Part shown: positions 1 through 64,000 of the stretch, in pieces
Position numbering within the stretch: position 1 is the stretch's first letter
How the letters are laid out: every line of letters starts with the position of its first letter
Source of the DNA: Pleurocapsa sp. PCC 7319
GTDB lineage: Bacteria > Cyanobacteriota > Cyanobacteriia > Cyanobacteriales > Xenococcaceae
DNA: 64,000 nucleotides
Direction: 5' to 3'
Assembly (NCBI RefSeq): GCF_000332195.1
Contig: NZ_KB235922.1
Span: forward strand, 2,949,322 to 3,013,321
Position numbers and translations under genes: made by a program
Notes under the pieces: generated by a model
Told to the model about the DNA's origin: nothing
Database searches by the model: none
The model's input: the letters and a program-made list of their open reading frames with translations, nothing else

Positions 1-22
1 GATGTCAGTCTTAATCGTTTGA

Positions 23-166
23 TTAGCGACAAGTTGGCTTAAATAAGTTAGATACAATTAAAATTCGGCTGAAATGGTCTTCAGTTTTAGCTAATAAAGA
101 TTCAAAATCGTAACTATAATCTGGAGCTTGTATCAGAAATAGCTTTTTATTGTTTTCTTCGGTCAT
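23..166 (-). CDS. possible small ORF of 47 residues, unknown
   Basis: A short open frame on the minus strand starts with ATG at 166 and ends with TAA at 23-25. The peptide begins MTEENNKKLFLIQAP and has mixed composition with no family I recognise. It is divergent from the toxin-antitoxin pair that follows. It could be a real small protein, the broken start of a longer gene reaching past the window edge, or chance. Confidence 0.25.
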   Translation of the reverse strand: MTEENNKKLFLIQAPDYSYDFESLLAKTEDHFSRILIVSNLFKPTCR

Positions 167-220
167 AATTTTAAAAATGTGACAATACATTCTGAATCAT
201 TTTAGCTTTCTGCTTAGAGT

Positions 221-226
221 TATAAT
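221..226 (+). promoter_or_regulatory. candidate -10 box of the toxin-antitoxin operon
   Basis: A perfect TATAAT lies 24 bases before the ATG of the AbrB-type antitoxin. No good -35 hexamer is visible at the expected distance. Antitoxins of this fold usually bind their own promoter, so autoregulation here is likely but inferred. Confidence 0.35.
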
Positions 227-250
227 ATTTGTATTACTCAAGCAAAAACT

Positions 251-472
251 ATGTATAAAATTAAAATCCGCAAAGTTGGCAATTCTCTTGGCGCAACAAT
301 CCCCAAAGAAGTATTAGAAAAATTACGAGTTGAGGAAGGAGATACGGTTTTTGTAACAGAAACTCCTGATGGGGTAAAACTTTCTGCTTACGATCCAGAA
401 TTTGAGAAAGCTATGTCTATCTATAAAAAGGGTAGCCACAAATATAGAAATGCAATGAAAGAATTGGCTTAA
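251..472 (+). CDS. AbrB/MazE-type antitoxin
   Basis: A 73-residue protein whose first 46 residues form a SpoVT-AbrB swapped-hairpin DNA-binding domain (KVGNSLGATIPKEVL at 8-22, then EEGDTVFV). The remaining acidic/basic helical tail is typical of antitoxins that wrap around their toxin. Its stop codon overlaps the start of the Fic/Doc gene by one base (TAATG), which indicates translational coupling. It should neutralise the downstream toxin and bind the shared promoter. Family assignment is secure; the pairing rests on gene overlap and on known AbrB/Doc combinations. Confidence 0.88.
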   Translation: MYKIKIRKVGNSLGATIPKEVLEKLRVEEGDTVFVTETPDGVKLSAYDPEFEKAMSIYKKGSHKYRNAMKELA

Positions 473-861
473 TGAAAGAACCGATTTGGGTTGCAGAAAG
501 AATAGTTTTAGCTATCCACGAAGATCAGCTAGCGCAACACGGTGGAACTCCAGGTATCAGAGATAATAATTTATTAGGCGCGAGTTTGGCTAGACCAAAA
601 CATCTTTTTGCTTATGGCGATCCAGGAATTTTCGATTTGGCAGCAGCATATGGTTATGGTTTAGCGAATAATCACCCCTTCATTGATGGGAATAAAAGAA
701 CTGCTTTTATGGTCATGTATACTTTTCTGGGTTTGAATAACTATTGGCTGGAGGTAGACGAGATGGAAGTAGTGGTCAAAATGGAAGGTTTAACTATGAA
801 TAGAGAAACTCAGGAATCGATCACCTTATGGTTAAAAGAAAATTCTACATTTGATAATTAA
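472..861 (+). CDS. doc: Fic/Doc-family toxin (death-on-curing type)
   Basis: A 129-residue single-domain Fic-fold protein. The signature HPFIDGNKR is at residues 68-76, with catalytic His68, the anion-binding turn and Arg76 all present. Size and motif fit Doc toxins, which phosphorylate EF-Tu; related Fic enzymes transfer AMP, so the exact chemistry is inferred. No inhibitory (S/T)xxxE(G/N) helix is obvious inside the protein, so control should come from the AbrB-type antitoxin encoded just upstream with a one-base overlap. The gene looks intact. Confidence 0.87.
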   Translation: MKEPIWVAERIVLAIHEDQLAQHGGTPGIRDNNLLGASLARPKHLFAYGDPGIFDLAAAYGYGLANNHPFIDGNKRTAFMVMYTFLGLNNYWLEVDEMEVVVKMEGLTMNRETQESITLWLKENSTFDN

Positions 862-996
862 GCTGTGTGCGATCGCTATTTTCTAGATCGAGACTGCGAT
901 CGCCAATATCGATCTTGCAACTTACTATAAAGGCAGCTTTTGTCCTACAACTTAAGATTTGACTAATTTATATTTATTAATACTATTTTTTTGAAT
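862..996. other. spacer with two HIP1-type sites
   Basis: Convergent spacer between the toxin gene and the Lrp-type regulator. It holds two GCGATCGC octamers with TCGATC/TAGATC words between them. No strong terminator hairpin was seen. Confidence 0.4.
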
Positions 997-1476
997 CTAA
1001 CTCAAAGTGTATTTATATTCAGCTTTGAGCAGTTTTAAGATAGTTTGGGATTCGTATTTAATAATGCCTTTAATCTGGTGTAGCTTTTGAAAAAAAGGAA
1101 ATAGCTTTTCTTGTGTCCCACAATGAACGTCGATAACGATGTTGTTGCTTCCAGCCGTAATCGCGACAAATCTTACCTCTTCAAACTGGGTTAAAGTTTC
1201 TGCCACAGTTTCAATACAACTATTTTCGACTGTCAGCCAGAGAATAATAATATTAGTTTTTCCCATCTTAGCGGGATTGGGTCGAGCCAATATCTCAATA
1301 GTTTCTGACTGTAGAAGACGCTGTACTCGATAGCGAGTGGTGGCTTCTGGAATGTCTAAATGTCTGGCGATTTCTCGAAAAGACATTCGTCCATCAGTAC
1401 GTAGCAAATCGATGATATCTCGATCAATAGAATCCAATTCTAAATTTTCTAGCTCAGACTCTAATTCTCTTTTCAT
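997..1476 (-). CDS. Lrp/AsnC-family transcriptional regulator
   Basis: A 159-residue protein with an N-terminal winged HTH (residues about 18-62, including DRDIIDLLRTDGRMSFREIA) and a C-terminal RAM/AsnC ligand-binding domain (about 75-155). Lrp/AsnC proteins are feast-famine regulators that sense amino acids or related small molecules. The gene is divergent from the deacetylase-desaturase-ABC transporter set starting at 1667 with about 190 bp between. The simplest reading is that it controls that set and senses its substrate or product; this is inferred from position only. Confidence 0.9.
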   Translation of the reverse strand: MKRELESELENLELDSIDRDIIDLLRTDGRMSFREIARHLDIPEATTRYRVQRLLQSETIEILARPNPAKMGKTNIIILWLTVENSCIETVAETLTQFEEVRFVAITAGSNNIVIDVHCGTQEKLFPFFQKLHQIKGIIKYESQTILKLLKAEYKYTLS

Positions 1477-1666
1477 TGCTCTATTCAGATAAAAACAAGT
1501 ATTTTCTATATTATTTCAGATAATAGCAATCGAAAATAATAAAACTAGCTCTGTAGCAAAAACAACATTTAATAATTACGCTTTTAGCTAATTTATTACT
1601 TAATACACAGAAAAGCGTAACTGCTTCGAGTTTTTGAATCGGTATTGATTAAGTAGGTTATGAACA

Positions 1667-2509
1667 ATGACATATAATTGGTCGGAAAATCGACGTTGTG
1701 CTGCGGTTCTTAGCTTTGACGTGGATGGAGAATCAGGCATACTTGCAGAAGATCCGAAAATGTCTCAAAGATTATCGGCGATCGCTTGGGCGCGATATGG
1801 ACCAAAAACAGGGGTACCTCGCATTTTAGATATGCTCAAAAAACAGTCAGTACAAGCTACTTTTTTTGTCCCTGGCTACACCGCAGAATTATATCCAGAT
1901 TTGGTTAAAAGAATTAGCGATGAGGGTCATGAGATTGGCGTCCATGGCTATTTGCACGAAAAAGTATCCAGTCTAGATTTAATTCAAGAAGAAACTGCTT
2001 TAGTTAAAACCTGCGATATTTTAGAGAAAATCACTGGCACCAGACCAATTGGTTATCGTGCGCCACTTTGGGATGTAAATGACCGCACTCCCGAACTTTT
2101 GGCAAGTCATGGTATGGTTTATGACTCTTCATTAATGGATGATGATGTGCCCTATACTATCTCCACTCCTAAAGGTGACTTGATCGAAATCCCCCCTCAC
2201 TGGACAAATGATGATTGGGAACAGTTTGCATTTCATATGGAGCCGAAAATTGGTAGTGGAGTCATAGAAACCTGTGCCAAAGCTTTGCAACTATGGCAGG
2301 AAGAGGTAGAAGGAATGCACCATTATGGAAGAGCATTTATTCTGACCATGCACCCTGAGTTAATTGGTCGTCCAGCTAGGGTATTGATGTTAGAAAAACT
2401 GATTGAGTATATGCGATCGCTCGATGGGGTCTGGTTAACTACCTGTGGAGAAATTGCCCGCTATCATCAAAAACAAAATTTGACTGCGACGATGTCGGAA
2501 GTTGGTTGA
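1667..2509 (+). CDS. polysaccharide-deacetylase-fold hydrolase (NodB-like, PuuE/imidase-type possible)
   Basis: A 280-residue cytosolic protein of the carbohydrate esterase 4 / NodB fold. The first metal motif is SFDVDGES (Asp18, Asp20), the second is HEIGVHGYLHEK with His93 and His97, and GYRAPLWDVN follows near residue 145. There is no signal peptide or membrane anchor. The FDVDGE form of motif 1 and the lack of export signal resemble members that hydrolyse cyclic amides or allantoin rather than chitin-like polymers. It is first in a co-directional group with a desaturase-like enzyme, an ABC importer and a cysteine hydrolase, supporting a catabolic role. Fold assignment is firm; substrate is unknown. 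Confidence 0.82.
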   Translation: MTYNWSENRRCAAVLSFDVDGESGILAEDPKMSQRLSAIAWARYGPKTGVPRILDMLKKQSVQATFFVPGYTAELYPDLVKRISDEGHEIGVHGYLHEKVSSLDLIQEETALVKTCDILEKITGTRPIGYRAPLWDVNDRTPELLASHGMVYDSSLMDDDVPYTISTPKGDLIEIPPHWTNDDWEQFAFHMEPKIGSGVIETCAKALQLWQEEVEGMHHYGRAFILTMHPELIGRPARVLMLEKLIEYMRSLDGVWLTTCGEIARYHQKQNLTATMSEVG

Positions 2510-2544
2510 TTAATTAATAAATCATAGATTTTTAAATAATTTGC

Positions 2545-3540
2545 ATGAAAACGAATACTTTAGCAATAGGGTTTAATCCTGCCTTACTTAGTAGTCTGGT
2601 AGTGACTTATGTCGGTGCAATTTATTTATTGGGGATTGCTCTATTACTAAATCATGATTGGCGATTTAATATAGCAGGGGTGATTTTAACGGTTCATGGA
2701 TTGGTACTTTCTGCTTACCTAATTCACGAACTACTCCACGACAATATTTTTAAGCAGCGAAATCTGAATAGACTATTTGGTAAGTTATTTACTCATATAA
2801 ATGGGGCTTGCTATGCACCCTATGACGACATGGTGGAACACCACATTAATCATCACATCCATCATGCAGATTTTGTGCCCTTCGATATTGCCAAATTTTG
2901 CAATGAGCTATCACCTCCTCTTCGGAGTCTTTTGGTGGCTTTGGAATGGGCGTATTTTCCTGCCTTTGAATTTATTATGCGTTGGCGGTTAATAGTTGCA
3001 CCATTTAGGAATCCCGAAAAAAAGCATTTGCGTTGGCGCAATTTAGGACTTATGGCATACCGTAGCAGTCTATTTATATTATTAGGTTTTATTTCTTGGA
3101 AAGCCTTTCTACTTTATACTTTCAGCTATATTTGTTTTGTTAATTTGGTTCGTTTTGCTGATGCTTTTCACCACACCTATGAATATGCCATTACTGGGGG
3201 AGAGATTACTAAGCGCGATCGCATTTACGAACAGGCAAATACCTTTTCTAACTTCGTTTCACCGAAATATCCCTGGTTAAATCTACTATATCTCAATTTT
3301 GGCTATCATAATGCCCACCATCACGATATGCGTTGTCCTTGGTATCGTCTGCCAGAACTACATCAGAGTCTTTATGGCGATGAAGCGAAAAATCTTTTGC
3401 CTTTATCAACTTTAATCGGTAATTATCATCGTTTTCGACTCTCTCGTTTATTTGGCGGACAAGGAGATGTGGATTTAGAAAATGCAGGTGTGGAAGCTTT
3501 TACTGGCGGTATTGGGGTTTCTTTATTAACTCCTTCCTAA
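2545..3540 (+). CDS. fatty-acid-desaturase-family membrane di-iron enzyme
   Basis: A 331-residue membrane protein with the histidine boxes of the desaturase/hydroxylase family: HELLHDNIF (His61, His65), HHINHHIHH (99-107) and HNAHHH (255-260), plus an extra HH at 209-210. Hydrophobic segments occupy roughly residues 15-35, 43-62, 170-205. It starts 35 bases after the deacetylase-fold gene. Members of this superfamily desaturate lipids but also hydroxylate or demethylate small molecules, and the catabolic-looking neighbours favour the latter. Substrate cannot be read from sequence. Confidence 0.85.
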   Translation: MKTNTLAIGFNPALLSSLVVTYVGAIYLLGIALLLNHDWRFNIAGVILTVHGLVLSAYLIHELLHDNIFKQRNLNRLFGKLFTHINGACYAPYDDMVEHHINHHIHHADFVPFDIAKFCNELSPPLRSLLVALEWAYFPAFEFIMRWRLIVAPFRNPEKKHLRWRNLGLMAYRSSLFILLGFISWKAFLLYTFSYICFVNLVRFADAFHHTYEYAITGGEITKRDRIYEQANTFSNFVSPKYPWLNLLYLNFGYHNAHHHDMRCPWYRLPELHQSLYGDEAKNLLPLSTLIGNYHRFRLSRLFGGQGDVDLENAGVEAFTGGIGVSLLTPS

Positions 3541-3566
3541 AATCTATCTAAAATTACAAATCTGCT

Positions 3567-3589
3567 TTTTGCATCACTTTTATGCAAAA
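3567..3589 (+). terminator. hairpin after the desaturase-like gene
   Basis: TTTTGCAT at 3567-3574 pairs with ATGCAAAA at 3582-3589 across a seven-base loop. There is no T run after it, so it could be a weak terminator or an mRNA-processing hairpin that separates the first two genes from the ABC transporter genes. Confidence 0.35.
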
Positions 3590-3696
3590 TCAGAACCCAA
3601 GATAAAGCGATCACAAATTATGTTTAACTCGATACATTTCGAGGTAAATCATCAATAGTATTCTGACAGCTAAAGGTTAGCAAAAAGCCGAGCAAA

Positions 3697-3720
3697 TTTT
3701 TCCTTAACTTTTTCCTTAAC
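3697..3720 (+). repeat. 12-bp direct tandem duplication before the substrate-binding protein gene
   Basis: TTTTTCCTTAAC occurs twice, perfectly and head to tail, ending 13 bases before the ATG at 3734. It lies in the 5' leader and could be a regulator half-site pair, but no function can be assigned. Confidence 0.8.
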
Positions 3721-3733
3721 TATAAAAAAATTT

Positions 3734-4765
3734 ATGACTATCAATATTAGTTCTATTCCTTTGGTTCAAAAGACAACTGTCGTGATGGCAGGATTAGCGG
3801 GGAGTATTTTATTACAAGGAATATCTGCTCCCATAGCTCAAGCTTCTGAAATGGAAATGTCATTAGGTGGGGTGACTTGGATTGGTTTAACACCTTTTTA
3901 TGTAGCTCAAGAAAAAGGCTATTTTGAGGAGAATGGCTTGGATGTTAATCTGCAAATATTTGGAGCAAATACCGATTATATATCGGCATTTTTAGCCAAT
4001 CGAATTGATGGGGCTATTTCCTCCGTAACTTCTGAAGCCGTACTGATGGCAGATAAAGGAAAAGACTTTAAAGTCGTCATGGTTCAGGATAATTCCCAAG
4101 GGGGAGATGGGATCTTAGCTCGCAATAGCGTAGCCGACATTGCCGATTTTAAAGGTAAGAAAGTTGCTGTGGAACAGGGCGCAGTAGGACACTTTTTCTT
4201 ACTACAGGTATTAAAAGAAGCGGGATTAACCGATAAAGACATTACGATTATCAACGCGGATGCATCCACAGCAGCCGCAGCCTATCAAGCAGGTAACGTA
4301 GATATTGCCAGCAGTTTTGCTCCTTTCTTATCTCAGGCAAATGAAGCGCAATCCGATGGCAGAATCATCTATGACTCCTCTAAAATGCCTACAGCGATCG
4401 CCGATTTTTATAGTTTTGGCACGGAATACATCGAAGCGAATCCCGAAGCAGTGCAAGCTTTTGTCGATGGTATTGCGAAAGCCCTAGGCTTTATTGAATC
4501 CAATCGAGAAGAAGCACTCGCGATCGCCGCAGCCAACTTAGAAGTTACTCCTGAAGCTTTGGATGCAGACTTGGCGGGTATTGGTTTACCTAGCGTTGAA
4601 ACTAACTTGGAAATGTTAACCGATGCTAGTAGTGACATTTATATCTTGAACCCCCTAAAGGCGATGGGTGATTTCTTAGTAGAACAGGGACAAATTAAAG
4701 CCGTACCCGACATGGAAAATTATATCGATCCTACTTTTATTCAATCGGTTCAAGCAACTAAGTAG
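3734..4765 (+). CDS. ABC transporter substrate-binding protein, NMT1/SsuA/TauA-like
   Basis: A 343-residue exported protein. Residues 1-37 form a signal peptide ending in AQA-S. The mature part begins with a strand followed by GLTPFYVAQEKGYFEENGL, the hallmark of the NMT1/THI5-like periplasmic binding fold used for nitrate, sulfonates, pyrimidine precursors and similar compounds. The permease follows after 10 bases and the ATPase comes after an interposed cysteine hydrolase. It should capture the substrate in the periplasm. The ligand is not deducible; the hydrolase neighbours suggest an amide or other nitrogenous compound. Confidence 0.88.
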   Translation: MTINISSIPLVQKTTVVMAGLAGSILLQGISAPIAQASEMEMSLGGVTWIGLTPFYVAQEKGYFEENGLDVNLQIFGANTDYISAFLANRIDGAISSVTSEAVLMADKGKDFKVVMVQDNSQGGDGILARNSVADIADFKGKKVAVEQGAVGHFFLLQVLKEAGLTDKDITIINADASTAAAAYQAGNVDIASSFAPFLSQANEAQSDGRIIYDSSKMPTAIADFYSFGTEYIEANPEAVQAFVDGIAKALGFIESNREEALAIAAANLEVTPEALDADLAGIGLPSVETNLEMLTDASSDIYILNPLKAMGDFLVEQGQIKAVPDMENYIDPTFIQSVQATK

Positions 4766-4775
4766 GTAATAGGTA

Positions 4776-5591
4776 ATGATCGACAAACCATCCCAGACAT
4801 ACTTGCAGCCTTCAGTTTTTTGGAGTATTCGTGAAAGTTTTCCTATTTGGCTAAAGTTAGTTTTAACAGCGATCGCCTTAATTATCCCAATACTGATTTG
4901 GTCTTATCTCAGCTTTAATAAATTGGTAAATCCGCAGTTTTTACCAACTCCAACGGCAGTGTTGCAAGCGGGTATTGAAATGTTTAAATCGGAAGATTTA
5001 ATTATCGATATTGCTGCTAGTTGCGGTCGAGTTTTGGCAGGGTTTTTAGTTGCTGCCTTAATAGGAATTCCTCTAGGAATCTTGATGGGAACGTTCCAGA
5101 GTATGGAAAGTTTATTTGGCTCGATTGTTGGGGTGGTGCGTTACATGCCCATTGCTGCTTTTATGCCTTTAATAGTGCTTTGGGCTGGTCTGGGAGAAGT
5201 TTCTAAAATTCTAATTATTTTTCTAGGAATTGTGTTTTATAACGCAATCATGATTGCCGATGCGGTCAAGTTTATCCCCAATGAAATGTTGCATGCTGCT
5301 TATACCTTGGGAGCAAATCGAATGAATCTACTATTTCGGGTAATTTTACCTGCTGCTGTTCCCAGTATTATCGATACCCTTCGGGTTAATGTTGCTGGTG
5401 CCTGGAATTTTTTAGTAATTTCTGAGTTAATTGCTGCCCAAAATGGCTTGGGATTTAAGATTATTTATTCCCAAAGATTTCTCAGTACGGATAAGGTTTT
5501 ATTTTGTATTCTAATTATTGGCATTATTGGCTTGCTTTTGGATTATAGTTTCAAGGTTTTATATCGTCTGGCACTACCTTGGGCAGAATAG
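4776..5591 (+). CDS. ABC transporter permease, SsuC/TauC-like
   Basis: A 271-residue inner-membrane permease with about six hydrophobic segments. The EAA-type loop that contacts the ATPase is at about residues 180-200 (YTLGANRMNLLFRVILPAA). An N-terminal segment of about 30 polar residues precedes the first helix. It lies 10 bases after the binding-protein gene, so the two are co-transcribed. It forms the channel of the importer whose ATPase is at 6337-7161. Confidence 0.9.
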   Translation: MIDKPSQTYLQPSVFWSIRESFPIWLKLVLTAIALIIPILIWSYLSFNKLVNPQFLPTPTAVLQAGIEMFKSEDLIIDIAASCGRVLAGFLVAALIGIPLGILMGTFQSMESLFGSIVGVVRYMPIAAFMPLIVLWAGLGEVSKILIIFLGIVFYNAIMIADAVKFIPNEMLHAAYTLGANRMNLLFRVILPAAVPSIIDTLRVNVAGAWNFLVISELIAAQNGLGFKIIYSQRFLSTDKVLFCILIIGIIGLLLDYSFKVLYRLALPWAE

Positions 5592-5629
5592 TAAACTGTC
5601 AAGCATTTAATCTGCTTGCTGAGATTGAT

Positions 5630-5661
5630 GGGGAGACTAGGAGACGGGGAGACTAGGAGAA
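5630..5661 (+). repeat. 16-bp tandem duplication, GGGGAGACTAGGAGA type
   Basis: Two adjacent 16-base copies differing only in the last base (5630-5645 and 5646-5661) lie between the permease and the cysteine hydrolase genes. Purine-rich repeats of this kind are frequent in cyanobacterial spacers. No role is evident. Confidence 0.8.
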
Positions 5662-5692
5662 GATTATCTGGTTTATTTTCTAATTTAATACA

Positions 5693-6310
5693 ATGCATCA
5701 ACAAGTAATTAGAATGAATTTTAATTTAGATCGCGATCACACGGCACTATTAATTATTGATTTTCAGGCTGATGTCTTTAATGGTGGTGCATTACAGCTA
5801 GTCGGTACGGATGCCGTTTTACCTAAAGCCAAACGAGTGTTGGCAGCAGCGAGAGAAATTGGTTTACCGATTATCCATACCCAAGAAGTCCATCGTAAAG
5901 AGATGGTAGATTTTGGCAGAGAATTGGATGGAACAGAACCAGTCCACTGTCTAGAAACCTGGGTTGGTACAGATTTTCATCCCGAACTGTATCCTCGCGA
6001 TGGGGAATATGCGATCGCCAAAAGACGCTACAGTTGCTTTTTTGGTACGGATTTAGAAATCTTGTTACGTGGTTTGAAGATAGATACCTTAGTAGTCATG
6101 GGTACGATGACTAATGTTTGCGTCCACTACACTGTTGCCGAAGCTCACCAGAGAGATTATCACTTTTATGTAATTGAAGATTGTTGTGCGGGTTCGGATT
6201 GGGATGCTCATGAGGCAGCACTCAAAGCAATGCAGTATCTCCAAAAAGATTCCTTAATTTCCAGTCAAGTATTTATTGATGCTGCAAAGGTTTCGGTTCA
6301 GCCTGTTTAA
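5693..6310 (+). CDS. isochorismatase-family cysteine hydrolase
   Basis: A 205-residue alpha/beta hydrolase of the isochorismatase-like family. The catalytic triad is visible: Asp23 in LLIIDFQAD, Lys110 in YAIAKRRYS and Cys143 in TMTNVCVHYTV. The Cys marks it as an amidohydrolase (like ureidoacrylate, biuret or N-carbamoylsarcosine hydrolases) rather than true isochorismatase, which has Asp there. Starts at 5693 or 5714 are both possible. The gene is placed between the permease and ATPase genes of the ABC importer, which ties it to metabolism of the imported compound, probably releasing ammonia or carbamate. Confidence 0.86.
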   Translation: MHQQVIRMNFNLDRDHTALLIIDFQADVFNGGALQLVGTDAVLPKAKRVLAAAREIGLPIIHTQEVHRKEMVDFGRELDGTEPVHCLETWVGTDFHPELYPRDGEYAIAKRRYSCFFGTDLEILLRGLKIDTLVVMGTMTNVCVHYTVAEAHQRDYHFYVIEDCCAGSDWDAHEAALKAMQYLQKDSLISSQVFIDAAKVSVQPV

Positions 6311-6336
6311 TATTGCTAACGATATGAAAATTTATT

Positions 6337-7161
6337 ATGACTTTATTACCAGATCGAGTGGTTGCCAATGCTCAACAGAGTTTGGGGGAATTAGATTCTC
6401 TTGAGCCGAAATTGCAAGTATCGAATCTTTCTAAAAGCTTTGCTAAAAACAAAGATAGTCGCCAGCAATTACTAGTCTTAGATAAAATTAATCTTGATAT
6501 CTATCCCAATGAATTTGCCTGTATTGTGGGAGCTTCAGGCTGCGGTAAATCGACTTTACTCAACATTATTGCGGGATTGTTGCCCCCCTCGAAAGGTAAA
6601 GTAGCTATTGATGGGACAGAATTATTAGGACCTGGGGCAAATCGGGGCATGGTGTTTCAAAATTACACCCTATTTCCTTGGTTAACTGTTGCCGATAATA
6701 TTGGTTTTGGCTTGGATCTAAAAAAAATCTCCAAAGCTGAACGTCGTGAAATTATTAGCTACTATCTGGAAATTATCGGTCTGACTCAGTTTGCCAATTC
6801 CTATCCTAAACAGCTTTCAGGGGGCATGAAACAACGAGTTGCGATCACTCGTGCTTTAGCTAATAAACCAGAAATATTGCTGCTAGATGAGCCTTTTGGG
6901 GCTTTAGATGCTCAAACGAAAGAGCAAATGCAGGAGTTCCTTTACGATCTATGGGATAAAACTCATATTACTCTCTTGATGATTACCCATGATGTGGAAG
7001 AAGCAATCTTTCTGGCACAAAAAATATATGTCATGTCGGCACACCCAGGTAGAATTCAAGAGTCAATTAAGATCGAACTGCCAACTCAACGGGATTTAGA
7101 TCTTAAACTTACGGGAGAGTTTATTAACTATAAACGTCAGGTACTTCAGGCACTGCGTTAG
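6337..7161 (+). CDS. ABC transporter ATP-binding protein, SsuB/TauB/NrtD-like
   Basis: A 274-residue ATPase of a nitrate/sulfonate/taurine-class importer. Walker A is GASGCGKST, the Q-loop is MVFQNYTLFPW, the signature is LSGGMKQRVAITRAL, and Walker B is LLLDEPFGALD, followed by the H-loop MITHDVEEA. It starts 26 bases after the cysteine hydrolase gene and completes the importer encoded from 3734. An N-terminal extension of about 30 residues precedes the domain. Confidence 0.92.
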   Translation: MTLLPDRVVANAQQSLGELDSLEPKLQVSNLSKSFAKNKDSRQQLLVLDKINLDIYPNEFACIVGASGCGKSTLLNIIAGLLPPSKGKVAIDGTELLGPGANRGMVFQNYTLFPWLTVADNIGFGLDLKKISKAERREIISYYLEIIGLTQFANSYPKQLSGGMKQRVAITRALANKPEILLLDEPFGALDAQTKEQMQEFLYDLWDKTHITLLMITHDVEEAIFLAQKIYVMSAHPGRIQESIKIELPTQRDLDLKLTGEFINYKRQVLQALR

Positions 7162-7390
7162 GGAATAAAAGCGTTGCTAATTTAACGTATGACTTACAAA
7201 ATGCTTCTGTTCGTCCTAAAGGATTCCTAAAGCGATTGTCTTGAATGTCAAGTTAAATTTGTTTTTTTCAGGCGATCGCGCTACGACTAAATAAAGCAAG
7301 AAAATTCCCTCGTCACAGTCACAACTTGCTGCAAACAAGACAAAATCAAAGCGATCGCGGTCATTGAACTAAACGATTTGAGGTTGCCAA
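7162..7390. other. spacer after the ABC transporter genes
   Basis: About 230 bases with two HIP1 octamers and no visible gene. It leads into the 3' end of the broken IS110 transposase, so part of it may belong to that element, whose end cannot be fixed because IS110 elements lack terminal inverted repeats. Confidence 0.4.
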
Positions 7391-8760
<1,370 letters not shown>

Positions 8761-8803
8761 TTCAAGATACAAGGATACACCTTCGGATAACCGCTTCGCA
8801 TAT

Positions 8804-8824
8804 AGCTCTAAGCTCTAAGCTGTT
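8804..8824 (+). repeat. heptad repeat, AGCTCTA type
   Basis: Three consecutive 7-base units (AGCTCTA, AGCTCTA, AGCTGTT). It belongs to a dispersed set of heptameric repeats in spacers of this window. Confidence 0.7.
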
Positions 8825-8899
8825 TAAATTTATTCAATATTTGATAAATTTTAAAATAATCTCTCGATTGTGTAACGCAAGAATAAAAAATAGATTTTA

Positions 8900-9661
8900 A
8901 TGAGGCTAAAAAATAAGATTGCTTTAATTACTGGGGCAGGTTCTGGTATTGGACGCGCTACAGCCCAATGTTTTGCCGCAGAAGGGGCAATTGTCATAGC
9001 TGCAGATATTAATCAAGCAGAGGCCTTAATTACTCAAGAATTAATTGAGAGAGTAGGGGGAAAGTGTCAGGCGTTACAAGTTGATGTCAGTCAAGAAGCA
9101 CAAGTAAAAGATGCAATCGCCAAAACGGTATCAATCTATGGTCGTTTGGATCTTATGCACAACAATGCAGGAATCTCGATTATCAAACCGATGATAGAAA
9201 TCACTGAGGCAGACTTAGATCGTCTGATTGGGATTAATTTTAAAGGTGTTTTCTTTGGTTGCAAACACGCGATCGCTCAAATGAGTCAACAGAAGAAAGG
9301 AATTATTATTAATACGGCTTCAGAATTAGCATTAGTAGGACAGCCATTATACAGTGCCTATTGCGGTACAAAAGGGGCTGTAGTTGCTATGACCAGGGCT
9401 TTATCTGCTGAATGGAGCGCACAAGGAATTAGGATTAATGCTCTTTGTCCAGGGCCGATCGATACGCCCATGCTAAGGGCAGAATTTGATTTAGCAACTG
9501 ACCCCAAAGCAGAAGCTCAAGCTGCGATCAATTCTATTCCTGCTGGCAATCTTGGTACTGCCGAAGATATTGCTAAAGTTGCTTTGTTCTTAGCTAGTGA
9601 TGATGCCCAGTTTGTTCACGGTGCTGCGATCGTCGCTGATGGAGGCAAGACAACAATCTAA
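8900..9661 (+). CDS. short-chain dehydrogenase/reductase
   Basis: A 253-residue classical SDR. The cofactor loop TGAGSGIG is near residues 12-19, NNAG near 89-92, and the active-site Ser lies in NTASELALV with the YCGTK catalytic Tyr/Lys after it. Asp37 after the second strand (AADIN) suggests NAD preference. A GG-type end (VADGGKTTI) is normal for the family. It probably oxidises a small alcohol or reduces a ketone; the substrate is unknown. It sits between the IS110 remnant and a truncated ABC ATPase gene, and could once have belonged with the transporter genes upstream. Confidence 0.88.
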   Translation: MRLKNKIALITGAGSGIGRATAQCFAAEGAIVIAADINQAEALITQELIERVGGKCQALQVDVSQEAQVKDAIAKTVSIYGRLDLMHNNAGISIIKPMIEITEADLDRLIGINFKGVFFGCKHAIAQMSQQKKGIIINTASELALVGQPLYSAYCGTKGAVVAMTRALSAEWSAQGIRINALCPGPIDTPMLRAEFDLATDPKAEAQAAINSIPAGNLGTAEDIAKVALFLASDDAQFVHGAAIVADGGKTTI

Positions 9662-9985
9662 CTTAATTCCATACTTTTCAAAGTTTCCTCGCGAATAGTT
9701 GCCAAAACTTGACGGCTGATTTGAATAAATTCTGGAATAAGAGTGTCATCAATGTGACGAGGACGTTGGAGATTGATCGCGATATCTTCTTTGATATGTC
9801 CTGGATTGACTCCCATAACTAAAATGCGATCGCCTAGTAAGACAGCCTCTTCAATATCGTGGGTGACAAAAATAACCGTAGTTTTAAAATCTTGCCAAAT
9901 CTCCATTAACAACTCTTGCATCATGTGGAGAGTTTGAGCGTCTAACGCACTAAACGGCTCATCCATTAATAATACTGAAGGAGAA
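9658..9985 (-). pseudogene. truncated ABC transporter ATPase, C-terminal part only
   Basis: The 102-residue open frame starts at Walker B (MDEPFSALDAQ) and continues through the H-loop VTHDIEEAVLLGDRI to a normal C-terminus of a nitrate/sulfonate-class importer ATPase. Upstream in frame, codons for about six more residues (…NSPSVLL) can be read to about 9985, then a stop appears at once. The Walker A, Q-loop and signature regions are missing, so this is a 5'-truncated remnant. It resembles, but does not duplicate exactly, the intact ATPase at 6337-7161. Its end overlaps the SDR gene by four bases, tail to tail. Confidence 0.87.
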
Positions 9986-10343
9986 TTGATTATTTGCTAA
10001 ACAACGCAAGGAGGTGTCTGCTTGATTTTTTTATAGCGATCGCCTCTGGCGGTGGGCGGAGCCCAATCAGCTTTGCTGGTGCGCTCCGCGCAATCGCTAA
10101 TTCAAATCAAATCACAACAGTTGAGAATCTTTTAAAATCAAGATTATTAATTTATTGCGCAAGCACTTATTTGACATCTACTTTTAACAGAAATATTATG
10201 AATTATCTTATTTTATATTGCTATATATAATTTACTTTTTATCTATGTACTCAATGAAATAAAGTAGTGACAAGCTTTTTAACAGCTAAATTTAGCTCGA
10301 TAATTTACGGAAATCCAACCAATAATTCAGGCAATGATATGTA
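9986..10343. other. spacer with palindromic repeat
   Basis: About 360 bases between the ABC remnant and a small coiled-coil gene. It contains a HIP1 site and a GC-rich palindromic block at 10044-10097; otherwise it is AT-rich with no convincing gene. Confidence 0.5.
10066..10097 (+). repeat. 32-bp palindromic repeat, copy 1
   Basis: This 32-base block matches 23863-23894 nearly base for base, except that the core GCGCTCCGCGC here is replaced there by its exact reverse complement GCGCGGAGCGC. The core is an imperfect hairpin with GCG/CGC arms. It is a dispersed repeat of the palindromic type common in cyanobacterial spacers. Confidence 0.7.
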
Positions 10344-10619
10344 CTAAATAAAATAATAGTTGAGATTTAATCTCGCCTTACTAATTTTAGCCGATAAACG
10401 TTCCACAGTAGCTATTTTCTGCTCAATTTGCTCTGACAATCGAGAATTTTTATTGTATTTTTTTTGATGGTTTTGTAGTTTAGTCAAAGTTGCTTTTACT
10501 GTAGCCAACTCTTTTTCAATTTTAATTAATAAAATGATTAGCCTGGCAACTTTTACTGTTTTTTCTTCAGCCACGATTTCTTGCTGAATAGATGCGATGT
10601 AGTTATTGATATCTTCCAT
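10344..10619 (-). CDS. small coiled-coil protein, unknown
   Basis: A 91-residue protein starting MEDINNYIASIQQEIVAEEK. It is almost wholly helical and charged, with heptad-like spacing of Leu/Ile (LIILLIKIEKELATVKATL, then LSEQIEQKIATVERLSAKI). No signal peptide, membrane helix or known domain is visible. It is alone between repeat-rich spacers, which weakens the call, but its composition and clean ATG favour a real gene. Confidence 0.5.
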   Translation of the reverse strand: MEDINNYIASIQQEIVAEEKTVKVARLIILLIKIEKELATVKATLTKLQNHQKKYNKNSRLSEQIEQKIATVERLSAKISKARLNLNYYFI

Positions 10620-11591
10620 GAACTTATTTGTGTACTAATTTGTATGACAGAATAACTGGCGTTTGTTGTTGTTCCCTAAAATTCAGTATATCCGTGAATA
10701 TATGGGCATGGTATAAAGTTTACGTAATTGTTCGGGTATTTATGTAAATAATGTGTGAATTCACTTTGAAATCTTGAGAAATTGGGATATCACACATATT
10801 TCGAGAGTTGAACTTGAATTATATAACTCCTCATTTAATATTTTACAGCTATAAGTACAAGATTTTTTACAGTTATTTCTAGTTGATTTTATTTAAGGAA
10901 ATATAGCAAACTACAAAATATGTAACTTATCTAGCTCGTAGAACTTTGTTTAATTGAGTCCCAACTTTTATTTTTTTTCTACTGGTCAAAATAGATTCTT
11001 GCTGTTGACTAGTAAGAAAAATTATGTATAGGCGATCGCCATTGACACCCTTCTTCTCATAAGTAAAATATCGAGTTAACTATCTCTCTCAGGGAGGCTG
11101 CTTGTTTGTGCTCAAGCTTTTTTTTCTTCTGAGAATAACGGTTTGATAATTTCCTGTTCTACCTCGCTAAAATTAGAAGGATTAGATCTGCTTTAAATCT
11201 GAGATTAATTTGCTTGATTCAAACTTTTTCTTTCACCATCTACTATTAGCTTTCTTTATTTTGCTATCTTCTTTATTTGATTTAGGTAAACTGTATCTAA
11301 AATAAATATTTATTTCCTATCTTTAGTAGACTAATTATGATTTATCTTCTGGGGACTATCGTCTAGGTTCTGCTAGATTTACTGGCTCAAAGTAGTAAGT
11401 ATTATCCAGCTTAATATCTGCTTTGGTAGCGTTATTCTTAGCTCAGTATGGAGTTCAAGTAGTTTAAAAAATTGTTGATGAAATAGAGAGCTGTATAATA
11501 AAATGTCTCTTCCCACAACTCTATACGATAGTGCATCAAAAAAGTTTGGGATTGGTACGATGACGGAGAAAAACTAATCATTACCTTAAAA

Positions 11592-11626
11592 AGCTTTAAG
11601 CTCTAAGCCTTAAGCTTTAAGCTCTA
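11592..11626 (+). repeat. heptad repeat array, AGCTTTA/AGCTCTA
   Basis: Five consecutive 7-base units built on AGC(T/C)(T/C)TA. It is the same repeat class as at 8804, 11736, 54572 and 54688. Confidence 0.8.
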
Positions 11627-11704
11627 AAGTTTACGCTTGGTAAACGGCTAACAGCTTATAGCTATCGGGTTTAATGCCCCCAGCAAACGAAGTTTGGTGG
11701 TCTA

Positions 11705-11736
11705 CAATTAGGAGAGGTTAAAGCCTCTTCTAATTG
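11705..11736. repeat. hairpin in the gene-poor spacer
   Basis: CAATTAG-GAGAGG at 11705-11717 pairs with CCTCTT-CTAATTG at 11724-11736 with one mismatch and a short loop. There is no T run and no neighbouring gene end, so it is more likely a repeat relic than a terminator. Confidence 0.6.
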
Positions 11737-11768
11737 GCTTACAGCTTACAGCTTACAGCTTATAGCTG
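11736..11768 (+). repeat. heptad repeat array, AGCTTAC
   Basis: Four 7-base units (GGCTTAC, AGCTTAC, AGCTTAC, AGCTTAT) followed by AGCTG. It directly abuts the hairpin at 11705-11736. Confidence 0.8.
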
Positions 11769-11790
11769 CGGCTCTGCCGCTTTACTATTT

Positions 11791-11910
11791 ATGGAATACT
11801 CTCTTTGTAGTCATCACAAGGCTCATGAGTACGGAATACCCATTAAAGGAAGTCAACGATATTATTGCCTCCAAGACAAATTAATGTTAGGAGACTGTTG
11901 GATGGCATGA
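11791..11910 (+). pseudogene. possible IS1-type transposase N-terminal relic
   Basis: A 39-codon frame from ATG 11791 to TGA 11908-11910 reads MEYSLCSHHKAHEYGIP, then KGSQRYYC. The Cys-His cluster followed by KGxQRYYC resembles the zinc-ribbon start of IS1/InsA-like proteins, which read CPxC…GKQRYxCxxC. The second CxxC is lost and nothing downstream continues the family. It is weak evidence of a decayed insertion sequence. Confidence 0.25.
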
Positions 11911-12085
11911 CTCAAGATTTAGGTTCGTAGTCTTCAGAAAAATACGGCTGCGATTAGAGCAGGGTTAGCGCTCGCTCCTTGGAGTAGGCATAAATTAATC
12001 ACCTATCCCACACATATTTAATGCACTACTCTTGGAGCTTAGAGCTGACCTCACTCTTAATTGTCTTAACTCGAACTGACGTTAT

Positions 12086-13546
12086 TTAGCCTTGTTTGGC
12101 TTGGGGAATTGAAACATCTACGATATTGATTTCTTTTTCCAAGCTACTAAGAGGCGGATTTATTGCTTGATGGTTTCCTACAACTAAAGTAACCAATTTA
12201 TCTGGCTGAAGATATTCTTGAGCAACATTTAAAATATTTTCCTGAGTAGTATTTGTTACTTGCTCTTGATACTCAAATATAAAATCTTCAGGATAGTCAA
12301 AATAGTCATAACGCATTATGCGAGATAAAGTTTGATTAGGGCTTTGAAAATTAAAGACAAAAGAGTTGAGAATAGATTCTTTAGCATTGGCAAGTTCTTT
12401 TTGAGAAATCGGCTTAGTACGTAACTTCTCAATCTCAGTAATAATTGATTGAATAAAGGGAACTGAGTTATTGGTTTGGGTTTGTCCTCCAGCGATGAAT
12501 ATACCATCAAAGTCATAGCGAGGACTCCATGAACCGTATACACTATAAGCTAAACCCTGACGCGATCGCACTTCGTTAAATAAACGTCCCCCAAAGCCGT
12601 TTAAGACTTCGTTTAGAACACTGAGGGCGGGGTAATCAGGGCTCTTGAATTGACCTCCGATATGACCCAGAAAAATATTGCTTTGCGTTAGTTTGGGGCG
12701 ATCAACAACAAACATTCCCTGTTCGTACTTTTGATTAGCTGCGGGCGGCTCTAAGGAAGGTAGAGAGGTATCGACTTGCCAATCACCAAAGGCATTTTGC
12801 ACTTGCTGAATCATGTCTTCAGCATCAAAATCCCCTACTATACCGAGGATAATACTTTCAGGACGAACATAGGTTCGATAAAAGTCTATAATATCTTGAC
12901 GAGAAATATTGGCTAGAGTCTGATACTCGACAGTACGGGCATAAGGGCTAGTTTCTCCGTAAATTATTTTATCAAATTCACGACTAGCAATTTCTCTAGG
13001 ATCATCGTTACGACGAGCAATTGACCCCTGTCTCTGTTTTTTAGCGATCGCCAGCTTTTCAGGGTCAAACGCTGGCTGACGTAAAACTTCAGTAAATAGA
13101 GAAAATACAGTATCCAAATCTTCGGTGAGCGTACTAAAGGTTGCGCTACCAGAACTAATATCGATACTGGTTTCTACACTAGCTGCTTTTTGTTCTAGAA
13201 TTGAATTCAATTCCGCTGGGGAATGATTTTGCGTTCCTCCACTACGCATCACTGTGCCTGTTAAACTAGCTAGCCCCACTTTGTTGGCAGGTTCAAAACG
13301 CGAACCAGTACGAATTATAGCTGTCCCATTAATGAGTGGTAAATCCCGATCTTCTAAGAGATAGACTACCATGCCGTTATCTAACTCATAGCGATCGTAT
13401 TCAGGTAGTTGAATTTCTGGGAGAGGAGAAAATTCTAATTCTGTATAGTGTTTAGGAGTATCCGCAATAGCAGGAAGGCGAATAGTAAATGATAATAGAA
13501 TTGTAAGTAATGCTAAACTTAGCCAGGAAAATAGTTTTTTACTCAT
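12086..13546 (-). CDS. M16-family peptidase homologue lacking the zinc motif
   Basis: A 486-residue exported protein: residues 1-28 are a signal peptide (LALLTILLSFTIRLPAIA-DT), followed by the paired alpha/beta domains of the M16B (processing peptidase-like) family. The usual HxxEH on the first long helix is replaced: the equivalent stretch reads GLASLTGTVMRSGG. The C-terminal half keeps the Arg/Tyr pair region (RSRQGLAYSVYGSW). It therefore resembles the non-catalytic partner of bacterial M16B heterodimers. In many genomes the catalytic partner is adjacent; here no such gene is visible. It probably acts at the periplasmic side as a subunit or binding protein. Confidence 0.85.
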   Translation of the reverse strand: MSKKLFSWLSLALLTILLSFTIRLPAIADTPKHYTELEFSPLPEIQLPEYDRYELDNGMVVYLLEDRDLPLINGTAIIRTGSRFEPANKVGLASLTGTVMRSGGTQNHSPAELNSILEQKAASVETSIDISSGSATFSTLTEDLDTVFSLFTEVLRQPAFDPEKLAIAKKQRQGSIARRNDDPREIASREFDKIIYGETSPYARTVEYQTLANISRQDIIDFYRTYVRPESIILGIVGDFDAEDMIQQVQNAFGDWQVDTSLPSLEPPAANQKYEQGMFVVDRPKLTQSNIFLGHIGGQFKSPDYPALSVLNEVLNGFGGRLFNEVRSRQGLAYSVYGSWSPRYDFDGIFIAGGQTQTNNSVPFIQSIITEIEKLRTKPISQKELANAKESILNSFVFNFQSPNQTLSRIMRYDYFDYPEDFIFEYQEQVTNTTQENILNVAQEYLQPDKLVTLVVGNHQAINPPLSSLEKEINIVDVSIPQAKQG

Positions 13547-13857
13547 CTATAAACCTTATAAATTAAAGAGCTTTACTATTTTATCTTCAAGAATTAAGTG
13601 AGCGTGGGTCGAGAAAATCTGACAGAGATCGAATCTGCAAATAGTTTAGGTACTTTGTTCCGCTATTTATGTATTTTGCGCGATCACCCGAAGGACAGTA
13701 GTAAAGCGTCTAAATAAAAACTGTTCGGAGTATTGTGTTATGTAAGTTTTTAAAAAATCTGAGATTGATTTAAACTAGGGTACTTTGATAGACGAGTTTG
13801 ATTTTTTGAGCGATCACCAATTGGGCTACTTAGCATAAATTTTTCTCCGACAAACTG
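13547..13857. other. spacer with glycosyltransferase 3'-end relic
   Basis: About 310 bases between two minus-strand genes. At 13770-13830 the minus strand encodes IAQKIKLVYQ and a stop, matching the last residues of the GT4 protein at 23973-25112 (IAQKIKLVYQRALTD) with good DNA similarity too. The rest is featureless. Confidence 0.5.
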
Positions 13858-15420
13858 CTAGACAATAGTGAAATCAGCAATTACTTGATTACCAAATCCG
13901 TTCGCCGCACCATCTGAGAATAGGGAAAAAATACCACTAGTATTATCTCCAAGTGTTGTAGATTTGAAGGAAAACAGATCGCTACCATTACCAGTTACAT
14001 CATTAGCAGCAAAGTCACTAAGACTACTAACAACAATTTCATCATCATCGTAAATCGATAATCCTTTGATATCTTCGTTGCTGCCGCTCAAACCCACATC
14101 AGAGCCGTCTAAATATAAAGACCAATTACCGCTGGTCAAAGAACCTAGACTATCAGGAGAAAATCGAAGTACATCTTTGTCCTCACCTGTTACCGTTCCA
14201 AACTCAACATCAAAAAAACCATTGGTACTAATGAATATATCGCCATCTGAATGGATTGAAATTGCATCAATGTCTTCACCACCCTGAGTTAGCCCTACAT
14301 CAGAACCGTCAAAGTAAAGTTCAAAATTGCCAGCAGTATTGGTACCTGTCGAAGTGGGAATAAAGCGAACTATATCAGAATCATCAACATTACCAATACC
14401 AGAGACTGTGTTATTTGATGCATTTAAACTAAATAAAAGGCTTCCATCATCATTTAAATGAATAGCGTCAAGATCTCCACTACTCAAACCAACGTCAGAA
14501 CCATCAAAGTATTGAGACCATGTTCCCGTGCGAGCATTATAAGCAAAAACATCTTCATCATTGAAGGTATTTCCATTTAAATTAACGGTGTCGCGAACTG
14601 TAGCAAAAATAGTTTCTTCTAGAGCAAACTCGTAAACTTTGCCATCGTTTTCATTGATATCTACACTTTCATCAATACCGCGATCGGCTATATAAAGACT
14701 TCTATTAGCAGTATTGTCACTGCTAGGTGCAATGGTAACTCCAGCAGGTTGTACGGGATTAGCTTCATTAATATTTATTCTTTGTACTAAATTGCCATCG
14801 GCAGTAACTTCAAACAATTCATCTGTAGGCTCACCAACAATGAAAAAATTACCGCTTTCTGGGTTAAATTCAATACCTTCGGGATCAAATAGACCAAAAT
14901 CAGTCGTATCAAAACTACTGATCAAATTACCGTCAGTATTAACTTCATAAATCCGATGATTTATCCCTTCAGAAATAAAGAGGGTTCCCGACCCAGGACG
15001 AAAAGCAACATCTTCAGGGTCACCACTTCCAAAAGGGTCAGGGTCAGTTCTTCCGATAGACCCGGTGGCCAATTCGTCAATTAAATTATCGTCCGATGTC
15101 CCAAAGATGCCATCATTGCCAGAAGTGACTTGATAGATCCTTTGATTAGCATCGTCCGAAACAAATAAAATATCGTTAGCGGAATCGTAGCTTAATCCAG
15201 TAGGTTCTGCCGAAAAACTTAATGTGTCTCCAGTATTAGTTACATTACCATCTAAATTGGTGGTAAAAAGGTTTACTCCAGCAAAAATAGGTGTTTCTTC
15301 GACTTCAGAATCGGAAATTAATAAAAAGCTATTAGAATCTTCTAGAAAAACTATCCCTGCTGGATCTGGACTGGGTGGTGAAAACAAAGATGTATCAATT
15401 GTTTGTATTAATGTGGTCAT
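13858..15420 (-). CDS. repetitive beta-propeller-like protein (NHL/SdiA-regulated-like), probably extracellular
   Basis: A 520-residue acidic protein rich in Asp, Ser, Gly and Thr. The N-terminal half has repeated strands such as GLSYDSANDILFVSDDANQRIY, GTLFISEGINHRIYEV and GNFFIVGEPTDELFEV, typical of six-bladed NHL/phytase-like propellers. The C-terminal half has three or four copies of about 70 residues, each marked by YFDGSDVGL (or a close variant) followed by (D/E)DI(D/K)xxSI…D. There is no signal peptide, and the acidic repeat-rich nature resembles cyanobacterial proteins exported by type I secretion, though no clear RTX nonapeptides are present. The function is unknown; adhesion or phosphatase-like activity would be guesses. 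Confidence 0.7.
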   Translation of the reverse strand: MTTLIQTIDTSLFSPPSPDPAGIVFLEDSNSFLLISDSEVEETPIFAGVNLFTTNLDGNVTNTGDTLSFSAEPTGLSYDSANDILFVSDDANQRIYQVTSGNDGIFGTSDDNLIDELATGSIGRTDPDPFGSGDPEDVAFRPGSGTLFISEGINHRIYEVNTDGNLISSFDTTDFGLFDPEGIEFNPESGNFFIVGEPTDELFEVTADGNLVQRININEANPVQPAGVTIAPSSDNTANRSLYIADRGIDESVDINENDGKVYEFALEETIFATVRDTVNLNGNTFNDEDVFAYNARTGTWSQYFDGSDVGLSSGDLDAIHLNDDGSLLFSLNASNNTVSGIGNVDDSDIVRFIPTSTGTNTAGNFELYFDGSDVGLTQGGEDIDAISIHSDGDIFISTNGFFDVEFGTVTGEDKDVLRFSPDSLGSLTSGNWSLYLDGSDVGLSGSNEDIKGLSIYDDDEIVVSSLSDFAANDVTGNGSDLFSFKSTTLGDNTSGIFSLFSDGAANGFGNQVIADFTIV

Positions 15421-16010
15421 TATAATGAGCGCTTTTTTCGATTGATATAAATAAATATACTATGAGTCTGTCAAGATTGATTTGATGGATGTAAAAATGG
15501 ATGTAAAAATAGTTCGGAGTTAAAGATTTGGAATTAAATTTGGAAATCGAAGTTAGTAGATTTAATCATTATTTCTAACTGAGCAAACTAATAGTAGAAC
15601 TACTATGTCATAAACTGATAACAATGATAGGGTTTTCGATTTTTTGAAGCTATATATAAGATTTGTGCGATCGCTAACGATTTAAAGAGTACACTTTCTA
15701 TCTGATTGATCAGGTTAAGTTCCTAATAGATAATTTTCAGCTTTCTCGAACAAAGCTTAGTAAACTATCCTTATTAAAATTTAGTTTTTTTAGAATAAAA
15801 AATAGCTATATATATTGAGGTTTTACTTATAAATAAAATATAGAAATTTATAGTTTTTGAAATTAAGTATTATGCATTTTTGTATATATAAAAAATCTTG
15901 AAAGTTAGATAAAAGTAATTTGATTGTTATAAAATTTATTACAAATAAATTTTATTTAGATATTATATTTTTAAGGCTTTAAGTAACATCATCTTGGTAA
16001 CAAATAGATT
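15421..16010. other. AT-rich divergent spacer
   Basis: About 590 bases between divergent genes, one HIP1-like site near 15667, and long A/T runs (15780-15960). It should carry promoters for both neighbours, but no box is clear enough to call. Confidence 0.4.
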
Positions 16011-16715
16011 ATGTCCCAAATATTTGAATTATTGACTTTAATGACTCAAGTTCAACTAAATGTCAAACTTCCAATTAGGATAGAAGCAGAAAAAATACTA
16101 TCTGATTTTCAAGCTGTATCTTCAATTTTCTCAGGTGTACCGCACTCTGTTAAAGAACATCATAATGGAGGGTGGAAATCAATTGGATTAATTACCAGCG
16201 GTGGTGATGTAAATGAGGATAGGCACATTAACAAAGTTGGTAAACCTTATGTTGCTACTTCCGCTTTACAATTTTGTCCGTATATCAGAGAACTTCTTGA
16301 CAAATTACCTGCTAAGAAAAAAAGAGTTAGATTTTTATCCTTAGAGCCAAATCATGAAATCAAATGGCATTTTGATGGCACAGGGAGTATCGATAAAATT
16401 GTTAACTCTACTTCTTCGAGGTTTCATATTCCAGTTATTACCAGTCCAAAAGTAGAATTTAAAATTTGTCACAATGTTTGTCAATGGCAACCTGGTAATA
16501 TTTATTATGGAGATTTTTCTTTTCCTCATAGAGTTAAGAATAACTGGAATAAAAGAAGAATTCATTTGGTCATAGATTTGATTCCTAATGATGATTTAAG
16601 GTCTTTATTTCCTAGTACTTTTCTTCAAGAACAGTACAAGCGTTTGATATTAAGGAAGCTTTGTAAAAAAACTTATTCCAAATATTGGCAAAAAATTGAG
16701 CGGGCCAATAATTAG
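16011..16715 (+). CDS. aspartyl/asparaginyl beta-hydroxylase-like 2-oxoglutarate oxygenase
   Basis: A 234-residue protein with the double-stranded beta-helix of the Asp/Asn hydroxylase family. The iron triad is visible as HFD (His120, Asp122) and His173 in FPHRV, and the 2-oxoglutarate-binding Arg lies in KRRIHLVIDL (about 182-183). There is no signal peptide. Members hydroxylate peptide or free-amino-acid side chains. It converges with a methyltransferase gene; the region also encodes an AsnB homologue and a kinase-like fusion, so a peptide or glycan tailoring set is possible. Substrate unknown. Confidence 0.78.
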   Translation: MSQIFELLTLMTQVQLNVKLPIRIEAEKILSDFQAVSSIFSGVPHSVKEHHNGGWKSIGLITSGGDVNEDRHINKVGKPYVATSALQFCPYIRELLDKLPAKKKRVRFLSLEPNHEIKWHFDGTGSIDKIVNSTSSRFHIPVITSPKVEFKICHNVCQWQPGNIYYGDFSFPHRVKNNWNKRRIHLVIDLIPNDDLRSLFPSTFLQEQYKRLILRKLCKKTYSKYWQKIERANN

Positions 16716-16755
16716 TAGGAAGTTGGTAGAAAATAAAGTAAAATAGAGAACTCAG

Positions 16756-16789
16756 CTCGTAGTGACAATTTATTAATTGCCACTACGAG
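16756..16789. terminator. bidirectional terminator hairpin
   Basis: CTCGTAGTG-A-CAATT pairs with AATTG-C-CACTACGAG around a TATT loop, a 14-bp stem with one mismatch. It lies between the ends of two convergent genes (oxygenase ending 16715, methyltransferase ending 16863), so it can serve both. The flanking T/A runs are short. Confidence 0.7.
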
Positions 16790-16862
16790 ATTTCATAAAC
16801 AATTTTAAACGCTGCTATTTTTGATGATTTAAATAGAAAAAAACAGAGAAAATTATTCACAA

Positions 16863-17423
16863 CTAATTCTTGTTTGTCCCTTCAAAAACTGCAACAAGAC
16901 GTGGTAAGTCATCAGTTATAATAGCTTTTTCTAACCAGGGTTTCTTAGTCCAGCTAAGAAGCTTATTTTCATCGACAGGATCTTGTATATGGTTTTTGCG
17001 AGTTCCTGGGGGCCATTGATAAGGAACAGAAATAACTACTATTTTCCCTGTCTCCAGTAGCTTTTGAGCAAATAATGTCGGAGATTCTAGATGTTCAAGG
17101 ACCTGAAGACAAAAAACTAAATCAAAAGTATCTTTTGGTACAAATTCTAGAAAGTCACCTTGTATGTTATTTGTACCTGGTAATGATGGCATATGCTTAA
17201 GATCGATCGCTGTTTTAGATGAAACCCAATCTACCCGTGATAAAAATTGTGTATTGTGAGGTCCTACGTCAATTACTGTTTTGGCATCAGGCGCATATTG
17301 CTTAGCAAATGTCAGTGCTTGCTGATAATAAATTCTATTCTTGCGACCGTTCCAATATCTATTTTTATTACCTTGATTAATTCGCAAAAACTTTTTGATC
17401 TTACCTTTTACTGTTGTCAACAT
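16863..17423 (-). CDS. class I SAM-dependent methyltransferase
   Basis: A 186-residue protein with a basic N-terminal 35 residues, then a Rossmann-type methyltransferase core. Motif I is VIDVGPHNTQFL (GPHN instead of GxGxG), the acidic loop is AIDLKHM, and motif IV is FDLVFCLQVLEHL. This pattern fits the Methyltransf_11/23 group acting on small molecules or sugars. It is followed upstream on the same strand by the AsnB homologue (gap about 215 bases). The substrate is not predictable. Confidence 0.82.
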   Translation of the reverse strand: MLTTVKGKIKKFLRINQGNKNRYWNGRKNRIYYQQALTFAKQYAPDAKTVIDVGPHNTQFLSRVDWVSSKTAIDLKHMPSLPGTNNIQGDFLEFVPKDTFDLVFCLQVLEHLESPTLFAQKLLETGKIVVISVPYQWPPGTRKNHIQDPVDENKLLSWTKKPWLEKAIITDDLPRLVAVFEGTNKN

Positions 17424-17640
17424 TTTCTTAATTGGGTTTTAACTTTAAGTAAATCTATGTTTACTCTGGGTGAATTAACTTTACCTGAATTGGCTATTAC
17501 TAGCATAATTAAATAACTAATATATATTTATCGGTCGACGACTTTCACAGATTAAACTTTAGTTTAAAGAACAGATATTTATAGTTATTTAATTGATTAA
17601 TTTATTAGTATAGTTATTGATAATTTATCTTGGCTGTCAT

Positions 17641-19437
17641 TTAGCATTTAAAATAGCGATTTACAAAGACACTTATATTAAAAAGTCTCATAATTTGATC
17701 GCGATCACGACCAGATATTTCTCCTGATTTGAGCTTGGCGACTATACCCTCTATATCTAGATAATCATTTAAAATAGTACTAGAATTTATTAAAGTATTT
17801 ATAAAAATAGGCAAATGCTTATCGAGCAACATACTAAAAATTGCTCCTGACCGTCGTGGTTTTAATTTAGGAAATAGAAACCACGCATAACGATTATTTT
17901 TTAGGTTATCTATATATTTACTAGTGGGATTAGAATAGATAGGTAGTTTACCTTTATCTGCTTCTTGAAAACTTGCTAGAGTAGAAAATTGCTTTAAAAG
18001 TAGTTTTCTGAAAATTTTTCTATCTAAAATTAATTCTAGGGGCAACTGTAAAACAAAATCGAGATTGTCTTTAGTATAAAAAGGCAACATAGTTGGTAAA
18101 AATGTGCCAATAATTTTAGAAACCGCATTAGCAAGATAGCGTCTTTGACGATAGTAAAAATCCAGACACATCAAACGCTGATAAACAAATTGTTGTGGCA
18201 AGTCAGAAAAAGATGCCACTAAACTCTCGGCAATACCTTCGGTGAGGAACTCTTTAAATAGAGGTGTAGAAAACTCAGTTAGTATATTTGGTGCAACATT
18301 ATTCCCCCAGGTTCTTAGTTCATCAATTACTCTTTCATCTACTTCGCGAGCTAAATGGTTGGGCGATACGCCCCACTGTAGTAAACGTCCTCCTCCCAAA
18401 GGACCTCCTAAAAATCCGTGAATAACGGGTAATTGTTGAGTCTGTAATAGATCTAACCAACCCCGCCAATAAAAAGGAACGTTATTGACACTAAAAGATT
18501 CAGTCCACCAAGCAGGAAATTTTAAATCCTCTTCGGCGATCGCAGATTGTTCTGTCAATATATAAGTAAGATATTTAGTTTGAGTGGCCTCTGCTAATTC
18601 TATTCCCAGTCGGAAGTCATCACTTCCTGGTTCGCCCCAAGTGGCTGCGGTAATTTCAATTTCTAGGTGTTTCAGGTAACCAAGCAAAATTCGCGAATCT
18701 AGACCTCCTGACAAAGAAATAAGGGCATGTTGACGATCTCCTAACCAGGTTTTAGTAGATTGCGCTATTAAACTATCTAAGTTAGTGATTAATTCAGTTT
18801 CTGTAGCTAAAGATTTTGCGTTTCTAGATTGCTCGTAGGTTCTCGCCAAAAATTCTGTTTTGTCCCGCCTAAAAACCGTAGCACTATTAATCGGAAGAGC
18901 TTGAACTCCTTCCAGCAAAGTATCGCAACTAAGGGGATGGGAAAGAGCGAGAGTAGTAGCTAAAACCTGTGGATTGAGTTTTTGCGGTATAAATGGTAAC
19001 AAACGAAATGCTTTAAGATTACTAGAAATAACAACTATTTCCTTGTCTCGCCAATAATAGAGTGACTTAGCACTCAAATAATCGGAAGAAATAAATAAAG
19101 ATTGATCGCGATTATCCCAAATCAAAAGATTATAAATACCATCAAAAACGCGATCAACATGCTGACTAAAGTCTATATTTACCCAGCTAGAATCTATCTT
19201 AAAACCCTGACAGATATTGCCATGTAAAATAAAGTCTCGTTCGCCACAGTGCCAATAATTAGAATTTTTATTTAATTGTTTCTTACGGATACCACTAAAA
19301 CAAATTTCTGGTTTATCTAGAATAATTTCTGTTAAATAATTATCAGAGAAACTGATATTTTTACAAGAACTGTCAACCAAAGCATGTAATGAGTTTTTCT
19401 TACTCCAATCAATAATGGCAAATATATCATTGATCAT
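17641..19437 (-). CDS. asparagine synthase-like protein (AsnB homologue without catalytic Cys)
   Basis: A 598-residue protein; ATG at 19437 is preferred over a TTG four codons earlier. The N-terminal region (about 1-200) is a degenerate class II glutamine amidotransferase domain with no Cys at position 2, so ammonia cannot be released from glutamine. The C-terminal domain has the PP-loop SGGLDS at about 243-248 followed by the ATP-binding WGEPGSDDF region. Enzymes of this shape activate a carboxylate as acyl-AMP and form an amide; in bacteria they occur in polysaccharide loci and as lasso-peptide cyclases. It lies 95 bases downstream of the 805-residue fusion gene on the same strand, so the two are likely an operon. 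Confidence 0.82.
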   Translation of the reverse strand: MINDIFAIIDWSKKNSLHALVDSSCKNISFSDNYLTEIILDKPEICFSGIRKKQLNKNSNYWHCGERDFILHGNICQGFKIDSSWVNIDFSQHVDRVFDGIYNLLIWDNRDQSLFISSDYLSAKSLYYWRDKEIVVISSNLKAFRLLPFIPQKLNPQVLATTLALSHPLSCDTLLEGVQALPINSATVFRRDKTEFLARTYEQSRNAKSLATETELITNLDSLIAQSTKTWLGDRQHALISLSGGLDSRILLGYLKHLEIEITAATWGEPGSDDFRLGIELAEATQTKYLTYILTEQSAIAEEDLKFPAWWTESFSVNNVPFYWRGWLDLLQTQQLPVIHGFLGGPLGGGRLLQWGVSPNHLAREVDERVIDELRTWGNNVAPNILTEFSTPLFKEFLTEGIAESLVASFSDLPQQFVYQRLMCLDFYYRQRRYLANAVSKIIGTFLPTMLPFYTKDNLDFVLQLPLELILDRKIFRKLLLKQFSTLASFQEADKGKLPIYSNPTSKYIDNLKNNRYAWFLFPKLKPRRSGAIFSMLLDKHLPIFINTLINSSTILNDYLDIEGIVAKLKSGEISGRDRDQIMRLFNISVFVNRYFKC

Positions 19438-19531
19438 AATGTTTCTCAATCTAAAATTTGATTTGAATTACGAACGAAACTTTTGTATTTTGAGGAGAAA
19501 AATAATTTTTACCTGATAATAATTAACACAA

Positions 19532-21949
19532 TTAATCGACTTTACGTATTGTTGTGGTTTTAATTAGAGTTTTCAGAGAACTGAAATTTAAATTATAATC
19601 AGATAATAAACCATTAATTCTGTTTTTTAGAGAGCGTATTGGCAAGTAAGTTATGGCGTAAATCAAACGTTTAATATATTGGAGCCAAGTAGGATCGTAA
19701 ATTAAACTTTTTAAGCTCAGACCTACATAACGTTTCCATCTATCTTCATAGTATTGCTTTGATTCAAAATTTGGTTTGTCTCCATGAAAATCATCGGTAA
19801 TACCAACCAATTCATAGCACTGTTCTAAAGAATCTGGTCTATTTTCATATTGATAGAGAAATTCAAAATCGATCACTTTAAACCCAGTATCGCGATCAAC
19901 AATAATATTAGCTGGGTTGAAATCGAGTAGTGAGTAACCTTGTTCGTAAAAGAAATTAATAGTTTCTATAGCTTGTTTGGCTACAGATAAAGGTAATAGC
20001 CTATTTTGATTAATTTGAAATTGCAAAATATCATTATAATAAGGATAGATTAGATAATTTGAACTATAATCTATCAAACTAGAAATTGCAAAAAATCTTT
20101 CTCCGAAAGACTGATAAACTAATAATTCTCTGCGACAAAAACGTTCACAACCAGGTCTAAAAGTCTTTTTAATTGCCAATTTATTTTGATATTCAATAAC
20201 TTCAAGTTTGGCACGTCTACCAAACCTAGTTAATTCTTTTTTAATGGGATACATTGTCAAAAAATCATGGTGTAATGCACCAATTTTATGCTTAATTTCT
20301 ATACAGTTTTCAGGTATTGCTATTTGTAAATAATTCCAAGCTTCTTGTTCATTATCACTGGAGTGAATAATATTACATCTTTGTTCTGCGTAAAGCGAGG
20401 AATTAATTATATCTCTAATCTTATTTTTAATTAATATACGTGCATTGGATAGATGAGGTTGCTTGGCTAATTGTGTATCACTAGGTTTTAAAGGCATTAA
20501 ATCTACTGTTACCAAAACCATTGTAGGATCTCCTCCAGAGTCTGGCCATGGACCTTTACCCCAGTTACCACCTCTAATTTTATATTTAACTTGCTTAACT
20601 TCTTCAGAGGTTAAAACTTTGCTTTCAATTAAATTAAAGCCCTCTCTAACTAAAAGCTCAATAATTTTATGTTCTAATTTCAACTCAAGTGCTTTTCGAC
20701 GCACAAAGAAAACAGCTAATCCCTTGATATTTAAACTATTTGCATCTAAACCGCTGTCTGTATCAAGAATAGATTGATACTTTTCTTGCAGCCAAATATT
20801 ACTACTATCAAGACGAGCTAAAGTATCTTGTGAAGGTCGCCAATTAATACTACTCAAATACTCATGTAAACTTTCCAAGGTAATATCAATCTCAATATTG
20901 AGTGATTGTGCCATTTCCTTTAGAATCTGAGTATATTCATGCTCTGGTGTAGAATCTAGTTTAGAGTTCTTATTATCATTTACAGAGATAGGAATACCTG
21001 AGTTTAGACCTTTATGATAGATCGCGTGATAGGCCAAACTAAAGAAATGAATTTCTCGATTTGGTATCCGAAAATATGACCTAAAAGTAATCGATTCCTG
21101 TAGTATTTTCTCGGCTAATAAAGGAGGATAATATGCCATATTTTTGTAGGCGGTTCCAGGTAAACCAGAAACAGTATATAGGTCACAGGGAATAATACCT
21201 GGTTGTTTTTGGAGTAGCAATTCTATAATTTCAACATCCTCATCAGCAACAAGCATATCGATATCTTCATCAGGCATTATTGCTGGCAAATCTTCAAACC
21301 AACGTAAAATTGTGTATCTAACTTGCTTTTCGGTCAGAATTTTAAAAAAACCTTCTACACCTAAAACCGGGGAAATATAACGTCTGGCATTAGGGGTAAA
21401 TCTTTTTAAGACTTTGATGATTAAAGTAGGTTGTTTGGTTCCCCAATCGTCTTCTAAAACAGAAAATCCAACCACTTGAATCCGCTTTAAAAGGATATTT
21501 TTCCAAAGCCCTGAAAGACCAGAAAATAAGGCAGTAAAATTTATTGGCGTATAGAAAAGATATTGAGTATGTCTATATTCATGAAAAAACCAGAGACGGT
21601 TTAAATGGAGAGTATCTGAAAGAATTAGGATATCCGCATTATTTTCTTTGATACTGAAAGTCCGATCTATAGTTAAAATCTGTTCATTTTGTCGTTGCTT
21701 GGTGGAAATATCCTTGGTCAAAAGTCCCAAATAATTATTTGTCTCAGTATTTAGACAACTATGGGCAAATCTAACTTTTGTTGAGCCTATTTCAATAATT
21801 CTGTTGAATTCTTGCAGAGGTTTATCCAATTTAACACTTAACTTTCCCCCCAAAAGAACAGATACAAATCTAAGTATCAAGCCTAGATCTTGTATATAGA
21901 TCAAATTTAACAGTCTTTTGCTAATAGATTCTATTTTTTGTTTTTCCAT
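19532..21949 (-). CDS. tri-domain protein: nucleotidyltransferase-like, NDPK-like, kinase-like
   Basis: An 805-residue cytosolic protein. Residues about 205-320 resemble the nucleotidyltransferase fold (RYTILRWFEDLP, then DEDIDMLV at 227-234, with later helices as in this superfamily). Residues about 408-550 resemble nucleoside diphosphate kinase: a beta strand FFVRRKALELK, a helix LVREGFNLIESKVL, and NIIHSSDNEQEA, where His529 aligns with the phospho-His of the NxxHGSD motif. Residues about 585-720 carry kinase motifs: LAIKK (Lys), CRRE, LLDFNPANII (catalytic loop at 674-682) and VIDFEF (metal-binding, 692-697). The N-terminal 200 residues are unassigned. Domain calls are by eye; the kinase part is the firmest. 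It is followed by the AsnB homologue. Confidence 0.6.
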   Translation of the reverse strand: MEKQKIESISKRLLNLIYIQDLGLILRFVSVLLGGKLSVKLDKPLQEFNRIIEIGSTKVRFAHSCLNTETNNYLGLLTKDISTKQRQNEQILTIDRTFSIKENNADILILSDTLHLNRLWFFHEYRHTQYLFYTPINFTALFSGLSGLWKNILLKRIQVVGFSVLEDDWGTKQPTLIIKVLKRFTPNARRYISPVLGVEGFFKILTEKQVRYTILRWFEDLPAIMPDEDIDMLVADEDVEIIELLLQKQPGIIPCDLYTVSGLPGTAYKNMAYYPPLLAEKILQESITFRSYFRIPNREIHFFSLAYHAIYHKGLNSGIPISVNDNKNSKLDSTPEHEYTQILKEMAQSLNIEIDITLESLHEYLSSINWRPSQDTLARLDSSNIWLQEKYQSILDTDSGLDANSLNIKGLAVFFVRRKALELKLEHKIIELLVREGFNLIESKVLTSEEVKQVKYKIRGGNWGKGPWPDSGGDPTMVLVTVDLMPLKPSDTQLAKQPHLSNARILIKNKIRDIINSSLYAEQRCNIIHSSDNEQEAWNYLQIAIPENCIEIKHKIGALHHDFLTMYPIKKELTRFGRRAKLEVIEYQNKLAIKKTFRPGCERFCRRELLVYQSFGERFFAISSLIDYSSNYLIYPYYNDILQFQINQNRLLPLSVAKQAIETINFFYEQGYSLLDFNPANIIVDRDTGFKVIDFEFLYQYENRPDSLEQCYELVGITDDFHGDKPNFESKQYYEDRWKRYVGLSLKSLIYDPTWLQYIKRLIYAITYLPIRSLKNRINGLLSDYNLNFSSLKTLIKTTTIRKVD

Positions 21950-22289
21950 TAAATACTGGTATTAATTACTATTAATTAAAATCAAGCTATTATGTCTAGT
22001 TATTATGGACAGTAATTTAGAATTTAATCAAGGCTTAACCAGTTATTAAATAGTTATTAAATCTCGAGAATTAATATCAAGATAGTTAGATGAGATTTAG
22101 ACTAGACTTGTCCAAAAGTAAAATTTATGGAAAAAAAGAGATAAATATATCAAAAATATAATCCCTACTCTAAGATTTAAGAATAGTGTTTTACCCGCAA
22201 CAAGCGCTATCACACCATTAAGGTATCTATAATTAGTTTGTTTGATGGTTAGAAAGAAGTAAGTATTTAGTTATGTGGTTGAGTATCTA
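21950..22289. other. spacer upstream of the IS630 element
   Basis: About 340 AT-rich bases with promoter potential for the minus-strand fusion gene. No gene and no missing start of the RelE-type gene that lies beyond the IS was found here. Confidence 0.4.
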
Positions 22290-23666
22290 GTGCAGCTAGG
22301 CGGAAATAGCCCACCAGGTTAAAAAGGAAGCTCTCATCAGATAAAATGAAACTTACTCTATTAAGCAAAAGAGTGAAGCCAAGGAATCGATGCCCATTAA
22401 CAAAGCAAAACTAATCAACCTCTCCAGCAGACAAGAAACACTACTACAACAGATAGTTAGAGGGACTACCAACCCTGATCGTTTGGTGAGAAGAGCCAAG
22501 CTGATTTTAGCCGCAGCATCTGGAGAGAGCAATAGTTCTATTAGTCGAAGATTAGAACTAGAAAGAGGGCAAGTACGCTTGTGGCGAGAACGATGGAGAC
22601 AGGACAAAGAGAAACTAGCAGCAGCAGAAGAACAACAAGTAACTGACAAAAAGTTAATGGTCTTGATTAAACAAGTTTTAGAAGATCGCCCACGTTCAGG
22701 CACGAGCAGGTTCTTTAGCGTAGAACAAGTCGTTCAAATAGTGGCACTAGCCTGTGAATCTCCCGAAGAATCAGAAAGACCAGTAAGTCATTGGACAGCC
22801 AGAGAGTTAGCAGCAGAAGCAGTTAAAAGAGGAATAGTGTCAAAGATTTCCCCTCGAAGTGCGGGACGTTTTTTAACAAGAAGCCACACTAAAACCAGAT
22901 CTCCATCGTTACTGGTTAAATCCCAAAATTGATGACCCCCTAAAATTTAAAAAGCAAGTCAAATATATCTGTCAACTGCATCAAAATGCCTTAAAGTTAT
23001 TAGAACAAGGTATTCATTTGGTTAGTACCGATGAAATGACAGGTATTCAAGCTCTTGAAAGATTATTTCCAGCCAAACCAGGCAAGCCTAAACAAGTAGA
23101 GAAAATCGAATTTGAGTATGAACGCCACGGAACCTTAAGCTTAATTGCTAACTGGGATGTAGCCAGAGGAAAAGTACTTACTCCCTCTATCGGTGCAACT
23201 CGAACTGAACAAGATTTTTATGAACATATCCAGAAAACAATTCAGACTGATGAAAAAGGGTCATGGATTTTTATCGTGGATCAACTCAATACTCATAAAT
23301 CAGAAAGTTTAGTTAATTTAGTAGCATCAAACTGTGGAATTACTACGGATTTAGGAGTTAAAGGGAAAGAAGGAATTTTAAAATCCATGACCAGCCGTGA
23401 GGCTTTTTTATCAGATGAATCACATCGGATTCGCTTTGTATATGTTCCGAAACATACATTAGGGCTGAACCAAATTGAGTGTTGGTTTTCTATTTTAGTC
23501 AGGCGTTTGCTCAAAAGAAGTAGTTTCTGTTCGACTGAAGACCTGGAGCAAAAGATTCTGAATTTTATTGATTACTTTAATTGGCATTTTGCCAAGCCGT
23601 TTGTGTGGAAGTTTGAGGGTTTTAAAGATCATGATTAACTGGTGGATTATTTCCGCCTAGCTGCAC
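22290..23666 (+). mobile_element. IS630-family insertion sequence, 1377 bp
   Basis: The ends are 28-bp inverted repeats starting GTGCAGCTAGGCGGAAATA, with two mismatches between the two sides. Each end is flanked by TA (22288-22289 and 23667-23668), the expected IS630 target duplication, within CTAG. Inside is one transposase split over two frames. The near-perfect ends suggest recent insertion. Confidence 0.92.
22390..23638 (+). CDS. IS630-family transposase in two frames (frameshift at 22875)
   Basis: The first frame (22390-22932) encodes the HTH region: LVRRAKLILAAASGESNSSI and a second HTH up to SPRSAGRFL. It then goes out of frame. The second frame opens right after a stop at 22874-22876 and reads QEATLKPDLHRYWLNPKIDD, then the DDE catalytic domain (STDEMTG, FIVDQLNTHKS, LNQIECWFS) to 23638. 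Joining needs a +1 shift after TTA at 22873-22875, within CGT TTT TTA ACA. Deleting one A restores a single protein of about 415 residues. It may be a mutation, or a programmed shift, which some IS elements use. Confidence 0.88.
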
Positions 23667-23668
23667 TA

Positions 23669-23791
23669 GTAACATCAGAAAGTTTATATCGAGTTAGAAT
23701 AGGCGATTATAGAATTATCTACGAAATACAAGATAAAACTTTGCTGATTATAATTACCAAAGTTGGACATCGAAGAGATATTTACAAGTAG
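23669..23791 (+). pseudogene. RelE/ParE-family toxin, C-terminal fragment
   Basis: Immediately after the IS630 target duplication the plus strand reads SESLYRVRIGDYRIIYEI, then ITKVGHRRDIYK and a stop, the conserved C-terminal half of RelE-family mRNA interferases, including the GHRRDIY end. The N-terminal half is absent and is not on the other side of the IS, so the gene is a 40-residue relic and is not simply split by the insertion. Confidence 0.82.
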
Positions 23792-23862
23792 AGGAAATCT
23801 AGTCAAAATCAAGATTTTATTTATTCGGTGAAGGTAAAAACTTGCATTTATTGAAAAGAATG

Positions 23863-23894
23863 ATCAGCTCTGCTGGTGCGCGGAGCGCAATCGC
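23863..23894 (+). repeat. 32-bp palindromic repeat, copy 2 (core inverted)
   Basis: Partner of the repeat at 10066-10097. The flanks agree (ATCAGCT.TGCTGGT and AATCGC) while the 11-base core GCGCGGAGCGC is the reverse complement of the other copy's core. Confidence 0.7.
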
Positions 23895-23972
23895 CTGTTT
23901 GATTTGAGCTAAATTTGAACACACGATCGCTGTTGAACCAACTATGACTCAAATTGTTGATGAGCCTCGGAG

Positions 23973-25112
23973 TCAATCAGTCAAGGCTCTTTGATAGACA
24001 AGTTTAATTTTCTGCGCGATCGCTGGCCAATTGTAATTAGTTTGAACGTAATCTAAGCAGGATTGACTGCTAGGTAAAATGCGATCGCCTGATAGAGTTT
24101 CGATAATTCCTCTGGCAAGTTGCTCTGGATGATATCCTTCAAAAACTAGATCTTCAGAAAAGGGTTTTAAGATTTCGGGAATACCACCGATAGGAGTTCC
24201 TAATACTGGAGTACCAGCAGCTAATGATTCGACTACTATTAAACCGAAACCTTCTAAGGCTACGGTGGGAACAACGGAAAAGTTAGCAGCGCGATAGCAT
24301 AGGGGTAATTGTTCGTCAGGTATGTATCCTAGTAGTTTAACGTTATCTTCAAGTTCTAGTTCGGCGATTTGAGTTTTGAGTGTAGTAGCCAACTCTCCTT
24401 TCCCAGCAATATGGAGCAAAATATCGGGATAAACTGTCCGAACTTTTGCCATAGCTGCTACCAAGTTTTCTAATCCCATGCGTTTGGCTAGCCTACGGAT
24501 ACAAAAAATAATCGGTCGATCTTGATGCCAACCTAATTGACTACGAGCTTCTATTGGAGCGAGATTAATATTAAAGCAATCTATATTTATTCCCCCAGGG
24601 ATAATATTGATTTTTTCTAAGGGGACTTGATATTCTTGATGCAAAATATCGCTGAAGGTTTGAGACAGAACGATGAATTGTTGCGATCGCCTATAAACAC
24701 TTTGTTCAAGCCATTTTTTTACTTTAACTGCTATACGTTTATTTGCCTCTACCCCACTTTCTAATGCCCAAGGTCCATGAAAATGAGTTACCAATGGGCG
24801 ATCGCCTATTAGATCTTGGATAGGAAAGGTATAGAGGGCAAAATGAGAAACTATCAAGGAATAGTCTGATTCTGCTAACAGTTGGCAAACTGATTTTCGT
24901 ATTCCTTGACAGCGTTTTATTAGGGGTGAATCAGGGGGGGCAAAGGCTCGGACTTGTCCTTGAGAACCTAGGCTTACTTTTTTTGAGCCCGCAACCAAGC
25001 CTTTTACTTCTACGTCGACTTTTGGTAAATAATTGACACAGTTGTAGTAGACGCGACCAAGTCCGCTTGGTTGTTCGGGAAACCAGTCTAAGCCTATCTG
25101 GAGAGTTTTCAT
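23973..25112 (-). CDS. glycosyltransferase family 4
   Basis: A 379-residue GT-B glycosyltransferase. The N-terminal acceptor half begins LQIGLDWFPEQPSGLGRVYY; the C-terminal half holds the donor-binding strand IIFCIRRLAKRMGLENLV and the E-x7-E motif in VALEGFGLIVVESLAAGTPV. It should add a sugar from a nucleotide donor during assembly of the polysaccharide repeat unit at the inner membrane. It is the last gene of the minus-strand polysaccharide locus. A short stretch resembling its 3' end recurs at 13770-13830. Confidence 0.9.
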   Translation of the reverse strand: MKTLQIGLDWFPEQPSGLGRVYYNCVNYLPKVDVEVKGLVAGSKKVSLGSQGQVRAFAPPDSPLIKRCQGIRKSVCQLLAESDYSLIVSHFALYTFPIQDLIGDRPLVTHFHGPWALESGVEANKRIAVKVKKWLEQSVYRRSQQFIVLSQTFSDILHQEYQVPLEKINIIPGGINIDCFNINLAPIEARSQLGWHQDRPIIFCIRRLAKRMGLENLVAAMAKVRTVYPDILLHIAGKGELATTLKTQIAELELEDNVKLLGYIPDEQLPLCYRAANFSVVPTVALEGFGLIVVESLAAGTPVLGTPIGGIPEILKPFSEDLVFEGYHPEQLARGIIETLSGDRILPSSQSCLDYVQTNYNWPAIAQKIKLVYQRALTD

Positions 25113-25175
25113 TATCTTGGGCAGTTTATTAAACTTGGATCTTTTTAGCTCTTTTTCTCACAATTTTTAAGAGTT

Positions 25176-26327
25176 TTAGCTTATTGCAATCACTTGGCTA
25201 AGCAATTGATAAATTTGCTGGTTAATTGCTGATGGGTTAAAGCGTTGACTTGCCTCTGTTTTGGCTGTGCTAGCGATCGCAGCAGCGTGGTCTGGTCGGT
25301 CGTGACAATTCATAATAATCTCTGCGAGCTGATGAGCATCTCCAGGAGAGTGCAACCAACCCGTTTTGCTATGCTCGACAATTTCTGCCGCTCCGCCAGC
25401 ATTAGCAGCTACAACCGGACGATTGCATAACATACCTTCGACAATGACTCGTCCAAATGGTTCCGGTGCAATTGAAGTGTGGGCGACCAAATCGCAGGCA
25501 GTCATCAACTGCGGTACATCAGAGCGAAAGCCTAGGAGCTTAACTCGTTCCTCTAGTCCCAAACTGTTTACTTGCTCGTGAAGCTGCTTTACGTATTCCC
25601 GTTCGCCAAACAAGGCATCGCCAATTAAAACCGCAGTTACATCATCAGAACAATATTTGAGAGCCTCAATCAAGACGTGTTGACCTTTCCAAGATGATAA
25701 GCGACTAAAATGTCCCACCAGGAAGCGATCGCTCAATCCCAACTCCTGTCTCAAAATATCTCGCTGGGAATCGTGACCCGAATATAGCTCTGGTTTAAAA
25801 ATATAGTAGACGACTTCTGCAATTTCAGGTCTTCCACCCGCCTCAAGAAAAGCTTTTTTAGTGGCTTGGGAGTCAGCCATCACTAGTGAAGCAAATCGAT
25901 TTGCTGTGGCAATAGCAATGCGAATATTGGTAGGGCTGAAGTGTTCTGTCGATAAAATATCGTGAAGATAATAGACTAGAGGGCGGCGTGATAACCAGCT
26001 AGCAATTGCCCCAATAACTAGGGCTTTTTGTGTGTTAGCAAAAATTACATCAAAGTCACGCGCTTTCTGGACAACACGATTAATGAGAGGAATAATTTGC
26101 CCCAAGCTACCTAAGCTTTGGATAAAATTACTATCTCGGCTAACTGCTATTGGTTGGTCATTTAAAATTTGAACTGGAATTTGCTTCTGTTCGAGTAGAG
26201 TTTTGAAAGGACCATCTTCAAACAGTCCAACCAAACAGTTTTCTATATATGCGTAAGCAACATCTATTAGGGCAAACTCTGCGCCGCCCAACATACCCGT
26301 TTGATCGAGAAAAAGAATTTTCACCAC
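25176..26327 (-). CDS. glycosyltransferase family 4
   Basis: A 383-residue GT-B enzyme starting at GTG 26327 (or GTG 26324): VKILFLDQTGMLGGAEFAL is the typical N-terminal glycine-rich acceptor loop. The donor half contains VGHFSRLSSWKGQHVLIEAL and the E-x7-E motif in PEPFGRVIVEGMLCNRPVV. It is 63 bases upstream of the previous GT4 gene on the same strand and probably co-transcribed. It adds one sugar of the repeat unit; sugar and linkage are unknown. Confidence 0.9.
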   Translation of the reverse strand: MVKILFLDQTGMLGGAEFALIDVAYAYIENCLVGLFEDGPFKTLLEQKQIPVQILNDQPIAVSRDSNFIQSLGSLGQIIPLINRVVQKARDFDVIFANTQKALVIGAIASWLSRRPLVYYLHDILSTEHFSPTNIRIAIATANRFASLVMADSQATKKAFLEAGGRPEIAEVVYYIFKPELYSGHDSQRDILRQELGLSDRFLVGHFSRLSSWKGQHVLIEALKYCSDDVTAVLIGDALFGEREYVKQLHEQVNSLGLEERVKLLGFRSDVPQLMTACDLVAHTSIAPEPFGRVIVEGMLCNRPVVAANAGGAAEIVEHSKTGWLHSPGDAHQLAEIIMNCHDRPDHAAAIASTAKTEASQRFNPSAINQQIYQLLSQVIAIS

Positions 26328-26590
26328 AGCTTAAAGATAGTGCAATTAAAGGAATTTTTAAATTCAAGAATACCTTTCAGTAAATTGAATTGTCCAAAAA
26401 GCCTAAATTACTGATTAAATTATCATGTTTAATAACTCTTTTGAGTAATCAAAAAGTTACCCCAAGGTAGGATTAAAATTGATTAGTAATTAGCGATCGC
26501 CTAATATATTTGGTAGGGGAAATGTATATAAAGGCAACATTTAAATTTTCGAGTTTACGTAACTTTTTAGTTACTTTCAAGTAGGAAATT

Positions 26591-28807
26591 TTAGTTCACT
26601 TTAAGAAATCTCGCTGCATCAGCTATAACCTTGCCATTAGCTTTATCATTAACGATACGAAGATAGGAATGTCCATCAAGTTGATAGGTGCCAATTAAAT
26701 TCCAGCCACGAATGATCGCTTTTCTTTGGTTTAGCTGTTTTATCTCCTTTCCTCCTAAATGATTCACAATTATTTTGGCATTAGTGGCTCTGTCTTTTCC
26801 TGGCTGCCACCATAGGTATACTTCATACTTTCCCCGTTCTTTAATATTGGGCTGCCACTGTGCCCAGGTATTTGAATCAGCATTTGCCACAAGATAGTCT
26901 TTATCGTATTGTTTATAGCTTCTTGGAGCTGTGACCCATCCATCGCTCATAGAAAAACCGCTTTCGCTATTATCCACAAAATCTTGCTCGATTTCACGAT
27001 CCCAATTCCACTTACGTCCTTGCCAAGTGCTATAAGTCATCATTAAGTCTCGCGCCCTGAGGAAATGATACTTGCGCCCCTCGGGATTAGCCAGGAGATT
27101 TTCTTCAAGTGTTTTAGCAATTTTAAAGTAATCGTAGTTTTGCCAATAAGTTGCCTTGCCAATAGACACTGGCATGAATTGTGGTCCTGGATGGGTCTTT
27201 GCCCATTGACGAATATCATCAGCAATTTCTCGAACATTTTCTATCTTTGCATATTTAGAATCTTGAAACATATGCATTCCAATCACTGCTGTATCTGGAT
27301 TAGTTGCATCCAAACGCTGTACTGGTTGCTTGACATTGTAAATTCCTTGAATTACGCCCAACCAATTAACAATATCGGCTCGGTGTCCTTCGGCATCACA
27401 AAAATTGTTAACTACAGGTAAATCAGTATCCTTAGCAAAAGTACGCCAAACATAACCAGCTTGCTCAGAGTTGCTGAGTCTAGTACACATCCATTTATCA
27501 GCCCAAATGATTCCCATATCGTTTTCAGGAGGCAAAACCTGAGCGTACCAATTGTAAAGTGGCGGAGTGAGATGAGCTAAAATCGGCGCAACAGACCAAG
27601 TAATTCCTCTCTGTCCAAAGTCAGGACTTTGCTTGAAAAGACCAAACATTCCTTTAAAGGTATGATCGAGATTATCTCCATCGGCTATCCACCAAGTAAT
27701 AAAAACATCTTTTTCATTAACAGGATATGCTTTGGAATCAGGTAAATTGACTTGGCTGTCTGGATAGGCATCAAGTACGCTGAAATTTGATGATATTGAT
27801 GTCCCAATAACATAATAACTTGTATGACTTAATACTTTAGGTGTTTCAGAGGTTTCTGTTCTTCCAGGATGGGAAGGGACCCAGCCTATAATTCCAGCCC
27901 TACCTTCAATTAACCCGGGCTGTTGTAACATCTTCATAAGAGCCTGATCGTCATTGGCGTCAGCAACATCGATGTTGAAGGCGAAACCATTTGTTGCCAC
28001 TGCGTAATCAATTACTCCGAAGGATAAAAGTGTATCTGATTCATAAGGGCCAGGATTATCCCAAGAATTCACACCAGTGGAATATAAAAGCTGATGTTGG
28101 CGATTTGAAGTAGCAAAATAATTATCGACTAGCCAGTTCAGTACTTGCCAATCGTGTTTGAAATCCAACTCTCGAAGGTCAAGTAGTTCGGTAAAGGAAA
28201 ATCCCCAGCTTTCTATTAGCTCTTTGAGTTCTGGCGAAACCGCGAGGTAGTTTTTTTGAGCGGCAATGGTCACTGCTGCTCCCGAAGTAGCTAGCCGTAC
28301 CTGTCCCTCTAGGTTTGGGTCCCACACTACCCAACCCTTAATTATGTTGGGGTATTTTATTGTGATGTATTCGAGGATTGCATGAAGTCCACCATTAACA
28401 CCTACCTGGCGTTGGAGATCCTTTCTTGGTAAGTCTTTCACCTCAGGTAAGGTCTCAAGCATTACTTTTTGAAAGTCCCAATCATTACTTCCTGTGTAGC
28501 CAGATTGAGAGTTATCGTTGAAGAGCCAAATTTTGTCTGCGCTTTGTCGATTGACCAAACCTTGTATTACCCTTGAGGTTAAAATTGCATCCGCTTGATC
28601 TTTTTCTTCTTGTTTAATGCCTATATCAACCGTAATAATTTTCTCTGGCAAAGGCATTTCATTGCGATCGCCTAAAGAAACAACAACTTCAGATGGAAAA
28701 GTCAACTTTGATTTTAAAGGAGAATAGTTGGCGACAATTATTAATAAAATTGCAGCAGCAAAAAAAAGAAATAAATGTTTTTTTCTCAAGATAAAAATCA
28801 ATAACAT
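26591..28807 (-). CDS. GxGYxYP-like putative glycoside hydrolase with golvesin-type C-terminal domain
   Basis: A 738-residue protein; ATG at 28807 is preferred over TTG at 28822. Residues about 1-25 form one membrane helix or signal anchor (LFLFFAAAILLIIVANY). The main region (about 45-560) resembles the GxGYxYP family of putative glycoside hydrolases, including FITWWIADGDN and a degenerate AGYVW. The last 120 residues (GKYEVYLWWQPGKDRATNAK … ADAARFL) match the golvesin/Xly carbohydrate-binding-like beta-sandwich. It is likely extracytoplasmic and may trim or bind the exported polysaccharide. The activity of the family is not established. Confidence 0.62.
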   Translation of the reverse strand: MLLIFILRKKHLFLFFAAAILLIIVANYSPLKSKLTFPSEVVVSLGDRNEMPLPEKIITVDIGIKQEEKDQADAILTSRVIQGLVNRQSADKIWLFNDNSQSGYTGSNDWDFQKVMLETLPEVKDLPRKDLQRQVGVNGGLHAILEYITIKYPNIIKGWVVWDPNLEGQVRLATSGAAVTIAAQKNYLAVSPELKELIESWGFSFTELLDLRELDFKHDWQVLNWLVDNYFATSNRQHQLLYSTGVNSWDNPGPYESDTLLSFGVIDYAVATNGFAFNIDVADANDDQALMKMLQQPGLIEGRAGIIGWVPSHPGRTETSETPKVLSHTSYYVIGTSISSNFSVLDAYPDSQVNLPDSKAYPVNEKDVFITWWIADGDNLDHTFKGMFGLFKQSPDFGQRGITWSVAPILAHLTPPLYNWYAQVLPPENDMGIIWADKWMCTRLSNSEQAGYVWRTFAKDTDLPVVNNFCDAEGHRADIVNWLGVIQGIYNVKQPVQRLDATNPDTAVIGMHMFQDSKYAKIENVREIADDIRQWAKTHPGPQFMPVSIGKATYWQNYDYFKIAKTLEENLLANPEGRKYHFLRARDLMMTYSTWQGRKWNWDREIEQDFVDNSESGFSMSDGWVTAPRSYKQYDKDYLVANADSNTWAQWQPNIKERGKYEVYLWWQPGKDRATNAKIIVNHLGGKEIKQLNQRKAIIRGWNLIGTYQLDGHSYLRIVNDKANGKVIADAARFLKVN

Positions 28808-28822
28808 TACAAGAATAAACAA

Positions 28823-29545
28823 TCAATCTTGTTTGGCCAATATTTTAAATTTTATGTATAATTCATTTGCTTTTTCTAATAAATAGTTATTTGATTCTAG
28901 TTTAAAATCTTGTTTTTTCTGTTTCTTTAATTTTTTTCTCTCTCCTTGAGGCGGTTTCCATTGATTTGCTTGAGCCATATCAACTACATCAAATTTTGTT
29001 CCAAACCTAATGTTTATTCTTTGGACTACTCGATCAAAATATCCTGTAGTTTGTTCAAAAGTACTTACTATGCAATTAGCTGCATAAGGTTCTAGCTTAG
29101 AATAAAAACTAATATAACTTTCTAATCCTTGCTGAATAGAAATATATGGCCAGCGGCTAGTAAGAGATAGAACGGCTTTTTCAGGTTCTCTTATGACAAG
29201 CAAAATAGGAATATTTTTACGGGCAGCCTCTATGATTTGAGCAGGCGAATGCAAATGATGAGCAATGCGAACATATTTTGTTTGACTCTTTTGAAATACA
29301 AATGCGGCAAAGCTATTGGCTGAACCTTGAAAGCCATCTATGACTAATTCAGTATCACTGCTTATCATACGTTCGCTGGGATTTTGCTTGAAGGATTTAA
29401 ATTTTTTACAATCCCAAAGAATGTAGGGTAAATAAAAAAGTTTTAATTGAGGTTCTCTTGCTACCAAGGAGCGAAATACAAAATTAAATTGTCTAAGATA
29501 AGTCATTAATGAACTATACGGAATTTTATTAATTATTTTTAACAT
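28823..29545 (-). CDS. sulfotransferase-like protein, divergent
   Basis: A 240-residue protein. The PAPS 5'-phosphate loop region is recognisable as IDGFQGSANSFAAFVF near residues 69-84, and the 3'-phosphate motif as LVIREPEKAVLSLTSRWP near 116-134. It lacks the GxxKxGTT form of the other three sulfotransferases here. Its stop codon comes just before the start region of the GxGYxYP gene, so both are co-transcribed. It probably sulfates a sugar of the polysaccharide. Confidence 0.65.
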   Translation of the reverse strand: MLKIINKIPYSSLMTYLRQFNFVFRSLVAREPQLKLFYLPYILWDCKKFKSFKQNPSERMISSDTELVIDGFQGSANSFAAFVFQKSQTKYVRIAHHLHSPAQIIEAARKNIPILLVIREPEKAVLSLTSRWPYISIQQGLESYISFYSKLEPYAANCIVSTFEQTTGYFDRVVQRINIRFGTKFDVVDMAQANQWKPPQGERKKLKKQKKQDFKLESNNYLLEKANELYIKFKILAKQD

Positions 29546-29627
29546 CGATGCTTGAATATATTTATATATTGTTATTAGCTAATTGATTATTTATAGTTGA
29601 TAATTGATCGATTGGAATCGAGGTTTA

Positions 29628-30470
29628 TCAACGCCAAATATCAAGATTTACATCTAGTAGAACTTCTAATTTTTCAATATCTCTTGTGAATTTTTCTTGT
29701 AATCTTAATTTTGTTTTTTCCTGCATAGTTGGTAAGCTCTGCTGAGCGCCTATTTTAAGAATTTTTCGAATTCCCAATGAGTCGAATAGATTTATTATCA
29801 AATCTAAATCATGCTTTGATAATTTACGATTAACTAGACCCGCCAAATAGTTTAATTGGCTATATTTAGGAATATAGCTTTGATTGACTCTTTGTAATCC
29901 AATAGTATTGCTAAATCCTTCAGACGATATTTTTAAAAAATTGGCAATTGTTTTTTTTGTCTCATTTATATGTGTAATAGATTGCTCAAAAACAAGAAAA
30001 CATATCTGCTTTTGATCGTAAAATTCTAAAAATGGTTCTAAATTGTGTGCATAAAAGCTGTGTTTAATAACCCAAGGTCTGTCAATTAGAAAGTCCTCAA
30101 AAGACTTATTATATCCAGCACGAACTGCATGACCATATTGCGAATAAACTCGATTTACTGGATTACGTACCATTAGAATAAGCTTTTGTATTGATTTTAC
30201 AGAAGCTATCCTTTGAGCACACTTTCTAGGTTGCGATAAATATCTAGGCGTAAATTCTCCAATAGCTTTATATTTAGTTGCAATTTCTGAACTAGGAAAA
30301 AATGATTCATACCATCCAAGTCCTTTACTATAATTATCATCGAAGTTAAAGAAATTAATCTCTTTTCTTCTTGTTGGCATATATATACTTGGATGTTGTT
30401 TGAGTAATTCATGTAGCCAAGTTGTGCCGCACTTAGCTGCTCCAATACCAATAAAGTTAGGAAGTGTCAT
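29628..30470 (-). CDS. sulfotransferase
   Basis: A 280-residue PAPS-dependent sulfotransferase. The 5'-phosphosulfate loop is GIGAAKCGTTWLHELLKQ at residues about 7-24, and the 3'-phosphate motif is LILMVRNPVNRVYSQYGHA near 96-114. The length and ordering match bacterial heparan/chondroitin-type sugar sulfotransferases. It lies 17 bases from the polymerase-like gene and shares its operon. It should transfer sulfate from PAPS to a sugar hydroxyl. Confidence 0.88.
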   Translation of the reverse strand: MTLPNFIGIGAAKCGTTWLHELLKQHPSIYMPTRRKEINFFNFDDNYSKGLGWYESFFPSSEIATKYKAIGEFTPRYLSQPRKCAQRIASVKSIQKLILMVRNPVNRVYSQYGHAVRAGYNKSFEDFLIDRPWVIKHSFYAHNLEPFLEFYDQKQICFLVFEQSITHINETKKTIANFLKISSEGFSNTIGLQRVNQSYIPKYSQLNYLAGLVNRKLSKHDLDLIINLFDSLGIRKILKIGAQQSLPTMQEKTKLRLQEKFTRDIEKLEVLLDVNLDIWR

Positions 30471-30487
30471 AAAAAATTCTCCCAGCC

Positions 30488-31957
30488 CTATAATATAAAA
30501 TTTTTTTTCTGCTTAGTATTGTCTTGATATTGATAATATTTGTAAGCTGCCATGGCTATCCCCAAAAACCCCCAAATAGGCATAGCATATTGTTCTGTTG
30601 TCACGTTACTAGTAGTCATTCGCGCCAAAGAACCTAAAACAATAGTTCTGGAAGCAATAGTAAACAGATCTAATTGTCGTCTTTGGAACAGTTTAAACAA
30701 AAGCAGGGCTATTCCACCAATATAGGCAATAAGAGCAAACCAACCAAAAGAAACTAGGATCACCAGATAACCATTGTCATTGGTAGAAAAAAGAGCTTGA
30801 TTATAGTTTCCACCTGTTGGGGCTTGTCCTGGTGCCAATAAACCCCAACCGATAAACTCAGATAAAGCATAATTAATTCCCCTGTCAAAAGTTATTAGTC
30901 TCGAATTTAAGCTACCATCTTTTCCCAGCTCAGAAAATGTTTCTAACCTAGAGCTGATAACTTCAGAGAATGGCTCCATCGTAGCTAATGGAATAGTAAC
31001 AACTACTATTGTTGTAATGGCAAGAATTATACGAAGTTGATGACGATCTTTAAGGGATATAACAAAAAGTAAAAGAGTTATTAACCAACTGTACCAAGCA
31101 GTACGCACTTTCGATAACAGAAAGGCAAGATAGCCAAACCCAGCAGCGGGAAAACGTAACTTCTCTTTACTAATCAACAACAGCAATAAACCAGGCATGA
31201 GGTTGAAGGCAAAAGTCATCGAGTTGCCCATCGTACTCCAAACTCTAATTCCCAAAGGCTCGGGAACTCCCATATATGAAGCATAAGTATCGTCACCAGG
31301 GCTATACAAAAAGAATTTATCCCACTCAGGTGCGACTAAAAATTGGAAAACTCCATAAATTCCCATCACCAAAACCCCCCAGAGAAAAACTCTCTGAAAG
31401 TTTTGACGGTACTTGGGATAATCTCGCCAATTGACAAATAAGTGGAAACCAAAAAGAATAGGACTTAACCAATCAAACAAAATTAGTATTTCGCGCTCAT
31501 AGTCAGTTATAGGTTGTCGAATTAATCCTATAAAAAAGGCATAGAAAACACTGGCAAAACAAAGCATGAAAGGCAAGCCATCGCGCTTATAAGTTCTAGG
31601 CAAGTAGCGTACCAAAGTAGCTAAGGAAATTGAAGTTACTAGTAATGGCGTTAAGTGATAGGGCCAAGGGGTAATATAACCACACCGATAATCGATTAAG
31701 CGCCGCATAAATGTGCCTAAAAACCACATCCACCAAGTAAAACCGACATAGAGAATAGGATAACGACGATAGAAAAATACACCAACGGCGAATGAACCAA
31801 GGGGAAAAATTGGAATAGCAAGACGAGGAGCGACCAGCAGAAAGACGCTTATGACAAATACTAATCCTAGAATTGCCATCCATGCTGGCTTTGGTTCTAG
31901 GTTTATTTGCCAACCTCTTTTATAAGAACTTTTAGAAATTAATTGTTTCCCTTCCAC
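30488..31957 (-). CDS. O-antigen polymerase/ligase-like membrane protein (Wzy/WaaL type)
   Basis: A 489-residue polytopic membrane protein starting at GTG 31957. Around ten to twelve hydrophobic segments are visible, with a larger extracytoplasmic loop in the second half (about residues 325-395, including STNDNGYLVILVSFGW), as in the Wzy_C/O-antigen ligase superfamily. In this locus the expected role is polymerisation of lipid-linked repeat units on the outer face of the inner membrane. Ligase activity cannot be excluded from sequence. Confidence 0.8.
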   Translation of the reverse strand: MEGKQLISKSSYKRGWQINLEPKPAWMAILGLVFVISVFLLVAPRLAIPIFPLGSFAVGVFFYRRYPILYVGFTWWMWFLGTFMRRLIDYRCGYITPWPYHLTPLLVTSISLATLVRYLPRTYKRDGLPFMLCFASVFYAFFIGLIRQPITDYEREILILFDWLSPILFGFHLFVNWRDYPKYRQNFQRVFLWGVLVMGIYGVFQFLVAPEWDKFFLYSPGDDTYASYMGVPEPLGIRVWSTMGNSMTFAFNLMPGLLLLLISKEKLRFPAAGFGYLAFLLSKVRTAWYSWLITLLLFVISLKDRHQLRIILAITTIVVVTIPLATMEPFSEVISSRLETFSELGKDGSLNSRLITFDRGINYALSEFIGWGLLAPGQAPTGGNYNQALFSTNDNGYLVILVSFGWFALIAYIGGIALLLFKLFQRRQLDLFTIASRTIVLGSLARMTTSNVTTEQYAMPIWGFLGIAMAAYKYYQYQDNTKQKKNFIL

Positions 31958-32013
31958 TTAGTTTCTCCAAGATGAAAACATTTAGTTATTACTTGCCTAC
32001 ATTAATTCTTCCC

Positions 32014-32997
32014 CTATCTACGCGGGAGCGTTTCTGGTAAAGACGTCTGAGAAAGCTTTGAGCAACTACTTTCTATACCCTCTCGCCAAGCTAAGAGTCC
32101 TTGCCAACGTCCTCGCATTGATATCAACCATTTTTTTCCTGCTAACTTACCTTCCTTCGGAAAAAATCTTACCAACTGCACTACACCAAAACCTTTTCTG
32201 GTGCCAACTAAAATTGTCCAAACAAGATAAACGACTTTTCTCATAGTTGGTAAATATTCGAGTAAAACAAGGGTCTGGTTATGAACTTCATTAAACCAAG
32301 CAACTTCATTAAATTGACCTCGTCGATCCTCGTCAAAACGTAAACCCTGATAATGGTCTATCTCTACCAAAGGATCGTAAATTAATTTCCAACTACTTTT
32401 CTTGACATTCAAAGCAAAAGCTAAGTCATTATGTACTTCTGCCCCTGAACCCAAGAGTCGCTTATCAAATCGTAAGTTAGCTATAGCAGTTTGCCGGTAA
32501 CTCATATTGGCGCCTTTGAGAATCTCAACTTCACGGGGTTTCCCTATACCTCGATGATGCTCTCCAATAGTTCGTCCAAACCACTGGACTTTACCAACAA
32601 TTTTTCGTTCACCTTCCATCAACTTGTTGCCAATATACAACCAGTCTCGTCCACCAACACCTCCAATCTGACTATCATTCAGAAAATGAGACTCAATACG
32701 AGCTAACCATTCAGGACGAGGTGCTGCATCGTCATCTGTAATTGAAATAATTTCACTTCGAGCTTCATCTAGACCAGCATTTAAAGCTGCTACTTGTCCT
32801 GGAATAGTTACTTTAACGTTACGTAGTGGCAAGGATTCATGATTGAAATTTTTTAGGAAAGTCCAGGTTTCAGCATCAGTATCGCGAACGATTATTAACA
32901 CTTCATCAGCTGGTCGCGTTTGATTTTTCAATGCGTTCAAACAACGTACCAAATCCTGGGGACGACGATAAGTAGGTATAATAACAGTAATATTCAT
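32014..32997 (-). CDS. glycosyltransferase family 2
   Basis: A 327-residue GT-A enzyme. It starts ITVIIPTYRRPQDLVRCLNAL, has the metal-binding ITDDDAAPRPEW motif near residue 90, and GANMSYRQ near 165. A single hydrophobic patch near 255-270 may be membrane-associated. It is 57 bases upstream of the polymerase-like gene on the same strand. It adds a sugar with inverting chemistry during repeat-unit assembly. Confidence 0.9.
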   Translation of the reverse strand: MNITVIIPTYRRPQDLVRCLNALKNQTRPADEVLIIVRDTDAETWTFLKNFNHESLPLRNVKVTIPGQVAALNAGLDEARSEIISITDDDAAPRPEWLARIESHFLNDSQIGGVGGRDWLYIGNKLMEGERKIVGKVQWFGRTIGEHHRGIGKPREVEILKGANMSYRQTAIANLRFDKRLLGSGAEVHNDLAFALNVKKSSWKLIYDPLVEIDHYQGLRFDEDRRGQFNEVAWFNEVHNQTLVLLEYLPTMRKVVYLVWTILVGTRKGFGVVQLVRFFPKEGKLAGKKWLISMRGRWQGLLAWREGIESSCSKLSQTSLPETLPRR

Positions 32998-33259
32998 TTA
33001 AGTTTTATCTTTGTAATTTCATTAAATATTTCATTAAATGTATTTCTATGTTTTGGATCGGCAATAAGAGACACAAAGTTAGACATTAAATTTTTTCCAA
33101 GAAACTTACTATACGTAGAAATAAATAAACGCAAATCATTTAGATGTTTATATTCCACCTGCTTAGATCAACTCCATATTTAGTTTTTAGATCTTGCAAA
33201 TCATTTTGTAGTAAATTTAAAACATGATTGCGTTGTTTTGAAGAAATTTTGATATATTC

Positions 33260-34024
33260 TTAATATTTTTTTTGTGTAAGAAGCTTGCGAAATGGTTGTA
33301 ATTTTATTCTTGTTTCATCTGGAATCTGCCTAACTATCGATTTGACAAATTTTGTCTTTCTTATACTTGAATAACCAGGTAAAGTAACTCTTCTGAATAT
33401 TGGATTATACGGATTATGATTAATATTTAATCCTTGAAATTTATAATCCGGATCTATGTCCAAAAATCGACAAACTTTTCTCACAACATTAAGGGGCTCA
33501 TTTTTTAGATTCTCAAAATTCAATAAAAGAATGCTTTCATGAGGAAATCTTTTATAGTACTCTTCTATTTGCATTGCATATTTTGAAGTATCTATTATTT
33601 CGCTATTTATTCCTTCAGAAAGAGGCTTTGCTGTGTCTTTATATAGATGTGCACGTCCATTAGTGTAATGAGACTCTATCCTATCTATTGGATCTCTAAT
33701 GATGTAGATAAATTTAAAATTTGCATTTGTACATGCTTTGATTTTGGCAATATTTTCAGCAGCATTTAGATGAGATGGACTTGTATGCGTTACTCTTGTG
33801 TAAGATACAGTTGCTTCAAGAGCAATTTTATGCTGATTAGAATTCCAGTCCCAAAGGCTTTGGTAGTAATCAAAACCTCTAGAAAATATATCTTTGTTAG
33901 AAAAGAAAAGTGGTTCTTTATTTTTGCAAGCTGAAATTTGGAGGTGTTGTGCTAGGTATTTGAAGAGGCTAGTTGTACCGCACTTCATTGCACCAATAAT
34001 TAAGGCAAAATTATTTATTTTCAT
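33260..34024 (-). CDS. sulfotransferase
   Basis: A 254-residue sulfotransferase. The PAPS loop is LIIGAMKCGTTSLFKYLAQH at the N-terminus, and the 3'-phosphate motif is FIYIIRDPIDRIESHYTN near residues 104-121. It lies in a markedly AT-rich part of the polysaccharide locus between a GT2 and an FkbM methyltransferase. It should sulfate a sugar of the exported polymer. Confidence 0.88.
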   Translation of the reverse strand: MKINNFALIIGAMKCGTTSLFKYLAQHLQISACKNKEPLFFSNKDIFSRGFDYYQSLWDWNSNQHKIALEATVSYTRVTHTSPSHLNAAENIAKIKACTNANFKFIYIIRDPIDRIESHYTNGRAHLYKDTAKPLSEGINSEIIDTSKYAMQIEEYYKRFPHESILLLNFENLKNEPLNVVRKVCRFLDIDPDYKFQGLNINHNPYNPIFRRVTLPGYSSIRKTKFVKSIVRQIPDETRIKLQPFRKLLTQKKY

Positions 34025-34131
34025 TAAGTTACTTAATTAGCTAAGCTAAGTTATCCGGAACATTATTAGTAACTAGTATTATTTATCTATAACTAGTTTG
34101 ATGGTCAGGGTAAAGTAATTATTAAGTAAGA

Positions 34132-34977
34132 TCAACTTGAGAATGGCTGGTCATATTCTTTATGAATTGCGACAATATTTTGATATGCAAATATTTCACA
34201 AAATAAAGGATTGTACGCTTCTAACTTAACTAGTCCGTCAGGAAGCATTCTATAAAATGAATATTCAGGTAATTGCTCATAAAAATCCTTGAAAAAAACT
34301 CTACTCGTAATATTCATTTTGTTGAACTCAAAATGAATGATATCAATAACTTTTTCTTCAATTGATTTTTTGGCTCCAATAAGAACATTCAATTCATTAC
34401 CTTCTGTATCAATTTTTAAAAGGTTAATTTTTCTGATATTGTTCTTATCAACAAAATGGTCTATTGTAGTTAACTTTATATCCCAATATACCGAGCTACT
34501 GCTATGAAATTTTTCTATCACATTCTTATATAAGGAAGCATGTGTAGAACCATCACAATTTTCTTGATAATCAAATAATTTGGAATCACCTTGTATATTA
34601 CTACATCCGAGATTGACTGCTATATAGTTATATTTTGATGCTGCAGCCTGAAGTTTCTTAAAAGTTATTGGATGTGGTTCAAAAGCATAAATTGTGACCG
34701 ATTTAGAAATACTTTTGACTTTGTTGGAATATTCTCCTACGTTGGCACCAACATCAATTACTAAATATTTATCTGAACTTCCTAAAAGTTTCTGTAAAAA
34801 CAAATTTTCGCCATTTATCTTTCTATTATAATTCATGAAACCAAGACCTCGTAAGCTCAAAAAATATAGTTGCTTATTGAGCTTGAAAAATCTTTTTCTT
34901 GCAAATATATATATATATGATTTATGAAAATGTTCTAGAATAGTTTTTTTGAGTAACGTAGTTTTCTTTAGTACCAT
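34132..34977 (-). CDS. FkbM-family methyltransferase
   Basis: A 281-residue SAM-dependent O-methyltransferase of the FkbM family. Motif I is YLVIDVGANVGEYSNKV near 72-88, followed by IYAFEPHPITFKKL, and the characteristic INLLKIDTEGNELNVLIGAK is near 185-205. The basic N-terminal 50 residues are unassigned. In polysaccharide loci these enzymes methylate sugar hydroxyls, which fits here. Confidence 0.9.
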   Translation of the reverse strand: MVLKKTTLLKKTILEHFHKSYIYIFARKRFFKLNKQLYFLSLRGLGFMNYNRKINGENLFLQKLLGSSDKYLVIDVGANVGEYSNKVKSISKSVTIYAFEPHPITFKKLQAAASKYNYIAVNLGCSNIQGDSKLFDYQENCDGSTHASLYKNVIEKFHSSSSVYWDIKLTTIDHFVDKNNIRKINLLKIDTEGNELNVLIGAKKSIEEKVIDIIHFEFNKMNITSRVFFKDFYEQLPEYSFYRMLPDGLVKLEAYNPLFCEIFAYQNIVAIHKEYDQPFSS

Positions 34978-35300
34978 AATAATTATCTAAAAAAGCTAAA
35001 AAGCAAAATTTCACAATAGGTTGACAAAAAAGTTTGAGTCGTAAAAAGAAGTGATAATAATGAGTAAATTATTTTTTTCTAACTCATTAACTAAAGTTAT
35101 TAATGTCTTAATAATTGTTCTATTATTTTAATTATAACTCCAATAAAGTTATCACTTACTATTATATAATCTTATTTTAAATCAAACGATATTATGTAGT
35201 GAGAAATACTTTTTTATTTATATTTATCATTAATGTTGATCGTAATTTTATTTATGATAAAGTAAGATTATAAAGTAACATTTTTCTACTAAATAAATAA
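34978..35300. other. very AT-rich divergent spacer
   Basis: About 320 bases between the FkbM gene (minus) and the GT25 gene (plus), with A/T runs and no GC-rich elements. It should hold promoters for both directions; no boxes are called. Confidence 0.4.
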
Positions 35301-36026
35301 ATGAACAATCCATTTGACTATTTTGAAGAAATTTATTGTATCAATCTTGACGAAAAAATCGAGCGTTGGGAAAAAGTCAAACAAGAATTCAAAAAAATAG
35401 GAATAGAGGATAAAGTTAAAAGATTTAGTGCTGTTCGAGATGAAGTTGGGGGACGTGCAATAGCAGGTTCGTCTCATTTAGCAGTAATAAAAATGGCAGC
35501 TCAAAAGAAACTAAAAAATATTCTGATTTTTGAAGATGATTTGATATTCATAAAATGGAATGAAAAATATATGTACAATGCAATTAATAATTTGCCTATA
35601 GATTGGAAAGTATTTAATATTGGATACAGTTTTGTTGGTAAAGATGCCAAGATAAAATTTCATCATATATCTGATAATTTAATAAAAGTTGAGAGAGGTT
35701 CTGATGTAAGAGGCAATCATACATACGCTATAAATCATAATGCTTATCAATATTTCATAGATAACTTTAGTACAACTATTGCTGAATGGAAAAGAGATAA
35801 TGATGCTAAAAGAAGTTATTTAGATTTATGGTTGGCTAATAATTTTGATCGTTATTGTTTAGTTCCTCTTTTCTCTGTACAAGATCAAGATGTAAAATCT
35901 CAAATACAAATAATGAACTTTATAAAAAATTATCTTATAAAAGATCGAAAATTTAGAAGTCTTAAATATTTATTTGAATATTCAGGCAAACATATTTTAT
36001 GGAGAATTAAAAGTAAGTTAAGTTAA
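35301..36026 (+). CDS. glycosyltransferase family 25 (LPS-type)
   Basis: A 241-residue protein starting with the GT25 signature EEIYCINLDEKIERWEKV and carrying the donor/metal motif ILIFEDDLIFI near 73-83, then a second acidic stretch YLDLWLANNF. It is the only plus-strand gene inside the polysaccharide locus and is very AT-rich with many AAA/ATA codons. GT25 enzymes add galactose-like sugars to LPS or related glycans. Its orientation and composition suggest a separate acquisition. Confidence 0.85.
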   Translation: MNNPFDYFEEIYCINLDEKIERWEKVKQEFKKIGIEDKVKRFSAVRDEVGGRAIAGSSHLAVIKMAAQKKLKNILIFEDDLIFIKWNEKYMYNAINNLPIDWKVFNIGYSFVGKDAKIKFHHISDNLIKVERGSDVRGNHTYAINHNAYQYFIDNFSTTIAEWKRDNDAKRSYLDLWLANNFDRYCLVPLFSVQDQDVKSQIQIMNFIKNYLIKDRKFRSLKYLFEYSGKHILWRIKSKLS

Positions 36027-36113
36027 TAATAGTTTGAAAAATTATTATTAATTTGTTGATTGCTTACTATTTGTTCATTGTTAAAGGAAAGAGCACTTTG
36101 CTGAATAATAACT

Positions 36114-37016
36114 TTATTTCAGCCAATGAGAAAGATCTCGTTGGATTAAATCTTGAAGTTTCAAAATATCTTCTCGATATATGTTTATCAAATTATGTTT
36201 TATTTCTGAGGGCATAGTAGGTTTTGAACCTAAATTTTGAGTTGTGACTCTATCATAGATTTTTCGACGTAATTGCTCAGTAAAAAAAGGCTTAGAAATA
36301 GACTTTATGAAATTTTTTTTAGTAAAAAGATCGTATAAAAATCTACTTTTAGGAATGCCAGATGCATTTTTTATAGTTAAATCTGGAACAAAATCATTAT
36401 TTACTTCTAAAAAACTAAAGATATCTCGAACAATATCAATAGTATTTTCTCTAAAATCTTCATAGAGATATATTTGAATTTTCTCTTTATTAAAATTATT
36501 AAAATAACGCTTGAGAGATTCGTAGTAAAAACTTAGTTTTTGATAATAAAAAAGATTCAACCATTTATTATTTATACGCTCTTGTTCCTTTATGAGAGCC
36601 TGTTCAAAAGACAGGGTTTCATAACCTTCTCTAACCAAATGAGAAAATGCAGAAAAAGCTCTCTCTGCTGGATGACGTAGAACTGCTATTAATTTAGCAT
36701 TTGGTATATAATGCTTAATTCTTACAGGTGCTTGGAGACTATGCAGATAAATTGGAGATGCCTCTCCTATGGCTATTTCGTTAGATACTTCCTTAAAAAG
36801 ATCTTTGTATTCCTCTAGATTAGTAATTATTTGACCTTTCCGATTAATTCCTTTTTCTGTAGGTCCTACATAATCAAATTTATTTCCTTCTAAAGCAAAA
36901 AAATGTGGTTCCTTAACCGAACTCATGTAAATCTGGGGATGTTGTTTGAGATAGTAATATAGTGATGAGGTTCCAGCTTTAGGAGCACCTATAATTAAAA
37001 AATTTGGCATTATCAT
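36114..37016 (-). CDS. sulfotransferase
   Basis: A 300-residue sulfotransferase. The PAPS loop is FLIIGAPKAGTSSLYYYLKQ at the start and the 3'-phosphate motif is LIAVLRHPAERAFSAFSHLV near 108-127. The middle section (EPHFFALEG, EASPIYL) matches sugar sulfotransferases. Start at 37016 or 37010. It lies 31 bases downstream of the HepA-like ABC exporter on the same strand. Confidence 0.9.
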   Translation of the reverse strand: MIMPNFLIIGAPKAGTSSLYYYLKQHPQIYMSSVKEPHFFALEGNKFDYVGPTEKGINRKGQIITNLEEYKDLFKEVSNEIAIGEASPIYLHSLQAPVRIKHYIPNAKLIAVLRHPAERAFSAFSHLVREGYETLSFEQALIKEQERINNKWLNLFYYQKLSFYYESLKRYFNNFNKEKIQIYLYEDFRENTIDIVRDIFSFLEVNNDFVPDLTIKNASGIPKSRFLYDLFTKKNFIKSISKPFFTEQLRRKIYDRVTTQNLGSKPTMPSEIKHNLINIYREDILKLQDLIQRDLSHWLK

Positions 37017-37047
37017 AAAAATATTTCCTTAATTAGGCAAAGTTTTT

Positions 37048-38904
37048 CTAACTTGCTTGACTCAATTCATACTGCATTTGGTGATATTTCCAAAGTTCAC
37101 CCTTCCTAGCTACTAACTCTTGATAACTTCCTTGTTCGACAATTTTTCCTTGCTCAAGCACTACTACTTTATCTGCCTTAGCAATAGTAGATAATCGATG
37201 AGCGATCGCAATCACCGTTCTACCTTGAGATAGTTTTGCCAAAGATTCTTGAATTAATTGTTCCGTTACAGAATCTAAGGCACTGGTAGCTTCATCTAAT
37301 ATCAGAATATCTGGATTACGCAATAAGGCACGGGCAATCGCAATGCGCTGACGTTGTCCTCCAGATAATCGTACTCCGCGATCGCCTAGTACTGTATCTA
37401 AACCCTCTGGTAATTCTTTAATAAATTCAACTGCATGAGCAAGTTGGGCTGCCTCCCAAATATCTTCTTCGTAAATTTCTTCGATACCGTAGGCAATATT
37501 ATCTCTAACTGAAGCATTAAAAATAAAAGTGTCTTGGCTAACAATTGCCATCTTTTTACGGACAGAAGAAATATCAAAGTTACGTAAATCTTCTCCATTT
37601 ATTGAAATCGAGCCTTCTGTGGGATCGTAAAAACGAGCAACCAGATCGGCTAGAGTACTTTTCCCAGCTCCTGATGCACCTACTAGAGCTGTGACGTTAC
37701 CTTTATCAATCGTAAGATTAATATCTTCTAAAATTAGATTACCTGGTTCGTAAGCAAAATCGACCAACTGAAAATTAATTCCTCTTTTTAATCCCTGAAA
37801 TTGTAGCTTTCCATTATGCAAATATGGTTTATCTTCAGTTTTGAGCAGTTCTTTGATGTTATTGATAGACCCTTGAAAACGACCCAAATTTTCCCTTGAA
37901 CCATTTACTTGAGATACCAATGGCATCATCCGAAATAAGATAAACATAAAAGTGAATAAAGAAGAAGTTGCCAGACTTCCTGTCGAGATAAATAGATTAA
38001 ATGCCACAATCACCATGACAATTAAAATTGTGCTAGCTACTCCTTGGGCTAGTGGCAATACTAGGGCAGAGATCGAGGCTACCCGGTCTTCGGCTAGAAT
38101 CACTAGATTGCTTGCTCGATAAAATCTTTGTCGCTCAAAATCTTCGGTTCCTGAACCTTTGACAGTACGGATACCGTTAATAAACTGAATGGCAATGGAA
38201 GCAAATTGTCCATTAGCTTTTGGTACAGCAAAACTGGCTTCGCGAACACGACGAACTAAGGTAGATAGTCCTATAGAAAGGAGGCTATAAAGTATGATTG
38301 CTGCCAAAGAAAGCTGCCAGGAAAGCAACAACATCGAGACTACATAAGCCACCAGTGTCGATCCTCTGCTAACCAAATTAGAAAATATTTGAAAAGCTTG
38401 CTTGATCTGATTGATTTCAGTTGTCAGGCTATTGATCAAATCTCCAGAACGGCTCGTTGAATAATAACTCAAACTCAAACCCTGAAGTTGCTCAAATAAC
38501 CTTTTACGTAGGCGGTCGCATAAATTAGATTGAGAAAGTCGAGAATAGTAAAGTCCCAAGTATTGTAAGAGCGATCGCAACCAAATAGCTACCAAAATAA
38601 GAGCTGATAGGCGATAGAGACGAGCTGTTGGGGATGCTTCGGTTGCTAGTAAGCTAATATCAAACCATTCAATTCCAGTTTCAATAGGAGGTTTTTCAGG
38701 ATTAGTTAATACTTGTAAAAAAGAGGCGATTAAGCCGACAGTAGTACCTTCAAGGAGAGCAGCCAGCAATGTACAAGTCAGCGCGGTAATGGCAATGAAA
38801 CGAAAATGCTTAAATTCTCTGAGGATAACGAAATTATCTCGCCAAAAACTTGTGGCTTTAATTAATCTGCGAATAGGAATCGGAATTTTAGGACGAATTA
38901 GCAT
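37048..38904 (-). CDS. ABC exporter, fused membrane-ATPase half transporter (HepA/MsbA-like)
   Basis: A 618-residue half transporter. Six membrane segments occupy about residues 35-340. The ATPase domain has Walker A LVGASGAGKST, signature VRLSGGQRQRIAIARALL, Walker B ILILDEATSALD and the switch His in IAIAHRLST. The type matches MsbA/HepA lipid or polysaccharide exporters; HepA of heterocyst-forming cyanobacteria is needed for envelope polysaccharide. It may flip the lipid-linked glycan, which would explain why no Wzx-type flippase is seen. It works as a homodimer. Confidence 0.88.
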   Translation of the reverse strand: MLIRPKIPIPIRRLIKATSFWRDNFVILREFKHFRFIAITALTCTLLAALLEGTTVGLIASFLQVLTNPEKPPIETGIEWFDISLLATEASPTARLYRLSALILVAIWLRSLLQYLGLYYSRLSQSNLCDRLRKRLFEQLQGLSLSYYSTSRSGDLINSLTTEINQIKQAFQIFSNLVSRGSTLVAYVVSMLLLSWQLSLAAIILYSLLSIGLSTLVRRVREASFAVPKANGQFASIAIQFINGIRTVKGSGTEDFERQRFYRASNLVILAEDRVASISALVLPLAQGVASTILIVMVIVAFNLFISTGSLATSSLFTFMFILFRMMPLVSQVNGSRENLGRFQGSINNIKELLKTEDKPYLHNGKLQFQGLKRGINFQLVDFAYEPGNLILEDINLTIDKGNVTALVGASGAGKSTLADLVARFYDPTEGSISINGEDLRNFDISSVRKKMAIVSQDTFIFNASVRDNIAYGIEEIYEEDIWEAAQLAHAVEFIKELPEGLDTVLGDRGVRLSGGQRQRIAIARALLRNPDILILDEATSALDSVTEQLIQESLAKLSQGRTVIAIAHRLSTIAKADKVVVLEQGKIVEQGSYQELVARKGELWKYHQMQYELSQAS

Positions 38905-38990
38905 TGTAAGTAATTGGACAAGATTAAATTCATTGTTTTAGTTATCTGTCTGAAGTTAGATTTAATATTGCCCCCTAAATTTGGAAATCA

Positions 38991-39026
38991 AGGCTGAAAG
39001 CTGAGAGTTAATAGCTGATAGCTTTT
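38991..39026 (+). repeat. heptad repeat, degenerate
   Basis: About five 7-base units (AGGCTGA, AAGCTGA, GAGTTAA, TAGCTGA, TAGCTTT) sit between the exporter and sugar-transferase genes, reaching to the stop of the latter. Confidence 0.6.
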
Positions 39027-39028
39027 CA

Positions 39029-39961
39029 TCAATAAGCACCAAAGCCAACAAGAACCTTCGGTATAGTCAAAAGCAAAATCTTTAAATCTCCAATCAAGGA
39101 CCAATTATGCAAATATTCAAAATCACATTTCGTCACGGCGTGCAAATCTAACAACTGAGAGCGTTCTTGGACTTGCCAAGCTCCGGTAATCCCAGGTAAA
39201 GCATTCAACCTCTTTTTATCGGCTTCATCCAGACGAAGTGCGTCATACAAAGCCCAAGGACGAGGACCAACCAAGCTCATTTCCCCCCTTATGACGTTAA
39301 ATAACTGAGGTAGTTCATCAAGACTATATTTTCGCAACCACTTACCCAAAGCAGTAATGCGAGGGTCATCTTTGCACTTATGTAAATCATTTTGATTGGT
39401 CATTATGGCATGATGCTGTTGTTCTGCATTAATGATCATCGTACGGAACTTAAACATTCTAAATAACTTGCCCCGCTCTCCTACCCGCCACTGAGAGAAA
39501 AAAATCGGACCAGGGTCAAAAATTTTAATTAAAATAGCCACCAATAGCATTAGGGGACTGAGTATGACTAGTAAAATTAAACTAGCCAACCAATCCAAAG
39601 TTCTTTTAACTCGCCAGTAGGTAGTCTGGCGACAATTCGGTAACTCACTATGAGAGGCAAGACGTATAAAAATCGGCTTATCTGCCTGATGACAAGTATC
39701 TGCCCAAAGCTTGATTCCTTGTTCCCCTAAAGCCCGATCTACACAAACTCTTTTTACCCAAGAATTGCATAGACAATTCTCTAGCCAGTGCCTTCTAGTT
39801 AAAGCAGGAAAACTATAGTGGCTATTCACAGATATACTCTTAACCCAAAGATTTTTTTGACGCCATTTAAGATCGCAGGCGGGTAAATAACTTTCTACTC
39901 TAGATGGGTCTAGGTCTAGGGTTAGCACTTTGGAAGTGTGGAGGACGATATTAGTTGTCAT
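39029..39961 (-). CDS. initiating sugar transferase (WcaJ/RfbP-type polyprenyl-phosphate glycosyl-1-phosphate transferase)
   Basis: A 310-residue protein. An N-terminal region of about 125 residues without the usual multiple membrane helices precedes one hydrophobic segment (LASLILLVILSPLMLLVAIL) and the catalytic domain: GPIFFSQWRVGERGKLFRMF, KFRTM, LRKYSLDELPQLFNV and SLVGPRPWALYD. These are the hallmark motifs of the bacterial sugar transferase family that loads the first sugar phosphate onto undecaprenyl phosphate. It starts the repeat unit of the polysaccharide locus. The unusual N-terminus may be regulatory. Confidence 0.9.
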   Translation of the reverse strand: MTTNIVLHTSKVLTLDLDPSRVESYLPACDLKWRQKNLWVKSISVNSHYSFPALTRRHWLENCLCNSWVKRVCVDRALGEQGIKLWADTCHQADKPIFIRLASHSELPNCRQTTYWRVKRTLDWLASLILLVILSPLMLLVAILIKIFDPGPIFFSQWRVGERGKLFRMFKFRTMIINAEQQHHAIMTNQNDLHKCKDDPRITALGKWLRKYSLDELPQLFNVIRGEMSLVGPRPWALYDALRLDEADKKRLNALPGITGAWQVQERSQLLDLHAVTKCDFEYLHNWSLIGDLKILLLTIPKVLVGFGAY

Positions 39962-39981
39962 AATTTTTTCCAGTCAGAAAA

Positions 39982-42207
39982 CTAAACTTGTTGTGGCAAT
40001 AAATAAGGAGATTTAAACTCATATTCTTTAGAATCATTGATCACTATGCCCAAAACATTTAACTTACTGAATAATGCCTCCACCTCCAGTAATTCAGAAG
40101 CTTTTAATTTATCTAAACGCATCGTTAGCACCGCGCTGTCACAGTTAGAAGCAACTTTAATCGCATCTACCATGCCAATTGCTGGAGGAGTATCAACTAA
40201 AATCAGGTCATAGTTTTGTTTTTGTTGGTCGATCAAATCCAGTAAGATAGAGGAATTAAGTAATTTAACTGGATCTAATGGTATGGACCCAGAGGGAATT
40301 AAATCGATAGTTTCTCCTGAGAAAGAAACTTGCTCAATTACAGGATAAGTAACTTCTCCTGCCAAAAAATCAGCTAAACCAGTATGATTAGCCAGATTAA
40401 ATGCTTTATGGAGACTAGGACGACGCAGATCAGCATCAATTACCAAAACTCTTTGCTGATGGCGAGCAGCGCTGATAGCTAAACCCAAAATTAGAGTGGA
40501 TTTCCCTTCTCCAGCGATCGCGCTAGTTACCGCTAGAGATTGTAAGGGCGAATTAATGCTGGCCAGCTTTAAGTTTTGGTAAATTAAATCTAAGGATTCT
40601 CGGAAAGGATGCCACTGAATTACTTCTTTAATATTAGTGGTGGAATGAGATTGAGATAAAAAGGGGAGCCTGGCTAGAAAACGATTAGAAGCAAATGAAG
40701 ATAGTCCTGGGGTAGTTCCCAAGATCGGCAAGGAAGTTTGTCGTTCAATTTCCTGAGGATTAGTAATCCGTTGATCGAGCGCTTCAATGGTAAAGGCTGT
40801 CCCTACTCCCAGAAAAGAAGCAATTACAAAACTAAGCAACAAATCCTGAAGTAAATTAGGAGCAATTTGTTCACCCAATTGAGGTGATTCAATTACTTGC
40901 CAGCCAAAGCCTCCACGACTTAATTCTATTTCTAGCTCTTGCTTAGCTTCTAATAGTCTTTGCAAAGCGTTTCTTTTTACTTCTGCTTCCTGAGATAAGT
41001 TTCTATATCGAGCAATCAGATCGGGAAATTTAACTAATCTCTGCCTCAGTTCAGCTTCAGTTTGCGCAAGGCTCAATTCTCGCTCGTGGATACCTTTCAA
41101 ACTAGCTTGAGATTCCGTAATTGTGTCCAGAAACCTGGTCTCACTATCAAAAAATTGCCTTTGTTTTTGAATCGATTTGAGGTCAATAGGAAAATTAGCA
41201 GGTACTTTGCCCAGAACCCGTTCTGCTTCCTGAATTAACAAAGCCCGTTGACTATCTCGTTTGGCAGTGAGGTCCTGAATAATAGGATTATCGTTAGTAA
41301 ATTTTGTTTGTTCATTTGCCAGGCTAATTTCAATTTGTTGTAATTCGTTCAGTAAATTTTGGTAACGTTCAGATTGACTGAGACGGGATAAAGTTTGAGC
41401 GTTTTCCGTCGGTAAATTTAATTGCTGTTGTAGGTTACTATAATTACCTGTAGTTTGACTCTGCTGAGCTTTAAGAGCTTCCCGTTCTTTGCTAATCTCC
41501 CTAATGTTTTCTTTCAGAGCGATCGCTTCTTGTTCGGGAGAAATTAAATTATGCTCTTTACTTAATTTAGTTAGGGCTGCTTCAGCTTCGGTTAATTCAC
41601 GACGCGCATCAGGAATTTGATTATTGATAAAATTCAATCCATCCTTTAGGCGCTTCTCTTGTTGTTCGAGATTATACTCTAAGTAGACTTCCTGGATTGC
41701 TTCTAAGATTCTTTTAGTTTCAACAGGACTGTCTCCAATAAAATCAGCTTGGATAATCTTGGTCGTTGTCGGGTCTTGTGATCCTTCTTCTTCTGTAAGT
41801 TGAATTACAGATAATGACTCCCGCAATGACTCTATAATTTCTTGTTTTGTCTCTTCGGAATTTTCTAATCCTAACTTAGCAATAGCTCTCTTTAGTAATT
41901 CTGAACTCTTTAATACTTTTAATTGAGTGGCATAGTCAATTTCCAAACCAGAGTCAGCAAATTCTTTTTCTAAATAGGCATTATCAGAGAATCTATTAGT
42001 CAAATCTTTTGATTGATAGTTAGATTCCGCTAATACTTGCATATAACTTTGGTAAACAGGCTTTTTCATCAAAGCTGTAGGAATAGCAATAGCTAGTACA
42101 GCACCAAATACTCCTGCAAACCAATAACGGCGACGCCACAACGTAGCAAATAACTGCCCATAACCCAAATCATTTAGCTCTTCTAATTCCCAGTTATTTT
42201 GACTCAT
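39982..42207 (-). CDS. Wzc-type polysaccharide co-polymerase / BY-kinase
   Basis: A 741-residue inner-membrane protein. A Wzz domain with a first membrane helix near 32-50 is followed by a long periplasmic coiled coil (about 190-430), a second helix near 455-475, and a cytoplasmic ATPase with Walker A SAIAGEGKSTL, Walker A' LVIDADLRRPS and Walker B DLILVDTPPAIG. The C-terminal tail has only two or three Tyr (KEYEFKSPYLLPQQ), fewer than the usual Tyr cluster. It controls chain length and export. The start overlaps the stop of the upstream GT4 by four bases (ATGA). Confidence 0.9.
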   Translation of the reverse strand: MSQNNWELEELNDLGYGQLFATLWRRRYWFAGVFGAVLAIAIPTALMKKPVYQSYMQVLAESNYQSKDLTNRFSDNAYLEKEFADSGLEIDYATQLKVLKSSELLKRAIAKLGLENSEETKQEIIESLRESLSVIQLTEEEGSQDPTTTKIIQADFIGDSPVETKRILEAIQEVYLEYNLEQQEKRLKDGLNFINNQIPDARRELTEAEAALTKLSKEHNLISPEQEAIALKENIREISKEREALKAQQSQTTGNYSNLQQQLNLPTENAQTLSRLSQSERYQNLLNELQQIEISLANEQTKFTNDNPIIQDLTAKRDSQRALLIQEAERVLGKVPANFPIDLKSIQKQRQFFDSETRFLDTITESQASLKGIHERELSLAQTEAELRQRLVKFPDLIARYRNLSQEAEVKRNALQRLLEAKQELEIELSRGGFGWQVIESPQLGEQIAPNLLQDLLLSFVIASFLGVGTAFTIEALDQRITNPQEIERQTSLPILGTTPGLSSFASNRFLARLPFLSQSHSTTNIKEVIQWHPFRESLDLIYQNLKLASINSPLQSLAVTSAIAGEGKSTLILGLAISAARHQQRVLVIDADLRRPSLHKAFNLANHTGLADFLAGEVTYPVIEQVSFSGETIDLIPSGSIPLDPVKLLNSSILLDLIDQQKQNYDLILVDTPPAIGMVDAIKVASNCDSAVLTMRLDKLKASELLEVEALFSKLNVLGIVINDSKEYEFKSPYLLPQQV

Positions 42208-43358
42208 CGATCTACTCCTATTGGAACCTTATTAGCTAACCACTCCGACTTGATGTTTAAATTGTGTACAATTGATGGACCACAAAACTCTTCAATAACT
42301 TTGGTAATTTGTTGGAAAAACACTGACTCAGAAAAATTATTGACAGCATGTTCGCGGATTTTTGTATAATTCCAATTTTGGCTTTCGACCTGTTCTATTG
42401 CCCCTTGCAAAGCATCAGGAGATTGAGGTGTAAAGAGAATACCAGTTTCTCCATCAATTTGGGTATCTAAAACTCCTCCTGCACCATAAGCAACAACAGG
42501 AGTACCGCTAGCATTCGCTTCTATAGGAACTAAACCATAATCTTCCAGAGCGGTGATTACTACAGCCTTGGCTTTGGCCATCAAGTGAGTACGCCAGTTA
42601 TCATCGACGTAACCTAAAAACTTAATGTTGTCTAAGGACATCGCTTCTAAACGCTCACGTTCTGGCCCATCCCCAGTAATAATCAAAGGCAAACCCAACC
42701 AGTTAAATGTCTCGATCGCGATATCCAGCCTCTTATAGCTAATCATTCGCGATGAAATTAGGTAGTAGTCTTCTTTTTCAGCTGAATAAATAAACTTGCT
42801 CGTATCGATGGGATAATTGATTACTAATGCTTTCCTTTGATAGATCTGCCTTATTCTTTTAGCTACAGTAGTAGAGTTAGCTATGTATAAATCTGGTTCT
42901 TGAGCATATTGCAAATCTTGTTGCCGTAGAGATTGAAATATAGGCTTAATTAGAGGGTAAAATTTCTGAAATTTACTATATTCTTCTAAATAAGTTCTAG
43001 TATCCCAAAGAAAGCGAGTCACATTGTGACAGAAGCAAATATGCATTGCTCCTGGCTTCTTTTTTACTCCTTTGGCAAAGCTAGAAGTACTACTAATGAT
43101 TAAATCGTAATCTTGTAGATCGAGCCTGCGAAAAGCACGGTAATAGAACGGAGCGAAGAGACGAAAACCCAATTTGGCTCCTGGTAACTGTTGAAGAAAA
43201 GTCGTTTTGACCGCTCGTCCTGCAAAATCCACAGTATTTTGAGGATCGTAGAGAGATGTGTAAACATCAGCCTCGTAAAAAAACTGACACAGTAACTCGA
43301 AAACTCTTTCAGCTCCACCAAATTGCGTTAGGTAATCATGTACTAAGGCTACTTTCAT
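42204..43358 (-). CDS. glycosyltransferase family 4
   Basis: A 384-residue GT-B enzyme and first gene of the minus-strand polysaccharide locus. It starts MKVALVHDYLTQFGGAERV; the donor half contains YYLISSRMISYKRLDIAIE and the E-x7-E motif in LEDYGLVPIEANASGTPVV. It closely fits the WcaI/mannosyltransferase-like subgroup that follows Wzc in cyanobacterial loci. Its stop overlaps the next gene's start (ATGA), so translation is coupled. Confidence 0.9.
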   Translation of the reverse strand: MKVALVHDYLTQFGGAERVFELLCQFFYEADVYTSLYDPQNTVDFAGRAVKTTFLQQLPGAKLGFRLFAPFYYRAFRRLDLQDYDLIISSTSSFAKGVKKKPGAMHICFCHNVTRFLWDTRTYLEEYSKFQKFYPLIKPIFQSLRQQDLQYAQEPDLYIANSTTVAKRIRQIYQRKALVINYPIDTSKFIYSAEKEDYYLISSRMISYKRLDIAIETFNWLGLPLIITGDGPERERLEAMSLDNIKFLGYVDDNWRTHLMAKAKAVVITALEDYGLVPIEANASGTPVVAYGAGGVLDTQIDGETGILFTPQSPDALQGAIEQVESQNWNYTKIREHAVNNFSESVFFQQITKVIEEFCGPSIVHNLNIKSEWLANKVPIGVDR

Positions 43359-44010
43359 TAGCAGTTTACTTATGTATGTACTTGGATTAATGGGTACTTT
43401 GAAATTGATTCTTGATACTGGATAATTAGAAAAACTGTTAACTAATTGATATTTAGTAAAGACTTGCTGTTGTTATAAGGAAAGATTTTATAATAACTAG
43501 TCTTAGGTAACGTTAAATCATGTATCAGAGAAGATAAACCCCTTTTTAGTTACCAAAAAGTTATTAAAAAGTAAGAATGGCTAAAGAACAGTTTGAATGT
43601 TAAATAAATTACCTAAAAAAATTGGTTTATTAGTATTTTTGATGATCAAGATGATCTGAATTTTCTTGAATTATTAAGCGAAATATTTAAACATACTGAA
43701 ACATACTGAGAAAACAATTATGCTTTTATGACTTAAATGTTTTAAATGTAATCTAAATTACAATAAGTAGCTTGAAATTACAATTTTTTGAGATATTGTT
43801 ATAGAAGCTAGACATTTTAACTATTATTTATGTATTTTTACTGCTTTTTAGCGTATTCATAAAATATTGTTATTTTAAAATATAAGTAAAATCACCTATT
43901 TGCGTATACAATATTCATTTAATATAAATACTTAATTTGTAATATTCAACGCTTCCAACTTCTTTTTGAAACCTACTTAAAAGTTATTTGCTTAAAAGCT
44001 ATATGCCGAT
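43359..44010. other. 650-bp AT-rich divergent spacer, leader of the polysaccharide operon
   Basis: This stretch separates the polysaccharide operon from the NB-ARC gene and must hold both promoters. It is strongly AT-rich. No hairpin, riboswitch or operator is clear enough to call. Confidence 0.5.
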
Positions 44011-45378
44011 ATGAACACTTCTGTTGATTTTGAATCAGTCTTATCTTTAATTGACAAGACTATTAGCCCTACATACCTTAATCCCACTCAAGAAATAGTA
44101 CTTAGAGAAGTGTGGAATGGTAAAACATACTCAAAAATGGCTTATGACTATAATTACGATCCCGAATACATTAAAACTGTAGGTTGTAATTTATGGCAGA
44201 CTCTCTCCAGTGCTTTTGATGAACAAATTAACAAAGGTAATTTTGTCCCTTTTATGAGACTAAAAATCAGCCAACTGGTTGAAGATAAAATAAGTCGGTT
44301 AGAAAATTATCAATCTCAATCTATATCTACTGACTTTAAAAAAAGGCAATCTTGTAATTGGACAACGGCTCCCAATACTAACCATTTTGTAGGTAGAGAA
44401 TCAGAAATTAAACTATTAAAGTCTTGGAGTCAAGATTCTGATTGCCGCTGTATTGTTGTTTCAGGAATGATCGGTTGTGGGAAAACCAGTTTAGTAACTA
44501 AATTTGCCCAAGATATAAAAGATAACTATGATTTCGTTATTTGGTTTTCCCTGCATCATACTCCGTCTTTAAAAACACTGCTACATAACTACTTAAAGAT
44601 AATTAAACAGCTTACTAACGAGCAAATTCACTTAGGACCAGTGGAGTTAAGTTTTTTACTGTCTGAGTTTATTGATTGCTTAAAACAACACAAGGTTTTA
44701 TTAGTCTTAGATAGTTTACAGTCTATATTGGAAACTAATAGAAAGAATGTTTCTTATAAAAAAGAATTTGATGATTATAGTCAGTTTTTACGTTCCATCA
44801 TCTCTACCAATCATCAGAGTCTACTAATTTCCGCTAGCCGTATTAAGCCAAAATCACTTGAGTATTATACTAGTAATCAAGTGAAAATTCTTGATTTACA
44901 AGGATTTAATCAGCAAACTACTAAGACATTTTTGAATCTAGAAAATAATTCTGCCAAACAAGAACAACAGCTATTGCGTTTATCAGTAACTTTACAAAAT
45001 AACCCTCAATTACTAAAAATTGTTGAGAATCACCTAGATATTTTTTCTGATGACAATACTGAGCAAATCCTACAAGATCTCAGTCTTCTTGAGGCAATTA
45101 GTAATTTGCTTGAACAAGAACTGTCTTATCTATCAGAATTAGAAAAAGAGATTATTTATTGGCTGGCAATTTCCTGTGCTCCAATATCTCTGACGGAATT
45201 GAGTAATTATCTGGAACTATCTCAACCTAAACTCACATTGTCTCACAGTGTTAATTGCTTAACCAAGCGATCGCTGATTATTCAAAATGATGCTCATTAT
45301 TCTTTGATGCCCATAATGAAAAGTTATTTACGCAGAAAATTAATTAAGCAAGCTCTCCAAAGCAAAAGTCATCATTAG
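44011..45378 (+). CDS. NB-ARC/STAND-type ATPase with N-terminal HTH-like domain
   Basis: A 455-residue protein. Residues about 8-95 match the helical HTH-like N-terminal domain common before NB-ARC in cyanobacteria (LNPTQEIVLREVWNGKTYSK). FVGRE (126-130) starts the ATPase domain, with P-loop GMIGCGKTS (152-160), Walker B KVLLVLDSLQS, and a winged-helix region near 380-445. It stops there: no WD40, TPR or other sensor repeats follow, which is short for this group. STAND ATPases act as signalling switches; here it may regulate the divergent polysaccharide operon, which is inference from position. Confidence 0.8.
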   Translation: MNTSVDFESVLSLIDKTISPTYLNPTQEIVLREVWNGKTYSKMAYDYNYDPEYIKTVGCNLWQTLSSAFDEQINKGNFVPFMRLKISQLVEDKISRLENYQSQSISTDFKKRQSCNWTTAPNTNHFVGRESEIKLLKSWSQDSDCRCIVVSGMIGCGKTSLVTKFAQDIKDNYDFVIWFSLHHTPSLKTLLHNYLKIIKQLTNEQIHLGPVELSFLLSEFIDCLKQHKVLLVLDSLQSILETNRKNVSYKKEFDDYSQFLRSIISTNHQSLLISASRIKPKSLEYYTSNQVKILDLQGFNQQTTKTFLNLENNSAKQEQQLLRLSVTLQNNPQLLKIVENHLDIFSDDNTEQILQDLSLLEAISNLLEQELSYLSELEKEIIYWLAISCAPISLTELSNYLELSQPKLTLSHSVNCLTKRSLIIQNDAHYSLMPIMKSYLRRKLIKQALQSKSHH

Positions 45379-45658
45379 GAAGTAATTTAATTAAAAGTTG
45401 TACCACCTAAAATTCTTTTTGTCACTCATACGTAATAAGTTTTGCATAACAATAGTTATTTATGTTCATCCGGGAAATGCGATCGCCTTGCGTGAACAAA
45501 TTTAAAAAATAATTAGCGATCTCTATTTAGCTAATAGGACAACTTGAAAAGAATTACGTCGATACTACGCAAAACTTGGCATTGGAAACTATATTAGAAA
45601 GTTTTGCTCAAGCGATCGCAACAGTTTAATATCAAGCTGATCTATTTATTTTTAATTT

Positions 45659-47173
45659 ATGACAATTGGCATTTGGATATTAGGCGATCGCCTGACGACT
45701 AAGCAATTAAGTTTAAGTAATAATCAAAGTAACAAACAACAAATACCAGTTATTTTCATTGAATCAAGTGAATATGTAAAACAGCATCCATATCATCGAC
45801 AAAAGTTGGTATTAGTCTGGTCAGCAATGCGCCACTTTGCAGCGGAATTAGAGGCAGATAACTGGAAAGTCACCTATAAAATTGCGGCTGATTTTGCTAC
45901 CCCTCTTCAAGATTGGCTCGCAACTAACAATATCACTGAGTTACAGATAACGACTCCATGCGATCGCCCTTTTCACAATCTAATCCAAAGTCTTGATTTA
46001 AATTGTGAAATAAAATTTTTAGCTGACAATCATTTTTTATGGAGTAAGGAAGAATTTATTACCTGGGCAAACTCTCGTAAAAGACTATTAATGGAAGACT
46101 TTTATCGTGAGGGGAGGAAAAGATTTAACATCTTGATGGATGGCAAAAAACCTCTAGGTGGTAAATGGAATTACGATAAAGATAATCGCAAGCCGCCAAA
46201 AAAAAATTTATCAACTCCATCTCCATTAACTTTTGAACCAGATGCAATAACTCAAGAAGTCATTGATTGGATCAAGCAAGAAAAATTTTCTGACTACGGC
46301 AGAATTGAACCCTTTAACTGGGCAGTAACCAGACAACAAGCCCAACAAGTTTTAACTTATTTTGTTCAGGAATGTTTGCCTCAATTTGGGACTTATCAGG
46401 ATGCAATGGTCACTGGGGAATATACCATGTGGCACAGCTTGATTTCTCCTTATCTTAACCTTGGTTTACTGGAGCCAAGGGAAATAATTGATGCGGTAGA
46501 AACTGCCTATTATCAACGGGAATTACCCCTCAACAGTGTGGAAGGTTTTATTCGTCAAGTGATGGGCTGGCGAGAATATATGCATGGAATTTATCATTTT
46601 CAGGACGAAAACTATAGCCAAAGCAATTGGTTTGAACATCATCAACCCTTACCCGAATTTTTTGGGGATGCTAGCAAAACTGACATGAACTGTTTACATC
46701 AAACCCTTACTCAGGTAGAAGAGACAGCCTATGGGCACCATATCCAAAGGTTGATGGTACTGGGTAACTTTGCCCTGATTGCTGGAATTTCTCCCCAAGA
46801 AATTGAAAATTGGTTTCATAGTGCTTTTATTGATGCCTATGACTGGGTCATGCAAACCAATGTCATTGGCATGGGACAATTTGCCGATGGTGGAGTTCTC
46901 GCTTCTAAACCCTATGCTGCTTCCGCAAACTACATCAATAAGATGAGCGACTACTGTGGTAATTGTCATTACAATAAAAGCGATCGCACTGGAGATCGAG
47001 CTTGCCCCTTTAACTTCTTTTACTGGGATTTTCTCCATCGTCATCACGAGCGTTTAAAGTCTTTAGGAAGAATGAACTTAGTTTTAAGTCATTTAAAGCG
47101 AATCTCAGAAAATGAATTTGGAGAAATCAGCTCTTTAGCTCGAAAATGGTGGAAAAATCAGCAAATATCTTAA
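45659..47173 (+). CDS. FeS-type photolyase/cryptochrome-like protein (DPRP family)
   Basis: A 504-residue protein of the deoxyribodipyrimidine photolyase-related family (PhrB/CryB type). The N-terminal DPRP domain (1-150) binds the antenna; the C-terminal helical domain binds FAD. Cysteines for a [4Fe-4S] cluster are visible: one in KTDMNCLHQT and three in SDYCGNCHYNK and DRACPFNFFYW. These enzymes repair (6-4) photoproducts or act as light sensors. No photosensory neighbour is evident. Confidence 0.9.
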   Translation: MTIGIWILGDRLTTKQLSLSNNQSNKQQIPVIFIESSEYVKQHPYHRQKLVLVWSAMRHFAAELEADNWKVTYKIAADFATPLQDWLATNNITELQITTPCDRPFHNLIQSLDLNCEIKFLADNHFLWSKEEFITWANSRKRLLMEDFYREGRKRFNILMDGKKPLGGKWNYDKDNRKPPKKNLSTPSPLTFEPDAITQEVIDWIKQEKFSDYGRIEPFNWAVTRQQAQQVLTYFVQECLPQFGTYQDAMVTGEYTMWHSLISPYLNLGLLEPREIIDAVETAYYQRELPLNSVEGFIRQVMGWREYMHGIYHFQDENYSQSNWFEHHQPLPEFFGDASKTDMNCLHQTLTQVEETAYGHHIQRLMVLGNFALIAGISPQEIENWFHSAFIDAYDWVMQTNVIGMGQFADGGVLASKPYAASANYINKMSDYCGNCHYNKSDRTGDRACPFNFFYWDFLHRHHERLKSLGRMNLVLSHLKRISENEFGEISSLARKWWKNQQIS

Positions 47174-47736
47174 TTAAATACCTTTAACTGTCTAAATATT
47201 CCAGTAAAAATTATCAAATCTTATTTTTGTCGCTTTATTTATCCCCTAGAATCCCCACTATTTCCACAACCTTTTTGGGAGTTTTCCACATTTTACCCAG
47301 GTTTTTCCACAGGCCAGAACGTAGTAATCAACTCTCGACTAATAAATGGGGGATTTTGAATGTTTGCCAATTATTAACTGTTTCTTAACTTGATTTTGTG
47401 AACAAAGGTAACAAAAAATAGCTTCTATTACCTATGCTTACGTAACTTAACTAATTTTTTAGTGATGCTCTTAGCATTTTGTAACATTGACAAACCCCCC
47501 CGTTTTTAGCTCACAATAAACCAATAACAACTTGGCGAATCAGCCACCATTGTCTAAGATGACGATTCCATTTAAGCCTTTAACTAAAATATTATGTCAA
47601 GCCATTTTTTTGGTGAGCTCTTTCCCTGAAAGATTTTCTTAATCGAGAAAAGCAAAATGGTTTTACATATTTGAGAAAAGTGATCGTGTTACCTAAAAGC
47701 CAAAATTATCATATCAATTGGAGCATTTAACCAACC
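47174..47736. other. 560-bp spacer with phased DnaA-box-like sites
   Basis: It holds three same-orientation DnaA-box-like sequences (47260-47311), a run of eight C (around 47494), and A/T-rich stretches. No gene of convincing length was seen. Confidence 0.5.
47260..47311 (+). promoter_or_regulatory. three phased DnaA-box-like sites
   Basis: ATTTCCACA (47260-47268), TTTTCCACA (47282-47290) and TTTTCCACA (47303-47311) lie in the same orientation. The latter two are the published cyanobacterial DnaA-box consensus. Their starts are 22 and 21 bases apart, two helical turns, so all would face the same side of the DNA. This could be a DnaA-titration or regulatory site, or part of an origin. Confidence 0.55.
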
Positions 47737-47958
47737 ATGAACTCTACTGTAAGTATTCTGGCGGAAATTCCTGAAGAACTTCATTCATCCTTAAAAAACT
47801 ATCTCGAAACTCACCCCCATTGGGATCAAGACAGAGTTTTTGCTGCTGCCTTATCTTTGTTTTTGTTGCAAAATAACAGTGGAGAAACTTCCGAGGCTTC
47901 CCAAAACTATCGTGCTTGTGCCAGAGTTTACTTAGAGACCTTATTTCAATCTAACTAA
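47737..47958 (+). CDS. DUF2811 family protein
   Basis: A 73-residue protein with the conserved cyanobacterial DUF2811 pattern: ILAEIPEELHSSLKNYLETH, then HPHWDQDRVFAAALSLFLLQ. It looks like a small helical protein with ribbon-helix-helix-like spacing, but no function is known. It precedes pth by 69 bases on the same strand. Confidence 0.8.
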   Translation: MNSTVSILAEIPEELHSSLKNYLETHPHWDQDRVFAAALSLFLLQNNSGETSEASQNYRACARVYLETLFQSN

Positions 47959-48036
47959 AGCAGTTATGCTGAGACTAGGTCTCAGCAATGATAAACTAAT
48001 TGCTTCCTATTCACTGCTCATCGTGTATTGTTTTCT

Positions 48037-48651
48037 GTGATTTCTGATTCAAGTGCATTAATTATTCCCGAATTAATTGTTGGTTTAGGTAACCCTGAAC
48101 CAAAATACGATAAGACTAGACACAACATTGGTTTTGAAGCAGTAGATGAGTTGGCCAGTATTTGGCAAATACCACTCAAAGAAAATAAGCGTTTTCAAGG
48201 TTTATTTGCTGAAGGGATTGCACCAGCAGGTCGGAAAATTCGCCTTCTCAAGCCGCTAACCTATATGAATCGCTCAGGACAAGCAGTACGAGCAGTGACA
48301 GATTGGTACAAACTCAACCCTCAATCTGTACTGATTATTTATGATGATATGGATCTCCCTGTAGGCAGGCTACGAATGAGGTTATCGGGTTCAGCTGGAG
48401 GACACAATGGGATGAAATCAATTATTTCTCACCTAGGGAGCCAAGATTTTTCCCGCTTAAGAATTGGTATTGGCAAATCCGATGCTAGGAAACAGAGCAT
48501 TAGTCATGTTTTAGGTAAGTTTGCTCCTGGAGAAACTAAAATTATTGAAGAAATACTTTATATTTCTATTAAAGCGATCGAACTAAGTCTCAAGGAAGGG
48601 GTAGAAAAATCTATGAGTCGCTACAACGGATTTTCCGCAAATCCCCAATAG
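48037..48651 (+). CDS. pth: peptidyl-tRNA hydrolase
   Basis: A protein of about 204 residues starting at GTG 48037 (TTG 48028 is also in frame; no ATG precedes the conserved core). LIVGLGNPEPKYDKTRHNIG contains the catalytic His; FQGLFAEG, LLKPLTYMNRSGQAV, IIYDDMDLPVG and SAGGHNGMKSI follow in the family order. It releases peptides from tRNA after premature drop-off and is essential in bacteria. The length is normal. Confidence 0.93.
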   Translation: MISDSSALIIPELIVGLGNPEPKYDKTRHNIGFEAVDELASIWQIPLKENKRFQGLFAEGIAPAGRKIRLLKPLTYMNRSGQAVRAVTDWYKLNPQSVLIIYDDMDLPVGRLRMRLSGSAGGHNGMKSIISHLGSQDFSRLRIGIGKSDARKQSISHVLGKFAPGETKIIEEILYISIKAIELSLKEGVEKSMSRYNGFSANPQ

Positions 48652-48974
48652 TAAAAGGTATTTCAAAAATAAAATAACCTCAGCTACCAGACTGAGGTTA
48701 TTACAGGAGAAGTTGATTTTGAGAAGATTGTTTGCTTTAGACGCTGCTATTGCAAAGAAATTAACTTAGTAATTCAAAATAAAAACTAGAAATACAAATG
48801 ATTAAACGATTTGTTACTATTGCCCTGAGGGGTTAAACCTTCGAGTAATATCAAAAATGTTTTTAATATGAACTGTTTTTGTTAACTTATGTAACTTAGT
48901 ATAGCAGTGAATATTAATTTTTGTAAAGTAATTTTGATATATTGCTAACATTGTCCTTTCCTTTCAGCAAATCA
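48652..48974. other. spacer between pth and a methyltransferase gene
   Basis: Besides the hairpin at 48673-48702 the 320 bases are AT-rich and hold no gene or repeat that I can support. A promoter for the methyltransferase gene should be near 48890-48960. Confidence 0.4.
48673..48702. terminator. terminator-like hairpin after pth
   Basis: AATAACCTCAG (48673-48683) pairs with CTGAGGTTATT (48692-48702), an 11-bp perfect stem with an eight-base loop. The last bases are A/T but no long T run follows. It is 21 bases after the pth stop. Confidence 0.7.
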
Positions 48975-49814
48975 ATGAGCAATTCAGAAGATTGGAATTC
49001 AGATATATCAAGTCTTTTAAATAAAATTTATCTTTGTGCAGATAAAAAAAGTTGGTATGATCGAGTAGCAGAAGCTTACGATCGCACTAGACCACGCTAC
49101 CCTGCCAAAATTCTGGCTCGTGTGCGAGAAGTTGCTCAGTTTCCAGCTCAAGGCAAGATACTAGAAATTGGCTCAGGTCCAGGTATTGCTAGCATTGAAT
49201 TAGCCAAAATAGGTTTAAAGATGATCTGTTTGGAACCTAGTCTGTCTGCCTGTAACTTGGCTCGCCGTAAATGTAAGAATTATCTCCATGTCGAGTTTAT
49301 TAACACTACCTTTGAAGAATGGCAGCTAGAAAGCCAGCAATTCGATGCCGTAGTAGCGACAACATCTTTTCATTGGGTTACACCAGGTATCAGAACGGAA
49401 AAAACGGCAGCAGCACTAAAAGAAAACGGACTATTAATTCTGCTATGGAATACTCCACCTCAACCTAAATATGAGGTACATCAATTACTAGCAGAGGTAT
49501 ATCTATCCCATGCCCCAGTTCTAGCTAAATACGAAACACATCAAAATCATCAGGCTAATTTAGCCAAGATGGGACAGGAAGTAATTGATTCTGGTTATTT
49601 TAAAGATTTAATTTCTGAACAGCTAGTTAGTAGAGTTAGCTATAGCGTCGAGGATTATCTGACTTTGTTAAGCACTCTATCTCCCTATATCAGGCTAGAA
49701 CCTCAACAGCGAGTAAATCTATTGACTGAGTTAGCCAAGGTATTAAAACTCAATTGTGGCAACCAACTAGAATTGTCTTATCTTTCTATGATGCAAATAG
49801 CGCGCAAAAACTAA
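48975..49814 (+). CDS. SAM-dependent methyltransferase, class I
   Basis: A 279-residue protein from ATG 48975 (a TTG 33 bases earlier is in frame but less likely). RVAEAYDRTRPRYP is the common lead-in to Methyltransf_11/25 domains. Motif I is ILEIGSGPGIASIELA, the acidic strand ends ICLEPS, and motif IV is FDAVVATTSFHWV. Homologues are usually annotated as generic methyltransferases. It has no close operon partner. Confidence 0.85.
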   Translation: MSNSEDWNSDISSLLNKIYLCADKKSWYDRVAEAYDRTRPRYPAKILARVREVAQFPAQGKILEIGSGPGIASIELAKIGLKMICLEPSLSACNLARRKCKNYLHVEFINTTFEEWQLESQQFDAVVATTSFHWVTPGIRTEKTAAALKENGLLILLWNTPPQPKYEVHQLLAEVYLSHAPVLAKYETHQNHQANLAKMGQEVIDSGYFKDLISEQLVSRVSYSVEDYLTLLSTLSPYIRLEPQQRVNLLTELAKVLKLNCGNQLELSYLSMMQIARKN

Positions 49815-49907
49815 AGCTTAATTTCTATAAGACGCTTGATGTGGATTAATATTGCTTAATTCTGAACTATCTTGTTGTTGATTTATCCTTCAAAACTATA
49901 TTTATCT

Positions 49908-49965
49908 CTGGGGGAACTTTCCCCCAGACCCCCAGTTGGGGAAGTGACGGCTTCCCCAAGCCCCT
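49908..49965. repeat. paired G/C-rich hairpins
   Basis: CTGGGGGAA-CT-TTCCCCCAG (49908-49927) and TTGGGGAAG-TGACGG-CTTCCCCAA (49936-49959) are two perfect nine-bp-arm palindromes side by side in the spacer between two convergent genes. They resemble dispersed cyanobacterial palindromic repeats and could also act as a terminator. Confidence 0.7.
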
Positions 49966-50111
49966 TCGTAACTAAAGTTAAGTTAATAAGTAGGCCTGGG
50001 TTGAAAAGCTTAACTATGTAACAATAGGTTAAGCCAGAGTTTAATTCACATAAGACGTATCAGGATTGCGATCGCAAAATTTAAGTAATTGATATAACGT
50101 TTCTTAATTTT

Positions 50112-50465
50112 TTAGAAACCATAACTCTTGATTCTTACTAATTCTCCACTTCTAAAAGATGCTTTGATCATACGCTTACAGTTTTCTGAATCAATCCAAA
50201 TCCAATCCTCAACCTTACCATTACTTGCAGTTTTAGTTTGTTCTCCCGAAAATCCTAAAATAGCTTGAACATCCCAAAGATACAGATATTTTTCGCGATT
50301 AATTTGTATTGAAGTGTCTCGATATTGTTGTTTTAATTCATCTAATTCTTCTTTCTCAAGACTTCCAAGAGCAGCATATGTATATTTGTTCTCACAAGCA
50401 TTAGCTACCTGAGCATAAGTGCAACATAAAACTACTAAAGTTGAAACAGCTATCAATTTTCTCAT
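50112..50465 (-). CDS. small exported protein, SmpA/OmlA-like C-terminus
   Basis: About 117 residues when started at ATG 50465 (or 50471), which places a clean signal peptide first (MRKLIAVSTLVVLCCTYAQVA, cut near ANA-CE). An upstream ATG at 50534 would put 23 polar residues before it and is less likely. The mature part has a helix (EKEELDELKQQYRD) and then LWDVQAILGFSGEQT and ASFRSGELVRIKSYGF, reminiscent of the small alpha/beta fold of SmpA/BamE-like lipoproteins. The function is unknown. Confidence 0.6.
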   Translation of the reverse strand: MRKLIAVSTLVVLCCTYAQVANACENKYTYAALGSLEKEELDELKQQYRDTSIQINREKYLYLWDVQAILGFSGEQTKTASNGKVEDWIWIDSENCKRMIKASFRSGELVRIKSYGF

Positions 50466-50760
50466 GAGCATAATGTCAAACACCTTAAAACTCTTTTCAG
50501 AATGACATTGATATTTAAATTCAACAGTGACCAAAAGTATCCTCGAAGTGCGATCGCTATCTTGTTGTCGAACTTAATTTGCTTTTCCTTTGTGGCTAAA
50601 TATTTTCAGTATCAACAGGAAATATTACCAAGTATTAAAAAAATCGAGTTTTTCCCCCTATATTGGCAGTTTATAGTTACAACCTTTAGTGTCCACGATA
50701 GTGTGACTGTCAATTAGTATGAGAGTACTATTTATCTTACTTGAGTCCAAACTGTAGTTC

Positions 50761-53700
50761 ATGGTTCACATAAAGCGCGTTGAACTGTCTCACTTTAAAT
50801 CTTTTGGTGGTACAACCAAAGTTCCCATATTACCTGGTTTTACCGTAATTTCGGGACCAAATGGTTCAGGAAAGTCGAATATTTTAGATGCGCTGCTATT
50901 TTGTTTGGGGTTGGCAAGTTCTAAGGGGATGCGAGCTGATCGCCTACCCGATCTAGTCAATAATAAGCACATAGCTAATGGTAAAGCGGCGGAGACAATT
51001 GTTTCTGTCACTTTCGATTTGACCGATTTGGGTGACTTAGAGGATGTGGTGACTACAGTTACTGATGCCAAGGATTTAACTCCTGTCTCGTCTTCAACAG
51101 AGTTAAAAGCTGTAATTGGGGATAGCAGTAATGAAAATGGTGGCAATAGTAATGGCAATGGTCATCTAGATCCTGAGCTAGAAGTCAAAGAAGAAGAATC
51201 AACCACAATAGATCAAGACGATAAGAAGATTATTGCGATCGCTAATGGAGATAGTTTGGAATGGAAAGTTACCAGACGGTTGCGGGTAGCCAAGAAAGGT
51301 AATTATACTTCGACGTTTTATATTAATGGACAAGTTTCCAGTGCGACAGAAGTCCATGAACAACTAGAGAAATTAAGAATTTATCCTGAAGGCTATAACG
51401 TAGTATTGCAGGGTGATGTTACCAGCATCATTACCATGAATGCGCGGGAGAGACGTGAGATTATCGATGAATTGGCAGGGGTAGCAGCATTTGACCGTAA
51501 AATTCAGCAAACCCGCAAGACCCTCGATAAGGTACAGGAGCGAGAAGAAAAGTGTCATATTATCGCTCAAGAGCTGATTGCCAATCGCGATCGCTTGGCT
51601 GCGGATCGAGTCAAAGCAGAAAAATATCGTAAGTTGAAAGAAAAGGTACAAGAAAAGAAACATCAAGAAAAAGTTTTAGTTTGGCGATCGCTGACCCAGC
51701 AACAAGAAGAGTTACAGGAGAAATTTACTGCGGGGGAAACCGAAGCAGTAGAGCTAACGAGTAGTATTGCCAAGCTAGATCTAGATGTCAGAGAACATAG
51801 CAGTCAACTAGAATCTCTAAATGCTCAAGTAAAAGCCTTGGGAGAAGATGAACAGCTAACAGTAGCCTCTGATTTAGCAACCCACAAAGCTAAACAGCAC
51901 CAGCTTCAGCAAAAGCAAGAAGAGTTAAATAATACTAGTCAACAAAAGCAACTAGGGTTAGTGCAGACTCAACAAAATCTAGAACAGTATCAGCAAGAAA
52001 TTCAGCAGCTAGCAAAAGAGAAGCATAAATTAGAAACAGAAACTATTCCTACCCTATCTCAACAGGCTATAGCAGCCAGGGAAATTGTTGCCCAGAGTAA
52101 AGAAAATGCTAATGCGATCGCTGAAGCATCAGAAGCCTGGGTACAAGAACAAGCTAATCTCTCCCGACAAGTATCTGCTATTCAAGAAATCCTTAATCCT
52201 CAACGCACTGAACAAGCCAGAATTAGCGAAAGATTTAACCAGTTAGATAACACTATTCAGGAGCAAACTCAGTCCTTAGAAGGAGTAGAAACCGAGTTAA
52301 GTGCCAAACAAACTGAATATAATTCCCTCTTCAGTCAGGTAGCTCAAGAACAAGGTCATGTGCAAAAAATTGCCCAACAATTAGCATCAGCAGAAAGCGA
52401 TCGCAGTTTACAATTAGAAACCCAACAACGTCTATTAAAAGAACAACGAGATAAACAACGGGAATTAGATAAGTTAGAAGCCACCAAACAGGCGCAACAA
52501 GAAGTCCAGGGAACTTATGCAAGTAAGATTATCTTAAACTCCAATCTATCGGGGGTAGAGGGGTTAGTAGTGCAGTTAGGACAAGTCGAACAGCGTTATC
52601 GATTAGCACTGGAAACCGCTGCGGGGGGCAGATTAGGCTTTATTGTAGTTGACAATGACCGTATAGCAGCACAAGGAATTGAACTATTAAAAAGAGAACG
52701 AGGCGGTAGGGCGACTTTCTTACCTTTAAATAAAATCCAAGCCCCACGCATAGGTAATATGGCAACTATGCGCTTTGGCAGAGGTTTTGTCGATCTAGCA
52801 GTTAATTTGGTTAATTGTGATTCTCGTTATGACCAGATCTTTGCCTATGTCTTTGGCAATACCGTTGTCTTTGACACTTTAGATAATGCTCGTTCATGCC
52901 TCGGAAAACATCGTATTGTCACTTTAGAAGGAGAAATTTTAGAAGTTAGTGGGGCAATGACTGGGGGGAGTAAATCCAGTCGTTCAAGTTTGCACTTTGG
53001 GGGAACTACTAACCGCGAATCAGGACAAGTTGAAGCATTAAAAGAGCGTTTAGCAGAGATATCTCGCATTTTAGCCAACTATGACCAGAGACTAGCCAAT
53101 CAGTTGGCACAGATTAAAGATTTGTCAGAAGAGTTAACAGAAGCAAGACAGTTAGGTAGAGATAATAAAATACTTGCTGAGCAGCTGGAGAAAGAAATTA
53201 AACGTCTTACTGCCCAAAGGGAATTATTGATTAATCAATTACATACAAATCGCCAGGAGAGAAATACGATTAAATCCCGCTTGGAAATATTAAACCAAGA
53301 AATACCAGAGCAAGAAACCAAGTTGCAGTCATTACAACAGCAACTGAAAGTACTCGAATCATCTCATTCCCAAAGTGAATGGCAGCAAGTACAAGCAATA
53401 ATCACCAGCCAAGAAGAACAGCTTCAGCAACAAGAACAAAATTTAAGACAAGCAGAAACTCAACTATTAGATTTAACCAATAGACATCAACGACTGAGTG
53501 AAAAGATTAGTGAAGCCGAACAATATATAACGCAACTCAATCATGACCAAACAGCAATTAAAGAACAAATATCTAGTGTAGGAAATCAACTGACCGACAT
53601 TGACCAAAAAATAACCTCCGCTGAAACAGAGTTAGAGCAACTATCAGCCAAACTGGGAGAGACCAAACAGGAACGCGATCGCATAGAAAATAATCTCCGA

Positions 53701-54555
53701 GAGTTACGCGATCGCCATCAAAAACATGTTTGGCAATTGGAAAAACTTCAGTTAGCCCAACAGGAAAGACAAGCTACTCTAAAAACTCTAGAACAACAAA
53801 TAGTAGAACAAGAACAAGAACTTCCCGATCCAATTCCTGAAATTCCTCAATTAGTCAATAATGATGGTATTGAAGCAGGAGAATCAATTACCTTTGCTAA
53901 TCTTCAGGAACAGGTAGAGCAATTACAAAAGCAAATTCGTAACGGGGAAAAACGTCTCGAAGCGATGGAACCTGTCAATATGCTGGCATTAGAAGAATAT
54001 GAAAAAACGGAAGCCAGATTACAAGAACTCTCCCATAAATTAGATACTATCGAAGCGGAAAGAACTGAATTGTTACTAAGGGTCGAGAAATTTACCACTT
54101 TGCGTCTACGAGCATTTAAAGAATCCTATGATGCCGTAAATGAAAACTTTCAAAAGATATATGCAGAACTTTCCGATGGTGATGGACACTTACAACTGGA
54201 AGACGAAGACGATCCTTTCAACGGTGGTTTAAATCTGGTTGCCCATCCTAAAGGTAAAGCAGTACAAAAACTAAGTTCTATGTCTGGAGGAGAAAAATCC
54301 TTAACCGCTCTGGGCTTTATCTTTTCTCTCCAAAAATATCGTCCTTCTCCTTTCTATGCCTTTGATGAAGTAGATATGTTTCTCGATGGTGCAAATGTCG
54401 AAAAACTTTCTCGCATGGTTAAAAAGCAAGCACAGTCAGCCCAGTTTATCGTAGTAAGTCTGCGTCGCCCGATGATTGAAGCTTCAGAGAGAACTATCGG
54501 CGTTACTCAAGCTAGAGGTGCGCATACTCAGGTATTAGGAATTAAGATGAAATAA
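50761..54555 (+). CDS. smc: chromosome segregation protein SMC
   Basis: A 1264-residue ABC-type ATPase. The N-terminal head has Walker A GPNGSGKSN (32-40) and an acidic, Asn/Gly-rich insertion near 115-160 typical of cyanobacterial SMC. Two long coiled coils (about 270-560 and 770-1090) flank a hinge (about 590-720, including GVEGLVVQLGQVEQRYRLAL). The C-terminal head carries LSSMSGGEKSL and Walker B FYAFDEVDMFLDG. It forms a DNA-clamping dimer for chromosome condensation and segregation. ScpA/ScpB are not nearby. Confidence 0.96.
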   Translation: MVHIKRVELSHFKSFGGTTKVPILPGFTVISGPNGSGKSNILDALLFCLGLASSKGMRADRLPDLVNNKHIANGKAAETIVSVTFDLTDLGDLEDVVTTVTDAKDLTPVSSSTELKAVIGDSSNENGGNSNGNGHLDPELEVKEEESTTIDQDDKKIIAIANGDSLEWKVTRRLRVAKKGNYTSTFYINGQVSSATEVHEQLEKLRIYPEGYNVVLQGDVTSIITMNARERREIIDELAGVAAFDRKIQQTRKTLDKVQEREEKCHIIAQELIANRDRLAADRVKAEKYRKLKEKVQEKKHQEKVLVWRSLTQQQEELQEKFTAGETEAVELTSSIAKLDLDVREHSSQLESLNAQVKALGEDEQLTVASDLATHKAKQHQLQQKQEELNNTSQQKQLGLVQTQQNLEQYQQEIQQLAKEKHKLETETIPTLSQQAIAAREIVAQSKENANAIAEASEAWVQEQANLSRQVSAIQEILNPQRTEQARISERFNQLDNTIQEQTQSLEGVETELSAKQTEYNSLFSQVAQEQGHVQKIAQQLASAESDRSLQLETQQRLLKEQRDKQRELDKLEATKQAQQEVQGTYASKIILNSNLSGVEGLVVQLGQVEQRYRLALETAAGGRLGFIVVDNDRIAAQGIELLKRERGGRATFLPLNKIQAPRIGNMATMRFGRGFVDLAVNLVNCDSRYDQIFAYVFGNTVVFDTLDNARSCLGKHRIVTLEGEILEVSGAMTGGSKSSRSSLHFGGTTNRESGQVEALKERLAEISRILANYDQRLANQLAQIKDLSEELTEARQLGRDNKILAEQLEKEIKRLTAQRELLINQLHTNRQERNTIKSRLEILNQEIPEQETKLQSLQQQLKVLESSHSQSEWQQVQAIITSQEEQLQQQEQNLRQAETQLLDLTNRHQRLSEKISEAEQYITQLNHDQTAIKEQISSVGNQLTDIDQKITSAETELEQLSAKLGETKQERDRIENNLRELRDRHQKHVWQLEKLQLAQQERQATLKTLEQQIVEQEQELPDPIPEIPQLVNNDGIEAGESITFANLQEQVEQLQKQIRNGEKRLEAMEPVNMLALEEYEKTEARLQELSHKLDTIEAERTELLLRVEKFTTLRLRAFKESYDAVNENFQKIYAELSDGDGHLQLEDEDDPFNGGLNLVAHPKGKAVQKLSSMSGGEKSLTALGFIFSLQKYRPSPFYAFDEVDMFLDGANVEKLSRMVKKQAQSAQFIVVSLRRPMIEASERTIGVTQARGAHTQVLGIKMK

Positions 54556-54571
54556 AGAAACGGCTACGCCG

Positions 54572-54599
54572 TAGCTATTAGCTCTTAGCTCTTAGCTTC
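54572..54599 (+). repeat. heptad repeat, TAGCTCT type
   Basis: Four 7-base units: TAGCTAT, TAGCTCT, TAGCTCT, TAGCTTC, just after smc. Confidence 0.8.
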
Positions 54600-54687
54600 A
54601 ATCAAATAGAGTCTTAAACTCTACCTGATTGTCGACGACCTAAGAGGTCGGAGTCTTAAACTCAATTACGCTTTTAGCAGTCAAACC

Positions 54688-54740
54688 AAGGCTAAAAGCT
54701 AAAGGCTAAAGGCTAAAGGCTAAAGGCTTTAAGCTTTAAG
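54688..54740 (+). repeat. heptad repeat, AAGGCTA type
   Basis: About seven 7-base units (AAGGCTA, AAAGCTA, three AAGGCTA, AAGGCTT, TAAGCTT), the longest heptad array in the window. Confidence 0.85.
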
Positions 54741-54747
54741 ATAATGA

Positions 54748-54870
54748 GATTTTGGACAAGAAGCAATAGATACTTTGCTCAAAAGAATGGAAGATTATCG
54801 CGATCGCTTAGTAGTAATTGTTGCTGGTTATCCAGATGAGATGAATGATTTGTTGAAAACACGCCATTAA
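54748..54870 (+). pseudogene. AAA+ ATPase (CbbX/CfxQ-like) fragment
   Basis: Between an in-frame stop and TAA 54868-54870 the plus strand reads [20 protein letters not shown] and [11 protein letters not shown], a hallmark of the CbbX/SpoVK AAA family between Walker B and sensor 1. Only 40 residues remain, without Walker A or B, so it is a relic. It lies directly after the longest heptad array. Confidence 0.8.
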
Positions 54871-54968
54871 GATAGACATACATTATACAAATCAACTAAT
54901 TAGCAAGAGTGACGGCAATGAATATACAATGAGTAATTGCTGAAAATACCAACTCCTCTGCTAGTCAC

Positions 54969-57701
54969 ATGACCGCAACTGAAACGAATCTCTCTACTCA
55001 ATACGATCCTAAGCAAACCGAAGCCAAATGGCAGCAATACTGGACGGAACAAGAAGTATTTAAAGCCGACCCTAATCATTCAGGTGAACCCTACTGTATT
55101 GTAATTCCCCCGCCCAACGTTACGGGGAGTCTGCACATGGGACACGCTTTTGAAAGCGCACTGATTGATACTTTGATTCGTTACCATCGCATGATTGGTC
55201 GCAATACATTGTGGTTGCCAGGGACAGATCACGCCAGCATTGCCGTAAGCACCATTATGGATAAGCAGGTAAAAGCGCAAGGTAAAAGCCGTCAGGATAT
55301 AGGACGGGAAGAGTATTTAAAACGGGCTTGGGCTTGGAAAGAACAGTCAGGCAATACTATCGTTAACCAGTTAAAAAGCCTGGGGGTATCAGCAGACTGG
55401 ACAAGAGAAAGATTTACGATGGACGAGGGTTTATCTCACGCAGTAAAGACAGCTTTCGTGAAGCTCTACGAAGAGGGATTAATTTATCGCGGAAATTATT
55501 TAGTTAATTGGTGTCCTGAATCTCTTTCAGCAGTATCGGATCTCGAAGCCGAGAAACAAGAGGTAGATGGGCATCTATGGCACTTTCGCTATCCTTTAAC
55601 CGATGGTAGTGGTTATTTAGAAGTGGCTACTACTCGCCCTGAGACGATGCTGGGTGACACAGGGGTTGCAGTTAATCCTAATGATGATCGCTATCAAGAA
55701 TATATTGGTAAGACCATTACTCTGCCCATAGTTGGTCGAGAAATTCCCATTATTGGCGATGAATTTGTCGATATGGAATTTGGTACAGGGTGTGTTAAAG
55801 TAACTCCTGCTCACGATCTCAATGACTTTGAGATGGGACAACGGCATAACTTGCCCATGATTAACATCATGAATAAGGATGGTAGTCTTAATGAGAATGC
55901 AGGGGAATTTGCGGGACAAGATCGCTTTGTTGCCCGTAAAAATGTAGTTAAGAAACTGGATGAACTTGGTAATCTAGTTAAGATTGAAGACTATCGCCAT
56001 AGCGTTCCTTACAGCGATCGCGGTAAAGTACCAGTAGAACCCTTACTATCAACTCAATGGTTTGTCAAAATTGAACCCTTAGCAAGTAAAGCTTTAAGTT
56101 GCCTGGATAATGAAAACTCTCCTAACTATGTACCCGAAAGATGGAAGAAAGTATATCGGGACTGGTTAGTTAAACTTAAAGATTGGTGTATTTCTCGTCA
56201 GCTATGGTGGGGACATCAAATTCCTGCCTGGTATGTAGTCTCAGAAACTGATGGGGAAATTAAAGATGATACCCCCTTTATTGTCGCTTACGATGAAGCG
56301 GGCGCAGAGATTAAAGCGAAAGAAAAGTACGGGGATAATATACAACTAGAACAGGACCCTGATGTTTTAGATACTTGGTTCTCCTCTGGATTGTGGCCTT
56401 TCTCGACGATGGGATGGCCTGAAAATACTGCTGATTTAGATAAGTATTATCCGACTTCAACTCTGGTTACGGGTTTCGATATTATCTTTTTCTGGGTTGC
56501 CCGTATGACTATGATGGCAGGACACTTTACCGACAAGATGCCTTTTGATGATGTTTATATTCATGGCTTGGTCTTGGATGAAAAAGGACAAAAAATGTCC
56601 AAATCGAAAAATAACGGTATCGATCCTCTATTAATGATCGATAAATATGGTGCAGATGCACTGCGTTATACCCTAATCACGAAAGTTGTAGGGGCAGGAC
56701 AGAACATTAGCTTCGATTATGACCGTAAGAAACAAGAATCATCTTCAGTAGAAGCTTCCCGTAACTTTGCTAACAAGTTGTGGAATGCTTCGCGGTTTGT
56801 GATGATGAATCTTAAAGGCAAAAGTCCTCAAGAACTTGGACAGCCAAAAACCGAAACTCTAGAGTTAGTCGATCAATGGTTGCTGTCTCGTTTTTATCAA
56901 ACCGTTAAACAAACCAGGGTCAATATTGAATCCTATGGTTTAGGGGAAGCAGCCAAGGGTCTATATGAATTCATTTGGAATGATTTTTGTGATTGGTATA
57001 TCGAGCTAGTTAAAACTCGTCTTTGGCAAGATGAAACCTCTGCTTCTCGCCAGGTTGCACAACAAACATTAGGTTATGTCCTGGAAGGAATACTCAAATT
57101 ACTTCATCCCTTTATGCCTCATATCACTGAGGAAATATGGCAAACTTTAACTCAAGCGGATGGAAAGCAAACTTTAGCTTTGCAGACTTATCCTGAGGTT
57201 GAAGAAAGTCTAATTAATCCTGAACTAGAACAAAGCTTTGACTTACTCTTTAATACGATTCGCACGATTCGTAATTTGCGCGCTGAGGCGGTAATTAAAC
57301 CTGGAGTCAAAATAAAGGTAATTTTACAAACTGAGAGCGATCGCGAGAGTGAGATCTTAAAATCAGCCCAAATCTATATCAAAGATTTAGCTAAAGTTGA
57401 ACAGCTGACTATTATCTCTACTCTAGGAGAAGACCCTGGACAGGTAATTGCAGGAGTAACAGGTACAGTACAAGTTCTGATCCCCTTGACAGGGATTGTT
57501 GACGTATCTGTATTACGAGGTAAATTGGAGAAGAATTTAGCCAAAGCTGAAAAAGAAATCAAATCCCTTTCTGGTCGTTTAAACAATCCGGGTTTTGTTA
57601 ACAAAGCACCTGAGGATGTAATACAAGGGGCAAAAGATGCTTTAGCAGAAGCAGAAAAACAAGCAGAAATATTACGGGAGCGATTAGCTCGTCTAAAGTA
57701 A
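54969..57701 (+). CDS. valS: valyl-tRNA synthetase
   Basis: A 910-residue class Ia synthetase. The HIGH motif appears as [16 protein letters not shown] near 47-62, the editing domain contains [12 protein letters not shown] and [16 protein letters not shown] follows. The KMSKS motif is in [14 protein letters not shown] near 540. The last 70 residues are the coiled-coil tRNA-binding arm ([20 protein letters not shown]). It charges tRNA-Val. Length and domains are normal. Confidence 0.96.
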
Positions 57702-57733
57702 AAGTATCATTTATGATCTAACCAACTACATCC

Positions 57734-58207
57734 ATGTTCGACACTTCAAAAGCCATGTTATATCTAGCCCAGGTCGAAAAAAATCCTACTTCGGGAAAAA
57801 TACAACTACAAGTACTTGCTCGGCAAGAATCGGAATACGTTTGGGAAGTAGATCATTGTGAGACCTTACTTTTAACCAAGGAAAGTTCTCTAAGTGCAGG
57901 AGTTCTGGTACTAGTGGAAATCGATCATAATCAGCAGATTATCAGCATTCAGAATGCCAAAGAATGGATTTTGAGCATTTTACAACAGCATTTAACCAAA
58001 AATGCGATTAATCCTCAATTTATTGAAGCTGAACAAAGCAAGGTGGAAAAGTGGCGACAAGAAATAACCGCCCAAAATCTCGAGTTAAACCGTCGTGCCC
58101 TAGAAATTGAAACTCGTCGCGAACAATTACAGGAATTGGAACAAGAGTTAAAAAGAGATCGCAAGGAGTTGGATAAGTTACAGAAAGAATTGATGATTGA
58201 CAATTGA
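57734..58207 (+). CDS. conserved cyanobacterial-type coiled-coil protein, unknown
   Basis: A 157-residue protein. The first 95 residues are a mixed alpha/beta region (MLYLAQVEKNPTSGKIQLQV … AGVLVLVEIDHN), and residues about 105-155 are a highly charged coiled coil (LELNRRALEIETRREQLQEL). No signal peptide or catalytic motif is seen. It begins 32 bases after valS and may be co-transcribed. I do not recognise a named family. Confidence 0.7.
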   Translation: MFDTSKAMLYLAQVEKNPTSGKIQLQVLARQESEYVWEVDHCETLLLTKESSLSAGVLVLVEIDHNQQIISIQNAKEWILSILQQHLTKNAINPQFIEAEQSKVEKWRQEITAQNLELNRRALEIETRREQLQELEQELKRDRKELDKLQKELMIDN

Positions 58208-58281
58208 TAATTGCCTTTTATAGTCATTGCAAATAGCAACCAGATGATTTTCGGAAAAAGTAGCAAATAGCAAATAATATT

Positions 58282-59409
58282 TTAGCCTGCTGCTAATACA
58301 TATCTACCATGAGGAAGGAAATAAAACCTAATGTGGTTAGGGAAATTAAAGTAAACAGGAAAATAGCGATCGCAAAATTGCTCGATTAACGATCGCATTA
58401 AGTTACCCCTACCGTTATTGGAAATGAATAGACCCAAATTGTGACTGGGAAATAAGTACAACAGGCTTAGAAACCCTGGCAAGCCACCAGCATGATAAAT
58501 TACTCTTTGTTTATTGGCTAGAGATTCTCCAAAACCATAACACCATCCAGGTAAGCGAGGATCGTGAGTAAACTGCTGTTGCTGCATCTGTCGAGCAGTA
58601 GTTTCGTCTAAAATTCTTTGAGATTTATATTTGCCGTATTGCAAATGGGCGATCGCAAACTTAGCCATATCTGTAGCAGTAGCACTCAAACTACCCGCAG
58701 GGAGTATAGAAACATATTGGAATGACAAAGCTTGATAGGTATCTTTTTGCTTACGGTATCGATAACCTATGGACACATCATCAGTTAAATGAGATGCTTG
58801 CTCGAAACTGCTATGATGCATTTCTAAAGGCTTTAAAATATTTTCGTCTACATATTGACTGAAAGTAATACCCGATAATAATTCCACAATATAGCCCAGC
58901 AAAGCATAACCGTAGTTAGAATAGCTCATTATATTCCTTGGTGGTATTACTCGCGCTGGCATCTTAGCAGCTAGATGTTCTTCTAAAGGTTGAAGATTGT
59001 CAGCTTCTAAGGTAAGTAAATTAACAAGGCGATCGTCGAAGCCAGCCGTATGAGTTAGCAAGTTAGCAATGGTCACGGCTTGGGGATAATTATCTTCGAT
59101 TTGAAACTTTTTCAGATACTTATTGACATTTTCATGTAGATTAATTAATCCCTTTTCCACTAGTTGCATTATTGCCGTGGCGGTAAATAACTTAGAAATA
59201 GAACCAACTCGAAATAAAGTGCGATCGGCTGACACGGGTATCTGCTGTTCTAAATTTGCATAACCATAGCCTTTAGCCAAAAAAAGCTCGCTATTCTGCA
59301 CCAGAGAAAAAGTCACACCAGGAATTTGTAACTTATCCATCTGTTCTGCCATAAACTCATCTAGCCAGGTTTCTAATTCCTGTGAATCGGTTAATATGTT
59401 TTGGGTCAT
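58282..59409 (-). CDS. serine hydrolase, beta-lactamase/PBP-like family (class C fold)
   Basis: A 375-residue protein of the beta-lactamase/transpeptidase-like fold. The nucleophile motif is SISK in FRVGSISKLFTATAIMQL near residues 71-74, the Tyr motif is YSNYGYALLG near 162, and the third box is HAGGLPG near 330 (HxG type). There is no obvious signal peptide. Family members include esterases, D-aminopeptidases and PBPs; substrate unknown. It converges with the valS-linked coiled-coil gene and is divergent from pyrD. Confidence 0.88.
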   Translation of the reverse strand: MTQNILTDSQELETWLDEFMAEQMDKLQIPGVTFSLVQNSELFLAKGYGYANLEQQIPVSADRTLFRVGSISKLFTATAIMQLVEKGLINLHENVNKYLKKFQIEDNYPQAVTIANLLTHTAGFDDRLVNLLTLEADNLQPLEEHLAAKMPARVIPPRNIMSYSNYGYALLGYIVELLSGITFSQYVDENILKPLEMHHSSFEQASHLTDDVSIGYRYRKQKDTYQALSFQYVSILPAGSLSATATDMAKFAIAHLQYGKYKSQRILDETTARQMQQQQFTHDPRLPGWCYGFGESLANKQRVIYHAGGLPGFLSLLYLFPSHNLGLFISNNGRGNLMRSLIEQFCDRYFPVYFNFPNHIRFYFLPHGRYVLAAG

Positions 59410-59526
59410 TGTTAATATAGCTTCAATTGAGCTTGCTGGGATGCTACTACATTTTGGTTGTAAGCTGCATAACTTGAAGAAGTGGCAAAGGTAGTTAACA
59501 ATAAACTATCATCCACCATCAAAACC

Positions 59527-60663
59527 ATGCTCAACTTTACTAAACCCTTCTATCCCTTGTTGCTTTCTGCTGTTAAAAGCGATCCGGAAACGGCTCATCG
59601 TCAGATGCTCAAAACATTAAGCAACCTTGAGATTAATCGTCATTCTAGATGGGGAGGTTTAGCGATTAAACAGTTGGAAAAGTCTTTTTGTATTGAGACT
59701 CCTCGTCTACAACAGACATTCTGGGGTTTGAACTTTAATAATCCTCTAGGTTTAGCCGCAGGGTTTGATAAAGATGGTACAGCAGCAGGAATGTGGAGTA
59801 GTTTGGGTTTTGGATTTGCGGAATTAGGTGCAGTTACCCTCCACTCCCAACCAGGAAATCCTCGCCCACGAATGTTCCGCCTCCCAGAGGACAAAGCCGC
59901 CCTAAATCGCATGGGTGCAAATAATCTTGGTGCAGCAGTGATGGCAGATACCCTAGCGCAAACCTGGACAAGACAACCCCGTAAAATTCCTATTGGTATT
60001 AATCTCTGTAAATCGAAAATTGCTTCTTTAGATGACGCAGCTAAGGATTATGTAAGCAGTTTTGAATATCTTCAAGATGTGGCAGACTATTTTGTCATTA
60101 ACGTTAGTTCACCCAATACTCCCGGATTGCGATCGCTCCAAGCAGGAGAACAATTGGAACCAATCTTATCTGGATTACAAGCAGCAAATACTCAGAATAA
60201 ACCCATCCTGATCAAAATCGCTCCCGATCTAGAATGGCAAGATATTAAGGATATTGTTAACTTAGCTACTAACTACAATCTCTCTGGTGTAATCGCCACT
60301 AACACCACTATTCGTCGTGATGGTTTGAAAACTAAGATCTTAAAAGAGACAGGTAACAGGATTGAGGATGAAGCGGGGGGAATTAGCGGTTTACCTGTGA
60401 AGGAGCGTTCGACTGAAGTTATTCGTTTCATTTATCAAGAAACTAACGGTAAGTTACCAATAATTGGTGTCGGTGGTATTTTTACATCCGAAGATGCCTG
60501 GGAGAAGATTATTGCCGGGGCGAGTTTATTACAGGTTTATACTGGCTGGATTTATCGAGGTCCCTGGATGGTTAATGAGGTGTTATCGGGATTATTGACT
60601 AAATTAGATGATGCAGGTTTGGCTAGTATTGAAGAAGCAGTAGGTTTAGAGCATTCTGAATGA
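59527..60663 (+). CDS. pyrD: dihydroorotate dehydrogenase (quinone), class 2
   Basis: A 378-residue enzyme from ATG 59527 (an upstream GTG 59482 is in frame but adds a non-conserved tail). It has the N-terminal helical extension of membrane-associated class 2 enzymes ([20 protein letters not shown]), the FMN region [15 protein letters not shown], the active-site Ser stretch [22 protein letters not shown] and [16 protein letters not shown]. It oxidises dihydroorotate to orotate with quinone in pyrimidine synthesis. Confidence 0.95.
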
Positions 60664-60667
60664 AGTT

Positions 60668-61120
60668 ATGGAAGAAATACTGGAATTAAAAGACTGTTTG
60701 CTTAATCAACAATACGATCGTGCCTTTGCCATAGTAGAAGATCTTGAAGCAATGGGAAGACAGGATAAGATTAATAACTTAGAGTCATTTCTAGTAATTT
60801 TATTGATCCATTTAATCAAAATTCAAGTTGAAGGCAGAGTTTCCAGAAGCTGGAAGAATTCTATTATCAATAGCCTCCTAGCAATTCAAAAACGAAATAA
60901 GTTAGGTAAGAAATCTCACTTTATTAAAGAGAATAATTGGAGTGAGCATATATTAAATTGCCAATTTGAAGCAATTTTGGGTGCTGCTAAAGAAGTTTTT
61001 GAGGGTATGGATTATCAAGAACCAATTACCAGGGATTTGAAACACTGCTCCTGGCGGAATCTCTATTTTCTCTGGAGAAATAACTGCATACATAAAAGCT
61101 ATATTTTTCTGAGTATATAA
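60668..61120 (+). CDS. DUF29-family protein
   Basis: A 150-residue helical protein with the DUF29 pattern: DRAFAIVEDLEAMGRQDKIN, then LESFLVILLIHLIKIQVE and SRSWKNSI. This family is strongly expanded in cyanobacteria, has no known function, and often flanks mobile elements. It starts 4 bases after the pyrD stop, so it may be co-transcribed. The last 25 residues (WRNLYFLWRNNCIHKS) depart from the family and may reflect a shifted end. Confidence 0.82.
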   Translation: MEEILELKDCLLNQQYDRAFAIVEDLEAMGRQDKINNLESFLVILLIHLIKIQVEGRVSRSWKNSIINSLLAIQKRNKLGKKSHFIKENNWSEHILNCQFEAILGAAKEVFEGMDYQEPITRDLKHCSWRNLYFLWRNNCIHKSYIFLSI

Positions 61121-61132
61121 AATCATTTTAAA

Positions 61133-61160
61133 AGCTATTAGCCATTAGCCATTAGCTATC
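61133..61160 (+). repeat. heptad repeat, AGCCATT type
   Basis: Four 7-base units: AGCTATT, AGCCATT, AGCCATT, AGCTATC. Confidence 0.8.
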
Positions 61161-61209
61161 TTTTTGGTAAATTATTGATATAGCAATACGGACTTACATT
61201 AGGACACTC

Positions 61210-61237
61210 ATTACTTATTACTTATTACTTGTTACTT
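61210..61237 (+). repeat. heptad repeat, ATTACTT type
   Basis: Four 7-base units (three ATTACTT and one GTTACTT). The unit differs from the AGCT-type arrays but the period is the same. Confidence 0.8.
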
Positions 61238-61438
61238 ACGAGCAATCAAATAAACTTGTCCTAATACAACTTTGTACGGCTACAAGTTAGTCATTTCACT
61301 TAGTAGTCAATATAGATGCTTCCATCAGAGATTGTCATATTAACTAATTCCCCATAATCTAAATAATCTAGTATGTAATTATCATATTTTTGAATATCGC
61401 TCTGTACACTAAAATTTTATTTTTTATTGTTGCCGGTT

Positions 61439-62845
61439 ATGTCCTACGAATCACAATTGAATTATCAATCTGGCAAGCTAATTAACCCTGCAAAACTATC
61501 CTTATTTATTTCGGTAGCTTTACATTTGCTGGTGCTTAAATTTGGTTTGCCAACATTAAATTTTAATAATGATTCAGGACAAAGAGAAGTTTCTGTAATT
61601 GAGTTAAGCCCAGAGCAACAGTCGCGTTTGCCTGATTTATATCCCCAAATAGAAAATCCTAATATCCCTAATATCAACGATTTGCCACCGGTTGATAATA
61701 GCAACCCTGCCGCACCATTCGCCATACCTCGTTCATTGATTCCTGGCTTAGGAGATCCTGCTAATCTACCTCCCGTAGCCATTCCGCCACCGCCAAATTT
61801 TGATCTTCCTCCTTTACCACCGATAACTGATATCACTTTGCCTCCAATTGGTGATTTGTCACAATTACCTCAACCACCAGAAATTAATCCTCTGGACTTC
61901 AAAGTTGATCCAACTGAATTCCCACCTCCAGATACTAATAAACCAGCGTCAGAAACCGCCAAGCCTCAGCAACCAGAAAAGCCACCACAAACTGCAAATA
62001 ACCCCGAACAAAAGCCAGGTAAAAAACCTCAAGCAAAACCTCAGATTAAGCCCAAACCTGAGGAAATTGCAGCCAAAAAAGTTGCTGAATCGGCGAAGGG
62101 AGTAAGAAACCTTCGCCAAAGTCTCAAAAAAAACCAAGCTGGAACCACTAATGAAGATGCAAGGAAAAACTATATCGCTTGGCTAACTAAAGTCCAAGAA
62201 ATAGAACCTAAAAGAATTGAAGTTCAAGGTACTTATCCGCGAGATGCCTGCATAAGAAGGCTTAAAGGTACAAGTGTATACGGAGTTGTGGTAGACCCTG
62301 AGGGAAAAGTTGTTGCTTTAGATTTGATTAAGGGCGCAAAATACCCAATCTTTGATCAACAAGCAAGTCAAGAAATTAGTAAAAGCGTCTTAGAGAATGA
62401 TACTGGAAAGCCTAAACCTTATCAGGTATTAGTTAACTATAAGTATGATGCCGAAATATGTCCTTCTTTAACTCTTCCCTCTATTAGAAGGGAACAGAAA
62501 AATCAAACAACTGAATCAGAGAAAAAACCCGAACAAGCGCCGCAACCAACACCACAAACAGAACCCAAGCCTGCTCCTCAGCCTGAGGCAACCCCTGAAC
62601 CTAAACCTGCACCTAAACCTCAGCCTGAGGCAACTCCAGTACCGCAACCAACTCCTGCACCGCAACCAACTCCTGCACCGCAACCAACTCCTGTACCGCA
62701 ACCAACTCCTGTACCGCAACCAACTCCTGCACCAGAACCATTGCCTTCATTACGCGATCGGCTACGAAATATTCCTCTTCCTAATCGCAAGCCCTCGGAA
62801 TTAAGAGATATTCCTTTACCTGATAAGCCAAATTTCAAAAAATAA
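61439..62845 (+). CDS. TonB-like energy transducer with proline-rich C-terminal extension
   Basis: A 468-residue protein from ATG 61439 (TTG codons at 61427 and 61430 are less likely). One N-terminal membrane helix (LSLFISVALHLLVLKFGL) is followed by a Pro-rich periplasmic linker to about 200 and a TonB C-terminal domain at about 255-345 (YPRDACIRRLKGTSVYGVVV, ALDLIKGAKYPIFDQQA). After that, about 110 residues of PQPTP-type repeats continue to a short basic end. TonB carries energy from ExbB/ExbD to outer-membrane receptors. In ordinary TonB the folded domain is last, so the long tail is unusual. No exbB, exbD or receptor gene is in the window. Confidence 0.82.
   Translation: MSYESQLNYQSGKLINPAKLSLFISVALHLLVLKFGLPTLNFNNDSGQREVSVIELSPEQQSRLPDLYPQIENPNIPNINDLPPVDNSNPAAPFAIPRSLIPGLGDPANLPPVAIPPPPNFDLPPLPPITDITLPPIGDLSQLPQPPEINPLDFKVDPTEFPPPDTNKPASETAKPQQPEKPPQTANNPEQKPGKKPQAKPQIKPKPEEIAAKKVAESAKGVRNLRQSLKKNQAGTTNEDARKNYIAWLTKVQEIEPKRIEVQGTYPRDACIRRLKGTSVYGVVVDPEGKVVALDLIKGAKYPIFDQQASQEISKSVLENDTGKPKPYQVLVNYKYDAEICPSLTLPSIRREQKNQTTESEKKPEQAPQPTPQTEPKPAPQPEATPEPKPAPKPQPEATPVPQPTPAPQPTPAPQPTPVPQPTPVPQPTPAPEPLPSLRDRLRNIPLPNRKPSELRDIPLPDKPNFKK
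62639..62728 (+). repeat. 18-bp tandem repeat encoding (V/A)PQPTP
   Basis: Five head-to-tail 18-base units, G(T/C)ACCGCAACCAACTCCT, inside the tail of the TonB-like gene. The units differ only at the T/C position (Val or Ala codon). Copy number may vary between strains. Confidence 0.9.
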
Positions 62846-62964
62846 CTGATCAAAGGTAATGGAGTTAGTTAATACATTGTTGAACAGGACAATTTAATTA
62901 CTAGCCGTTATATTTCACCAAGGCTAAAATCGGGTTGAACCTTACTCAATAGGATACAAATTAT

Positions 62965-63729
62965 ATGCGTGATTCTATGGAAGAAATACAAACTGGCAGG
63001 TTTGATTTGCTGGATATCTTGATAGATATTAGACTTACCAACATAACCGAGATCAAAATTGTTCAAGAAGTTGTTAGCTCTATTAATGCCAAGTATCAAG
63101 AGCATCAAAAAGATCTTCAGCCTGCAACAGTAGCGGCTTTGATTTTAAATCGTCAAGAAATACCCAACTTATATGCTACTTCTTCTAGAGGTTACAATAA
63201 GCAAAGACTTAAATTTCAGAATCAATATAGTGTCTTAGTGCGAGAAGAATTACTACCTTGGGCAATAGACAAAGTTTTAATGGAAAAATTACCACAAAGT
63301 TTGCATCAGGATTTGACCATGGCTCTAAATTCCCCCAAAAGCCAAGAAAAATCAGATGAAACTGATCTCTTTGAAATTCTAGCTAATATTAATCTTGCTA
63401 ATGTAACAGAGTTTCAAGTAATAGAAGAAGCGTTTAATTATATTTATACTAACTATCCAGGGGCAACTGGAAGGATCAACTTATCTGATGTCTGTGCCTT
63501 AATTCTCAATCACGAATCTGTATCTTCTTTGTATGCGACTTCTGCCGAAGAATACGAGCAACTTAAACAAACTTATATATCTCAATATCAACCTCAAGTT
63601 AAACAGATTATTCACCAGATGGTAGCCAAAGTACATGCAGAAGGCTCCGAACATTCTCTTAGCCAAGATTCTCTAATTTCTGTCAACCATCAAAGACGAA
63701 AAAAACTAACTAAATCTTGGAATACTTAA
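62965..63729 (+). CDS. protein with two tandem ComFB domains (putative c-di-GMP receptor)
   Basis: A 254-residue protein built of two similar halves. The first reads ILIDIRLTNITEIKIVQEVV … VAALILNRQEIPNLYATSSR (about 14-70); the second reads ILANINLANVTEFQVIEEAF … VCALILNHESVSSLYATSAE (about 136-198). These are ComFB (late competence development) signatures, including the LNxxxxxxLYATS motif. ComFB-family proteins of cyanobacteria have been reported as c-di-GMP receptors. Each half is followed by a helical segment. It is 119 bases after the TonB-like gene on the same strand. Confidence 0.72.
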   Translation: MRDSMEEIQTGRFDLLDILIDIRLTNITEIKIVQEVVSSINAKYQEHQKDLQPATVAALILNRQEIPNLYATSSRGYNKQRLKFQNQYSVLVREELLPWAIDKVLMEKLPQSLHQDLTMALNSPKSQEKSDETDLFEILANINLANVTEFQVIEEAFNYIYTNYPGATGRINLSDVCALILNHESVSSLYATSAEEYEQLKQTYISQYQPQVKQIIHQMVAKVHAEGSEHSLSQDSLISVNHQRRKKLTKSWNT

Positions 63730-63760
63730 TCTTTGCTTATTGTATGCAAATTGAAATTCG

Positions 63761-63793
63761 ACCACTATTAATCAACTATTTATAGTGGTTTTT
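63761..63793 (+). terminator. rho-independent terminator after the ComFB gene
   Basis: ACCACTAT (63761-63768) pairs with ATAGTGGT (63782-63789) across a 13-base loop and is followed by TTTT. It is 32 bases after the ComFB stop codon. Confidence 0.72.
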
Positions 63794-64000
63794 AGGCTCT
63801 TTTCAAATATAGATAATTACAGAAATCGGTGGATAAAAAATTAAACTGGTTGGAAGTTGCGTTTCAATTAGAAGGTTCAGTAGTCAAAACTATCTTGCCA
63901 CGAATTTTCATTTTTACTAGTTGTGCTTCTGTAATATGCTTGTCACAATATATGATAAAGCAACCTGAGTTTATTTCACATGTTGGCGATCTTACTAACA
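63794..64000. other. window end, no gene supported
   Basis: The last 207 bases have no convincing frame. They may hold the promoter or start of a gene beyond the edge, or the end of a minus-strand gene. Confidence 0.35.

Follow-up and report, generated by a model that had tools for sequence, protein, structure and literature searches.

The window, by which is meant the whole stretch of 64,000 nucleotides analysed from Pleurocapsa sp. PCC 7319 (contig NZ_KB235922.1, positions 2,949,322 to 3,013,321), contains a gene whose product, P0001, is laid out as an N-terminal region, a nucleotidyltransferase-like (NTase) domain, a nucleoside diphosphate kinase-like (NDPK-like) domain, a protein-kinase-like domain and a tail (Table 1). 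An initial annotation had read three such domains in one chain from the motifs DEDIDML, NIIHSSD, DFNPAN and VIDFEF, which begin at residues 227, 526, 676 and 692 respectively, and the three-domain chain was confirmed by sequence profiles, AlphaFold2 models, Foldseek searches and the residues present. The domain borders could be placed because some relatives hold only part of the chain: P0005 (genome G035) consists of NTase and NDPK-like domains and P0004 (G029) of NDPK-like and kinase domains. No Pfam or NCBIfam model matched P0001 at its cut-off; three Pfam families were matched at E <= 1, with Pkinase (E 0.002) and NDK (E 0.31) both below cut-off. Since nothing stood above cut-off in these libraries, and no description of the fusion was found by title in the open-licence literature, its earlier designation as an unfamiliar protein stands.

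Table 1. Features of the fusion gene and its surroundings (window coordinates)
Feature	Position	Strand	Details
AsnB-like protein (GATase_7 + Asn_synthase)	17641..19449	minus	after the fusion gene; no conserved partner
Fusion gene (P0001)	19532..21949	minus	intact open reading frame, ATG start, 805 amino acids
Kinase domain, residues 572-772	19634..20236	minus	K595, E608, D676 (19922-19924), N681 (19907-19909), D694 (19868-19870)
NDPK-like domain, residues 404-552	20294..20740	minus	R417, RGGNW, K508, R512, N526, H529 (codon 20363-20365)
NTase domain, residues 190-398	20756..21382	minus	D229 (21263-21265), D231, D256 (21182-21184)
N-terminal region, residues 1-189	21383..21949	minus	alignment A8; no fold assigned
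Most of polysaccharide cluster	23973..43358	minus	one glycosyltransferase 25 gene inside on the plus strand

The polysaccharide cluster contains glycosyltransferases, Wzy_C, three sulfotransferases, an FkbM methyltransferase, an ABC exporter, an initiating sugar transferase and a Wzz-type protein. It also includes a GxGYxYP-type putative glycoside hydrolase with a Golvesin_C domain (26591-28822, minus strand). The fusion gene is divided from the remainder of the cluster by HTH and DDE_3 transposase frames (22390-23638, plus strand), two separate frames that are possibly a broken element. On the other side of the fusion gene, the AsnB homologue that had been reported there was confirmed. The protein matches asparagine synthase (1.9e-17) better than lasso cyclase (2e-14), both below cut-off, a phmmer search of the PDB found none for it, and its glutaminase half is probably inactive because there is no Cys at position 2. 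The initial annotation had proposed that fusion and AsnB form a single activation or relay machine acting on one substrate, and had asked whether AsnB always follows. The two genes are indeed adjacent both in the window and in G010, with AsnB proteins that are 62% identical, but a genome search found the AsnB loop motif at only one of 15 other loci, that of G010, and no AsnB in the 18 kb examined around the other close orthologue, in G008, so that a joint machine is extremely improbable and AsnB was rejected as part of the system on its distribution. In G010 one reading frame spans the AsnB-like protein and a following part that by eye resembles a family 2 glycosyltransferase (L013:3313-6030).

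Among 60 genomes, that of Pleurocapsa included, six matched P0001 at E <= 0.01, and full-length relatives beyond the window's own protein were confined to G008 and G010; in a sample of the phylum eight of 386 matched, of which five were weak (E 6e-4 to 0.007). A first contig scan with P0001 gave nothing; a pattern-based profile scan of a collection spanning 84,980 species gave 28 loci from 191 candidate stretches. The alignment used for the residue counts below, A3, has 28 members, 20 of them bearing the NTase domain; as a profile it matched 11 of 367 in the phylum sample at E <= 1e-5. Further members were found in 14 of 201 genomes of the Halomonas family and in 6 of 216 genomes of the phylum to which the Phycisphaerales genome belongs. 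The complete triad, with its residues intact, occurs in six phyla (Cyanobacteriota, Planctomycetota, Bacillota, Pseudomonadota, Spirochaetota and Bacteroidota). NTase and NDPK-like domains without a kinase are found in P0005, L096, L098 and L100, with Glu at the D256 position in L096 and L098 and a degenerate NTase in L100; NDPK-like and kinase domains without an NTase make up P0004, the Vreelandella group (L033, L034, L036-L043) and L084-L086, L090 and L091; and the kinase stands alone in L097 and L101. The kinase is thus separable, being absent from some members and alone in others. Two scans of viral sequences revealed no relative. Of two tblastn searches of plasmids, that with P0002 found none and that with P0010 found a single match, 28% identical to residues 438-599, in the kinase part, and located in a Listeria record of 2.9 Mb. 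The triad is a real and recurrent enzyme architecture.

Among PDB sequences the profile of the kinase domain matched protein kinases (best E 2.8e-10), and the residue set is complete in P0001, with a beta3 Lys (K595), an alphaC Glu (E608), the catalytic-loop D676 and N681 and a DFG-type D694. The kinase motifs noted initially therefore stand, except that the catalytic Asp, numbered 675 there, is actually D676. Asp replaces N681 in 7 of the 28 A3 rows. Against the PF00069 cut-off of 31.7 bits P0001 scores 18, below it, and 12 of the 28 members match the family (best E 5.8e-9).

For the NTase domain an AlphaFold2 model (pLDDT 87.7) had as its 12 best Foldseek matches MenT1, ANT(2''), an NTase-like protein and AAD(9), all weak, with a best E of 6e-3 and no value of 1e-3 or lower, and the nucleotidyltransferase-like domain that had been proposed at DEDIDML is supported to that weak degree by the matches to ANT(2'') and MenT1. 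A search of PDB sequences with the NTase profile revealed no relative, the one match (E 0.4) being due to chance. NTP_transf_5 (PF14907) did not match P0001 and matched three of the 28 members below cut-off (best E 0.015), and LicD (PF04991) was absent both from the three families matched by P0001 at E <= 1 and from the 25 listed of the 26 Pfam families matched by the 28 members. Three acidic residues are intact in 16 of the 20 NTase-bearing rows; the remaining four have lost D231 and D256, with D229 replaced by Glu in three and Gly in one. The sequence ahead of the DxD in the family is LRW[FHY][ED].

The middle region was compared with the chain sequences of the PDB as a profile of 19 family members, and 48 of the 51 matches at E <= 10 were named nucleoside diphosphate kinase, nucleoside diphosphate transferase or NME, the E-values being modest (best 0.0035, 12 below 0.05). 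The best matches align both at the strand 1-helix 1 end of the domain and at the His motif, which places R417 at the Lys12 position and H529 at the catalytic His. The AlphaFold2 model of the domain has a mean pLDDT of 94.2 and a pTM of 0.89, and among the 50 Foldseek matches listed for it 45 were named NDPK, NM23 or NME2, the other five being chains of axonemal complexes; all had a probability of 1.00 (best E 3.4e-5), with TM-scores by query length of only 0.41-0.49. A middle region lacking likeness to NDPKs, an outcome that by the initial annotation would have counted against its reading, was not what fold prediction and the searches returned, and the placing of His529 at the catalytic position is upheld by the PDB profile matches, the model and the Foldseek results. 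P0001 scores 11.3 bits against PF00334, below the cut-off of 27 bits, and five of the 28 members match that family at E <= 1 (best E 9e-4). Aligned by hhalign with the host's own NDK, the family's NDPK-like profile (A6) gave an E of 0.003 over 33 columns, compared with 0.022 for an unrelated kinase profile. In true NDPKs Lys12 and Glu129 each have a role; in the family the Lys12 position is Arg and the Glu129 position Tyr, each in 25 of the 28 A3 rows. In the model an RGGNWGxGPW loop seems to stand in place of the nucleotide-clamp region, a comparison that presumes the anatomy of NDPKs. Because of the low TM-scores and this loop the domain is regarded as a far branch of the NDPKs.

These departures raise the question of whether the NDPK-like domain is catalytic at all, or whether it serves as a binding or scaffold domain for the NTase, leaving the NTase and the kinase as the only enzymes. 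The substitutions at the Lys12 and Glu129 positions and the apparent replacement of the nucleotide clamp would suit such a role. Set against it is the conservation of H529 in 24 of the 28 A3 rows, and of N526 in 22, with H529, R512 and N526 each present in all 20 NTase-bearing rows; the kept set is what we take to be the phosphate-binding and phosphorylated part of the NDPK site, and a purely structural domain is on balance fairly unlikely.

The state of the NDPK-like domain follows the presence of the NTase. Among kinase-bearing members, all 22 that have an NTase domain keep the full NDPK-like motif, defined as R417, K508, R512, N526, H529 and [RL]GG[NS]W, and none of the 13 that lack an NTase does. 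The kinase-less P0005, L096, L098 and L100 lie outside this count; P0005 keeps the whole motif, and the other three keep H529 and RGG[NS]W with a His at position 526, L098 differing also at 508 and 512. On a tree of the kinase domain NTase presence changes four times and the motif three times, giving two to three independent pairs, all losses (sign test p 0.5), which are too few for a statistical test of the association. The seven Vreelandella-group rows in A3 have lost the His in four cases and have Asp for N681 in all seven, and the ten genomes of this group among 20 searched contained no NTase of the fusion's kind at E <= 1e-4. In L029 and L030 the fused NTase lacks two of its three acids (the third being Glu) and an intact stand-alone NTase follows directly. 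In L028 and L031, whose fused NTase is degenerate and whose genomes gave no further NTase match, the NDPK-like motif is nevertheless kept. The pattern, resting on two to three independent losses, suggests that the NTase and NDPK-like domains behave as one module.

The same three folds probably occur also in a second order, NDPK-NTase-kinase, in a cyanobacterial family of small genomes in which 7 of 117 genomes matched. In three members (L049, L051 and L072) an NDPK-like region is followed by an NTase, and L072 has in addition a kinase that scores 41.3 bits (Pfam cut-off 31.7); kinase homology was undetected in the C-terminal part of L051 and L049, so that L072 alone is counted as a full triad in this order. 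The grade of probable reflects an NTase link that is firm (hhalign E 1.5e-16; profile E 1e-12 to 1e-13, with 1.4e-13 for L072) and an NDPK-like link that is weaker. Against family profile A6 the NDPK-like region gave an hhalign E of 2.2e-4 with a probability of 45%, changing to 1.7e-3 and 16% when a third sequence was added, where unrelated comparisons gave 0.15-0.58. In a search of 1,984 frames, repeats among them, the family NDPK profile ranked L049 and L051 (E 0.018-0.029) next below the true members, beside the host's real NDK (E 0.04), and L072 was unmatched at E <= 5; its NDPK-like region is 42% identical to that of L051 and 37% to that of L049. In the reverse search with profile A15 an unrelated antisense frame (E 0.011) ranked above the family proteins (best E 0.58), A15 reached only E 0.1 against the host's NDK, and profile A10 had no match in the PDB. 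At E <= 1e-5 the second order was found in 0 of 118 Bacteroidota (two-row profile A9) and 0 of 249 Pseudomonadota, sets with no known positive in which an empty answer is uninformative, and the one match among 249 Bacillota was the NTase of the already known L019 genome. In L049 (genome G220) the protein runs on into a WavE lipopolysaccharide-synthesis domain (E 1.1e-39).

A polysaccharide context is seen in most of the loci looked at. Among 114 neighbours at 14 loci the most frequent of the 25 Pfam families listed (of 73) include glycosyltransferase 2 (20), GDP_Man_Dehyd/Epimerase (15) and PF01943 polysaccharide biosynthesis (9), and the leading families at these loci are of glycosyltransferase, NDP-sugar, polysaccharide-biosynthesis and transport types. 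L018 was dropped from this count; by eye, its neighbours and those of L095 are not recognisable as polysaccharide genes. The lone kinase of L097 adjoins flippase-like and glycosyltransferase-like frames and that of L101 a glycosyltransferase-like frame (again by eye). No sugar-donor gene common across loci stood out. The gene next to the kinase-less fusion of G035 (L015:9941-10813) has no Pfam match and by eye contains a ParB-like GxHRxxA motif.

It is against this context that two other readings have to be set. The first is a regulator, in which kinase and NTase would act on a protein of the machinery for export or polymerisation and modify it; the PDB matches listed for the kinase profile are protein kinases, and the entry that matches the NTase best, MenT1, has a title calling it a toxin. 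Against it, Pfam finds no sensor or receiver domain in P0001 (although residues 1-189 have no assigned fold), the lone kinase sits among what by eye are apparent glycan genes, and none of the families listed is a single partner shared by most loci; a regulator is thus unlikely. Residues 1-189, overlooked in the initial annotation, are common to some relatives (cyanobacterial, planctomycete and Planococcus); they have no solved relative in the PDB (best E 0.42), and their reading as a methyltransferase is unsupported, there being no such family among those listed and an E of 0.45 against the neighbouring methyltransferase. The second reading is that the NTase domain, in the manner of LicD or CpsC, moves a polyol-phosphate from a CDP-polyol to the glycan. 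According to the part of the source used, CpsC, of the LicD family, is an NTase of a CDP-conjugate-using family, and Cps7C carries an N-terminal TPR domain (PMC11666461). Of the 28 loci scanned (L016-L043) eight, every one from the Halomonas group, have a cytidylyltransferase-like motif, with a Pfam CTP_transf_like match at L026; PF04464 occurs in 3 of the 114 neighbours. The motif is missing from the other 20 loci, the best fold matches are MenT1 and ANT(2''), no entry titled FKRP is among the 50 matches listed, and with LicD absent from the families listed such a transfer is quite improbable.

Glycan tailoring is the likeliest setting of the fusion, its chemistry being something that we infer. 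The reading preferred here, tentatively and with somewhat less than an even chance, is a cytoplasmic tailoring enzyme of surface-polysaccharide assembly. The kinase domain would phosphorylate a hydroxyl group on a sugar of a glycan that is still growing or linked to a lipid, the NTase-fold domain would attach a nucleotidyl group (or a nucleotide-donated phosphodiester) to the glycan or to the phosphate made by the kinase, and the NDPK-like domain, via phospho-His529, would handle phosphate for the NTase, most simply by converting NDP to the NTP that the NTase uses. Arguing for this are the three folds, their complete candidate residues, recurrence in six phyla, the polysaccharide context and the link between NTase and NDPK-like domains. 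Arguing against it are the departures from true NDPKs at Lys12, at Glu129 and in TM-score, the motif kept beside a degenerate NTase in L028 and L031, the surroundings of L018 and L095, the lack of a common sugar-donor gene, the few losses behind the domain association and the weak NDPK assignment in the second order. A bolder and rather improbable proposal is that of a new glycan-capping enzyme class, its folds apparently in two orders: a sugar phosphate made by the kinase would be extended or charged via phospho-His by the NDPK-like domain and joined to a nucleotide by the NTase, yielding a nucleotide-capped polysaccharide. To our knowledge many of the phosphate-linked groups that decorate bacterial sugar coats lack an assigned enzyme. 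With a recurrent triad that no Pfam or NCBIfam model matches at cut-off, candidate residues that can be named, domain losses found in nature and a kinase that can stand apart, one step of such decoration can be put directly to the test. If true, the coupling of a phospho-His fold to an NTase would be an unusual way of powering a transferase.

Known systems resemble the fusion in parts. True NDPKs (PF00334) share with the middle domain the fold, the His at the catalytic position, the Asn before it and the Arg equivalents, but the domain is below cut-off, has Arg at Lys12, Tyr at Glu129 and the RGGNW loop, and is fused. NTP_transf_5 (PF14907) and the ANT(2'')-type NTases have the DxD, the third acid and the small NTase fold in common with the NTase domain, whereas the best member reaches only E 0.015, P0001 is unmatched and LRW[FHY][ED] precedes the family DxD. 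LicD and CpsC are likewise members of the NTase superfamily in capsule clusters, with a TPR domain ahead of the NTase in Cps7C, but LicD is unmatched among the families listed here and the portion of the source used names no kinase or NDPK-like domain for them (PMC11666461). In the lasso peptide pseudomycoidin PsmN adds a hexose to a phosphate made by PsmK, so that the kinase acts first and a protein of nucleotidyltransferase type second, a precedent for both working on one product; there the substrate is a peptide, the kinase is of the HPr type, the proteins are separate and the sections of the sources used mention no NDPK-like domain (PMC9266682, PMC8498205). No lasso precursor or PqqD gene was noticed at the fusion locus in a non-exhaustive look. 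With WbdD of E. coli O9a, which phosphorylates the end of the glycan and modifies that phosphate, the proposed enzyme shares the character of a multidomain glycan kinase belonging to a polysaccharide pathway; the second activity of WbdD is methylation, and no NTase or NDPK-like domain is named in the part of the source used (PMC3482155).
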